From positions 1 through 43,413 of the forward strand of contig JBDKTO010000092.1 of assembly GCA_039680175.1 (NCBI GenBank): a DNA stretch of 43,413 nt, read 5' to 3'. Shown here piece by piece: positions 1-43,413 of this stretch. Source of the stretch: Veillonellales bacterium. Its GTDB lineage: Bacteria > Bacillota > Negativicutes > JAAYSF01. Made by a program: the position numbers and the translations under genes. Numbering within the stretch: the first letter of the stretch is position 1; the number at the start of each line of letters is the position of its first letter. The notes beneath the pieces were generated by a model. The model searched no databases, was not told the DNA's origin, and saw nothing but the letters and a program-made list of their open reading frames with translations.

Positions 1-16
1 TTTTTGTGTTAGAATC

Positions 17-45
17 TGTAGTAATTTGTCCAAAAATGGTATAAT
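17..45 (+). promoter_or_regulatory. possible extended -10 promoter at the left edge
   Basis: An extended -10 (TG, one base, TATAAT at 40-45) is seen, with only a weak -35 (TGTAGT at 17-22, 17 bases upstream). No open reading frame follows on this strand; two hairpins follow instead, the second with a T tract. A transcript starting near 52 would be about 70 nt long. It may be a small RNA of the integrated element, or chance. Confidence 0.3.
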
Positions 46-83
46 TAGTTGTTTCCTTGCCAGAGGAAGCAACTATCCAGCGT

Positions 84-125
84 CGCTCGGTTACCTCCTT
101 TGTGGATAACCGAGCGATTTTTTTA
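84..125 (+). terminator. rho-independent terminator
   Basis: A perfect 10-base stem (CGCTCGGTTA at 84-93 pairing with TAACCGAGCG at 107-116) is followed by a run of seven T at 118-124. An imperfect hairpin (48-57 with 64-73) lies just before it. It ends either an upstream gene outside the window or the putative short RNA starting near 52. Confidence 0.7.
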
Positions 126-247
126 TCCCACCAGCGGATTGCAGGAGTCTTCATAATCTTTTCCGTAGTTATTGCCCGCATTCTGCACCGGTATCGCTTC
201 TTTTCTTGACTCCGGCTGCTAAGCTCCCCATTATCTTCTGTTAGCGC

Positions 248-364
248 TTAAATTGCATTTTTCAGTTCATCACACCGCTCTTTTAATTCACTGATAAAAT
301 TAAATTTTGGGCTGTCCACTTTTATTGCAGCCGGATTAACCGGCTTGTGACTTCTTCCGTTCAT
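248..364 (-). CDS. tiny hypothetical protein of the integrated element
   Basis: A 38-residue frame starting MNGRSHKP with a charged, probably helical C-terminus (ISELKERCDELKN). Its ATG lies inside the end of the preceding 51-codon frame (overlap 336-364), the usual arrangement for translational coupling; its own ribosome binding site is weak. No family recognised. Tiny genes of this kind are common next to large serine recombinases in Firmicute elements. It could be a chance frame. Confidence 0.35.
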   Translation of the reverse strand: MNGRSHKPVNPAAIKVDSPKFNFISELKERCDELKNAI

Positions 365-491
365 GATCGGTAACAATGATAGCCAGCATCTTCTGAATGC
401 TTTCACTGGAAGGACTATTCGTAAAAGTAACGTGAACAATCGCTTTTCTGTTTTTACCGTAGTTTACTTTCATTGTTATATGGTCTTGCAT
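336..491 (-). CDS. small hypothetical protein, element-borne
   Basis: A 51-residue frame, MQDHITMKVNYGKNRK and onward. The start at 491 is chosen because a strong GGGGGTGGTG precedes it; the longer frame to 602 has no such site. The predicted pattern is two beta strands, then a helix with SSESIQKMLAIIV, like short conserved proteins often found beside phage or ICE recombinases. The function is unknown. It is transcribed away from the recombinase and overlaps the 38-residue frame downstream. Confidence 0.5.
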   Translation of the reverse strand: MQDHITMKVNYGKNRKAIVHVTFTNSPSSESIQKMLAIIVTDHERKKSQAG

Positions 492-690
492 ATCACCACC
501 CCCGTACATGATATGCGGATACTGGTTGTCTGCTTGCATGTCAATCAGCAGGAACACCGATAATAAGTAAAATCGCATTCCGCATAACTGCCGGTTGCTC
601 AATTTCTAATTCCGAGTCATCACTCGGAAGCTCGGAAGCTTGGATACAGGAACAAGCATCATGAAACTCAACATTTTGTATTTTTTATAG

Positions 691-716
691 ATATGAAACA
701 TTTTGTTTCATATAAT
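691..716 (+). promoter_or_regulatory. operator-like palindrome overlapping a TATAAT box
   Basis: ATATGAAAC (691-699), five bases, GTTTCATAT (705-713) is a perfect inverted repeat, and a TATAAT (711-716) overlaps its right arm. The -35 is poor. The layout is typical of an autorepressed Cro/XRE-type promoter and stands just ahead of the decayed XRE-like leader and the recombinase. The gene-free stretch 492-863 also holds a small hairpin (CCGAGT/ACTCGG) near 610-625 and a GGGTGGTG site before the leader ATG at 737. Confidence 0.45.
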
Positions 717-736
717 AGTATTACGGGTGGTGTAAT

Positions 737-863
737 ATGATCAAACCAACATTCGCTATTCACATTGCCATTAAGAAATAGTAAAGGGTTAACGCAACAA
801 CAAGCTGCCGGCTTATGTTTTACCTTAATAGCAGAACGTATATTCTCTTTCAGGAGGAAACCT
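737..863 (+). pseudogene. probable remnant of an XRE-family HTH regulator
   Basis: A well-placed GGGTGGTG precedes an ATG at 737 that opens a 14-codon frame (MIKPTFAIHIAIKK, stop 779-781). Directly after it, one frame over, the translation reads PLRNSKGLTQQQAAGL, which resembles helix 1-2 of a lambda-repressor-like HTH. The similarity decays soon after and the frame runs into the recombinase start. I read this as a frameshifted, truncated repressor gene; alternatively the 14-codon frame is a leader peptide. The HTH resemblance is short, so confidence is low. Confidence 0.3.
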
Positions 864-2405
864 ATGCAAAATGCAGCGATTTATGTCCGCGTCAGTACAG
901 ACCTCCAAGCCGAAAAAGGCTACTCATTAGAGACACAAATCGAAGCATGCCGAAAGTATGCCGAGGAAATGGGTGCCGCTGAAATAACTGTATTCAAAGA
1001 TGATGGCTATAGCGGGGAATACATCGAACGGCCGGCGATGTCGGAGTTACGGGAAGCGATAGGCCAAAAAAAGTTTCAGGTTGTTGTTGTCTATGACCCT
1101 GACCGTCTGGCGAGAAATCTTGCCCATCAGCTCATAATTACCGATGAAATCGAGAAATCGGGTGCACAGCTTAAATTCGTTTCTGTAACATTTGAACACT
1201 CTCCCGAGGGGAAACTCTTCTATTCAATCCGCGGTGCAGTGTCGGTTTATGAAAAGGCAAAAATTATTGAACGCGTCAGTCGCGGAAAACGCGGAAAACT
1301 TCAACAAGGGAAAATCATCGGCGATACCAAACCTTTTGGATATCGCTTCGATCATAAAAGTAGTAACTATATTATTAATGAAAAGGAAGCACAAATCGTT
1401 AGACATATCTACTCTTGGCTGGTTAACGAAAAAATCGGTACTCCGGGGATTGCCAAGCGGTTAAACGCGAAGGGCTTTGTTAGCCCACGAACTAAGAAAC
1501 CTTGGACACCTAATACAATCTATTATTTAATAAAGCAGCCACGATATATGGGTACGCATATCGCGCTAACAACGAAAACAGTAAGTACCGGGATTAACAG
1601 TAAAAAAGTGGTTAAACGTCCGGAAAGCGAATGGATTGAGGTACAGGTACCTGCCATAGTCGATGAACTCACTTGGTATGCCGCTCAAAAACAACTAAGG
1701 ATGAACAAAATGAAGTCATCCAGAAACCAAAAAAAGGACCACGTTCTTGCCGGATTGATTTTCTGCGCTAAGTGCGGCCGAAAAATGAAAATTGAATACA
1801 GCGGCAGAAAACCATATCCCGGTTACTATGTCTGTAATGGGGTGGTTAATCCCAATTTCCGTTACGCTGGCGGTTCCCGTTGCGATACCAGACGTATTCC
1901 CTGTGAAGTACTTGAAAACACAGTAATGGATATACTAGAAAATATCTCAAACAATCCAGCCGAATTTGAAAAATATATATCCCGCCCCAGTAATGAAATG
2001 AATATTGAAGAAAAGAAAAATGACCTTGATCGATTGAAACAGCGCGAAGATGGTCTTCATGCTCAGAGAAAAACCATTTTACGGTGGTTTCAACAAAAAA
2101 TTATTGAAGAAAAGGATGCCGAACAACAACTCAAATCCCTTAAAAGACAGCAGGACGGTATATCAGACTATAAAAAAAGCATCATTAAAGAAATCAACAA
2201 TTCACCGACTCCACCCGAATATACATCTAACGATCTCGTGGAAATTGTGCAGAATTATTTTAAGGATAAGCCGCTGACATTTGAGAAACAGCGTGAATTG
2301 GCCTTAACCGTTATCAGTAAAGTGACTGCCATCCGTATTGATGCTACAACTGGGCGCAGCAGTGTCCCTGAAATTGATGTACATTTAACTTTTGTGGGCG
2401 TTTGA
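864..2405 (+). CDS. large serine recombinase (site-specific integrase)
   Basis: 513 residues. The start at 864 is chosen for AGGAGGAAA at 852-860; the frame is open further upstream to 765. The N-terminal resolvase domain (1-145) has YVRVSTD with nucleophile Ser11 and the conserved YDPDRLARN. A recombinase domain follows (about 150-265), then a zinc ribbon with CAKCGRK (C301, C304), C324 and C340, then a lysine/glutamate-rich coiled coil (about 375-450). This is the phage/ICE large serine integrase layout: it catalyses strand exchange between att sites through a phosphoserine link. Its stop codon lies within about ten bases of the point where asnB loses its conserved sequence, so the gene sits at the end of the element it mobilises. 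Confidence 0.93.
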   Translation: MQNAAIYVRVSTDLQAEKGYSLETQIEACRKYAEEMGAAEITVFKDDGYSGEYIERPAMSELREAIGQKKFQVVVVYDPDRLARNLAHQLIITDEIEKSGAQLKFVSVTFEHSPEGKLFYSIRGAVSVYEKAKIIERVSRGKRGKLQQGKIIGDTKPFGYRFDHKSSNYIINEKEAQIVRHIYSWLVNEKIGTPGIAKRLNAKGFVSPRTKKPWTPNTIYYLIKQPRYMGTHIALTTKTVSTGINSKKVVKRPESEWIEVQVPAIVDELTWYAAQKQLRMNKMKSSRNQKKDHVLAGLIFCAKCGRKMKIEYSGRKPYPGYYVCNGVVNPNFRYAGGSRCDTRRIPCEVLENTVMDILENISNNPAEFEKYISRPSNEMNIEEKKNDLDRLKQREDGLHAQRKTILRWFQQKIIEEKDAEQQLKSLKRQQDGISDYKKSIIKEINNSPTPPEYTSNDLVEIVQNYFKDKPLTFEKQRELALTVISKVTAIRIDATTGRSSVPEIDVHLTFVGV

Positions 2406-3927
2406 GGTGAGGGTCTTTCATCTCCCAGGGGACGTTCCAGACATACTCAACCAGCCGGTGGTCACAATACGGTACGCGGACCTCCAGACCAAAAGCCATG
2501 CTCATTCGGTCTTTCCGGTCAAGCAGTGTCGGCATCCAGCGAGTTAAACTTAAATAAAAAATTTCCCTCATTCTAGCCGCATGAGCGTCTTCCCCCGGCA
2601 GCCTGGGAACCTCTGCCAACGCTGCCTGATAACGCTCATTCACATATTCTCCGGAACGAATGGACGCATTCACTTCCGGCGACAGCCATTCCCGGCGCAT
2701 TTCCGGATGAGGCGCCCAGGGGAACGTACCTGATTTCAGCATATCCTGCCGGTAAAACCAGGGATACCCGCCAAAAACCTCATCGGCACATTCACCGGAT
2801 AAAGCGACGGTAGCGCCCTTCTTAATTTCACGGCAAAACAGATATAAGGAGGTATCCACATCCGCCATTCCCGGCAGATCGCGGGATATGGCCGCGTTAG
2901 GCAGACTTTGGACAAGCTCCGGCGTATCCAGAAGCACATTATGGTGGCAGGTGCCGAAGTGTTTGGCTACTTTTTCCACCCAGGGAGCATCGGCATTCGG
3001 CTGAAAGCTGCTGGCCTTAAAATAGCGGTCATTATCCAGATAGTCAACCGAATAGGTATCAACCGCTCCCAATCCATCCTTCTGATACGAATAAGCCGTT
3101 AACGCCGTGAGAGCGCTGGAGTCCAAGCCGCCGGACAATAACGTACATACGGGGACATCGGCTACCAGCTGCCGTTTTACCGTATCTTCCAGCAAATTTC
3201 TCACAGTCTCCACTGTGGTTTTAAAATCATCGGTATGTGACTTGCTGTTTAGCTTCCAATACTGAGTGATATACAGTCCGTTTTCGTTATAGACGGCACA
3301 GTGTCCCGGCTTTAATTCAAAGACATCGCGGAATACGCCGTGTCCCGGCGTACGCGCCGGACCGAGCATAAAAACCTCGGCCAAACCTTCGGCATTAATT
3401 TCCGGCTTGATAGCCGGATTAGCCAACAACGCTTTCAGCTCCGAACCAAAAATCAGACCGTCTCCCCGCCTGGCATAAAACAAAGGCTTAACGCCGATAC
3501 GGTCACGGGCTAAAAAGAGATGCTGCCGGAATTCATCCCAAATGCCGAAAGCAAATATACCGTTAAACCGTTCTACGCAGTCACTCCCCCACTCCATATA
3601 AGCAGTCAGCAGTATCTCGGTATCGCAATGGGTGGTAAAACCATAGCCCCGGGATTCCAGATCCTGCCGCAATTCCGCTGTGTTATACAACTCGCCGTTA
3701 TAAGTAATGGCATAGCTGTATTGGCCGCGCTTTCGAATCATCGGCTGGGCGCCGTTCTCCGGATCCACTACACTCAGTCTCCTGTGTCCCAAAGCCGCAT
3801 GGGGTGCAAAATACATACCGGAAGCGTCCGGTCCCCGCGCCGACAGCTTCTCCACCATAGCCGCCAGCGTTTGGCGCTCTTTTGTCAAATCCAGCTTCCA
3901 GTCAATCCAGCCGGCAATTCCACACAT
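2344..3927 (-). CDS. asnB: asparagine synthetase (glutamine-hydrolysing), 3' end displaced by the element
   Basis: Converts aspartate, glutamine and ATP to asparagine. Cys2 of MCGIAGW is the glutaminase nucleophile; the class-II amidotransferase domain spans about 2-200, and the ATP-pyrophosphatase domain carries SGGLDSS (265-271). RBS AGGGGGAG precedes the ATG at 3927. The frame has 527 codons against about 600 or more in the family; only residues 1-504 look native. The last 23 residues are read from the recombinase gene's antisense strand. The missing segment normally completes the synthetase domain, so the product is probably inactive unless the element excises. It is related to the sporulation-linked AsnO type as much as to AsnB; that choice is not settled here. 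Confidence 0.88.
   Translation of the reverse strand: MCGIAGWIDWKLDLTKERQTLAAMVEKLSARGPDASGMYFAPHAALGHRRLSVVDPENGAQPMIRKRGQYSYAITYNGELYNTAELRQDLESRGYGFTTHCDTEILLTAYMEWGSDCVERFNGIFAFGIWDEFRQHLFLARDRIGVKPLFYARRGDGLIFGSELKALLANPAIKPEINAEGLAEVFMLGPARTPGHGVFRDVFELKPGHCAVYNENGLYITQYWKLNSKSHTDDFKTTVETVRNLLEDTVKRQLVADVPVCTLLSGGLDSSALTALTAYSYQKDGLGAVDTYSVDYLDNDRYFKASSFQPNADAPWVEKVAKHFGTCHHNVLLDTPELVQSLPNAAISRDLPGMADVDTSLYLFCREIKKGATVALSGECADEVFGGYPWFYRQDMLKSGTFPWAPHPEMRREWLSPEVNASIRSGEYVNERYQAALAEVPRLPGEDAHAARMREIFYLSLTRWMPTLLDRKDRMSMAFGLEVRVPYCDHRLVEYVWNVPWEMKDPHLKRPQKLNVHQFQGHCCAQL
2403..2418. other. probable attachment-site junction of the element with asnB
   Basis: The recombinase stop occupies 2403-2405. 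On the other strand the asparagine synthetase keeps family-typical sequence as far as WNVPWEMK (Lys codon 2416-2418) and then reads unrelated residues to a stop at 2344 inside the recombinase gene. The crossover point must be in these few bases. The other att site and the displaced 3' end of asnB would lie left of the window. The exact core cannot be fixed without the second junction. Confidence 0.65.
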
Positions 3928-4014
3928 GTAGACTCAACTCCCCCTGTACTATCTCACATTGAATTTTATCGGGATATAGTATGCCTAACCCAGGTGAGTT
4001 GCTACAAATGATTG

Positions 4015-4057
4015 AAACCAAAACCGGCCTCGTCGATAACGAAGCCGGTTTTGGTTT
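4015..4057 (-). terminator. terminator downstream of the last GcvH-like gene
   Basis: A perfect 14-base stem, AAACCAAAACCGGC at 4015-4028 with GCCGGTTTTGGTTT at 4044-4057, lies 35 bases past the stop of the GcvH-like gene. The T tract on the minus strand is short. It separates the lipoyl cluster from asnB. Confidence 0.7.
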
Positions 4058-4092
4058 CCCGCTGCAATAATAAAACATACCGATAATCCTTC

Positions 4093-4512
4093 TTATTCCG
4101 GTTTTGCGTGTTTCGCTTCTTCTTCGGCAAAGAATTTTTCCGCCGTTTCGCCATGCAGCAATGTTCCCAAACTGCCGGCCAAATTCTCAGGCTCCATGAC
4201 GCAAATCCATCCCTGTCCATAGCAATCGTCATTCAATAGTTTAGGATTGGTTGTAAGGGCCGAATTGGTCTCAAGAACCTTTCCATTCATAGGAACCTTA
4301 AGCTTACCGGCCCATTTTCCTGATTGAATGGAACTTAAGGTAGCCCCTGCCGCCAGCGTCTTGCCGACTCTCGGTACACGAATAAAGGTGATCTCGCCAG
4401 CCAGCTGCTGCATAAAATCACTGATGCCAATTCGAACGGTATTTCCCTCTAGCTTGATCCAGGCATGATCTTCCGTATAATACAGCTCTTGTGGAATAAC
4501 ATATTTTGACAT
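4093..4512 (-). CDS. GcvH-like lipoyl carrier protein (third copy)
   Basis: 139 residues; start at 4512 with AAGGAGG six bases upstream. The fold is that of glycine cleavage H protein: YYTEDHAWI near the N-terminus, GISDFMQQLAGEITFIRVP, then SIQSGKWAGKLKVP with Lys66 aligned to the lipoylated lysine of GcvH. It differs from the copy at 15043-15462 at only about six residues, so the two arose by recent duplication. No gcvT or gcvP is near, so a role in glycine cleavage is unlikely; it more likely carries intermediates or electrons on lipoamide for the cluster upstream. It lies beyond a terminator (4655-4687) and may be transcribed separately. Confidence 0.85.
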   Translation of the reverse strand: MSKYVIPQELYYTEDHAWIKLEGNTVRIGISDFMQQLAGEITFIRVPRVGKTLAAGATLSSIQSGKWAGKLKVPMNGKVLETNSALTTNPKLLNDDCYGQGWICVMEPENLAGSLGTLLHGETAEKFFAEEEAKHAKPE

Positions 4513-4654
4513 CTTCATCCTCCTTGCCAAATACTTTCTCTTTAGAATTTCCCTCTTGTCAAGGTAAAATACATGCAGAAGCAATGCAGCCGCTATAACG
4601 TTCCGGCTATTTTCTGAAATTTTTAGTAATTTATTCAAATCAGATTAGCGCAAC

Positions 4655-4687
4655 AAAAAGTGAGTATTCAACTAAAGAACACTCACT
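4655..4687 (-). terminator. terminator and/or regulator-binding dyad between the dehydrogenase and gcvH-like genes
   Basis: The hairpin AGTGAGTATTC (4659-4669) with GAACACTCACT (4677-4687) has one mismatch in eleven and is followed on the minus strand by five T. It would end the long operon. Its core TGAGT..TC-N7-GAACACTCA matches the dyad at 23882-23906 upstream of the sigma-54 promoter much more closely than two terminators should by chance, so it may also be an activator-binding site for the gcvH-like gene. Confidence 0.6.
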
Positions 4688-4760
4688 AAAAAGCATTGCA
4701 CAATTTTCCCTTGTCTATTCCGGTGCTGAATAAGGTATCGCTTTTTATTAAAATTGAAGC

Positions 4761-5645
4761 TTAATTACTTTTTATTTCCACACCCATGTTCTTTTCGTAG
4801 ATCCGGGCAATGGCGCAATGATCCTCGTTGACTTTGCCGTCATCTTCCATTTCATTCATATAATCAAGAACCATTTTAGACAGGGGAATCGCCACGCCCA
4901 GTTCTTCGGCCAGATGAACCGCATTTTTCAGATCCTTCTGGTGTACGGCAATTCTGGCGCTTGCCGTAAAATCCCGGCTGATAATTTTCGGTACCTTGCC
5001 GTCTAAGACTTTGCTCCCGGCAAACCCATCCTTAATCGCCTGAAAAAGAACCTGGGGGTCAAGTCCTGCCTTGACTGCAAAGGCAAAGCTTTCGCATACT
5101 GCGCCAATATTACAACCCACGATCATATTATTGGCAAGTTTGGCAACACAGCCGCAGCCTGTTGATCCCATATAGGTGGCGGAGCTTCCCACACAAAGCA
5201 GCAGCGGCTTCACTTCGTCAAATATTTCCTGATCGCCGCCGCACATCAGCACAAGGCTTCCGGCAATCGCTCCGGATTCTCCTCCGCTGACCGGAGAATC
5301 AAGCAGTCTCACGTTCTTTGCTTTTGCTTTGGGATACATTTCCCGTATCACATTAGGAGCGGTTGAACTGAGATCGACAATGATGATTCCCTGTCTGCCT
5401 GCGGCAAGAATTCCCTCTATATTTGCTTTTACAAGGTCATTAGTCGGCAGGCAGAGGAAAATGATATCGCATTGCTGATAAATTTCTTTCACTTCATCGA
5501 CCAGTACGCCGCCGTTTTTCTTAAATTGATTTTTCTGCTTTTCCGAAATATCGAAAGCCATAACCGATTGTCCGCTTTTTTTCACCAAATTGCTGGCCAT
5601 GGGAAGTCCCATAATTCCTATTCCGACAAACCCGATTTTTTTCAC
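4761..5645 (-). CDS. 3-hydroxyisobutyrate dehydrogenase-family NAD(P)-dependent oxidoreductase
   Basis: Beta-hydroxyacid dehydrogenase family, which includes 3-hydroxyisobutyrate dehydrogenase and 2-hydroxy-3-oxopropionate reductase. Seen: Rossmann motif GFVGIGIMG (5-13), substrate loop DSPVSGG (116-122), catalytic Lys169 in GCGCVAKLANN. 294 residues from a GTG at 5645, preferred because GGAAGGGA lies seven bases upstream; an ATG at 5678 would add eleven residues. It is the last gene before the terminator at 4655, after the second E1 beta. It probably supplies or removes a 2- or 3-hydroxy/oxo acid for the lipoyl enzymes; the substrate cannot be read from sequence. Confidence 0.85.
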   Translation of the reverse strand: MKKIGFVGIGIMGLPMASNLVKKSGQSVMAFDISEKQKNQFKKNGGVLVDEVKEIYQQCDIIFLCLPTNDLVKANIEGILAAGRQGIIIVDLSSTAPNVIREMYPKAKAKNVRLLDSPVSGGESGAIAGSLVLMCGGDQEIFDEVKPLLLCVGSSATYMGSTGCGCVAKLANNMIVGCNIGAVCESFAFAVKAGLDPQVLFQAIKDGFAGSKVLDGKVPKIISRDFTASARIAVHQKDLKNAVHLAEELGVAIPLSKMVLDYMNEMEDDGKVNEDHCAIARIYEKNMGVEIKSN

Positions 5646-5723
5646 AACAATCCCTTCCTTCATATAAGATACTGACATGGACAGCCTTTATCTATGCCGG
5701 CGACTTACGTAAAATCCAAGCAA

Positions 5724-6698
5724 TTATTTCATTTTTTTCACTGCCGCGACGATATCTTCCACCTGAGGCGCCACAAATTGTTCCAATGGCGGGCTGAACG
5801 GAATCGGCACATGGCGAAGTCCCAGCCGTACCGGCGGCGCATCCAGTTCATCCAGCAAAGTTTCACAAATGTAGGCTGTTATCTCCGCACCGACACCGCC
5901 AATCTTTGGCGACTCATGAACCACCATGACTCTGTGAGTCCTGGCAACAGACTCGGCGATCCCCTCCCGGTCATAGGGGAAGATCGTCCGGAGATCAAGA
6001 ACTTCAACCGAAATATGATCCTCTTTCTCCAATTGTTCCGCCGCTTTCAGCACCTTTTGAATCATAGCGGAATAGCTGATAATCGTTACGTCCTTGCCGG
6101 AACGAAGAATATTGGCTTTACCGATTGGTGTAAAATATTCTTCTTCCGGCACTTCTCCCATCTGGCCGAACAATCGTTTGTGCTCAAAATACATCACCGG
6201 ATCATCGCTGCGTATGGCCGACTTCAGCAAACCTTTTGCGTCTGCCGGATTAGAGGGGATCACCACTTTCAACCCGGGAACATGCAGAAACCAGGCTTCT
6301 ACCGATTGACTGTGCTGAGCGGCAGCCGAACGAATAATTCCGTCAGGGGCCCGTACGACTAGCGGCACCGCCGTCTGCCCGCCGAACATATAGCGGATTT
6401 TGGCGATTTGATTAAACACTTCGTCCATAGCCACACCGAGAAAATCGGCAAAATGCATATCAATCACCGGACGGCAGCCGTTCAGGGCCGATCCAAGTCC
6501 GGCGCCGACAATGGCCGTTTCGGAAATCGGCGTATCCCGCACCCGTTCCAGACCGAATTCCTGGGGCAGTCCTTTGAACTGGCCAAAAATACCGCCTTGC
6601 CGGGCGATATCCTCTCCCATCACAAACACAGTGGAATCACGGCGCATTTCTTCCGCCATGGCTTCTAACGTTGCTTCGGAAAATGTGATTTTACGCAT
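5724..6698 (-). CDS. 2-oxo acid/acetoin dehydrogenase E1 beta subunit (set 1)
   Basis: 324 residues, AcoB/PdhB type. Start at 6698, overlapping the end of the E1 alpha gene by 8 bases. Seen: MRKITFSEA, GEDIARQGGIFG, the DTPISE loop that shapes the ThDP site, SQSVEAWF and the C-terminal transketolase domain with VVHESPKIGG. With the alpha subunit it forms the alpha2beta2 enzyme that decarboxylates the substrate on ThDP and passes the acyl group to a lipoyl arm. No E2 gene adjoins this pair, unlike set 2, which suggests that it uses the shared E2 or a GcvH-like carrier. Acetoin, pyruvate or a branched-chain oxo acid are all possible substrates. Confidence 0.9.
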   Translation of the reverse strand: MRKITFSEATLEAMAEEMRRDSTVFVMGEDIARQGGIFGQFKGLPQEFGLERVRDTPISETAIVGAGLGSALNGCRPVIDMHFADFLGVAMDEVFNQIAKIRYMFGGQTAVPLVVRAPDGIIRSAAAQHSQSVEAWFLHVPGLKVVIPSNPADAKGLLKSAIRSDDPVMYFEHKRLFGQMGEVPEEEYFTPIGKANILRSGKDVTIISYSAMIQKVLKAAEQLEKEDHISVEVLDLRTIFPYDREGIAESVARTHRVMVVHESPKIGGVGAEITAYICETLLDELDAPPVRLGLRHVPIPFSPPLEQFVAPQVEDIVAAVKKMK

Positions 6699-7671
6699 CG
6701 TGCCACACCCCTTCCACAAACAAATCTTCCAGTGCTTCCTCCGGTTCCGGCCAGGGACTTTCTTCCGCGTATTTCACAGCAGCTTCAATTTCAGCCGCTG
6801 CCGCCGCATCCAGAGAATCCAGTTCTGCCTGTGTCATGCTTTTGTCGGCCAGCACCTTTTCTTTGAACCGCTTAATCGGACAATTGCCTTTCTGGGCTTC
6901 CACCTCTTGTTTCGAACGATACTTTTCCGGATCACCGACAAAATGGCCCTTAATCCGGTATGTTTTCGCTTCAATAAAAGTGGGACCTAAGCCGCTTCTG
7001 GCCCGCTCTACAGCCGTTTTTGCCACTTCATAGACAGCAAATACATTATTGCCGTCCACAACGACTCCCGGAATTCCATAACCATGGGCCCGATCCGATA
7101 CGTTTTCCACATTACAGGTGGTACGATAAGGCGTTGTGGATGCATATTGATTCAGCTCCAAAACAAAAATAACCGGCAGCTTCCAGGCAGAAGCCAAGTT
7201 GACTGCTTCATGGAAAGTCCCCCGGTTAGAGGCGCCGTCGCCGAAAAAGCAGACGGCAACCTGTCCTGTTTGCCTCAATTTCGCTGCCAGTGCGGCACCG
7301 GTAGCAAGATTATAGCCGCCACCGACTACACCGTTAGCCCCCAACATGCCGATGCTGAAATCGGCAATATGCATCGAACCGCCTTTACCTTTGCAGTAGC
7401 CGGTCTTCTTGCCAAAGATCTCGGCCATCATCCGCTGAATATCCGCTCCTTTGGCAATACAGTGTCCATGCCCCCGGTGGGTGCTGGTAATTAAATCCGT
7501 TTTCGCCAGATTCGAACAAACGCCGGTAGCAATTGCCTCCTCTCCGATGTATAGGTGAATGAATCCAGGCAGGACTCCGCCGAGGAATAAATCATTTGCC
7601 TTTTCCTCAAAGTGCCGGATTCTTACCATGGTACGGTAAAAATGGGTTAACATTTCTTTGTCAAAATCCAT
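6691..7671 (-). CDS. 2-oxo acid/acetoin dehydrogenase E1 alpha subunit (set 1)
   Basis: 326 residues with RBS GGAGG ahead of the ATG at 7671. It has the E1 alpha signature: THRGHGHCIAKG, GKGGSMHI and the ThDP-Mg motif beginning FFGDGASNRGTFHE. The second half of that motif reads LELNQY where many relatives have an NN pair. The overall pattern is closest to AcoA-like acetoin dehydrogenases, but substrate specificity is not decided by these motifs. It follows the LipS-like radical SAM gene by 33 bases and overlaps the beta subunit, so the set is transcribed with the lipoate-assembly genes. Confidence 0.9.
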   Translation of the reverse strand: MDFDKEMLTHFYRTMVRIRHFEEKANDLFLGGVLPGFIHLYIGEEAIATGVCSNLAKTDLITSTHRGHGHCIAKGADIQRMMAEIFGKKTGYCKGKGGSMHIADFSIGMLGANGVVGGGYNLATGAALAAKLRQTGQVAVCFFGDGASNRGTFHEAVNLASAWKLPVIFVLELNQYASTTPYRTTCNVENVSDRAHGYGIPGVVVDGNNVFAVYEVAKTAVERARSGLGPTFIEAKTYRIKGHFVGDPEKYRSKQEVEAQKGNCPIKRFKEKVLADKSMTQAELDSLDAAAAAEIEAAVKYAEESPWPEPEEALEDLFVEGVWHDA

Positions 7672-7704
7672 AACATTACCTCCTCCTCCCTATGTTCGCC
7701 TTTA

Positions 7705-8631
7705 TTAAAAATCGGTCAGTATGCCGCAGCATACTTCACGATAGGCTACGGAATAACCGCGGGATAACACATAATCCACCGTTTCTCTGGCCGGATAAGC
7801 AATGGCGGCAAATCCGGCATCCACAGCATAGCGTTCAGCTGTTCTGGCGTACTCACCCGCCGGACGGGCACATCCCAAAGCAATCGGCAGAGACGACAGC
7901 TTTTCCCTGGCGGCCTGAAATACAGCTGCCACTTTCGCTAAATCAGGCGGCGGACATTGAGCCATGTCAGTACCCGGCAACGATTTTAGGATGACCAATA
8001 CAAGACTGTCGGCTCCTTCGGCGGCAACCATATCCAGGGCAGTATACTCACCGCGAATTTCACCGTAATGCAGGCCAATCACGATATGGGGTGACGTTTT
8101 CAGCCCGGCATTCCGGGCGGCTTGCAGACTGCGGCGATAATCTTCCGGCGTCTTGTCCAGATGATAAACCTGCCGAATCGTCGCTGCATCGCCAATCAAA
8201 TCCAGCGCTACCCTGTCCACCCCCGCGTCAGCCAATATATCAGCTAACTTCGTCGTAAGCAGGCCAGGATGAACCACAACCTTTAACCCCAGCGCGCTGA
8301 CTTTCTTTAATGCTGCGCCAAACCGTTCCAGGGGAACACTGCCATCCCTGCAGGCGCCGCCGCTGACCAGAATCCCCTTGCAGCCTTCGGCGGCCAGTTT
8401 TTGCGCCTGGGCAAGCAGCAGCTCCGGCTCGGCAGCTGACAGCATGCCGGACAGCATGCTGCCGTTGCAATGAGCACAGCGGCATTGGCATTGGGTTCCG
8501 GTTACGCTGATATTGACAAAAGAGCGGGGCGTGTTGGTATAAAGGCCATTGTCATAATGCCGGGACCCGGGAGCATAAAAGACCATCTGCCGTTTTTCCG
8601 TTCCCGCCCCTGGTTCAGCAGAATGTTCCAT
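7705..8631 (-). CDS. radical SAM protein, candidate half of a LipS1/LipS2 lipoyl synthase
   Basis: About 308 residues. Radical SAM motif CQCRCAHC (C-x3-C-x2-C) near residue 48, followed by SGGACRDGS, a TIM-barrel pattern (DRVALDLIGD) and a CGILTDF tail. Start uncertain: GTG at 8646 or ATG at 8631; GGGAGGTGA lies upstream, and the gene overlaps the next radical SAM gene. In archaea and sulfur-oxidising bacteria two radical SAM proteins, LipS1 and LipS2, together insert both sulfurs into octanoyl-proteins, next to sLpl(AB) and LipT. The same four-gene set is contiguous here, which is the main basis for the call; which protein is S1 and which S2 I cannot decide. Confidence 0.75.
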   Translation of the reverse strand: MEHSAEPGAGTEKRQMVFYAPGSRHYDNGLYTNTPRSFVNISVTGTQCQCRCAHCNGSMLSGMLSAAEPELLLAQAQKLAAEGCKGILVSGGACRDGSVPLERFGAALKKVSALGLKVVVHPGLLTTKLADILADAGVDRVALDLIGDAATIRQVYHLDKTPEDYRRSLQAARNAGLKTSPHIVIGLHYGEIRGEYTALDMVAAEGADSLVLVILKSLPGTDMAQCPPPDLAKVAAVFQAAREKLSSLPIALGCARPAGEYARTAERYAVDAGFAAIAYPARETVDYVLSRGYSVAYREVCCGILTDF

Positions 8632-9730
8632 CAGCCTGATTGTCACCTCCCGCTCCCTTTATTCCCTGAAAAATCTGCCGGCGGATGAGCGCCATATCCT
8701 GACTGTTGGGAGTAACCGGGTAGTTGCGCAGTACCGGGCCCGGCCGTTCATTGCCATAAGGCCGGTTGCAGGCTGCACAGCCTGTGCTGTCGGGACAGCC
8801 GGAGGTCATAAAGGGAATACCGGCGGCGAGGTCTTCTCCCAGCAATTCGGCAATCGGCCGGCCATAGCCGACGATTTGTCCCCGATCATTATATTGAAAT
8901 GCGTTGGCAGCGATGATTTGGTGATTCAAAAGATAGATTGCCAGCTGGATTCGCCGGTATTGCCCCAGCTCAGGCGGCGCATGGTGAGCCAAAGCACTGC
9001 CCGGCTCCGGGCAAAACGAAAACAAATGAGCTTCGGCGCCGCGCCGGACAGCATTTTGAATAGCATCAACCATCTGCTGCTCGGTTTCACCCAAACCGAC
9101 GATCAGATGAATACTGACCTTGCCCCGGCCAAATACCTGCACCGCGTGATCAACGGTTCCCCAGTATTTACTCCACTGATGAGGTCCCCTTACCTGTTTC
9201 CCCCGAAACTTAGCAAAAATTTCCGGCGTTGCCGCATCGACAGCGATGCCTACCCAATCAACTCCTGCCGCTTTCAGCTGGGAAAAATAATGAATCGTAT
9301 CCGGAATCAACGTGGGAGATACTAATACGCTGACCGGTAAAGGAACAGCTTCCCGCAGCTGTTTTGCTACAGCGATGCTATCCTGTTCGGCCCGGGGATG
9401 AGTAATCATTGATATGCAAATCCGGCCGAATGATTTATGCCGCGGCGGCTGCTCCTGCTGCTGCTTTAATATGGCGGTGATTTGCGACAATGGGTATACC
9501 GGCCATTTTACCCGAATAAAAGTCTGTCCCTCCACCACTGGGGAACGTTCCCTAGCCAAACCGCAATAACTGCAGTTTGCCTTGCAGCCATCCGGATAAG
9601 TCAGCAGCAAGTTTAAACTTCCGGGATAAGCGTCCCGGTAAAACCGTCCCGGCTCCAGTCCCAGGGCCATAGCACCGGCAAGACTGGTCTGCACATATTC
9701 CGGACTTGTAAGTTGATTGACAGATGTCAT
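8615..9730 (-). CDS. biotin-synthase-like radical SAM protein, candidate second half of LipS1/LipS2
   Basis: 371 residues, start ATG 9730 with CGGAGGCG. Radical SAM motif CKANCSYCGL (near 49-58) and a second Cys cluster close to the C-terminus, CPDSTGCAACNRPYGNERPG, suited to an auxiliary Fe-S cluster that would be sacrificed as sulfur donor. It overlaps the partner radical SAM gene and follows the LipT-like gene by 30 bases. Together with its partner it should convert protein-bound octanoyl groups to lipoyl groups, as an alternative to LipA, which is also encoded in this cluster. Confidence 0.78.
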   Translation of the reverse strand: MTSVNQLTSPEYVQTSLAGAMALGLEPGRFYRDAYPGSLNLLLTYPDGCKANCSYCGLARERSPVVEGQTFIRVKWPVYPLSQITAILKQQQEQPPRHKSFGRICISMITHPRAEQDSIAVAKQLREAVPLPVSVLVSPTLIPDTIHYFSQLKAAGVDWVGIAVDAATPEIFAKFRGKQVRGPHQWSKYWGTVDHAVQVFGRGKVSIHLIVGLGETEQQMVDAIQNAVRRGAEAHLFSFCPEPGSALAHHAPPELGQYRRIQLAIYLLNHQIIAANAFQYNDRGQIVGYGRPIAELLGEDLAAGIPFMTSGCPDSTGCAACNRPYGNERPGPVLRNYPVTPNSQDMALIRRQIFQGIKGAGGDNQADGTFC

Positions 9731-9760
9731 GGTTCGCCTCCGAGATGGTACATAGTATAG

Positions 9761-10831
9761 TTACCTTCGATAATATTCTGAAAATGATATCCAGCTATGA
9801 TGAATTACGTCTGAAAAAGGCCTTTCCCCCGCTGTCCAAGCTTCATCGCGCCGTACTATCGCTTGCCGGGCCTTAGTCAGATAAATGCCGAACTCTTCCT
9901 GCAAGGCCGCTGTATATTCGGCGGCGATTTTTTCTGCCTGGTTAGGAAAATACCGCTGAATGACACCGGCTGCCAGTTCTCCGCTCCTGACTGCTGCCAT
10001 GATTCCCGCTCCGGTGATAGGATGTGCACAGCCGGCGGCATCTCCGGCCAAAAGCAAGCCGTCTCCGGCTAACCGGGCAGCCAGGCCGCCTGCCGGTATG
10101 AGCCCGGCGGTCCGGGTATGAATGGTACAGTCGGTTATGATCTGCTTGGCGGCTATTGTCTGGCAAAACCGATTGAGCCAGACTTCTAATTGACCCCGGC
10201 AGGAGGGATGCGCGGCCAAGCCTACATTCGCGTATTTCCCTTTGGGAAATATCCAGGCATAACCGCCATAAAGCCATGGTTCAAAATGAACTTCCACATT
10301 CTTCATGGGATGCGTCAATGTCATTTCATACTGCAAGGCCACGCTGGTTTCCTGCCGGGGATTTCCCAGCCACCCGGCGACGGCTGAGCGGGGTCCGTCA
10401 CAGCCGACAAGCAGGCGGCAATTAACTGTCCATTGTTTTGAACCGGACTGCAGTATCAGCTGATTATCCTGCCAATGAACCGCCCGTATTCCCAATGATA
10501 AATGCGCTCCGGCCTGAACCGCGGAATCGGCTAAGTACTTATCCCACAGACAGCGATTCAATATGTAACCGGGTGCTTTGATTTGGTTTGCCAGCACTCC
10601 CTGGATAAAGGTCCGCATCCCGTCTATCGGCTGGGCAATATCCTGAGGCCGGATTGCAGCATGCTGTTTCAGGATTCGCGGGACAAATTCGGCACATTGC
10701 ACTTTTGCCCCGACCGCGTTAACCTGATCAACCAAAAGCACCGCTAAGCCCGCCTGGGCCAGGATGCGCGCTGCCGTACTCCCCGCCGGCCCTGCGCCGA
10801 CAACTGCAGCATCGTATGTCTCTTTCAGCAT
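9761..10831 (-). CDS. lipT: FAD-dependent oxidoreductase of the geranylgeranyl-reductase family, LipT-like
   Basis: 356 residues from ATG 10831, overlapping the ligase stop by 7 bases. N-terminal FAD-binding VVGAGPAGSTAARIL with an acidic end to strand 2 (VLLVD), and the second FAD motif GDAAGCAHPITGAGI. Family members reduce isoprenoids; the subgroup named LipT is found beside sLpl(AB), LipS1 and LipS2 and is thought to serve lipoate assembly, perhaps in electron supply. The position between the ligase and the radical SAM pair fits LipT. The biochemical role remains inference. Confidence 0.72.
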   Translation of the reverse strand: MLKETYDAAVVGAGPAGSTAARILAQAGLAVLLVDQVNAVGAKVQCAEFVPRILKQHAAIRPQDIAQPIDGMRTFIQGVLANQIKAPGYILNRCLWDKYLADSAVQAGAHLSLGIRAVHWQDNQLILQSGSKQWTVNCRLLVGCDGPRSAVAGWLGNPRQETSVALQYEMTLTHPMKNVEVHFEPWLYGGYAWIFPKGKYANVGLAAHPSCRGQLEVWLNRFCQTIAAKQIITDCTIHTRTAGLIPAGGLAARLAGDGLLLAGDAAGCAHPITGAGIMAAVRSGELAAGVIQRYFPNQAEKIAAEYTAALQEEFGIYLTKARQAIVRRDEAWTAGERPFSDVIHHSWISFSEYYRR

Positions 10832-11958
10832 GACACCACAGCAGCCTTCCCGGTGATTGGCCGGCCGCCGCCTGCTTTTGCCCGTTCCACCGCCAGCCAA
10901 ACGGCAGCAATAAAATCTTCCGCCGCTACGCCGGGGATCTCCGCCGCTGAGCCGGCAAAAAAGTCATGAATCCGCCAGCTGATTATTGCCCGATCAATCG
11001 GCGTATTTTTTAAAGCGGTTTCCAGGTCATTCACCATTCTGGCCGGATAGGCAAAGAAGTCGCCGGTTATGATGACATATTTAATCACCTGAATCTTGTC
11101 ATCCAGCCGCATTTGAATCCGGATCAAACCGCCGGGCGCCTTGTAACTGGCCAAACAGTCAAGAGTATTTACGACACGGCTGTCCGTTCCGTAAATCCAT
11201 TCTTCCGACTGGATATACGGCAGACGCTTCTGAAACATTTCCTGCTCCGCCGCAGTACGTTCCCCGGGATAAAAGGTACATTTCAAGGCTTCCCGCAGCC
11301 CGGATAATACCGCCTGCTTGATATCCCTGTGAGCGGGAATATATCCCAGCTGCTTATGCAGAGAAGTCACCCGCTCATCCATGGAGCGAATGGCTTTATC
11401 ACTCATTTTTTCCACAGGAAAGCGCAACGCTTTTACCATTTCCCGGATATCAAAATCAACTAACAGACTGCATTGAAACATGAAGGAATGATTTAATTCC
11501 GTTCCGCCGCTGCCGGCTATCTTTTGACCTTTAATTTCAATATCATTAAAAGGACGATACGCAGCCGCCAATCCCAGTTTTTGTAGTCCTTTAGCAGTCC
11601 CTTCCAGCAAAAGGCGGTACATATCTTCCACCTTCCGGGGAATCCCCGGCGTATTTTTGGCGGCATGCAGCGACCAGCCTAATTCCAGCGGTCCCCAATA
11701 CAAGCTGCCGCCTCCGGTAATTCTCCGGTTAATATCCAAGCCATGTTCCCGGCAATAAGGAACATTTACTTCCAAATAAACATTTTGATGCCGTCCTACC
11801 AGAGTGCAGGGCTTAAATTGGAGAAAACGCAGCGTATTGGGAATCAACCCTTCGCTATGAGCCTTCACAATGACTTCGTCCAACGCCATATGCTCCGCTG
11901 CTGTAAACGGCGCCGAATCCAGCACCCGGAAGGCGAGATCTTGCTGCGGCTTAGGCAT
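10825..11958 (-). CDS. sLpl(AB)-type lipoate/octanoate-protein ligase
   Basis: 377 residues. The catalytic domain carries RRITGGGSLYWG (78-89) and NDIEIKGQKIAGSGG with Lys146 as the conserved acyl-adenylate lysine of the LplA/LipB/BirA fold. The C-terminal third corresponds to the LplB accessory part and ends in a small-ligase-like extension. It probably attaches octanoate or lipoate to the lysine of the GcvH-like proteins. The next gene downstream is LipT-like, and the upstream gene (overlap of 8 bases) encodes a GcvH-like protein; this is the known order of the sLpl(AB)-LipS pathway. Confidence 0.85.
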   Translation of the reverse strand: MPKPQQDLAFRVLDSAPFTAAEHMALDEVIVKAHSEGLIPNTLRFLQFKPCTLVGRHQNVYLEVNVPYCREHGLDINRRITGGGSLYWGPLELGWSLHAAKNTPGIPRKVEDMYRLLLEGTAKGLQKLGLAAAYRPFNDIEIKGQKIAGSGGTELNHSFMFQCSLLVDFDIREMVKALRFPVEKMSDKAIRSMDERVTSLHKQLGYIPAHRDIKQAVLSGLREALKCTFYPGERTAAEQEMFQKRLPYIQSEEWIYGTDSRVVNTLDCLASYKAPGGLIRIQMRLDDKIQVIKYVIITGDFFAYPARMVNDLETALKNTPIDRAIISWRIHDFFAGSAAEIPGVAAEDFIAAVWLAVERAKAGGGRPITGKAAVVSC

Positions 11959-12364
11959 CTTGTTTCAGTTCCTCCGTCAGCCAGTCCGACAACTGGTTTA
12001 TCGTCATAAGCTCAGTCATATCCAGGGATTCGCTCGGCTCAATCTCGGCAAACCAGTTGGAATAGGGCGATTTGCCGATACTGCCGGGTTGCTTGACAAC
12101 TTCATCATTCACCTGGACAATCCGGCCGCTGACGGGAGCGTAAATACGTCCGACCCATTTGCCCGCTTCCAGCGAGCCGCAGCCGCTGCCTTTTTCCACT
12201 ACCGCTCCTGCCTCCGGCAGCGCTAGATACAGCACATCGCCGGTTATCGCCAAACCGTAAGGTGTTAAGCCAAAACGTATTTTGTTGTCCAGATTGGCTA
12301 TCCACTGATTATGCCGGTCATACAGCAAATCTTCGGGAAAGTCCCAATCGCCAATTCTTACCAT
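11951..12364 (-). CDS. GcvH-like lipoyl carrier protein (divergent copy)
   Basis: 137 residues from ATG 12364 (AAGGAGTTGGAG upstream; a TTG at 12376 is the alternative). Lipoylation motif SLEAGKWVGRIYAPVSG with Lys69. It shares fold and length with the two near-identical GcvH-like proteins of this cluster but is clearly divergent, so it probably has a different partner. Being directly upstream of and overlapping the sLpl(AB)-type ligase, it resembles the lipoate-binding proteins (LbpA) paired with that ligase in sulfur oxidisers. No sHdr genes are seen here, so a sulfur-oxidation role is not supported. Confidence 0.82.
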   Translation of the reverse strand: MVRIGDWDFPEDLLYDRHNQWIANLDNKIRFGLTPYGLAITGDVLYLALPEAGAVVEKGSGCGSLEAGKWVGRIYAPVSGRIVQVNDEVVKQPGSIGKSPYSNWFAEIEPSESLDMTELMTINQLSDWLTEELKQDA

Positions 12365-12404
12365 GATGTACTCCAACTCCTTACTCTAAATCATTATCAG
12401 CCGG

Positions 12405-13574
12405 CTAATCTTCTACTGCCATCCATAAAAGTTCAGTCACATCCATAACCTGCAAGGGAATTTTCTCTTTCCGGGCTGCCTTTTCCAGCATCTGTTCGCA
12501 CTGCTGGCAGGCCGACACGAGAATATTCGCCTTTGTTTCCGCCGCTTCCGCGATTCGCTTACCGGCAATGGCATCCGCCAGTTTGCTGTCAGCTCCCTGA
12601 AGATTGCCGCCGCCGCCGCAGCAGGTGGAATCCATACCGTGGGTAGGCATCTCCACAAAGGTAATGCCCGGTATACTGCGGATAATCTGACGCGGCGGCT
12701 CAAACACCCCGCTGTTGCGTCCCAAATCGCAGGGATCGTGATAAGTTACTGTTTCTTCCAGTTCGTTAGGCACCAGCCGTCCCGCCTGCAGAAGTTCTGC
12801 CAGATACTCGGTGACGTGAGCCACCCGGAATCCCAGTTCTTTCCCCATAATCTTCGGATAAACATGGCTCCAGGTATGGTAACAGGAAGAGCAGCTGGTA
12901 ACCAAAGTCTTGATTCCCATTTTTTGTATCGTTTCCACATTATGCCGGACAAATTCTTCTATTTCCCCAGCGGCTCCCGCTGCCAGCAGAGGAAAGCCGC
13001 AGCACCATTCTTCCCCGCCCATGGTGGTGAAATTCACTTCGGCTTTCTGCAGCAGTTGGACTACGGCAACCGGAATCTGCGCTGCCCGGGGAAAAAAGGA
13101 GGATACGCAGCCGACAAAATACGCCACCTCAGCCCCCGGCTCCTGATCCAGGTTTTCCGGCACTTCGTCCATATCTTCCGCCCAGTCCAGCCGGGTAACA
13201 TTAGCAAAATTAGTAATATTTTTTTTATCCTTTAAGTTTGATACAATGGCAGTATACGCTTGCGGTGCCACTCCCTGCTCCACCAGCTTGCCGCGCAGTT
13301 CCTGCCAGAAAGTCTGCAAATCAATTCTGGCCGCACAATTTTTCGTACAGGCGCCGCACATGGTACATTGGGTGATCCGTTTGGCAAATTCGGGGCTGAT
13401 CTTATCTCTTTGCTGCCGGGCGAAGATTTCTCTTGCCTGAGAAATCTTTCCCCGGGGCGTCGCCGATTCCCAGCCGATTTCCCTGAATGTGGGACATTCG
13501 GAACGGCAGCTGCCACATCGTCCGCAAATCAGGGATTCTTCGGCTAATGTTTTATAAAAGCTGTTTGCACTCAT
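12405..13574 (-). CDS. GlcF/HdrD-like iron-sulfur oxidoreductase with two CCG domains
   Basis: 389 residues. Two [4Fe-4S] motifs at the N-terminus (CGRCGSCRSECP near 17 and CTMCGACTKNCA near 70), then two cysteine-rich CCG domains: CVSSFFP, EWCCGFP, CSSCYHTW and CDLGRNSG, STCCGGGGN, CQQCEQML. This is the layout of glycolate oxidase GlcF, lactate-utilisation LutA/LldE relatives and the heterodisulfide reductase subunit HdrD. CCG domains can hold a noncubane cluster that reduces disulfides. The start overlaps the GlcD-like gene by 4 bases, so the two act as a pair. Sitting between two lipoyl-carrier genes, it is a candidate for re-oxidising dihydrolipoyl groups. Confidence 0.87.
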   Translation of the reverse strand: MSANSFYKTLAEESLICGRCGSCRSECPTFREIGWESATPRGKISQAREIFARQQRDKISPEFAKRITQCTMCGACTKNCAARIDLQTFWQELRGKLVEQGVAPQAYTAIVSNLKDKKNITNFANVTRLDWAEDMDEVPENLDQEPGAEVAYFVGCVSSFFPRAAQIPVAVVQLLQKAEVNFTTMGGEEWCCGFPLLAAGAAGEIEEFVRHNVETIQKMGIKTLVTSCSSCYHTWSHVYPKIMGKELGFRVAHVTEYLAELLQAGRLVPNELEETVTYHDPCDLGRNSGVFEPPRQIIRSIPGITFVEMPTHGMDSTCCGGGGNLQGADSKLADAIAGKRIAEAAETKANILVSACQQCEQMLEKAARKEKIPLQVMDVTELLWMAVED

Positions 13575-15022
13575 GCCTGACTCCTCCCTTTGTAGAACAA
13601 TCTGGTTGCTGCCAGTAAATCCATGCCGATATTATAAAACGGCGGCGTCAAAAACAGCGGGGACTGATACAGTTTGCCAGGATTCATAATATTGAGAGGA
13701 TCAAGCTGCTGCTTGCGGCGGCGCAATTCCGCCAGCTGGCTTTTATTGTAACTGCGATGCAGGTAAGGCGTGTTCCACAGGCCAGTACCGTAAGGCGATG
13801 CGCCATATCGGGCGCCGATGTCATGCAGTTTCTTTACCAGAGCCAAGCCCTGCAAATATCCTACCGTATCCCGTTCGTCGGCATTAAACATCGTCATAAT
13901 CATAACGTGGCTGGAAGTAACGACATGACCATAGGTTTTCAGGCCCAGATGCTGACTGTTATCATAGTCTGCGGCGGATTGCAGATAAGCTGCCAGCTTG
14001 TTAATCGGCAGCAGCAATTCAGCGCCCAGCAGAGAAGGTGCTTCCCGTTTTAACAGCAGCGAAAAAAAGCGGTTTTCCCATTCTTCCGCCGCCGCTTCAC
14101 TTCGATCAGCGGCACCTGCTGCCGACAAGCATTCGAAGTATCCTTTTCTGGCAGCTTCGGTGGCCGCTTTTGTTCCATCGGCGTCAAAGGCAACCGTATA
14201 GACCTGAGATGCCTCTTTATCGGCCATTCCATGGCGATAACGCAGGGCGTTACACTCCGGATCACTGAAATGGAGATTAAAGGGCAGACTGGGCAATTGA
14301 ACAACCTGCTCAATAAACCGCTGTGTATCCGCGGCATTGGCGCATTCGGCCAAGCCGTGCCATTCCTGCTCCGGCAGCGGCCGGACTCTGAGCTCGATTT
14401 CCGTCATAAGCCCTAAAGTTCCTTCCGATCCGGCCAGCCAGGAAAGCGGAACCTTGCTGGTTGTTGTCAGATTCTGAACGCTGCCGTCCGGCAATACTGT
14501 CCGGGCGCCAATCACCTGATTGATCAACGGGCCGAATTTCAGACTGCCGATCCCATAGCCCATCATGGCCAGCCAGCCGCCGACTGTCGCCGCCGGTGCA
14601 CTGCTGGGATAGGAGCAGACCGACAATTCCTGCCGATTCAAGTCCCGCTCCAAATCTCTCCAGACCGTACCGGCCGCCACCTTGACGGTATTATTTCCCC
14701 CGTCGACTGAGCGCAACCCTTTCAGTTCATTCATATCCAGTAAAATTCCGTTTTTAGCACATACGGTATTAAAGTATACGGTTGAGCCGCCCGCCCGACC
14801 GGTAACCGGAATCCGTTCCTGAGCTGCCATTTTTACAATTGCCGCTACTTCTTCCACGCTGTTGGGCCGTACCACAATATCGGGCATGGTCTTGGCCATC
14901 GGATTGACCAGGAAATCGGGAACAGGCGCCAAATCCCGTTCATAGAACTGTCGTTCAAATAATTCGTCGGTAGCGCGTTCGCCCAGCATTTCTTTTAATG
15001 ACTGACATACTTTGGCGCTCAT
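13571..15022 (-). CDS. GlcD-like FAD-binding oxidase
   Basis: 483 residues from ATG 15022, which has GGAGGA upstream. It has the FAD_binding_4 (VAO/PCMH) fold: PVTGRAGGSTVYFNT, TVGGWLAMMGYGIGSLKFGP and AGSEGTLGLMTEIEL, followed by a FAD-oxidase C-terminal domain with the family-typical tail RRRKQQLDPLNIMNPGKLY. Relatives oxidise 2-hydroxy acids (glycolate, D-lactate) and hand electrons to a GlcF-like protein, which is the adjoining gene. Here the pair is enclosed by lipoyl-carrier and ligase genes. It may oxidise a hydroxy acid for the pathway, or act as the flavin unit of an E3 substitute; the sequence does not decide. Confidence 0.88.
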   Translation of the reverse strand: MSAKVCQSLKEMLGERATDELFERQFYERDLAPVPDFLVNPMAKTMPDIVVRPNSVEEVAAIVKMAAQERIPVTGRAGGSTVYFNTVCAKNGILLDMNELKGLRSVDGGNNTVKVAAGTVWRDLERDLNRQELSVCSYPSSAPAATVGGWLAMMGYGIGSLKFGPLINQVIGARTVLPDGSVQNLTTTSKVPLSWLAGSEGTLGLMTEIELRVRPLPEQEWHGLAECANAADTQRFIEQVVQLPSLPFNLHFSDPECNALRYRHGMADKEASQVYTVAFDADGTKAATEAARKGYFECLSAAGAADRSEAAAEEWENRFFSLLLKREAPSLLGAELLLPINKLAAYLQSAADYDNSQHLGLKTYGHVVTSSHVMIMTMFNADERDTVGYLQGLALVKKLHDIGARYGASPYGTGLWNTPYLHRSYNKSQLAELRRRKQQLDPLNIMNPGKLYQSPLFLTPPFYNIGMDLLAATRLFYKGRSQA

Positions 15023-15042
15023 AAAATCCTCCTTCTTCTGGC

Positions 15043-15462
15043 TTATTCCGGTTTCGCGTGCTTTGCTTCTTCTTCGGCAAAGAATTTTTCCGCTGTTTCG
15101 CCATGCAGCAATGTTCCCAGACTGCCGGCCAGATCTGCCGGTTCCATAACGCAAATCCAGCCTTCGCCATAACAGTCGTCATTCAACAGTTTGGGGTTCG
15201 TGGTGAGAGCCGAATTCGATTCAAGAACTTTTCCATTCATGGGAACCTTCAGTTTGCCGGCCCATTTTCCTGACTGGATGGAGCTTAAAGTAGCACCGGC
15301 TGCCAATGTTTTTCCCACCCGGGGAACACGAATAAAGGTGATTTCTCCCGCCAGCTGCTGCATAAAATCGCTGATGCCAATGCGAACATTATTTCCTTCC
15401 ACTTTGATCCAGGCATGATCTTCCGTATAATAAAGTTCCTGAGGAATAACATATTTTGACAT
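15043..15462 (-). CDS. GcvH-like lipoyl carrier protein (second copy)
   Basis: 139 residues from ATG 15462 with AAGGAGG upstream. Same features as the copy at 4093-4512: YYTEDHAWI, FMQQLAGEITFIRVP and Lys66 in SIQSGKWAGK. Only about six substitutions separate them, and the last ten residues are identical. It lies 14 bases after the LplA-like ligase and 20 bases before the GlcD-like gene, which suggests that this ligase loads it and the GlcD/GlcF pair uses it. Confidence 0.86.
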   Translation of the reverse strand: MSKYVIPQELYYTEDHAWIKVEGNNVRIGISDFMQQLAGEITFIRVPRVGKTLAAGATLSSIQSGKWAGKLKVPMNGKVLESNSALTTNPKLLNDDCYGEGWICVMEPADLAGSLGTLLHGETAEKFFAEEEAKHAKPE

Positions 15463-15476
15463 TTTAATCCTCCTTG

Positions 15477-16523
15477 CTAGATACCTGTCAGTATCCATTG
15501 CATTAATAATTTATGGTCTAACCCCGGCAATTTGCCGCAATGATCTTTTTCCCACTGCTGCAATGCCTTTTCGATTGCATCTTCCTGCCAGGGAATTTCT
15601 TGCATATACGGTGCCAAAGGTATGATTTTCGCCTGCTGCAAGCAGGCAATATTATGGGTTTCGAAGTGGCTGATCCGATGATTTTTTATCTGTATAATTG
15701 CCCACCCTTCGCCGCTGTCGTCCGCATACCGGTGCAGCCGTAAATATACGTTTTCTTTAATTTTCACTTGTCTCGACCGCTGCCTTTTGCCAGGCAGCTG
15801 CAAAAACTCCCGTGATGTAAGTCGCAGGGCAATCTTCTCTGTCATATTTTCCAGTTCCGGAAAATACACCCCTGACTCCAGTTCCGGCAGCCAGGCTTTA
15901 AAATGGTCCAGCAGCCTGCTTTCGACCGCAGCCACATCCGGCTGATAGCCCAGTTCTTCGCTTAAAGTAGTCATGTACTGCTCCATAGACTGCCGGGCCG
16001 ATTTGCGAAACTCTTCGCAGGGCACCTGCAGCACATCGGCCATTGTATCCCGGTCAAAACCGATTAAAATATTGCCGATATAGACGGCATAGCCGTTAAT
16101 GTCGCCGGCACCGTTGCCGGAAATTTTCCGGCCATTCACTACAATATCCGCCGGCGGCTGAATGGCGGCACTGAGACCAAAGTCCCGCAAAGCCGCAACT
16201 GCCGGTGCCAAAAATTGTTGAAAAAATTGATCTCGCCGGCCTTTCAGCAACGGATTGCTTCTATGTAAAATCAATTGGAAGAAAATTTGATTTTGATCCA
16301 GCAGCACCATACCCCCACCCGTCTCGCGGCGGATGAGGGGAATGGCTTGCTGCTGACAAAAATCAATATTTACTTCTTCTTTAAGATCGTCATGAAACCC
16401 AAGACACACATAACGCTGAGCCGGACGGCAAAATATGAGTCCCTCCCGGCCGACTTCCGCCAAAGCATGATAGACAGCCTGAGTTTGCTGCCAGGGCAGC
16501 ACCCCCAGGCGATACAGCATCAT
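15477..16523 (-). CDS. lipoate-protein ligase A family protein
   Basis: 348 residues. Carries RRETGGGMVLLD (65-76) and DIVVNGRKISGNGAG with Lys133, the signature of lipoate/octanoate ligases, and a C-terminal domain of about 100 residues. It is clearly different from the sLpl(AB)-type ligase at 10825-11958, so the cluster has two ligases as well as LipB. It overlaps the AhpD-like gene start-to-stop by 4 bases and precedes the second GcvH-like gene, its likely target. LplA salvage ligase or LipL-like amidotransferase are alternatives. Confidence 0.85.
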   Translation of the reverse strand: MMLYRLGVLPWQQTQAVYHALAEVGREGLIFCRPAQRYVCLGFHDDLKEEVNIDFCQQQAIPLIRRETGGGMVLLDQNQIFFQLILHRSNPLLKGRRDQFFQQFLAPAVAALRDFGLSAAIQPPADIVVNGRKISGNGAGDINGYAVYIGNILIGFDRDTMADVLQVPCEEFRKSARQSMEQYMTTLSEELGYQPDVAAVESRLLDHFKAWLPELESGVYFPELENMTEKIALRLTSREFLQLPGKRQRSRQVKIKENVYLRLHRYADDSGEGWAIIQIKNHRISHFETHNIACLQQAKIIPLAPYMQEIPWQEDAIEKALQQWEKDHCGKLPGLDHKLLMQWILTGI

Positions 16524-16864
16524 TTCTTCTCAAAAGCATCCAAACATTCTTCGACTAACGTAGCACAATATGCTGTTGTGGGTGAACCGCCGAAGGCTAC
16601 TGCCAGAGTAGCCGCCTCCAGAATTTCATCCCGGTTTGCCCCTACTTCCAAGGATTTAAAAACATGAAAAGCAATGCAATATTCACAACGGGCATAGGCA
16701 GCGATAGCCAATGCCATTAGTTCTTTGTATTTCGCCGGAATTTCCCCTTCAATAAAACAAGCATTAGTAATATTAACAAATGCAGCGGCTACTTCCGGTG
16801 TATCCTTGCCTAATTTTCCTAAACCTGCCTGAAAGTCATTCAATAATTTGCGTGGATCTGCCAT
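16520..16864 (-). CDS. AhpD/carboxymuconolactone decarboxylase-family protein
   Basis: 114 residues from ATG 16864, GAGGAGGAA upstream. Conserved E..C60-EYC63-AFH67 is the redox-active CxxC plus histidine of AhpD-like proteins, in the all-helical CMD fold. In Mycobacterium, AhpD takes electrons from the lipoyl group of dihydrolipoamide acyltransferase, which gives this protein a sensible role here: thiol-disulfide exchange with lipoyl carriers or detoxification of peroxides. It stands between lipA and the LplA-like ligase in the same operon. Confidence 0.85.
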   Translation of the reverse strand: MADPRKLLNDFQAGLGKLGKDTPEVAAAFVNITNACFIEGEIPAKYKELMALAIAAYARCEYCIAFHVFKSLEVGANRDEILEAATLAVAFGGSPTTAYCATLVEECLDAFEKK

Positions 16865-16892
16865 AATCAAATTCCTCCTCATTATATCTCGG

Positions 16893-17768
16893 TTATTGTC
16901 GGCGGGAACCCGCCAAAACCTGTTGATATGCTTCACGGGCGTAATACGAGCTTCGTACCAGCGGATTGGCAACAACAACCTTAAAACCGATTTTTAAACC
17001 GATGCGGCGATACTCCTCAAATTCCTTGGGTGTTACATAACGTTCCATGGGAATATGAGCGGCGGAAGGCCGTAAGTATTGTCCAAGAGTTAAAATATCA
17101 CAGCCGGCACGGTTGAGATCTTCCATCACTTTGGTAACTTCGCCAACGCTTTCCCCTAATCCCAGCATCATGCCGGATTTGGTAATCATCTTCGGATCAA
17201 TCTTTTTAACTGTTGCAAACAGGTCGACAGAACGCTGGTAATCCGCCTCAGGCCGTACCCGGCTGTACAAAGCGGGTACGGTTTCCACATTGTGATTCAG
17301 CACACTGGGCCGCGCTGCCACGACAACAGCCAAAGCAGCCTCGCTGCCGGCTAAATCCGGTATCAACACTTCAATAGCAGCATCCGGTACTTTATGATAA
17401 ACCGACTGCAGAACCGCCGCATAATGGCCGGCTCCGCCATCGGGCAAATCATCCCGGGTGACTGAAGTAATTACAATGTATTTTAAACCAAGAGTCTGAA
17501 CCGCTTCAGCCAGATTGTCCGGCTCCGCCGGGTCGGGCCGGCCGGGAATGCCATGATGAACGGCGCAAAACCGGCAATTGCGGGTACAGACATCTCCCAG
17601 AATCATGAAGGTGGCTGTCTGATGCCCAAAGCACTCTCCCACATTGGGACACTGGGCGCTTTCGCATACGGTATGCAAATCCAGCCGATCCATCAGCATT
17701 TTAATTTGCTGCATTTTTGCCGCATCGGGACTTTTAATCTTCAACCACTCAGGCCTTACTGCTTCCAT
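16893..17768 (-). CDS. lipA: lipoyl synthase
   Basis: 291 residues. Auxiliary-cluster motif C35-x4-C40-x5-C46 (CESAQCPNVGEC), radical SAM motif CTRNCRFC (61-68) and the C-terminal RSSY motif whose serine ligates the auxiliary cluster. Inserts two sulfurs into octanoyl groups on lipoyl domains. The start overlaps the end of lipB by 20 bases. It is the canonical counterpart of the LipS-like radical SAM pair in the same operon. A lipA homologue (acoS) is also known inside acetoin dehydrogenase clusters of Pelobacter. Confidence 0.97.
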   Translation of the reverse strand: MEAVRPEWLKIKSPDAAKMQQIKMLMDRLDLHTVCESAQCPNVGECFGHQTATFMILGDVCTRNCRFCAVHHGIPGRPDPAEPDNLAEAVQTLGLKYIVITSVTRDDLPDGGAGHYAAVLQSVYHKVPDAAIEVLIPDLAGSEAALAVVVAARPSVLNHNVETVPALYSRVRPEADYQRSVDLFATVKKIDPKMITKSGMMLGLGESVGEVTKVMEDLNRAGCDILTLGQYLRPSAAHIPMERYVTPKEFEEYRRIGLKIGFKVVVANPLVRSSYYAREAYQQVLAGSRRQ

Positions 17769-18426
17769 TTTCGCCGCTCCTTACCGGTACGATTTTTACC
17801 TCAAATACTTCAGCGAATTTTTCAATCACCTGCCGGCAAATTTCATTCCGGCTCACCGTCACGCCGAAATATTCCATACTGGCTACCGGACGATCAGTGA
17901 TACCGCAAGGATTAATCATGCTGAAATGCTGCATGTTAGGACGAACATTCAGGGCAAATCCATGCATAGACACCCAGCCTTTCACACCAACACCAATAGC
18001 AGCGATCTTCCCTTGCTCTGTCCAGACACCGGTAAGCCCCTTTTCACGAAAGCCTTCAATACCATACTCGCTGACGGTACGGATAATCACCTCTTCCAGT
18101 TGGCGTACATAACGGTGCATATCCCGGCCGTGCTTGGTCAAATCCAGGATGGGATAACATACCACCTGGCCCGGACCGTGATAGGTAACATCACCGCCGC
18201 GGTCCACATCATAAACGGAAATATTTTCCGTTTTCAGGACAGAGTCATCTACTTTGATATTGGTATGGCTGCCGGCCCGGCCAACGGTAAACACCGGATC
18301 ATGCTCCAGCAGAATCAGACTGTCTTCAATTTCCCCTTTTCGCCGCTGAGCAACCATTTTCAGCTGCATCTCCCAGGCAGCCGGATAGGGAATGCGTTTC
18401 AGGTTCAGTAGGCAGACTTGTTTCAT
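17749..18426 (-). CDS. lipB: octanoyl-ACP:protein N-octanoyltransferase
   Basis: 225 residues. RGGDVTYHGPGQ (76-87), Lys140 in GKIAAIGV and the catalytic Cys174 in MINPCGI are all present. Transfers octanoate from ACP to lipoyl domains, giving the substrate for LipA. It starts two bases after the E2 stop codon, so E2 and its modifying enzymes are made together. Confidence 0.97.
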   Translation of the reverse strand: MKQVCLLNLKRIPYPAAWEMQLKMVAQRRKGEIEDSLILLEHDPVFTVGRAGSHTNIKVDDSVLKTENISVYDVDRGGDVTYHGPGQVVCYPILDLTKHGRDMHRYVRQLEEVIIRTVSEYGIEGFREKGLTGVWTEQGKIAAIGVGVKGWVSMHGFALNVRPNMQHFSMINPCGITDRPVASMEYFGVTVSRNEICRQVIEKFAEVFEVKIVPVRSGENGSSKA

Positions 18427-18428
18427 CG

Positions 18429-19760
18429 TTATAATAGTATGCTCATCGGATCTTCTAAATAGCCTTTAATGCATTTCAGGAATTTAGCTGCCTGGGCACC
18501 GTCCAGGATGCGATGATCGAAGGATAAACTCAAGGTCATCATTGAGGCGATCACAATTTCGTCCTTCACAACCACCGGTTTTTTGATAATGCGGCCAACC
18601 CCTAAAATTGCGCTTTCCGGCTGATTAATAACCGGGGTAAAGCCGTCTACATCGTAGCCGCCTAAATTACTGATGGTAAAGGTACCACCGCTTAACAAAT
18701 CCAGGCTCAGCTTATTGCTGCGGGCATTGTCGGCATTTTCCTTGCATCTGGCATGAATTTCTTTCAAGCCGCATTTATCGGCATTGCGCAGTACAGGAAC
18801 CAAAAGCCCGTTATCTAAAGCAACTGCTATACCAATATTGATGTCTTCATGTTTTACGACCGCATTATCGACGATAGAAGCGTTTACCATGGGGAAGTGC
18901 CCCAGAGCAGCAGCCACCATCTTGGTCAGAATATCGGTATAGGTGAAATGCACATCCGTATTATTGGCATTCAGTTCTTTTCTGAATTTTACCGTGGCAT
19001 CCACATTAATTTCGGTCATCAGGGTAACGTGCGGTGCGGTATGTTTACTTGCTGTCATGCGCTCGGCAATAACCTTACGCATGCCTACAAGGGGTTCTCC
19101 TGTTTTAGCTGCTGCCGGAGCGGGCTTGGCAGCCGGTGCCTGAGGAGCGGGAGCTGCTGCAGCTGCCGGTGCTTTCGCAGCCTTTTGCACGTCTTCTTCC
19201 ACAATCCGGCCTTCCGGACCGGTGCCGGCCACTTTGGCAAGATCAACTCCTAATTCGGCGGCAATTTTCTTGGCCAAAGGAGATGCTTTCACCCGTCCGC
19301 CTGCTTTAGGCGCAGTAAGCAGATATTTTTCCACATCAGCTGTCACGATCCGGCCTTCCGGACCGGAACCGGGCACTGCCTGAATATCAATCCCATTTTC
19401 TTCCGCCATTCTTTGGGCAGCCTTGGAGAATTTCGCTTCTTTCTTAGCTGCGGGAGCAGCCGCGGTAGCAGGCGCGCCGGCAGGAGCCGCAGCCGCGGCA
19501 CCGGGCTCGGCAATTTTTTCGTCGGCCGTACCGATAATGCACAGCAGTCCCTGTACCGGGATGGTTTCGCCCTCTTTGGCGGCAATGACCCGCAATATTC
19601 CGGCGGCATTCGATTCCACTTCGCTGGTAATTTTATCGGTCATAATCTCAACCAGGGCTTCGCCTTCTGCTACCGAGTCGCCAATCTGCTTTTTCCATTG
19701 TCCGATTGTTCCCTCGGTCATGGTTAATCCCAATTGAGGCATCTTAATTTCTGTAGCCAT
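18429..19760 (-). CDS. 2-oxo acid/acetoin dehydrogenase E2 (dihydrolipoamide acyltransferase)
   Basis: 443 residues. Lipoyl domain 1-78 with Lys43 in EIMTDKITSE; Ala/Pro linker; two successive peripheral-subunit-binding domains (about 110-147 and 157-194, each ending GPEGRIV..DV); a second Ala/Pro linker; catalytic acyltransferase domain from about 222 with FDHRILDG (His416). Most E2 chains have one such binding domain. It forms the core that accepts the acyl group from E1. It follows E1 beta set 2 by 27 bases. No E3 gene is found anywhere in the window although two binding domains are kept, so E3 is encoded elsewhere or replaced. Confidence 0.95.
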   Translation of the reverse strand: MATEIKMPQLGLTMTEGTIGQWKKQIGDSVAEGEALVEIMTDKITSEVESNAAGILRVIAAKEGETIPVQGLLCIIGTADEKIAEPGAAAAAPAGAPATAAAPAAKKEAKFSKAAQRMAEENGIDIQAVPGSGPEGRIVTADVEKYLLTAPKAGGRVKASPLAKKIAAELGVDLAKVAGTGPEGRIVEEDVQKAAKAPAAAAAPAPQAPAAKPAPAAAKTGEPLVGMRKVIAERMTASKHTAPHVTLMTEINVDATVKFRKELNANNTDVHFTYTDILTKMVAAALGHFPMVNASIVDNAVVKHEDINIGIAVALDNGLLVPVLRNADKCGLKEIHARCKENADNARSNKLSLDLLSGGTFTISNLGGYDVDGFTPVINQPESAILGVGRIIKKPVVVKDEIVIASMMTLSLSFDHRILDGAQAAKFLKCIKGYLEDPMSILL

Positions 19761-19787
19761 TATTTTTCTCCTTTCAGTATAAAGCGA

Positions 19788-20765
19788 TTATTTCCCCAGT
19801 ATTTCCTTTACGCCTGTGACAATATCCTTCGGATTGGGATAAATAAGATCCTCAAGCGCCGGGCTGAAAGGCGGAATTACATTCAGACCCGCAACCCGTT
19901 TCACCGGTGCATCTAATTCATCAAAAGCACCCTCCATGATTTGAGCCGAAATTTCTCCTGCATAGCCGCAGCGTTTCGGTGCCTCCTGAACAATTACGAC
20001 CCGGTGGGTCTTCTTAATTGATGCCTCAATCGTCTCCCAATCGAGAGGAACCAACGTCCTAAGATCGATGACTTCGGCGTCAATTCCTTCATCCGCCAAT
20101 TCCTTCGCCGCCTGCAAGGCAAAAGTAACCTGACGGGAATACGCGATGATAGTTACGTCCTTGCCGGCACGCTTTACATCTGCTTTTCCCAGCGGAATGA
20201 TGTATTCTTCCTCCGGTACCTCTCCCTTGCCGGCATAAAGCAGTTTATGTTCAATAAACATAATCGGGTCATCATCGCGAATGGCCGCTTTTAACAGACC
20301 TTTAGCATCATACGGCGTTGCCGGTGCAACTACTTTTAACCCCGGTATGTGAGTAAACAAAGATTCCAAACTTTGCGAATGCTGACCGGCATTTCGGCGT
20401 CCTGCGCCTTCCGGCGCCCGAATGACCATCGGAACCTTAACTTGTCCGCCTGTCATATACCGCATTTTGGCCGCCTGATTAATAATCGGATCAAAACAAA
20501 CACTGGTAAAGTCAACATACATTAACTCGGCTACCGGACGCATTCCCCTTATTGCCGCACCAACCGACATGCCGATAAAGCCGGATTCAGAGATTGGCGT
20601 ATCAATTACGCGGTTTTCACCGAACTCATCGCGAAATCCTTTCGTCAAACCAAAGACACTGCCCATAATTCCCATATCTTCGCCAAGAATAAAAACATTT
20701 TCATCCCGGACCATTTCTTCATGCATGGCTTCGCTGATAGCCTTCCCGTAAGTAATCTTTCTCAT
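19788..20765 (-). CDS. 2-oxo acid/acetoin dehydrogenase E1 beta subunit (set 2)
   Basis: 325 residues, MRKITYGKAI start, GEDMGIMGSVFG, IDTPISESGF, AGQHSQSLE and C-terminal VIVQEAPKRCG. Overlaps E1 alpha set 2 by 4 bases (ATG within the stop region) and is followed by E2. It is a clear paralogue of the set 1 beta subunit but not a recent copy, which suggests different substrates or regulation. AcoB-like; the exact substrate is not set by sequence. Confidence 0.93.
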   Translation of the reverse strand: MRKITYGKAISEAMHEEMVRDENVFILGEDMGIMGSVFGLTKGFRDEFGENRVIDTPISESGFIGMSVGAAIRGMRPVAELMYVDFTSVCFDPIINQAAKMRYMTGGQVKVPMVIRAPEGAGRRNAGQHSQSLESLFTHIPGLKVVAPATPYDAKGLLKAAIRDDDPIMFIEHKLLYAGKGEVPEEEYIIPLGKADVKRAGKDVTIIAYSRQVTFALQAAKELADEGIDAEVIDLRTLVPLDWETIEASIKKTHRVVIVQEAPKRCGYAGEISAQIMEGAFDELDAPVKRVAGLNVIPPFSPALEDLIYPNPKDIVTGVKEILGK

Positions 20766-21757
20766 CGAGTAACACTCCTCTCGTTGTCAGTGACATATAC
20801 ATCCGTCGTAACTTCTGCTGCCTCAGGGAAAGGAGATTCCTCGGCAAACTTAACAGCCGCCTCGATTTCCGCTTTGACCTCCCCTTGTATTTTGTCCAAT
20901 TCTTCCTCAGTAGCAAAGTGATTCGCCAATATATCCTGGCGCAAACGGGCGATACAATCTTTTGCTTTCCATTCGTTTATTTCTTCCTTCGTCCGGTACA
21001 CCATGGGATCCCCTTCATAATGTCCATGCCAGCGATATGTTTTGCTTTCAATCAAGGTCGGCCCTTCACCCTTTCTGGCCCGCTCCGCCGCCGCCTGTAC
21101 CGCGTCATAGACAGCAAAAACGTCATTGCCATCCACGACAACACCGGCAATATTATACCCCTTGGCCCTGTCGGCGATATCTTCGGTATTGGTTACCCGG
21201 TCAATGCAGACCGAAACGCCATATTTATTATTCTCACACATGAAAATCATCGGCAGATGCCAGGCAGCCGCCATGTTCATCGTTTCATGAAAAGTCCCCT
21301 GATTGGAAGCCGCATCGCCAAAGAAGGATAAGGTTACTTCATCGGTTCCTTTTATTTTGGAAGCCAGAGCCGAGCCGCCGGCAATCGGAATCCCGGCGCC
21401 AACAATGCCATTGGCGCCTAAAATACCCAGTCCGACATTGGCAATATGCATGGACCCGCCCTTGCCGTGACAATAGCCGGTCTCTTTGCCAAACAGTTCG
21501 GCAAACATCAATTTTACATCGCCGCCTTTAGCAATGCATTGGCCATGGCCGCGATGCGTCGCTGTAATAAAGTCGGTTGGCCGCAAGCCCTGACAAGCAC
21601 CGACATTGGATGCTTCCTGGCCAATACAAGTATGAATATTGCCGGACATTCTTGCCTGGGTAAATAATTCAGACGCTTTTTCATCAAAAGCCCGTACTTT
21701 AGACATTTCCCGGTAAAACTTTAGTGATAACTCCTTGCCATGCTTTTTTGCGCTCAC
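20762..21757 (-). CDS. 2-oxo acid/acetoin dehydrogenase E1 alpha subunit (set 2)
   Basis: 331 residues from a GTG at 21757, chosen because GGAGGG lies eight bases upstream and the site is four bases past the previous stop; the frame is open to 21814. It has THRGHGQCIAKG, GKGGSMHI and the ThDP motif FFGDAASNQGTFHE ending CENNKY. The usual GDG is GDA here. It binds ThDP and Mg2+ with the beta subunit and performs the first decarboxylation or cleavage. First E1 gene of the long operon, after the PPC-domain gene. Confidence 0.93.
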   Translation of the reverse strand: MSAKKHGKELSLKFYREMSKVRAFDEKASELFTQARMSGNIHTCIGQEASNVGACQGLRPTDFITATHRGHGQCIAKGGDVKLMFAELFGKETGYCHGKGGSMHIANVGLGILGANGIVGAGIPIAGGSALASKIKGTDEVTLSFFGDAASNQGTFHETMNMAAAWHLPMIFMCENNKYGVSVCIDRVTNTEDIADRAKGYNIAGVVVDGNDVFAVYDAVQAAAERARKGEGPTLIESKTYRWHGHYEGDPMVYRTKEEINEWKAKDCIARLRQDILANHFATEEELDKIQGEVKAEIEAAVKFAEESPFPEAAEVTTDVYVTDNERSVTR

Positions 21758-21761
21758 TGTA

Positions 21762-22250
21762 TCATCCCTCCAATTTTTCCGGACTGAATTGGACAAATCC
21801 GGTTTCCTCATCATAACGGCGCACCATGTTTACGCCGGAAATTTCATTAATAATTACATCCACCGTAGCTAAAACCACATTACCGGTTACAAAATGCCCG
21901 CCCCATATATGCATTTCCTTATCACTGGCCGAACCGTGGAAATGCAGCAAATACTTACCGTCATCCGACTGACAGACGATACCCTGCCCGCCGAGAAATT
22001 CAACCGGCCCTTCAATGATTACCGGATCGCTGTACTTGATACCGATAGGAGTACCGGTCTGAGGAATAGGATAAACAAATGTAGCCATTTTAAGACATCC
22101 CACAGCACAAGCAACAACAGCATACTTCACATCATGCCGTCGGCAGACTTCTTCGATTCCTTCCAGCATATCGGTCCCAGGCAGGAGCCGGGCAACAATC
22201 GTGCGGCCAGTTCCGCCTTCCACGGATTTAATGCGCATTACCTTTTCCAT
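21762..22250 (-). CDS. PPC (DUF296) domain protein
   Basis: 162 residues; ATG at 22250 preferred (AAAGGAG seven bases upstream) over the ATG at 22256. A single PPC domain is seen: FARLLPG-like start (IVARLLPGTDMLEGIEEVC), AVGCLKMATFVYP, GPVEFLGGQGIV and HFHGSASDKEMHIWGGHF with conserved histidines. Bacterial stand-alone PPC proteins form trimers; their function is poorly known, and the AT-hook of plant relatives is absent. It lies between the transporter and E1 alpha, so it may have a metabolic or sensory role in this pathway. Confidence 0.85.
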   Translation of the reverse strand: MEKVMRIKSVEGGTGRTIVARLLPGTDMLEGIEEVCRRHDVKYAVVACAVGCLKMATFVYPIPQTGTPIGIKYSDPVIIEGPVEFLGGQGIVCQSDDGKYLLHFHGSASDKEMHIWGGHFVTGNVVLATVDVIINEISGVNMVRRYDEETGFVQFSPEKLEG

Positions 22251-22332
22251 AGACATTCTCCTTTGGTTATTGAGGGGCGGCTATTCAGGACAACCCCTAT
22301 TACAGACGCCCCCTGTATTCACTTATGCTCCC

Positions 22333-23598
22333 TTACCTGCCGGCAGAGATAGCATTTGTGTCAGTTTTGGGTACCTCTTTGATAAAGGCAACGATAATTG
22401 CCGTAGCAACCTCTGCGCCCACCATAAAGGTAAATGCCGCATCGTAGCCCGACATGCCAACTAAGTAACCGATAATAATGGGAGCAAAAACGCCGCCAAG
22501 ATTACCGCCGGTATTCATAACTGCAGAAGAAGTACCGGCAAATTTCCGTTTTACACATTCCATCGGCAGAGCCCAGAAAGGTCCAAACGCCAGGCCGATT
22601 ACGAAACCGGCGCAAACGAGAGCTGTCATAGCGCCTGTTTCAGTGCTTGCAGCCACAACGCCATAAAGCACCGGAGCAGCTAACAACGTTGCCACAATAA
22701 CCTGAATTTTACGGTTGCGTCCTTTTAAAATCTTATCAGAAATCAAACCGCCAATTGGCTGAGCTACCCCCAGAGCCAGGAAAGGCAGTCCGGCAAAAAT
22801 CCCCATTTTAACCATAGCAAAACCCCGGGCTTTGACTAAATAAGTCGGCAGCCAAGTCATCAATCCATAAAACGTGCAGAGGAAAGTAAAGTATGCCATT
22901 GCCAGCAGCCAAGTATTGCGGTTTTTAAACACGCTGCCAATACCTGCCGGTTCGCCATCATCTTCATCTTCTGATTGGGCAGCTTCCTGCTGACCGCTGC
23001 GAATGTATTCCAACTCTTCCTTAGTAATCTTCGGGTCTTCTTCCGGTGAATTATGAACAGCATACATCCAGATCGGAATAATCAAAAACCCAATAATACC
23101 AAAAATATAGAAGATGGAGTGCCAGCCCCATGCTCCTATGATTGCCACCGCCAGCGGCGGTGCAACGGCCGGCCCTAACGAATTAGCAGATGTAAAAATT
23201 GCATTGGCAGTCGCCCGTTCCCGGTCGGGAAACCAATTACTGTTTAACTTAAACGCACAGGGTGGATGAACGCCCTCGCCACAACCAAATAGTAACCGCA
23301 CAAGATAGAAATGGGAAAACCCGCGGGCAAGACCGGTGGCCACCGTCATAAAGGACCACCATACCAGCGCAAATGTCATAACTTTTTTCGGACCTTTTTT
23401 ATCCCCGAGAATCCCGCCTGGGATTTGTAAAATGGTATACGTAATAAAGAAAGCACTTAATACGTAACCGGCCTGCTCGGGGCTAAAGTTAAAATCTTTG
23501 GAAATCGACGGCATTGCTACCGACAGATTTACCCGATCCAAAAAAGCCACAAAGAAAACCAGCCAAGATGCGGCTAACAATATCCAGCGTCGCTGCAT
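22333..23598 (-). CDS. MFS transporter, anion:cation symporter-type
   Basis: About 421 residues with twelve predicted membrane segments and a charged central loop rich in Glu/Asp (SEDEDDGEPAG). The first helix carries FLDRVNLSVAMP and loop 2-3 GDKKGPKKV, typical of the ACS family (hexuronate, galactonate, phthalate and similar organic anions). Start at 23598 because AAGGAGAG is properly spaced; an ATG two codons upstream is too close. It is the first gene after the sigma-54 promoter, so its substrate is probably the inducer or substrate of the whole cluster: an organic acid. Confidence 0.9.
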   Translation of the reverse strand: MQRRWILLAASWLVFFVAFLDRVNLSVAMPSISKDFNFSPEQAGYVLSAFFITYTILQIPGGILGDKKGPKKVMTFALVWWSFMTVATGLARGFSHFYLVRLLFGCGEGVHPPCAFKLNSNWFPDRERATANAIFTSANSLGPAVAPPLAVAIIGAWGWHSIFYIFGIIGFLIIPIWMYAVHNSPEEDPKITKEELEYIRSGQQEAAQSEDEDDGEPAGIGSVFKNRNTWLLAMAYFTFLCTFYGLMTWLPTYLVKARGFAMVKMGIFAGLPFLALGVAQPIGGLISDKILKGRNRKIQVIVATLLAAPVLYGVVAASTETGAMTALVCAGFVIGLAFGPFWALPMECVKRKFAGTSSAVMNTGGNLGGVFAPIIIGYLVGMSGYDAAFTFMVGAEVATAIIVAFIKEVPKTDTNAISAGR

Positions 23599-23783
23599 AA
23601 TCATCTCTCCTTTTGTATTAATTCATTATTAATCAACCCAACATCCAGCATTTCATTAATAATAAAATTCGAGCGTGCAAAAGCTGCCTATACCCATTTT
23701 TTAGCCCGATAAAAACATATTGTTCACCTCTTCCGCTTCCGATATTTTCTGTATTTTTTGAGTTTCTTCTCGTTAGAAATTAT

Positions 23784-23801
23784 TTGCAAGAACCGTGCCA
23801 A
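23784..23801 (-). promoter_or_regulatory. sigma-54 (-24/-12) promoter of the lipoyl cluster
   Basis: On the minus strand the sequence reads TTGGCACGGTTCTTGCAA, with the invariant GG and GC ten bases apart: a match to TGGCAC-N5-TTGC. Transcription should begin near 23774, giving a leader of about 175 bases before the transporter ATG. The activator gene with a GAFTGA loop lies immediately upstream. The gene-free stretch 23605-23969 holds this promoter, the activator's terminator and two candidate enhancer dyads. Confidence 0.9.
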
Positions 23802-23873
23802 CTATCCCAATAAACACTTAACGGGCTATTTTACTGAACATTTATTTAATTTGATTAATTTAAACTGCTATAT

Positions 23874-23911
23874 AAAAAGCATGAGTGATCAAATATTGAA
23901 CACTCATGCTT
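23874..23911 (-). terminator. terminator of the sigma-54 activator gene (also carries an enhancer-like dyad)
   Basis: AAGCATGAGTG (23877-23887) pairs perfectly with CACTCATGCTT (23901-23911), and a T tract follows on the minus strand. It lies 58 bases beyond the activator stop. The inner part is TGAGTGATC-N7-GAACACTCA (23882-23906), a dyad about 110-130 bases upstream of the sigma-54 start site, so the element may double as an activator site. Confidence 0.75.
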
Positions 23912-23961
23912 GTGTATTGCAGGAACTTCCCTCACTTATTTATTGTTCGACAATCTTACAC

Positions 23962-23978
23962 TGTTCGTTTTAAGAACA
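23962..23978. promoter_or_regulatory. candidate upstream activator site
   Basis: TGTTC-N7-GAACA is a perfect dyad about 190 bases upstream of the predicted sigma-54 start, overlapping the stop codon of the activator gene. It shares its half sites and 7-base spacing with the dyads at 23882-23906 and 4661-4685. A shorter palindrome, TTGTTCGACAA, lies at 23943-23953. Binding by the neighbouring activator is inference. Confidence 0.5.
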
Positions 23979-25943
23979 CTTTTCCGGACTGAATTTATAC
24001 TCAATTGCGTATTCTTTCAATTTCTCATATAAAGTATTTCTCCCAACCCCTAATAATCTGGCAGATTGGGACACATTTCCTTTCGTAATTTGAATCACAT
24101 TTTCAATTGCCAGCCGCTCGGCCTGTTTTAACGACATGACTTGGGGTGCTACTTTTTTTGTCAAACCGCAGCTTTGAATAATACGAGGAAGATGTTCAAT
24201 GCCAATATCGCCGCCACAGGATAAGCAGCAGGCATGTTCTATCGCATTTTCCAATTCCCGCACATTTCCGGGCCAATTCCACTGCTGCAATAAATTCAAG
24301 GCTTCCGGCGCTATTTTTTTGCTAATACCGGCGGTCTTAGAAAACTTGTTCAAAAAATGATGAATCAGCAGAAGGACATCATCCCCTCTGTCCCGCAACG
24401 GCGGCAATAAAATGTCCATAACGTTCAGACGGTAATATAGATCTTCCCTGAAGGCACCATCCTGAACCATCTGCCATAAATTGCGGTTAGTTGCCACAAT
24501 AATCCGCACATCCACCGGGATCACCTGGCTGCCTCCCACCCGGACGACCTGGGTCCGCTGTAATACCCGCAGCAATTTTACCTGCATCTCAAAGGGCATT
24601 TCACCTACTTCATCTAAAAATAATGTCCCGCCCTGAGCCATTTCAAATTTTCCCGGGCGGCCGCCGTGCTTGGCGCCGGTGAAAGCTCCTTCCTCGTAAC
24701 CGAACAGTTCGCTTTCGATTAAATCCCGGGGAATCGCACCGCAATTTATCGCTATAAACGGTCCTTCCCGATGATAACTGCAGTTATGAATGGCCTGAGC
24801 CAGCAGCTCTTTGCCGGTGCCGCTTTCGCCTTCCAGCAAGATGGTTGTTTCACTGGCAGCCGCCAGTCGGGCCAGCCGCCGCATCTCGACTACTGGATCA
24901 CTTTCTCCCATTATGTCATCTAATGTGAATACCGCCTGGGCGCCAACCATCTGATTGACCATTTTCCGCACCCGTTTGATTTCCCGAAAAACATCCATTA
25001 CGCCAATAAGCTGACCATAGTCATCCCGGAGAGGAATGGCCGTTTTCACAAAGTGCAGCACTCCCCGTTTACTTTCCAGCCGGAATTCCTTATCGATATA
25101 GCCTTTACCCGTCTCCAGCACCTGCAAAATCACCGGCTTAAAATCAACTACTTCACTAATATGCCTGCCGATGGATTCCATCACTGTCACTCCCAATATC
25201 TTAGCCCCGGTGGCATTAATATGCGTGACGATACCTTTCGCATCAATAGTGAGCAGTCCATCGGAAATAGATTCCACAATCATCATTTTCAGACGATTGC
25301 TCAAAGTAATTTGTTCTTGAGCCAGCTGCATCCTAATCCCGGCCTCAATCGCTTTTGCCGCAACGCCAACGATGCCTAACGAACAATAACTGGCTTCCCA
25401 TTCGATTTCCGTCAGCGTTACAACGCCGATGATTGTATCGTCATTGTTTTTGATCGGGGCTGCCGCACAGGCCACATGATGATAGCGCAGGCAGTAATGC
25501 TCCGGTCCGGCAACGCGTACCGGGATGCCGCCCTGCATAACTAACGAAAAAGAACTGGTCCCCATAACATCTTCCACGCAGCACATACCGGGAACGTAAT
25601 TCACGCCGGTCTGCCGGTAAACATCTTCCGCATCCCCGGTTGATATGAGGATGTATCCATCCGCATCCAGCAAGGATACCACTAATTTATAATGAGCGGC
25701 CAGACGATAGGCTTCACTTAGGATTGGCTGAGCAATACTGATTAAGCTATGATTATTCTCCAGCCGCTTAGTCAACTCGTCCTTCTCTAAATAAGTCGGC
25801 TGCCCCCCGGCATAGGAATCTATCCCTTGCCGGCGGCAATGCTGCCAGGATGCCAAAACATTATAATCGCCGTTAAAATCATTACATTCTCCCGTGTTTT
25901 GAAACTCTGTCCAGATAGCTTGGGTAACGTTATTCGTTTGCAC
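23970..25943 (-). CDS. sigma-54-dependent transcriptional activator, AcoR-like
   Basis: 657 residues from a GTG at 25943 (GGGGTGG upstream). N-terminal GAF-type sensor (about 60-205) with family motif PGMCCVEDVMGTSSFSL; PAS domain (about 220-320); AAA+ domain with Walker A GESGTGKE (372-379), sigma-54 contact loop GAFTGA (419-424) and Walker B LFLDEV; Fis-type HTH at the C-terminus (about 612-648). The architecture is that of AcoR, the activator of acetoin dehydrogenase operons. It is encoded directly upstream of the -24/-12 promoter and in the same direction. The GAF domain probably senses the substrate. Confidence 0.93.
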   Translation of the reverse strand: MQTNNVTQAIWTEFQNTGECNDFNGDYNVLASWQHCRRQGIDSYAGGQPTYLEKDELTKRLENNHSLISIAQPILSEAYRLAAHYKLVVSLLDADGYILISTGDAEDVYRQTGVNYVPGMCCVEDVMGTSSFSLVMQGGIPVRVAGPEHYCLRYHHVACAAAPIKNNDDTIIGVVTLTEIEWEASYCSLGIVGVAAKAIEAGIRMQLAQEQITLSNRLKMMIVESISDGLLTIDAKGIVTHINATGAKILGVTVMESIGRHISEVVDFKPVILQVLETGKGYIDKEFRLESKRGVLHFVKTAIPLRDDYGQLIGVMDVFREIKRVRKMVNQMVGAQAVFTLDDIMGESDPVVEMRRLARLAAASETTILLEGESGTGKELLAQAIHNCSYHREGPFIAINCGAIPRDLIESELFGYEEGAFTGAKHGGRPGKFEMAQGGTLFLDEVGEMPFEMQVKLLRVLQRTQVVRVGGSQVIPVDVRIIVATNRNLWQMVQDGAFREDLYYRLNVMDILLPPLRDRGDDVLLLIHHFLNKFSKTAGISKKIAPEALNLLQQWNWPGNVRELENAIEHACCLSCGGDIGIEHLPRIIQSCGLTKKVAPQVMSLKQAERLAIENVIQITKGNVSQSARLLGVGRNTLYEKLKEYAIEYKFSPEKCS

Positions 25944-26114
25944 CGCTTATCCACCCCGCTTTGCATCTGCATGCTATATTCATAATATTTATATAATTAT
26001 ATTTAGCTATCCTGCTTTATTTTCCTCTCTAAATGCACAATATTTTTCACTGTCCAGCCAATATCCCGCGGCAGACTGCCGGCGGGAGATCGAATCATCT
26101 GCTTGCTGCGGGAA

Positions 26115-26981
26115 CTATTGATTCAGCATAACCTTTGACGCAGCCGAAACATGGCGGTTAATCCCCAGCTCCGCCGGGCTGAAGCCTAAACCGAGACCAA
26201 TCAGCTGCGCCAGATGCAATACCGGAATTTCCGCAGTAGAGTGTACCGCCTGCCGTCCCTCCGGCTGATACATATCCAGCTGCATCTGGCAAAGGGGACA
26301 GGGAGTCGCCATCATATCGGCCCCTGCCTTCACCGCATTGTCCACGTGCTTACCGGTAAGGAACACAGCATCCTTCTCCGCCGTCCAAAAAGCATGAAAA
26401 CCGCAGCACTGCAGTTTGTCCGGAAAATCAACCGGCTCAGCTCCCACTGCCCGAATTACCGTTTCCAAGGACCGGGGATTGGCGCTGTCCTCAAAATTCA
26501 TGATTTTTTGCGGCCGCAGAATGTGGCAGCCGTAATAAGCCGCCACTTTCGTTCCTGTCAGCGGCCGGCTAATCCTCCTCTGCCAGAAAGCCGTATCTTC
26601 CGCCAATACCCAAAGAAGATGGGTGATGTCGGAAAAGCCCACATATTCGTAGCCGCCGGAAGCTATTACTCTATTAACCTTTTCTTTTAATCTGTCATCG
26701 CCGTCTAAAGCAGACTTAGCCTGTCGCAGCATCAACGTACAGGTGTTGCAGACGGTGAGAATCGGCAGTCCCATTTTTTCCGCCAATGCCATGTTGCGGG
26801 CGTTAATCGCCAACGCCGCCATTGGATCCATATCCTGCACATGAGAAGCGCCGCAGCATGTCCAGCCGGGAATCTCCACTAGTTCAATCTCCAGTGCCGC
26901 CGCAACTTTGATAGTGGCATCCAAGGCTTCTTTCGCCGATCCCTCCAAGACGCAGCCGGGGAAAAAGGCAAATTTCTTCAT
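26115..26981 (-). CDS. mfrE: fumarate reductase subunit E, HdrB-like (MfrE/SdhE type)
   Basis: 288 residues with two CCG domains: GCVLEGSA, GWTCCGAS, CNTCTLM and YYGCHILRP, QCCGFHAF, CPLCQMQL. This is the HdrB-like subunit of class-E succinate:quinone oxidoreductases, which replaces haem-bearing anchors. Its start overlaps the mfrB stop by 4 bases. It should link the Fe-S subunit to the membrane quinol pool. HdrB of methanogens is the nearest alternative, but the gene order A-B-E settles it. Confidence 0.87.
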   Translation of the reverse strand: MKKFAFFPGCVLEGSAKEALDATIKVAAALEIELVEIPGWTCCGASHVQDMDPMAALAINARNMALAEKMGLPILTVCNTCTLMLRQAKSALDGDDRLKEKVNRVIASGGYEYVGFSDITHLLWVLAEDTAFWQRRISRPLTGTKVAAYYGCHILRPQKIMNFEDSANPRSLETVIRAVGAEPVDFPDKLQCCGFHAFWTAEKDAVFLTGKHVDNAVKAGADMMATPCPLCQMQLDMYQPEGRQAVHSTAEIPVLHLAQLIGLGLGFSPAELGINRHVSAASKVMLNQ

Positions 26982-27931
26982 GACTTGTCAGCCTCCTTTG
27001 CCGCTTTCAGGATTTTTTGCACCTTGGAAATGTTTTTGATCGGCTCCGGCAGATGGAACGGATCTAATTTGTCTACTTTCATTAGACGGTAGGCCAACCC
27101 AACCCGGGTCAATGATTTCATAATTCCGTCGGTCCTGATAGCCAGTTTGGCTTCATTCAGTCGTCCTATGTCATTAATATCCTCATAAAAAGCTTGGGCA
27201 TGCTGGGCTCCGGCACTGTTGACCATCGCCTTTTTAAAAGCCATAACCCGCAGTTTTGCAATATCTTCGGCCGGATCAAGGCTTTTGGGGCATTTGGCAG
27301 TACACTCCTCGCAATGCATGCATCGCCACAAGCCGGCCTGAATAGCGGGATCAAGATGCTTCAAAGGCGCATCATCCCGGGAATCCGCCACATACTTTTG
27401 CGCCTTAACAAAAGCAAAGGGCTCTAAAAAGTCCGCCGAGTCGGCGGCAAGCTTGCTGCATTCGGAAACGCAGGCACCGCACAGGATGCAATCCGTATAA
27501 CCCCGTATCTTGTCAAAATCGGTCTGACTTTGCCGACAGCCGGTGTCCGCTGAAAATGCGTCTTGGGGAATGAGCCAGGGTTTAACTTGTTTCATCCGGT
27601 CCAGCTTCGGCTGCCAGTCAACGACTAAATCACGCAATACAGTAAAATTTCCCAGAGGAGCAATTGTCAGCCTTGCCGAGTGATACCGGGCAGCAAGGGA
27701 CTCAATCGCTGTCTCGCAGGCCAATACCGCCTGCCCGTTTACCCTGAGAGCACAAGCCCCGCAAACCCCGTTGCGACAGGAAGCGGTAAAGGCTAAGGAT
27801 GGATCCAGTTTTTCTTTTATGAAAATCAGGCCATCCAAAACAGTATTTCCGGCCATGTATTCAAAGCTGTAATCCCGGGAAAAGCTTTTAGCTTCCACAA
27901 AGCGCCGGATGGTAAATGTCATTGTCGGCAT
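26978..27931 (-). CDS. mfrB: fumarate reductase iron-sulfur subunit
   Basis: 317 residues. The N-terminal [2Fe-2S] ferredoxin domain has CRNGVCGACALRVNG with a later Cys in VLAC; the C-terminal domain has CILCGACVSEC and CMHCEECTAKCP for the [3Fe-4S]/[4Fe-4S] clusters. It is longer than typical SdhB (about 240 residues), as in MfrB and TfrB relatives. Lies one base from mfrA and overlaps mfrE. It passes electrons between flavoprotein and the HdrB-like subunit. Confidence 0.9.
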   Translation of the reverse strand: MPTMTFTIRRFVEAKSFSRDYSFEYMAGNTVLDGLIFIKEKLDPSLAFTASCRNGVCGACALRVNGQAVLACETAIESLAARYHSARLTIAPLGNFTVLRDLVVDWQPKLDRMKQVKPWLIPQDAFSADTGCRQSQTDFDKIRGYTDCILCGACVSECSKLAADSADFLEPFAFVKAQKYVADSRDDAPLKHLDPAIQAGLWRCMHCEECTAKCPKSLDPAEDIAKLRVMAFKKAMVNSAGAQHAQAFYEDINDIGRLNEAKLAIRTDGIMKSLTRVGLAYRLMKVDKLDPFHLPEPIKNISKVQKILKAAKEADKS

Positions 27932-27932
27932 A

Positions 27933-29777
27933 TCAGTATTTCCTTTCTTCCGCTTGGTAATCGGTTATCGCAACCGGCCGATATGTCAAACTGTATTCAG
28001 CGCCTTTTCGAGTAACGATCGTATGCTGCAAAAATTTTTGATCATTCCGCCGGGGATAGTCTTCCCGGAAATGGCTGCCCCGGCTTTCCTGCCGGGCCAG
28101 CGCCGCCATTGCAACCATCCGGGCCAGTGGCAGCATATTGCCTAGTTCGACATAGTTCATAAACGCCGTATTATATATCCGGGTCGTATCCCGCACCACG
28201 CAGGACCGGTATTCTTCCAGCAGTTCGTCTATATTCCGCACGGCCTGTTCCAGCCTTGTCCGGCTGCGGAATATGCCTACATTCTGCCACATTGTGGCAG
28301 CCATTCGATCCCGAATAGAAGGAACTGTAGACCCGGAGGAACGGGAGCTGACAGCCGCAAACCGCTGTTCCCATTCATCCGCCGCCCGGTCCAAAGCAGT
28401 CTGATTGCCGTCAAATGCATTATTTCTGGCATATGCCGCCGCACCATTGCCGGCATACTTACCAAATACGACAACCTCCGCCAGGGAATTACCGCCTAAA
28501 CGATTCGCCCCATGAACCGATAGGCAGGAACATTCTCCCACAGCAAAAACACCGGGAATAGCTGTCGCGCAGGTTTTATAATCAACCACATCAATACCGC
28601 CCATAGAATAATGGCAGGTACCGCGGATAGGAATGGGCTGAGTAATCGCATCTACCCCTTCATAATTAAGCGCCAATTGCCGAAGCTGAGGGAGCTTTTG
28701 CATGATTTTCTTCTTGCCTAAATGACGCAAATCAAGGTATACCGCCGCATGCAGGCCCTCCCCGACGCCCCGTCCTTCCCTGATTTCCGTTTCGATGGCC
28801 TGGGATACCAAATCTCTCGGGCCCAGCTCCATTTTATCCGGGGCATACCGTCTCATAAACCGTTCGCCGTCTTTATTAACCAAATAGCCGCCTTCGCCTC
28901 TGGCGGCTTCCGACAGCAGCACGCCGGAACCCGCCAGGCCAGTGGGATGGAACTGCACCATTTCCGGATCTTTTACCGGAATTCCCACCTTTAGGCAGGC
29001 ACCAATCCCGTCGCCGGTAGAACTGAAAGGATTCGTGGTTCTGACCCAGTATAACCGGCCATAGCCGCCGGTAGCCACAACTACCGTCCTGGCCATTACC
29101 GGCAGAATTTTCCCGCTGTGCATGTTCATAGCGACAACCCCGCAAAGCTTGCCATCCTCAACCACCAGCTCTAAAAGCTGCCATTCCATTAACATGTTGA
29201 CATTATTTTTCAGGCATTGCTCAAACAAGGTGTGCAAAATTACCAGCCCGGACTGGTCGGCGGAATAGGCCGACCGGGCATACGTATGCCCGCCTAAATT
29301 TCGCTGAGCCATACGTCCGTCTTGCATCCGGTCGAAGGCAACACCGTAATAATCAAGTTCACGCAGCGCTTCCGGCGCCTTTTCGGCAAAAAATCGAATC
29401 GCATCCTGATCACCTAAATAATCGCTGCCTTTTACCGTATCAAAAGCATGCTTTTCAATAGAATCTCGAGCATCGGCATGTCGCAAAGCGCCATTAATTC
29501 CCCCCTGGGCCATGCAGGTTGCCGAACGGGTTGGAACCAGCTTGGTCATTAAAGCAACTTTTAAATCCTTTTGCCTGCCTGCCTCCAGTGCAGCACGCAT
29601 TCCCGAGCCGCCGCTGCCGATGACCAATACGTCAAACAGTGCCGGTGCACCCGCCATCTCAGTTAAGGTTGACGTAAACATATTATTTTTGTTCATCATA
29701 ACATAGGGAGCCGCCACAGCCACGGCCCCGGCTGCAACGCCCCATTTTAAAAACGTCCGCCTGGATACTTTTTTCAT
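27933..29777 (-). CDS. mfrA: Tat-exported fumarate reductase flavoprotein subunit
   Basis: 614 residues from ATG 29777 (GAGGTGGAG upstream). A twin-arginine signal, SRRTFLK followed by a hydrophobic Ala-rich segment (5-24), indicates export across the cytoplasmic membrane. FAD-binding GSGGSGMRAAL (55-65), NLGGHTYARSAYSADQSG, HPTGL, EAARGEGGYLVN and GANRLGGNSLAE are those of the FRD/SDH family. At the usual covalent-flavin position RSHT the sequence is RSAT (Ala86), so FAD is probably not covalently bound. The Tat signal and the B-E partners match MfrABE, the methylmenaquinol:fumarate reductase of Wolinella and Campylobacter. Confidence 0.9.
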   Translation of the reverse strand: MKKVSRRTFLKWGVAAGAVAVAAPYVMMNKNNMFTSTLTEMAGAPALFDVLVIGSGGSGMRAALEAGRQKDLKVALMTKLVPTRSATCMAQGGINGALRHADARDSIEKHAFDTVKGSDYLGDQDAIRFFAEKAPEALRELDYYGVAFDRMQDGRMAQRNLGGHTYARSAYSADQSGLVILHTLFEQCLKNNVNMLMEWQLLELVVEDGKLCGVVAMNMHSGKILPVMARTVVVATGGYGRLYWVRTTNPFSSTGDGIGACLKVGIPVKDPEMVQFHPTGLAGSGVLLSEAARGEGGYLVNKDGERFMRRYAPDKMELGPRDLVSQAIETEIREGRGVGEGLHAAVYLDLRHLGKKKIMQKLPQLRQLALNYEGVDAITQPIPIRGTCHYSMGGIDVVDYKTCATAIPGVFAVGECSCLSVHGANRLGGNSLAEVVVFGKYAGNGAAAYARNNAFDGNQTALDRAADEWEQRFAAVSSRSSGSTVPSIRDRMAATMWQNVGIFRSRTRLEQAVRNIDELLEEYRSCVVRDTTRIYNTAFMNYVELGNMLPLARMVAMAALARQESRGSHFREDYPRRNDQKFLQHTIVTRKGAEYSLTYRPVAITDYQAEERKY

Positions 29778-29878
29778 CGCTCCACCTCTTTTCCCATAAA
29801 ATATATACTTATTTTTAGCCTTCGACATAGGTTGGTGAATCCCTTTAAAATTCCATTTCCCCTGTTTTACCTCACAGC

Positions 29879-29912
29879 AAAAAACCATGCGGCACAACAA
29901 AGCTGCATGGTT
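29879..29912 (-). terminator. terminator of clpB
   Basis: AACCATGC (29883-29890) pairs with GCATGGTT (29905-29912), and the minus strand continues with six T. It lies 23 bases past the clpB stop and separates clpB from mfrA. Confidence 0.85.
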
Positions 29913-29934
29913 TCTCTTCTACCTAATTTATTTT

Positions 29935-32517
29935 TTACTTAGCTGTCCCGAGAGTGACAGCGTCATTCTGAACTCCTATTCGAACCGTGTTTCCTTCCCC
30001 AACTTCACCCCGGACAATCATTTTGCTCAGCTCCGTTTCTACCGACCGGCTGATTTGACGGCGAAGGGGACGGGCGCCATAGGCCGGATCATAACCCTCC
30101 TTCGCCAATAACTTCAGTACCGCATCATCCCAGGTCAAAGTAATATTGATCTGCTTCTGCAGGCGTTGGTTCAAATTGTTAAGCAATATGCCGGCAATAC
30201 TGCCAACCTGCTCTGCCGTAAGCGCATTAAACACGATAATGTCATCAATCCGGTTGAGAAATTCCGGGCGAAAATAGCTTTTCAACATCCCCAGAACCTT
30301 CTCCTTGGCAGTAGAAAAATCATTCTGCAGAATTTCCGACGATCCTAAATTAGACGTCATAATAATAACGGTATTTTTAAAATTAACCGTCCGGCCTTTG
30401 CCATCAGTGAGCCGGCCATCATCCAGAATCTGCAGCAATACGTTAAAAACATCGTGATGCGCTTTTTCAATTTCATCCAGCAGTATTACGCTATAAGGAC
30501 GCCGCCGTACGGCTTCCGTCAACTGTCCGCCTTCATCGTAGCCCACATAACCGGGAGGAGCGCCAATCAATCTGGATACCGTATGTTTCTCCATGTACTC
30601 GCTCATATCCAGACGAATCATGCTGCGCTCATCATCAAACAATACTTCCGCCAGCGTCTTAGCCAATTCCGTTTTACCAACACCGGTTGGTCCGAGAAAA
30701 ATAAACGATCCGATTGGCCGGCTGGGATCCTGAATACCTGCCCGGGCCCGAATAATAGCCTCGCTAACTGCCTGAACAGCATTTTCCTGTCCAACAACCC
30801 GTTCATGCAGAATATTCTCCAGATTAGCCAGCTTCTCCCGCTCACCGGACAACATGCGGCTGACAGGAATACCGGTCCACCGACTGACCACCTTGGCAAT
30901 ATCGTCTTCACTCACTTCTTCCTTTAACAGCAACTTATGATCCTGTCTTGCGGTGAGCTGCTGCTCTTCCTGCTGCAGCCGCTGCTCCAATTCAGGCAAT
31001 TTCCCGTATTTTAATTCTGCCAAATGATTCAAATCATAGGCCCGTTCGGCCCGTTCCATTTCCGTCTTCACCGATTCAATTTCTTTTTTCAAACTGCGCA
31101 AACGAAGAATGGATTGTTTTTCCACTTCCCAGCGGGCTTTTAAAGCATCGGTCTGACGGCGCAGATCCCCAAGCTCTTCCTGCAGCTTTGTCAGTCGCTC
31201 CCGGGAGGCATTGTCACTTTCCTTTTTCAATGCCTGCTCCTCGATTTCCAGCTGCATAACCCGGCGCAAAAGCTCATCCAGTTCACTGGGCATGGAATCG
31301 ATTTCCGTACGCAGTTTGGCCGCCGCCTCATCTACCAGATCAATGGCTTTATCCGGCAAAAAGCGGTCGGAGATATAGCGGTCGGAAAGTACTGCCGCCG
31401 ACACCAGCGCTGCGTCCTGAATCCGGACGCCGTGATGAATTTCATAGCGCTCTTTCAAGCCCCGCAGAATAGAAATAGTGTCCTCCACACTGGGTTGATC
31501 CACCAGCACCGGTTGAAAACGGCGTTCCAAGGCGGCATCCTTTTCAATATGCTTACGGTATTCGTTTAACGTGGTGGCGCCGATGCAGCGTAATTCGCCC
31601 CTGGCCAGCATGGGTTTCAAAATATTGCCGGCATCCATGGCGCCCTCTGCCGCCCCGGCCCCAACTACCGTATGGAGTTCATCAATAAACAGCAGAATTT
31701 TGCCTTCCGACTTGGCGATTTTGTTAAGAACATTTTTCAGCCGTTCTTCAAACTCGCCGCGAAATTTTGATCCGGCGACCATAGAACCTAAGTCAAGGGA
31801 ATATAGCATCTTATTTTTTAATGTTTCCGGAACATCGCCGGCAATAATACGCCGGGCCAGCCCTTCCACAATAGCGGTTTTGCCTACGCCAGGCTCGCCG
31901 ATCAGCACCGGATTGTTTTTTGTGCGGCGAGATAAAATTTCAACCGTCCGGCGAATCTCTTCGTCCCGGCCAATTACCGGATCCAGTTTTCCCTGCCTGG
32001 CCATTTCCGTTAAATCTCTGCCGTACTTTTCCAGGGCTTTATCGCCTTCTTCCGGATTATCACTCGTAATTCGCTGTCCCTGGCGGTAATCCGTGATCAC
32101 TTTTTGGATCTGATTGCGACGCAGTCCAAACTGCTGACAAAGCTGCACCACATCGCTGTCCCCATCTTCCACAACCGCCAGCAGCAAATGCTCGGTGCTG
32201 ACATATTCATCCTTCATACCGGCCGCCATTTTTTCCGCCAAAGCCATTACCCGGATCATAGCGGTGTTCATCCGCAGGCCGGTATCCTGCCCCCGTACCT
32301 CCGGTTGATTTTTCAGCAGCTGCTCCAATCTGGATTGAAACAAATTCCCATCAATTTTTGATTGAGTCAAAATCTCCGCCATCATTCCTTCGGCGTCCTT
32401 CACCAATGCCATAAGGAGGTGGCGGGTAGTAACTTCCTGGTGATAATACAAAGCCGCCAATTGCTGTGCCTCCTGCAAAGCAGCCATTGCCTTTTGCGTG
32501 AATTTTTCCTGAGCCAT
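29935..32517 (-). CDS. clpB: ATP-dependent disaggregase ClpB
   Basis: 860 residues from ATG 32517, the family's normal length. Clp N-domain repeats (1-150), first AAA+ with Walker A GEPGVGKT (207-214), the long coiled-coil middle domain that separates ClpB from ClpA/ClpC (about 400-530), second AAA+ with GPTGVGKTE, and the C-terminal D2-small domain. With DnaK it rescues aggregated proteins in the cytoplasm. It stands alone; a sigma-A promoter is at 32603-32631. Confidence 0.97.
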
Positions 32518-32602
32518 ATAATTGCCCCCCTTAATCAATCTAAATTATCTCCGCAGAATAATATCTAATTATTACTTACGGATAACTTTTCTTTCTACTA
32601 CT

Positions 32603-32631
32603 ATTTTAACAAAGCTATCCAATAGAAGCAA
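32603..32631 (-). promoter_or_regulatory. sigma-A promoter of clpB with an upstream CtsR-like repeat
   Basis: On the minus strand TTGCTT, 17 bases, TAAAAT. Upstream at 32640-32654 two heptads AGTCAAA and GGTCAAA follow each other with one base between. They resemble CtsR half sites, but the usual spacing is three bases, so control by CtsR is only a possibility. Confidence 0.6.
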
Positions 32632-32662
32632 GAACTTTTTTTGACCTTTTGACTTTTAATTT

Positions 32663-32702
32663 AAAAAAGAACCATGCCTATTTACAGCATGGCTCTTTTT
32701 TA
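32663..32702. terminator. terminator of the chemotaxis receptor gene
   Basis: Stem AGAACCATGC (about 32668-32677) with GCATGGCTCT (32687-32696), one non-Watson-Crick pair, flanked by A and T runs, so it can act in both directions. It ends the receptor gene on the minus strand. Confidence 0.85.
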
Positions 32703-32708
32703 TACGTT

Positions 32709-34208
32709 TTATTCCGAATCGGCGATCTTCAAATCTACGCCCAAAACGCCGGCAATCTCGCCTTGTTCGGTACGAATCGGGCCTGACAGAGTAATGCACG
32801 GTTGATGGGAAATCGCAGAAACATAGACCGGGGAAACATAGAAACTGCCCTGCAGCGCTTCCTTGAACCAGTCGCGGGATGATGCGTTGGCAATACCGGC
32901 CGGCGGCAGGGAGACAACGAACTGCCCGTCCCCCCGGTTAGTCCAGGCCGCTTCTAAATTCGGTTGATTCGCGAGAAGTTCGGATAGAATCTGCCGGTGA
33001 TCGCTTTCCGACATACCAATCACCAGCGGATTCCTGGTCATACCTGCCAGCACAGCTTTTAACCCCTTGATTTTACTATCCCTTTGCTGCTGAACAGCAT
33101 CCTCCATGGCAACTAATTTGATCTTGCCGGTATTTTGAACCAATTGTCCCGCCACAGCGGCCAACAGTTCCCCCATACGCCGGGTTTCCTGTAAATGCTG
33201 TTCCTGCAGCGTAATCGAATCGCTGACGGCAGCTGCCCGCTCTGCCGATTCGCGGCACATGGCGGAAATTTTCTCCAGCACCTCCGCCGCTTGGCCTGCC
33301 GCCTTAAGCTGTACCTGCCGGGCAGCGCTGGCCGATGATAATTGAGCCTCAATCCCTGAACTCGCCGCCAAAATTGCCTTTAAACTGGAATCCGCATCGG
33401 TCATTGCCTGAGTACCCCGTTCCACTGAACTTACCTCTTCCTGTACCGCCTTGGCAGCTTCCAAAACACCGCTGTTGATCTGAACCAGCAGACCGTTAGC
33501 CGAGCTGGCTGCAGCGGCACTGGCATCAGACAACTTCTGAATTTCCTGGGCGACAACGGAAAAACCCCGACCGTGTTCTCCCGCCCGGGCAGCTTCAATA
33601 CTGGCATTCAACTCCAATAAACTTGTCTGGGAAGAAATGCCTTGAATAGTTGCCAGAAAACTATTGATTTCTTTGGCGGTTTGCATCAGCGAACCAATCC
33701 GCTGTTCAATATCGGCGGATGTTCGTTGGATATCAACCATAGCGGCAGCGACCTCATTCACCGACGCACAGCCCTGTTCCGCCACATTTTTGGTTTGAAT
33801 ACTGTCCTTATAGATGTCCTGCGCCACATCGGTGATCGTCCGGGAGGCCGTCTTTACCTCCTCAATCTGCCGGCTTGCGCTGCCGGCTGCATCACTCAAT
33901 ACAGCCGTAGCCTGTTTCGTTGCCACAGTATCCTGGCGGATATGATCCGCCAGCGCGTTAGAATTGGCAATAGCGCCATTTACTTGATCCACCGCTGCTG
34001 AAACCTTACTGGAGGAAACCTGTGTCTCCCGGGTAAAATCTCTTAACATCCCCGCCAGCTTCCCAATATTTCCCGCCAGTGTTTGCCATTCCGGCGGATA
34101 TTCTGCAATATGTACCTTCTCTGCCATATTACCAGTAGCATATCGGGCCGTTAATTCCACAAGGCGCTTAATCCCTTCATCCCTGTTCCCGCCACTCCAC
34201 CAGGCCAT
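32709..34208 (-). CDS. soluble methyl-accepting chemotaxis protein with C-terminal PDC/Cache-like sensor
   Basis: 499 residues. Start ATG 34208 chosen for GGGGTGG; the open frame beyond it is antisense-free spill into cysK and is not family-like. No membrane segment is seen. The signalling domain occupies the middle, with hairpin tip EINSFLATIQGISSQTSLLE and ASIEAARAGEHGRGFSVVA. A C-terminal domain (about 370-499) has SSRDWFKEAL, FYVSPVYVS and GPIRTEQGEIAGVLGVD, the pattern of PDC/Cache sensors that normally face outside. Here it must act in the cytoplasm and report an internal ligand. Confidence 0.88.
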   Translation of the reverse strand: MAWWSGGNRDEGIKRLVELTARYATGNMAEKVHIAEYPPEWQTLAGNIGKLAGMLRDFTRETQVSSSKVSAAVDQVNGAIANSNALADHIRQDTVATKQATAVLSDAAGSASRQIEEVKTASRTITDVAQDIYKDSIQTKNVAEQGCASVNEVAAAMVDIQRTSADIEQRIGSLMQTAKEINSFLATIQGISSQTSLLELNASIEAARAGEHGRGFSVVAQEIQKLSDASAAAASSANGLLVQINSGVLEAAKAVQEEVSSVERGTQAMTDADSSLKAILAASSGIEAQLSSASAARQVQLKAAGQAAEVLEKISAMCRESAERAAAVSDSITLQEQHLQETRRMGELLAAVAGQLVQNTGKIKLVAMEDAVQQQRDSKIKGLKAVLAGMTRNPLVIGMSESDHRQILSELLANQPNLEAAWTNRGDGQFVVSLPPAGIANASSRDWFKEALQGSFYVSPVYVSAISHQPCITLSGPIRTEQGEIAGVLGVDLKIADSE

Positions 34209-34221
34209 ATTCCCACCCCTT

Positions 34222-34266
34222 AAAAAAAAATAGACCGCTCCCTTTTCGTTAAAAAGCGAAGCGACC
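34222..34266 (-). terminator. terminator-like hairpin in the receptor gene leader
   Basis: On the minus strand GGTCGCT (34260-34266) pairs with AGCGGTC (34233-34239) through two wobbles and is followed by TA and nine T, then directly by the GGGGTGG ribosome site. It lies downstream of the predicted promoter, so it is inside the leader and would act as an attenuator. Confidence 0.5.
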
Positions 34267-34287
34267 TCATTGTCGTTTATATCATTT

Positions 34288-34315
34288 ATTTTAAATGAAA
34301 TTTGGAATTTGTCAA
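34288..34315 (-). promoter_or_regulatory. sigma-A promoter of the chemotaxis receptor gene
   Basis: On the minus strand TTGACA (34310-34315), 16 bases, TAAAAT (34288-34293). The predicted start near 34281 gives a leader of about 70 bases containing the hairpin at 34222-34266. Confidence 0.75.
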
Positions 34316-34335
34316 CGCCGAAAAAATACCGGAAC

Positions 34336-34370
34336 AATAAAACCAGGAGAACGATTGCCGCTCCCCTGGC
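34336..34370 (-). terminator. terminator of cysK
   Basis: On the minus strand CCAGGGGAG pairs with CTCCTGG across a ten-base loop and TTTTATT follows. It lies about 50 bases past the cysK stop and before the receptor promoter. Confidence 0.75.
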
Positions 34371-34422
34371 TGATTCCATTTTTTGCAATGACACTACCGT
34401 CGAAATTTCACCTTTTCCGGTA

Positions 34423-35358
34423 TTATGCTTCCTGGAAAAGGGATGTGGATAAATACCGTTCACCGGTATCCGGCAGCAGCGCCACAATGCTTTTCCCTTT
34501 ATTTGCCGGACGCAGAGCCAATTGGGTTCCAACATAAACAGCAGCACCGCCGGTAATACCAACCAGCAATCCTTCATGTTTGGCCAATTCCCGCACCGCA
34601 CCAAAAGCTTCCTCCGTCTTCACCGTAACAATCTCATCAACAATCTCAGTATTCAAAACTTCCGGCACAAAACCGGCTCCGATACCTTGAATCTTATGGG
34701 GTCCGGGCTTGCCGCCGGATAACACGGGAGAATCGAAAGGCTCAACGGCAATAATCTTTACTGCCGGATTCTTTTGTTTCAAAACTTCCCCTACACCGGT
34801 CAACGTCCCACCGGTACCAACGCCGGCAATAAAAATATCCACATTACCATCCGTGTCGCGCCAAATTTCTTCTGCCGTTGTCTTTCTGTGGATCTCAGGG
34901 TTGGCAGGATTTTTAAACTGCTGCGGCACAAAAGAATTGGCTATTTCAACCGCCAGCCCTTCCGCCTTCTTAATAGCTCCTTTCATACCTTCCCCGCCGG
35001 GAGTCAAAACCAGCTCAGCCCCCAGCGCTTTTAACAGGCTGCGTCTTTCCAGGCTCATGGTATCCGGCATGGTAAGGATCAAACGGTACCCTTTAGCGGC
35101 AGCCACAAACGCCAGACCAATACCGGTATTGCCGCTGGTAGGCTCAATAATAACAGTATCTTTATTAATTAATCCTTTTTCTTCCCCATCTTTAATCATT
35201 GCATAGCCAATTCTGTCTTTGACACTGCCCAGTGGATTAAAGTATTCCAGTTTTGCAATCACTTTTGCCGGTAGATTCTTGCTTTGGTTGTAGTTGGAAA
35301 GCTCCAGCAACGGGGTATTCCCAATCAAATCCGTTAGATTTTTAGCAATTTTGGCCAT
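34423..35358 (-). CDS. cysK: cysteine synthase (O-acetylserine sulfhydrylase)
   Basis: 311 residues. PLP lysine Lys47 in NPLGSVKDR, the substrate loop [12 protein letters not shown], phosphate-binding [12 protein letters not shown] and C-terminal [12 protein letters not shown]. It makes cysteine from O-acetylserine and sulfide in the cytoplasm. RBS AGGGGGA. Transcribed alone from the promoter at 35457-35485 through a leader with a strong hairpin (35394-35432). Confidence 0.96.
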
Positions 35359-35393
35359 TTTACATTCCCCCTATTGATATTATCAAATAAAAT

Positions 35394-35432
35394 AAGGCTA
35401 AGTGTTCCCTTACAAAAGGTACACTTAGCCTT
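35394..35432 (-). promoter_or_regulatory. attenuator-like hairpin in the cysK leader
   Basis: AAGGCTAAGTGT (35394-35405) pairs perfectly with ACACTTAGCCTT (35421-35432). On the minus strand the T-rich ATTTTATTTG follows. It lies downstream of the predicted cysK promoter and upstream of the ribosome site. I see no T-box or S-box signature, so the sensing element, if any, is unknown. Confidence 0.55.
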
Positions 35433-35456
35433 TGGTTTTTCCAATCAGCTTATTTA

Positions 35457-35485
35457 TTTATACCATTATTTCAGGGAAAAGTCAA
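35457..35485 (-). promoter_or_regulatory. sigma-A promoter of cysK
   Basis: On the minus strand TTGACT (35480-35485), 17 bases, TATAAA (35457-35462). The predicted start is near 35450, giving a leader of about 90 bases. Confidence 0.8.
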
Positions 35486-35532
35486 TAGCCAAAATTAGTT
35501 TTTCCTGTCTGCACCATCTAATGAAGCGCTTC

Positions 35533-35559
35533 ATATTATGTAGTAAGCGGACATAAGGT
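35533..35559 (+). promoter_or_regulatory. possible sigma-E-type sporulation promoter of the CYP-repeat gene
   Basis: ATATT (35533-35537) and CATAAGGT (35552-35559) stand 16 bases apart (ATA to CATA), resembling the mother-cell sigma-E pattern ATA / CATA-N3-T. The -10 is 36 bases before the ATG. A perfect palindrome ATGAAGCGCTTCAT (35521-35534) overlaps its upstream edge. The match is partial. Confidence 0.45.
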
Positions 35560-35595
35560 ATCATTCACCTAGTGCAATAAAAGGAGGAATAGTGC

Positions 35596-35910
35596 ATGTC
35601 GGATAAAAGGCCGAAATGGGAAGAGCCTGAAATTGATATGGATGAGGACTTTGAATTCCGGGAAGAATTTGAGCGGGTTTGTTATCCTGCTTATAATTGC
35701 TATCCGAATCAAAATTGTTATCCCCGTCGGAACTGTTACCCACGTCAGAACTGCTATCCAATCCATTATTTTTGCTACCCCAATAATTACCACTGCTATC
35801 CCCATACTCATTGTTACCCTTACAATACCTGCTATCCCAATCAGCATTATTTCTGTTCTCCCAACAATTACGGACATTGCTACCCCCATCAGCGCTGCTA
35901 CCCTATGTAA
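35596..35910 (+). CDS. Cys-Tyr-Pro repeat protein, probable spore coat or surface protein
   Basis: 104 residues; RBS AAAGGAGG ahead of ATG 35596. An acidic N-terminus (about 1-27, DMDEDFEFREEFE) is followed by eleven CYP tripeptides and one CSP, spaced four to eight residues apart and rich in Asn, His and Tyr. There is no signal peptide or hydrophobic segment. Composition and repeats recall Cys/Tyr-rich spore coat proteins, which crosslink through disulfides and dityrosine; a metal-binding role is an alternative. Not assigned to a known family. The sigma-E-like promoter supports a sporulation role. A strong terminator follows. Confidence 0.75.
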   Translation: MSDKRPKWEEPEIDMDEDFEFREEFERVCYPAYNCYPNQNCYPRRNCYPRQNCYPIHYFCYPNNYHCYPHTHCYPYNTCYPNQHYFCSPNNYGHCYPHQRCYPM

Positions 35911-35941
35911 TCCATCCCCTGGACTTCTTTATTATCCATAC

Positions 35942-35985
35942 AAAAAACAACCGGCACCCTTCATCGAAGACTGCCGGTTGTTTTT
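35942..35985. terminator. bidirectional terminator after the CYP-repeat gene
   Basis: AACAACCGGCA (35946-35956) pairs perfectly with TGCCGGTTGTT (35972-35982), with an A run before and a T run after. It serves the CYP-repeat gene on the plus strand and the converging small gene (36034-36372) on the minus strand. Confidence 0.9.
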
Positions 35986-36033
35986 CTTGTCATTGAGCCT
36001 GCTTTAGCCAAAACACTAAATTAACTTTTCCTG

Positions 36034-36372
36034 CTAACCCAATCGCTTTTCGTATTCAATTCCTTCGGCGGTAAGCCGGACATGCTCTAGATTCACCCCG
36101 CTGGGCATATTCGAATCCGCCGGATAGAGAATCTCAGCCCCAGTAATATAGCCTTTTTTCTCCAGCCAGTTGGCGGCTAAAGCCAGAATTGTATCATCCA
36201 TATTCAGCATTCCGGCGGTCACCTTCGTCATATCCGGCTGCGCCTGCAATTCTTCCTGATGCAGCGCCATTAATAAATAATCGTGAGGGCCGCTGATCAT
36301 TACATCCTTATATTCACCTTTGTCATCATCGCAATGAGTCTCCATTAATTTTCGCAGCAAATCGGAACGCAT
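36034..36372 (-). CDS. hypothetical protein, winged-helix-like
   Basis: 112 residues from ATG 36372 (AAAGGTG upstream; ATG at 36390 is the alternative). Mixed helices with a C-terminal VRLTAEGIEYEKRLG, a pattern seen in winged-helix proteins such as YjcQ relatives. I do not recognise the family with confidence. It follows larE by 30 bases and is probably cotranscribed with it. No known link to nickel-pincer cofactor genes. Confidence 0.6.
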   Translation of the reverse strand: MRSDLLRKLMETHCDDDKGEYKDVMISGPHDYLLMALHQEELQAQPDMTKVTAGMLNMDDTILALAANWLEKKGYITGAEILYPADSNMPSGVNLEHVRLTAEGIEYEKRLG

Positions 36373-36402
36373 AGTCAACACACCTTTCATTCAATCTATT
36401 CG

Positions 36403-37218
36403 TTATTTAGCAAGAACTTCATTCATGCTGCCAGTGCGATAACCTGCCAAGTCCAGCGTTACATAGGTAAATCCCAGTTGCTTGATAAAACCGGTGATTT
36501 TAGCTGCATTGTCTTCCCGGGCGATACCGGCAATATCCTGAGCCGATACTTCAATTCTGGCTAAATTGCCATGGTGCCGCACACGAACCTGCCCGGAGCA
36601 GAATCCCCGGACGAACTCTTCCGCCTGTTCAACCTGATGCAGCTTTTCGGCAGTAATTTTCATACCATATTGAACCCTGGAGGATAAACAGGCCGCGCTT
36701 AGTTTATTCCAGGTCGGCAGCTGCCACTGTTTTGACAATGCACGGATTTCTTCTTTGGTAATTCCTACTTCCAATAACGGGCTTTTGACTTTTTCCAGTT
36801 CATTTATCGCCTGCATTCCCGGCCGGTAGTCGGAAACATCATCCGCATTGGATCCTTCCAGAACCCAGGCGATTCCCTGTTCCTGAGCCCATTGGGACAA
36901 AACGGAAAACCGCTCCTTCTTACAATAATAACAGCGTTTGGCAGTATTAGCGATAAAATCGGCGCTGTCAAGTTCGCTAATCGGTAACAAAACATGCTTA
37001 ATGCCGATTTTAGCAGCAATAGCGACCGCCTCTTTCTTCTCCCGTTCCGCCAGAGTAGCGGAATAAGCAGTTACGGCAATCGCTTTATCCCCCAGCACCC
37101 TGCTGGCCGCGGCAGCCAAAAAGGAGCTGTCCACCCCCCCGGAAAAAGCAATGGCAGCGCTTCCCATATTCAATAAAAGTTCATTCAATTTCGTCAGTTT
37201 TTCTTGTAATAGGTTCAT
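36403..37218 (-). CDS. larE: sulfur transferase LarE (nickel-pincer cofactor synthesis)
   Basis: 271 residues. PP-loop SGGVDSS (26-32) adenylates the substrate's carboxylate; LarE converts carboxyls of the pyridinium adenylate to thioacids for the lactate racemase cofactor. Cys177 in AACLSSR matches the sacrificial sulfur-donor cysteine. Two more cysteines, C96 and C99 in CYYCKKERF, suggest the three-cysteine subtype that may hold a [4Fe-4S] cluster and act catalytically. No larA, larB or larC is in the window. Transcribed from 37271-37299, back to back with the biotin locus. Confidence 0.88.
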   Translation of the reverse strand: MNLLQEKLTKLNELLLNMGSAAIAFSGGVDSSFLAAAASRVLGDKAIAVTAYSATLAEREKKEAVAIAAKIGIKHVLLPISELDSADFIANTAKRCYYCKKERFSVLSQWAQEQGIAWVLEGSNADDVSDYRPGMQAINELEKVKSPLLEVGITKEEIRALSKQWQLPTWNKLSAACLSSRVQYGMKITAEKLHQVEQAEEFVRGFCSGQVRVRHHGNLARIEVSAQDIAGIAREDNAAKITGFIKQLGFTYVTLDLAGYRTGSMNEVLAK

Positions 37219-37270
37219 CTATACCTTCCCTTACCTTTTAGTTTTCCAATCATCAGTGGTTCTCATCTGG

Positions 37271-37299
37271 AATTTATCATAAGTTTACCGGCTTGTCAA
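37271..37299 (-). promoter_or_regulatory. sigma-A promoter of larE
   Basis: On the minus strand TTGACA (37294-37299), 17 bases, TAAATT (37271-37276). It stands back to back with the bioB promoter, 36 bases away. Confidence 0.75.
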
Positions 37300-37335
37300 C
37301 AATTTGCAATCGGAGAAAAATCAGCGAGGGGAGAG

Positions 37336-37364
37336 TTTACAAGGCTGATTGTTAGTAGTAAAAT
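37336..37364 (+). promoter_or_regulatory. sigma-A promoter of the biotin locus
   Basis: TTTACA (37336-37341), 17 bases, TAAAAT (37359-37364). The predicted start near 37371 falls inside the BirA-like operator that follows. Confidence 0.75.
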
Positions 37365-37367
37365 AAT

Positions 37368-37401
37368 ATTGTTAACCTCAAATTATTTAATTGTTTACAA
37401 T
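37368..37401 (+). promoter_or_regulatory. BirA operator
   Basis: ATTGTTAAC (37368-37376), 16 bases, GTTTACAAT (37393-37401): an inverted repeat with one mismatch in nine that matches the BirA box TTGTWAAC-N14-18-GTTWACAA. Located over the transcription start, where biotinoyl-AMP-loaded BirA would block expression. Confidence 0.85.
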
Positions 37402-37446
37402 TTTATTCTCCGCTCCCACTGTTATTAATCAAGAAGGAGGTTGATT

Positions 37447-38432
37447 ATGAATTCACTGGCCATCGCAGCTTTAGGTGAAAAAATTCTATCCGGCGATACA
37501 ATTGCCCGCTCTGAGGCCAATGCACTTATCAGCGCAGCCGACGACGACATTTTTCTGCTCACCGCCTATGCCAATAAAATTCGCCACCACTTCGCCGGCA
37601 ACGGTGTCGATATGTGTGGTATCATCAGCGCCCGCTCCGGAAAATGTTCGGAAGACTGCAAATTCTGTGCTCAATCCTGCTACCATCATACCGACATTAC
37701 CGTTCATCATCTCCTGGACAAGAACACGATTATCACTGCCGCCAAAAAGGCGGAGGCAGAAGGCGCCGCCAGAATCAGCCTTGTCACCAGCGGTAAAGGA
37801 ATGGAAGGAGACGCGCCGATTTCCCCGAAATTTTACAAACCATCGAAACCATACTGTCCAATACTCATTTAAAAGTCTGCGCCAATCTCGGCACAATCAC
37901 AAAAGAGCAGGCCCTGCAGCTGGCCGCTGCCGGCGTAAAGCGCTATGCCCACAACCTGGAAACCAGTGAACGGTTTTACCCAAAAATGTGTACGACTCAC
38001 TCCTACCAGGAACGTCTGTCCACTATTCAAGCGGCCAAATCAGCCGGTCTGGAGCTATGCACCGGCGGCATCATCGGCTTGGGCGAAACTTGGCAGGACC
38101 GGTTGGATCTGGCGTTTGCTCTGCGTGAAATCGGTGTTCAATCCATTCCCCTGAACATCTTGAATCCAATCAAAGGCACCGCTCTGGAAGGAGTTAACCC
38201 GCCGTTGCCGCTGGAGATTCTGAAGGTCTTTGCCATTTTTCGTTTTATTCTGCCTGATCGGGTGATTCGTCCGGCAGGCGGCCGGGAGCTAAACCTGCGG
38301 GACATGCAGGGAGCCGTCATGCTCGCCGGCGCCAACGGATTAATCATCGGCAATTATCTGACCTTTTCCGGCCGGGACGCCGCCGCCGATTTCCAAATGG
38401 TGGCTGACGCCGGGCTCAGGCCAAATACATAA
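37447..38432 (+). pseudogene. bioB: bioB copy 1, frameshifted
   Basis: RBS AAGGAGG before ATG 37447. The first frame reads biotin synthase to about codon 123 (motif CSEDCKFCAQS, then SGKGMEGDA), then leaves the family and stops at 37872. From 37818 the frame one base over continues the family (DFPEILQTIE, KRYAHNLETSERFY) through to a stop at 38432. One missing base near 37816-37818 (GCGCCG-GATTTC would restore it) explains this. It could be a real loss or a sequencing error. The intact paralogue lies 21 bases downstream. Confidence 0.88.
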
Positions 38433-38453
38433 GAATTAGGAGGAAACATAATT

Positions 38454-39449
38454 ATGAGTTATGATTTAATATTTTCAGTTGGCAAAAAAGTATTGGAAGG
38501 TGGGCAAATTACCTTCGATGAAGCTGTCGCGCTCACCCGGATCGAAGAATCCGATATTCCGCTTCTTTTAGCTGTAGCCAACAAAGTAAGAGAAAAATTC
38601 ACCGGCAAAATAGTGGACACCTGTGAAATTGTCAATGCCCGTTCCGGCGGCTGTTCGGAAAACTGCAAATTCTGCGCCCAGTCGGCCCGCCATGAAGTGA
38701 AGCTGGACGTTTACCCATTGATGAGCGAAGACGATATTGTGGCCGCTGCCAAAAAAGCTGAAGCCGACGGTGCCAACCGGTTTAGTATTGTTACTTCCGG
38801 CTGCGGCATGGAAGGCGATCAGGATTTTGACAGGATTACCAGCGCCATTGAGCGAATTGGCCGCGAAACTTCCCTAAATCGCTGCTGCTCCCTGGGAATT
38901 CTAAAAGAAGAGCACGCGAAAGCACTAAAGGCTGCGGGAATTACCCGTTATCATCACAACCTGGAAACCAGTAAAAGTTTCTTTCCCAAAATCTGCACCA
39001 CCCATACCTTCGATGACCGCATTGCCACTATCAAACGAGTCAAAGCAGAAGGATTGCAGGTTTGTTCCGGCGGCATCATCGGTCTTGGCGAGTCCTGGCA
39101 CCAGCGGATCGAACTGGCGTTTACGCTAAAGGAATTGGATGTCGATTCAGTGCCGGTGAATGTATTGAACCCGATTAAAGGAACCGCTCTGGAAAGGGTG
39201 AATCGACTGAAGCCCATGGAAATTCTCCAGACCTTCGCCCTCTTCCGCCTCATCCTGCCGACCAAAACCATCCGCTACGCCGGCGGTCGGGAATGCAATC
39301 TGGGAAATCTGGTACCGCTAGGCTTCCTGTCCGGCATAAACGGTATGCTGATCGGCAACTACCTGACCACTCAAGGCCGCGGCGCGGCTGACGATTTAGC
39401 TACAATTACCGGATTGGGACTGCAGCCACTGTGCAGTAAAGCAGAATAA
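38454..39449 (+). CDS. bioB: biotin synthase (intact copy)
   Basis: 331 residues; AGGAGG before ATG 38454. Radical SAM motif CSENCKFC (67-74), YHHNLETS, VCSGGIIGLGE with Cys204 and RYAGGRE, all family hallmarks. It inserts sulfur into dethiobiotin. At the position of the classical [2Fe-2S] ligand Cys97 of E. coli there is Ser111 (NRFSIVTSG), while an extra Cys57 precedes the radical SAM motif. This pattern fits the anaerobe type-II BioB reported to use a [4Fe-5S] auxiliary cluster. Cotranscribed with copy 1 under BirA control. Confidence 0.93.
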   Translation: MSYDLIFSVGKKVLEGGQITFDEAVALTRIEESDIPLLLAVANKVREKFTGKIVDTCEIVNARSGGCSENCKFCAQSARHEVKLDVYPLMSEDDIVAAAKKAEADGANRFSIVTSGCGMEGDQDFDRITSAIERIGRETSLNRCCSLGILKEEHAKALKAAGITRYHHNLETSKSFFPKICTTHTFDDRIATIKRVKAEGLQVCSGGIIGLGESWHQRIELAFTLKELDVDSVPVNVLNPIKGTALERVNRLKPMEILQTFALFRLILPTKTIRYAGGRECNLGNLVPLGFLSGINGMLIGNYLTTQGRGAADDLATITGLGLQPLCSKAE

Positions 39450-39453
39450 AAAT

Positions 39454-39501
39454 AATACAAGAACCGCTTTAGAGTCTTCTTTCTAAAGCGGTTCTTGTAT
39501 T
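39454..39501. terminator. terminator between bioB and the symporter gene
   Basis: A perfect 20-base inverted repeat, AATACAAGAACCGCTTTAGA (39454-39473) and its complement at 39482-39501, with an 8-base loop. It lies between converging genes and probably ends both; the T tract is better on the minus strand. Confidence 0.8.
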
Positions 39502-39515
39502 AACGGCATACACTG

Positions 39516-40928
39516 TCAGGAATGTTCCTGAAGTTTTGCCGCTATTTTTATGTTTTGCGAATCAAATACCGTTACGGCAAAAAACGCAATCAGGCACACC
39601 AGCCATTCCATATAAATGGGATGGGCAAAAATCCGGACCTGGGGAAAAAGCTGCCAGGCCAATAGTCCGAGCATCCCGGCCAGAGTCGTATAAAAGGCTG
39701 AATTTTTCCGGCATAAGCCGGGAGCAAAAATAGTAAACAGAAATACTGCCGTAAAGGCCGTTGTCAGACTAAGTCCGATCAGTATTGTTTTAATAATATC
39801 CACCGCGTTAAAAGCCAGCCATAAGGTAAAAATGCCCAATCCGAATATAGTAAGACGATTGGCAATTACATATTTTTCATCACTGATACGAGGGCACAAA
39901 AACCGTTTAAAGATATCCTGGGCAAACAAAGTACCCGCACCTAACAAGATATGACAAGCGGTTGCTACATCGGCAGCCCATAAAGCAGCTAAGGTAACCC
40001 CGGCAAGAACAGGATTCAACGCAAGAATGACCTGGGGCAGCGCCATCGTCGCCTGAATGTCGGGATAAGCCACCCGTGCCGCAACACCCAGAATCGCGCA
40101 AAGAAAACCAACCGGGAAAATAATCAGAGCACCTAACAAAAACCCTTTTTTCGCCGCTTTGCCGTCTTTAGCGGCACACGCCACCTGAACCGGTCCCTGA
40201 GCGGTAATCGTCTGGGTAATCATAACCGCAAACCAGCCGACGATGGTTGCCAACCCCAATCCTCCCACCGGACCGAACCAATCGGTTCCCGGCGGCAGGC
40301 TGGCGGCGATAGTTAGCAGGCCTCCCTGCCGGGAAACGGTTTCAACCGTTCCAATAATCACGCCGCCATAAATCAGCGCCACACTTAGCAGGTTGGATAT
40401 GCCGGAAGCCCATAAGCCGCCAATCAGTGTAGTGCCAATAAAAACAAAAGCACTGGTAATCATCCCGCCCTTAAAGGAAAAAACCTCCGGCAGCAAGGAT
40501 GATAAAATGGCTCCCCCGGCCAGATATTGCAAAGAGGTAATCACCAATTGAATCGTGATTAGTCCCACAACACTAATCACTCTGCCTTTGACATCATAAT
40601 AGCGTTCAAATAATTCCGGTATGGTCGTACAATTCAGTTCCCGATATTTGCCGGCGGCAAACAACGCCATAGCTACGGCTCCTGCCGACCAGGCCACATT
40701 ATAAAATCCGGCGGCAATCCCTACCTGAAATGCATTTTCGGCAACCCCGATAGTCGATGCCGCGCCTACGGCTGTACCGGCAATATTCGCCGCTACCAAA
40801 GCCGGACTTAACTGGCGGCCGGCAAACAAAAACTGGGTACTGTTCGCCGACGCCCTTCTTTTTACATAAAAGCTAATACCGAACAACACAAAAATGTAGG
40901 TCACTACAATGAACAACTGAATCCACAT
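39516..40928 (-). CDS. sodium:solute symporter family protein
   Basis: 470 residues with about thirteen hydrophobic segments. SSF features: the N-terminal helix then FLFAGRQLSPALVAANIAGTAVGAAS, and GGLWASGISN followed by the long helical core. Substrate not set: relatives carry proline, pantothenate, acetate or other solutes. Single gene with promoter 41079-41107 and a hairpin in its leader. Confidence 0.88.
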   Translation of the reverse strand: MWIQLFIVVTYIFVLFGISFYVKRRASANSTQFLFAGRQLSPALVAANIAGTAVGAASTIGVAENAFQVGIAAGFYNVAWSAGAVAMALFAAGKYRELNCTTIPELFERYYDVKGRVISVVGLITIQLVITSLQYLAGGAILSSLLPEVFSFKGGMITSAFVFIGTTLIGGLWASGISNLLSVALIYGGVIIGTVETVSRQGGLLTIAASLPPGTDWFGPVGGLGLATIVGWFAVMITQTITAQGPVQVACAAKDGKAAKKGFLLGALIIFPVGFLCAILGVAARVAYPDIQATMALPQVILALNPVLAGVTLAALWAADVATACHILLGAGTLFAQDIFKRFLCPRISDEKYVIANRLTIFGLGIFTLWLAFNAVDIIKTILIGLSLTTAFTAVFLFTIFAPGLCRKNSAFYTTLAGMLGLLAWQLFPQVRIFAHPIYMEWLVCLIAFFAVTVFDSQNIKIAAKLQEHS

Positions 40929-40983
40929 TTCTCATTCCTGCCTTTTTACCGATTCTCCATTGCATCAGTCCGTGTACTGCCGG

Positions 40984-41017
40984 AAAAAAATACACACCCC
41001 TGCCAGGAATGTGTATT
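40984..41017 (-). terminator. terminator of kimA, lying in the symporter leader
   Basis: On the minus strand AATACACA (41010-41017) pairs with TGTGTATT (40984-40996 region) and a run of T follows. It lies 127 bases past the kimA stop, but the symporter's own promoter (41079-41107) is upstream of it, so symporter transcripts must also pass it. Confidence 0.75.
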
Positions 41018-41078
41018 GATCTTCGCTGCCATCCTGCCATACTAACAAAAAACGAACTCCTGCTATTGCTACAAGATA

Positions 41079-41107
41079 ACTATAGCACCGGCAGCAAAAT
41101 GTGTCAA
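41079..41107 (-). promoter_or_regulatory. sigma-A promoter of the symporter gene
   Basis: On the minus strand TTGACA (41102-41107), 17 bases, TATAGT (41079-41084), a near-consensus pair. The predicted start near 41072 gives a leader of about 145 bases including the hairpin at 40984-41017. Confidence 0.8.
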
Positions 41108-41143
41108 AGCAGCGTAACCGCTTTAGACGGATACAGCATAGGA

Positions 41144-42991
41144 TTACTTATGCAAATGATAAGGGATCGTTGCTACAATTACATTCTTTTTCAAGATCAG
41201 CGCCGTCCGGATAATCCAGCCTGTTTGATTGTGCAGCAGACGGTGCCACCATTTCTTCGGCTCAAATTCAGGGATTAGCACCGTAATATAATCTTCCGGC
41301 TGCTTCTGCTTATCCAATGCTTCCACATAGTCAATCAGCGGCTGGATAACCAAACGATACGGCGAATACACGGTAACCAGCTTAACCCCTGGATTCCAGC
41401 GCTCCCATTTACAAATTACCTTCTGCGCCGATTCTTCATCCGTGGCAATATGGAGCGCAATAACATCCGCACTCAGTGTCTTGGCATACTTTAATGTTTC
41501 AAAAACCACTCTGGTAGGCGAAGCGACAGGTACCACAATATGATTTTTCCCAAGCTTAAATTGCATTTCACCGGATTCCAGCCATTCTAGCGGCAAATGA
41601 AGCTGCTCCGCCATATTATTGTAATGAAAGCGAATCTTTTTGAACACCCAGATCATAAAAGGTATAAACAACATAATAATCCAGGCACCGTACAGAAACT
41701 TGGTAATCCCAATAATGACAACAACAATCGTAGTTGCCAAAGCGCCAAAACCGTTTAAAGCGGCACGGAACAGCCAATTCGGCCCCCTTTCCCGGTTCCA
41801 GTGCACCACCATACTGACTTGGGCAATCGTAAAAGAAATAAAAACGCCGATAGCATATAAAGAAATTAAATCTTCCGTCTGTCCTTTATAGATAATGGTC
41901 AGCATAACTGCGGCCATTGTAAGCAAAATAATTCCGTTGGAAAAAGTCAGCCGCTCTCCCCGGGTAGCCAGATAGCGGGGCATATATCCGTCCCGGGCGA
42001 TAATAGACAATAAAACCGGCAGCCCATTATAGGCGGTATTGGCCGCCAAATAAAGAACAATCATAGTCGAAATTTGAACATAATAGTACATCCAAGTCCG
42101 GCCAAAAATTTCTTCGGACAATTGGGATAAAGCCGTCACTTCCTGCAAGGGCATAATGTGAAAATGAAGCATTAAAAAAGAAACACCCACCAACATAGTT
42201 CCCAGAATGCCGGCCATCAAATACGTTGTGGCAACGGCATTGCGGGCTGCCGGCTTTTTAAACAGAGGCACACTGTCGGCAATCGCTTCAATACCGGTCA
42301 TAGAACTGCAGCCATTGGCAAAGGCCCGCAAGGCAATAAACAGTGTAGCCCAATCCAATTGCTGCCGGGCAAGGGATTGGGGCGGAATCAGCGGCACAGC
42401 CTGGGTAAACGCCTGCCAGCAGCCGATAGCCAGCAATACAAATATGCCCAGCAAAAAAGCATATGTCGGATAAACGAAGACGGAAGACGATTCCCGGATG
42501 CCCCGCAGATTCACCAGCATTAAAACAAGAAACAATACCAATACATCCAGAATCACCTCATTCCCTGTCAACGCAGGAAACGCCGATACAATAGCCGCCG
42601 TACCGGCAGAAACACTTACAGCTGCGGTCAGAACATAATCGGCAAGTACCGATCCGGCCGCCACTAAGGCCGGCATTTCTCCCAAATTTTGTCTGGCAAT
42701 CGCATAGGATCCGCCGCCGCCCGGATTTGCTTTAGCCACTTGAGCATAAGAAATGGCTACTGTAATCAGCACCAGCAGAATTGCTAAAGTTACCGGTATC
42801 ATATAGCCATACGTAATCAGTCCCGGCAAGGCAACTAAAGCCAGGATAGCCTGCTCCGGTCCATAGGCCACCGACGACAAAGCGTCTGACGAAAAAATTG
42901 ACAGTGCTTTCCATTTTGGCATTTTTTCCTGAGCCATTTCCTGATTATGCAGCGGTTTACCAATCAGCAGCCGCCGAAGCAACCGAACCAT
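41144..42991 (-). CDS. kimA: KimA-type potassium transporter (APC superfamily)
   Basis: 615 residues from ATG 42991 (CGGAGG upstream), near the 607 of Bacillus KimA. N-terminal KALSIFSSDALSSVAYG, then twelve membrane segments with NPGGGGSYAIARQNLGE, and a soluble C-terminal domain (about 450-615) with HIVVPVASPTRVVFETLKYA. KUP-like K+/H+ symporter that c-di-AMP inhibits through this domain. The upstream c-di-AMP riboswitch strongly supports a role in K+ uptake. A general amino acid permease is the alternative. Confidence 0.88.
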   Translation of the reverse strand: MVRLLRRLLIGKPLHNQEMAQEKMPKWKALSIFSSDALSSVAYGPEQAILALVALPGLITYGYMIPVTLAILLVLITVAISYAQVAKANPGGGGSYAIARQNLGEMPALVAAGSVLADYVLTAAVSVSAGTAAIVSAFPALTGNEVILDVLVLFLVLMLVNLRGIRESSSVFVYPTYAFLLGIFVLLAIGCWQAFTQAVPLIPPQSLARQQLDWATLFIALRAFANGCSSMTGIEAIADSVPLFKKPAARNAVATTYLMAGILGTMLVGVSFLMLHFHIMPLQEVTALSQLSEEIFGRTWMYYYVQISTMIVLYLAANTAYNGLPVLLSIIARDGYMPRYLATRGERLTFSNGIILLTMAAVMLTIIYKGQTEDLISLYAIGVFISFTIAQVSMVVHWNRERGPNWLFRAALNGFGALATTIVVVIIGITKFLYGAWIIMLFIPFMIWVFKKIRFHYNNMAEQLHLPLEWLESGEMQFKLGKNHIVVPVASPTRVVFETLKYAKTLSADVIALHIATDEESAQKVICKWERWNPGVKLVTVYSPYRLVIQPLIDYVEALDKQKQPEDYITVLIPEFEPKKWWHRLLHNQTGWIIRTALILKKNVIVATIPYHLHK

Positions 42992-43100
42992 ATGTTGATT
43001 CCTCCGTATTCTAATAATTAATATTACGTCCTGCTTGCAATGCGTATCAACGTATGCGGAAGCGCCTCGGTCATCCAGCACTTAACTCTTTTTCGGCACG

Positions 43101-43125
43101 AAAAAAGAACCCTAAAAGGTTCCTT
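43101..43125 (-). terminator. riboswitch-controlled terminator upstream of kimA
   Basis: On the minus strand AAGGAACC pairs with GGTTCTTT (one G-U pair) and more T follow. It comes directly after the riboswitch and before the kimA leader, so it is the expression platform. Confidence 0.85.
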
Positions 43126-43136
43126 GACCCCTGCTT

Positions 43137-43254
43137 TTAGCCTACGGAGTTAGCTGACGGGTAGGATGGCAAGGATTTCAACATCCCTTCTACCACTCGG
43201 TAGAATAAACCCCACTAGATTGGTTCCTCCGTTTTCTCTCAAAACTCGGCTATC
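43137..43254 (-). ncRNA. c-di-AMP riboswitch (ydaO/yuaA family)
   Basis: On the minus strand the conserved pieces occur in order: AGCCGAG (5' strand of P1), GGAGGAACC (43222-43230), GGGGTTTATTC (43203-43213), a variable hairpin, GGGATG, and CCCGTCAGCTAACTCCG (43145-43161) followed by TAGGCT, which pairs back with AGCC. This matches ydaO. c-di-AMP binding favours the terminator at 43101-43125 and turns kimA off. The gene-free stretch 42992-43297 is filled by the riboswitch, the terminator and about 110 bases of leader. Confidence 0.92.
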
Positions 43255-43297
43255 AAATGAGACTTCATCCAGCTGGAATTTGTCCTCCATCTGAATT

Positions 43298-43413
43298 TTA
43301 ATCGAATTCATCCAGGAACTTAGCCGCTCTTAACTCCCGCTTGTAGAAACCGGAGTCGTAGAGAGACTTGGTCTTCGGATAAACTATATATCCATTCCAA
43401 TTATAGCCATTCC
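43298..43413 (-). CDS. 3' end of an unidentified gene
   Basis: The last 37 codons and TAA stop (43298-43300) of a frame that enters from beyond the right edge: it reads NGYNWNGYIVYP, then KTKSLYDSGFYKRELRAAKFLDEFD at the end. It has coding-like composition and ends just before the kimA riboswitch. It is too short to name. Confidence 0.55.
   Translation of the reverse strand, partial: NGYNWNGYIVYPKTKSLYDSGFYKRELRAAKFLDEFD

Follow-up and report, generated by a model that had tools for sequence, protein, structure and literature searches.

In the window, a 43,413-nucleotide stretch of DNA from a Veillonellales bacterium, a GlcD-like flavoprotein and a CCG-domain Fe-S protein are encoded amid genes for lipoyl carriers, lipoate ligases and E1-E2 complexes. 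Judged from sequence comparisons, there is slightly better than an even chance that this pair is a dihydrolipoyl-protein oxidase module. The E3 subunit (Lpd), normally regarded as what oxidises dihydrolipoyl proteins, ties their complexes to NAD+. A non-homologous replacement of Lpd, in which a Zn-less GlcD and an HdrB-like CCG protein, fed by AhpD, would oxidise dihydrolipoyl E2 and GcvH-like carriers while bypassing NAD+, is put forward tentatively and falls somewhat short of an even chance. Since the hydroxy-acid active site is gone and the neighbours of the pair are constantly lipoate-carrying, the GlcD-CCG route, shared by a group of anaerobic bacteria, is probably a means of withdrawing electrons from lipoate that has not been described before.

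If true, a second conserved route would change the picture of where the electrons of acetoin, butanediol and 2-oxo acids go in acetogens and syntrophs, which would send the electrons of 2-oxoacid and acetoin dehydrogenases to quinone or another non-NAD acceptor. Widespread GcvH-like “orphan” carriers outside sulfur oxidation would also gain a function. The module would further make it practicable to test for an action of CCG clusters on lipoyl disulfides attached to proteins, a question with a bearing on what LbpA does in the sHdr pathway.

The locus and its conserved linkage

The glcD-like and CCG genes overlap by 4 bp (12405-15022, minus strand; Table 1). Their Pfam domains bear out the preliminary description of the interval, and gene calls together with GCV_H and LplA-B_cat matches agree with its statement that GcvH-like and ligase genes flank the pair: GcvH-like genes bracket it directly, and the two lipoate-ligase genes lie beyond them. 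The E1 alpha/beta pairs and E2 belong to the same minus-strand gene run. The attachment lysine is present in the lipoyl motifs of both bracketing carriers (SGKWAG in carrier a, AGKWVG in carrier b), and the third GcvH-like gene shares 85% DNA identity with carrier a over 443 bp.

Table 1. Features of the window, with the evidence for each assignment
Feature	Position	Strand	Size or start	Basis
GlcD-like FAD protein	13571..15022	-	483 aa	Pfam FAD_binding_4 + FAD-oxidase_C
CCG Fe-S protein	12405..13574	-	389 aa	Pfam CCG x2, Fer4_8
GcvH-like lipoyl carrier a	15043..15498	-	probable start 15462	Pfam GCV_H 118 bits; alignment
GcvH-like lipoyl carrier b	11951..12376	-	probable start 12364	Pfam GCV_H 98 bits; alignment
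Third GcvH-like gene	4093..4638	-		GCV_H; near-copy of carrier a
AhpD-family dithiol protein	16520..16864	-		Pfam CMD, TIGR00778; motif E-x11-CxxC-xxx-H
Lipoate-protein ligase-like protein 1	15477..16523	-		LplA-B_cat
Lipoate-protein ligase 2, sLpl(AB)-like	10825..11958	-		LplA-B_cat + Lip_prot_lig_C; NF053751, NF053749 below cut-off
LipT-like geranylgeranyl-reductase-family flavoprotein	9761..10900	-		TIGR02032 above cut-off; LipT per PMC10332631
LipS2-like lipoyl synthase subunit	8615..9730	-		NF053743, 223 bits vs cut-off 270
LipS1-like lipoyl synthase subunit	7705..8646	-		NF053742, 218 bits vs cut-off 230
LipA-like lipoyl synthase	16893..17768	-		Named from translation; recurs in syntenic loci
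LipB-like octanoyltransferase	17749..18426	-		Named from translation; recurs in syntenic loci
E2 acyltransferase	18429..19760	-		Pfam: lipoyl domain, two E3-binding (PSBD) domains, catalytic domain
E1 beta	19788..20765	-		NF006667 above cut-off
E1 alpha	20762..21814	-		TIGR03182, 370 bits vs cut-off 394
Second E1 beta	5724..6719	-		NF006667 above cut-off
Second E1 alpha	6691..7671	-		TIGR03182, 365 bits vs cut-off 394
2-hydroxy-3-oxopropionate reductase / 3-hydroxyisobutyrate dehydrogenase family protein	4761..5678	-		NF008592, 302 bits vs cut-off 397
DhaR/AcoR-type sigma-54 activator, head of gene run	23970..25943	-		NF008485, below cut-off

The linkage of GlcD, CCG and GcvH-like genes exceeds chance: a GcvH-like gene lies within 9 kb of GlcD in 30 of 38 module loci, compared with 0 of 51 GlcD-type genes outside the module, sampled from the genomes that carry it (p=1.4e-14 by Fisher test against the 40 GlcDs with intact GDGN, the loci not being independent). 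GlcD and gcvH can also be neighbours outside the module: a long Zn-type GlcD gene, not among the sampled controls, divergently adjoins the canonical gcv operon on another contig of the genome (C71). The module GlcDs form one group in the tree (91/97 support; 94% of bootstrap trees), which extends over Negativicutes, Syntrophomonadaceae, other Bacillota, Syntrophaceae, Desulfoluna and Chloroflexi. No description of a GlcD-CCG-GcvH-AhpD module was found in the published literature searched, subscription papers lying outside its reach; the nearest remark concerns Sporomusa, where lipS1/S2 are linked to genes of canonical lipoate synthesis (PMC10332631).

LipS1 occurs within 9 kb in 24 of the 38 loci and LipS2 likewise in 24, as would suit a lipoate-assembly factor that passes electrons to or from LipS1/LipS2, or sets the redox state of the carriers during maturation. 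Such a role is quite improbable: LipS genes are not nearby in L061 and L064/L065, the second lipS1/S2 locus of the genome, on C71, has no module-type pair beside it, the other E2 operon of the genome (C19) has the pair but neither lip nor GcvH genes, and LipT is already a published candidate donor (PMC10332631).

An altered flavoprotein and its Fe-S partner

The AF2 model of the window GlcD (pLDDT 87.5) has the fold of D-lactate dehydrogenase and LctD. Like the module, the D-2-hydroxy-acid dehydrogenases GlcD/GlcF and LctD combine this FAD_binding_4 and FAD-oxidase_C fold (LctD 7qh2, mLDHD) with a CCG partner gene. In contrast to them, however, the window protein has its Zn/catalytic hydroxy-acid site replaced by PY (410-411) and WN (416-417), and carries a conserved C-terminal tail of about 30 residues with a predicted helix. 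Throughout the aligned module GlcDs, Glu is exchanged for Pro (37/37), His for Tyr (35/37) and the second Zn-ligating His for Met (30/37), and GDGN occurs in none of the 37. The motifs HxGDGNxH and (G)EHG are absent from all 37 module sequences and present in 40 of 40 canonical GlcDs of the same genomes, in which the Zn/catalytic residues are intact. The pair also stays far below the NCBIfam equivalog cut-offs (GlcD, 120.8 vs 567.9 bits; GlcF, 59.1 vs 333 bits), a weak criterion, since the canonical GlcD controls also fall just under theirs. Neither protein matches the lipoamide_DH model of pyridine-nucleotide-disulfide oxidoreductases.

These changes weaken the plain alternative of the preliminary description, namely a GlcD/GlcF-type 2-hydroxy-acid dehydrogenase that supplies the 2-oxo acid of E1, with Lpd serving in trans as E3. 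The retained fold, the lpd gene elsewhere in the genome, and a sugar-acid-type transporter and GarR-like gene in the window operon speak for this alternative, yet we consider it unlikely, as the Zn ligands and catalytic His are lost group-wide. Moreover, five module genomes lack any E2, and in four of them GcvH lies beside the pair, which thus need not feed an E1. From what is known of acoXABCL, the E1 of AcoX-type operons probably uses acetoin directly, and no hydroxy-acid oxidation would be needed.

Loss of the Zn site alone is no proof of a lipoyl role, since other Zn-less GlcD-CCG relatives (L066, L067), with a related PYGxGxN motif, lie in non-lipoyl clusters with no lipoyl carrier nearby. 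Together with the VAO/GlcD-type flavin fold retained in the GlcD subunit, these relatives would fit a Zn-less GlcD that oxidises another small molecule, the lipoyl pathway being coupled via metabolites rather than dithiols. This is rather unlikely given the company of the pair: it is found in acetoin-type operons, at GcvH loci that stand alone and in a molybdopterin-oxidoreductase-like cluster, and what stays with it throughout is lipoyl carriers and ligases rather than a single metabolic pathway.

The CCG protein contains two 4Fe-4S ferredoxin motifs and two complete five-Cys CCG motifs (C156, 191, 192, 228, 231 and C282, 318, 319, 356, 359), whose ten Cys are set in an HdrB-like fold and are invariant in alignments. 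Its structural model resembles EtfD, LutA and HdrB; the closest solved structure is EtfD of M. smegmatis (9ojn; Z 34.7, rmsd 3.1 over 377 residues), and VIA-align hits of about Z 8 or less, to racemases and periplasmic binding proteins, were excluded as background. EtfD differs in being a larger single protein of 1042 residues, and to our knowledge has no GlcD-type flavoprotein as its partner. Among NCBIfam models, TfrB of CoM/CoB fumarate reductase scores best but does not reach its cut-off. The CCG domain had been advanced as an argument for dithiol/disulfide chemistry. As proof of such chemistry we rejected the cysteine pattern: its 18 Cys recur in every one of the 35 canonical GlcF-type partners encoded by these genomes, and are therefore not diagnostic.

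lpd and its position in E1-E2 operons

The missing E3 of the preliminary description holds for the window, where the sole lpd-model match is a 36-residue FAD-motif stretch in the LipT-like gene, but not for the genome. The proposed genome search returned one bona fide lpd on C71 (14638-15987; 531 bits, cut-off 408.8), next to gcvT-H-PA-PB, lipS1/S2 and a lipM-like gene, and the product of this gene could act in trans on module E2s. The first five further module genomes to be searched have lpd as well, and it scores over cut-off in 17 of 19 module genomes searched. One exception, G140 (97% complete), combines the module with a full gcvT-H-PA-PB set yet lacks a bona fide Lpd; in the other, G249 (85% complete), lpd is matched in part at a contig start, so that only G140 is informative on lpd absence. 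At one locus (L085) an Lpd-family gene adjoins the module. Lpd-like genes near GlcD in L061, L062 and L083 were rejected as E3, as they match lipoamide_DH only partially and NirB or CoA-disulfide-reductase-type flavoproteins fit better.

Within E1-E2 operons, the GlcD-CCG pair holds the lpd position. An lpd gene lies within 8 kb of E2 in 1 of 25 module operons, compared with 20 of 35 other E2 operons (p=1.8e-5); for GlcD, CCG, AhpD and GcvH by E2, the count among these 35 non-module operons is zero. Both E2 genes of the genome sit with GlcD-CCG and neither with lpd. The C19 operon reads E1a-E1b-AcoX-E2-AhpD-GlcD-CCG, and two control AcoX operons read E1a-E1b-AcoX-E2-Lpd. The E1a-E1b-AcoX-E2 order of acoXABCL is thus found in the C19 paralogue, as it is in most Sporomusa and Syntrophomonas loci, whereas AcoL (E3) is replaced by AhpD ... 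GlcD-CCG in module operons. AcoX lies between E1 and E2 in C19 and most homologous operons, but not in the window operon. For the Zn-alcohol dehydrogenase of several loci, considered as a butanediol dehydrogenase, there was no NCBIfam match over a cut-off.

AhpD is usual in module E2 operons and is fused to E2 in three loci (L057-L059). Its motif E-x11-C-x2-C-x3-H is found in the window protein and in 12 of 13 others, the exception (L054) being masked there. Module E2s retain the E3-binding domain, in two copies in the window E2 according to Pfam. This domain of E2 can also bind E1.

A candidate electron path and related systems

The lipoyl partners, the lpd position and the lost hydroxy-acid site make the oxidation of dihydrolipoyl carriers, as suggested in the preliminary description, the best-fitting reading of these sequences. 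The electron source would be lipoyl groups in their reduced state, borne by E2 and by the presumably lipoylated GcvH-like carriers. Electrons would probably reach the CCG Fe-S protein by way of AhpD, a CxxC protein that is itself a probable member of the relay, and would pass from the CCG/4Fe-4S clusters of the Fe-S protein to the FAD of the GlcD-like subunit, to exit to a non-NAD+ acceptor, most likely menaquinone or another flavoprotein. We infer each of these steps, their direction, the order of the carriers and the acceptor. The module would thereby do the E3 job for the E1-E2 complexes of its own operons, the single Lpd of the genome probably being left to glycine cleavage. Because five module genomes have no E2, E3 replacement cannot be its whole function.

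The reactions are reversible in principle, and the CCG proteins of CoM/CoB fumarate reductase and heterodisulfide reductase run in either direction. Still, it is very improbable that the pair works in reverse and reduces lipoyl proteins as donors, e.g., to AhpD/peroxiredoxin or reductive metabolism: the E1-E2 reaction itself reduces the lipoyl group, so an oxidant is needed, and a peroxiredoxin gene was not recognised in the operons.

The CoM/CoB (thiol) fumarate reductase TfrAB and HdrDE likewise possess a CCG Fe-S subunit, which exchanges electrons with thiols/disulfides; that of TfrAB passes thiol electrons to a flavoprotein. The flavoprotein of the module, in contrast, is GlcD-type and not FrdA-type, and the proposed substrate is protein-bound lipoyl. 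The sHdr-LbpA system with its sLpl(AB)-LipS1/S2-LipT assembly also combines a CCG (HdrB-like) protein with GcvH-like carriers, and shares the lipoate-assembly genes of the module (PMC6067878; PMC10332631). The module, however, has a GlcD-type flavoprotein instead of HdrA, and is linked to E1/E2 and AhpD; no HdrA/B/C-like shdr genes were recognised among the window ORFs. LbpA has two conserved Cys near its N- and C-termini (PMC6067878), and since the carrier alignment has no such columns, the module carriers were rejected as LbpA.

AhpD, a known acceptor from dihydrolipoyl E2, had been left out of the preliminary description. In the mycobacterial Lpd-DlaT-AhpD-AhpC chain, AhpD receives its electrons from the dihydrolipoyl form of E2, DlaT (PMC12028322), as proposed here. 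In the module, by comparison, AhpD is an operon partner of E2 or fused to it, and the proposed electron target is CCG/GlcD instead of AhpC.

The gene pair and its lipoyl neighbourhood

The preliminary description had named a GlcD-like flavoprotein gene and a gene for a CCG-domain Fe-S protein, and both are borne out in domain content and position. The two genes overlap by 4 bp and sit within a single long same-strand gene run of the window. This run begins with genes for a sigma-54 activator, an MFS transporter, a DUF296-like protein, E1 alpha/beta, E2, LipB, LipA, AhpD and ligase 1, continues with GcvH-like a, GlcD, CCG, GcvH-like b and ligase 2, and closes with LipT, LipS2, LipS1, a second E1 pair, a GarR-like protein and a third GcvH-like protein. 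The last gene is a duplicate of carrier a (85% DNA identity over 443 bp). Elsewhere in the window, an asparagine synthase gene, its product seemingly shortened at the C-terminus, overlaps at its 3' end with a large serine recombinase gene; a mobile element may have inserted there.

Coordinates of the gene pair and of other features, by locus
Feature	Locus	Position	Strand
GlcD-like FAD protein, 483 aa	window	13571-15022	-
Fe-S/CCG protein, 389 aa	window	12405-13574	-
Third GcvH-like gene	window	4093-4638	
Serine recombinase/asparagine synthase genes	window	765-3927	
MfrABE-like three-gene set	window	26115-29900	
E1a-E1b-AcoX-E2-AhpD-GlcD-CCG operon	L017 (G000:C19:14000-33900)	9179-16481	
GlcD-type protein, 953 aa	L016 (G000:C71)	34-2895	
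E2-AhpD fusion	L057	14321-15910	
E2-AhpD fusion	L058	3296-4876	
E2-AhpD fusion	L059	11278-12861	
Zn-less GlcD-CCG relatives	L066	8694-11312	
Zn-less GlcD-CCG relatives	L067	8990-11629	
Lin0512_fam and DUF6506 proteins	L069	1537-1902, 7470-7769	
G140 locus	L062 (G140:C53)		
G140 locus	L282 (G140:C42)		

Homologous pairs occur in Pelosinus and five Sporomusa records, including S. ovata, as well as in Syntrophomonas and other Syntrophomonadaceae, Peptococcaceae, Thermoanaerobacteraceae, Smithella and other Syntrophaceae, Desulfoluna limicola and Chloroflexi MAGs. Of 38 such module loci, 37 have a CCG gene next to GlcD or close by, 31 a ligase gene near GlcD, 30 a GcvH-like gene within 9 kb and 25 an E2 gene. 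Other GlcD-type genes of the same genomes mostly have a CCG neighbour too (46/51), and none of the 51 has GcvH, ligase, E2 or AhpD nearby. Because the loci are related by descent and some of the contigs are short, the p value for module linkage (1.4e-14) overstates independence. In the tree, the lipoyl-linked GlcDs cluster as a single group (support 91/97). Outside the 51-gene sample stands one exception to the lack of GcvH near other GlcDs: on contig C71 of the source genome, a gene whose GlcD-type product is 953 aa long and has a Zn-type EHG motif is divergent from the adjoining canonical gcv operon, which carries the genome's only lpd. The small proteins Lin0512_fam and DUF6506 recur at many loci and may belong to the module operons, and at L064 and L065 GlcD-CCG-GcvH-ligase clusters without E1/E2 lie beside what look like methionine-salvage genes.

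Active site of the GlcD-like protein

The GDGN motif of 40 canonical GlcDs is found in none of 37 module GlcDs. The Zn glutamate position is Pro in all 37, the catalytic His position Tyr in 35 and the second Zn His position Met in 30, where the Zn ligands and base are those we take over from D2HGDH/LDHD structures. W150, G155, H222, W416, N417 and other residues are fixed. In the model (pLDDT 87.5) the D-lactate dehydrogenase/LctD fold is kept; the protein thus has the GlcD fold, whereas with the Zn and catalytic residues lost its hydroxy-acid chemistry is probably gone. The whole module group also has about 30 C-terminal residues following NPGK, a tail predicted to contain a helix and missing from most canonical GlcDs; that it contacts the membrane is a guess.

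The structures closest to the CCG model are those of EtfD (Z 34.7), LutA (Z 26.1) and, with Z about 22-23, HdrB; the ferredoxin motifs fall in a lower-confidence region of the model. Dithiol/disulfide chemistry of CCG proteins had been offered as an argument for the pair oxidising lipoyl carriers, but it does not discriminate, because the 18 cysteines kept in the module protein are shared by 35/35 canonical partners.

Loss of the Zn site is, however, not confined to lipoyl clusters: the relatives at L066 and L067 carry a PYGxGxN motif in what looks like a carbamate kinase/FdrA cluster with a radical SAM gene and no lipoyl carrier genes. At L045 and L052, a Zn-less GlcD (PYGLGIWN motif) is fused to a ferredoxin-type Fe-S region in an ORF of >600 aa.

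Lpd, AhpD and lipoyl carriers

The E3 described as missing is absent locally and present in the genome: a genome search found one bona fide lpd (531 bits) on C71, adjoining gcvT-H-PA-PB, a second lipS1/S2 and a lipM-like gene. The genome's only two E2 genes, in the window and on contig C19, both lie beside a GlcD-CCG pair and neither beside lpd. The C19 operon is pared down the most, with no GcvH, ligase, Lip gene or lpd; its GlcD and CCG proteins are 60% and 74% identical to those of the window. In two control AcoX operons of the same phylum (L250, L267), with AcoX at the same place, Lpd directly follows E2.

Outside the module, lpd lies within 8 kb of E2 in 20 of 35 E1-linked E2 operons from the phylum, and none of the 35 has GlcD, CCG, AhpD or GcvH. 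Among 25 module E2 operons, a single one (L085) has an Lpd-family gene, and no AhpD was found there. AhpD was detected in 22, and in L055 and L088 the ORF caller may have missed it, as an opposite-strand ORF covers its place. In alignments of three loci the E2 C-terminus is fused to AhpD; Pfam assigns lipoyl, E3-binding, acyltransferase and CMD domains to the L058 protein. In Mycobacterium, dihydrolipoyl E2 gives electrons to AhpD (PMC12028322). This precedent and the AhpD genes and fusions make a relay from E2 via AhpD to CCG/GlcD plausible, in an order that we infer.

Five genomes (G145, G353, G124, G204, G140) have the pair and no E2 gene, and in four of them GcvH lies beside it; what the pairs have in common is therefore the lipoyl carrier and not E1/E2, and in these genomes a different reaction must supply the reduced carriers. 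G140 harbours a complete gcvT-H-PA-PB and the module but lacks a bona fide Lpd, which would fit a pair able to stand in for Lpd; its assembly is 97% complete but split into about 110 contigs. Next to the module at L062 of this genome lie a NirB/CoA-disulfide-reductase-like flavoprotein, ferredoxin-like proteins and a molybdopterin-oxidoreductase-like protein.

A candidate route for dithiol electrons

In the proposed mechanism, E1 and its substrate would reduce the E2 lipoyl group, AhpD or a GcvH-like carrier would accept the dithiol electrons, and the CCG protein would oxidise the dithiol; by way of its 4Fe-4S clusters the electrons would reach the FAD of GlcD and, from there, quinone or another protein. 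Alternatively, Lpd could act in trans as E3 for the module E2, which retains E3-binding domains; such domains can bind E1 too, which qualifies this evidence. Because of this alternative, the retained domains and the Zn-less relatives elsewhere, we lean only slightly towards a dihydrolipoyl-protein oxidase; the module linkage and the active-site loss are much firmer. If dihydrolipoyl oxidation holds, the pair would amount to a non-homologous substitute for E3.

The open literature searched holds no description of the GlcD-CCG-lipoyl combination, the parts of which are known. The module shares its logic with sHdr-LbpA (a CCG protein, a GcvH-like carrier and LipS1/S2 assembly), whereas its carriers fail the LbpA cysteine test; it is best filed among CCG-lipoyl redox systems, as a variant.

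Lipoamide lies at about -0.29 V (PMC6067878). With an acceptor other than NAD, the step would stay favourable at high NADH/NAD+. Upstream of the operon, a quinol-linked fumarate reductase-like set resembles MfrABE (8-methylmenaquinol:fumarate reductase); all three genes fall below equivalog cut-offs, and the flavoprotein seems to carry a Tat signal. This set suggests a quinone pool and makes a menaquinone-type acceptor plausible.
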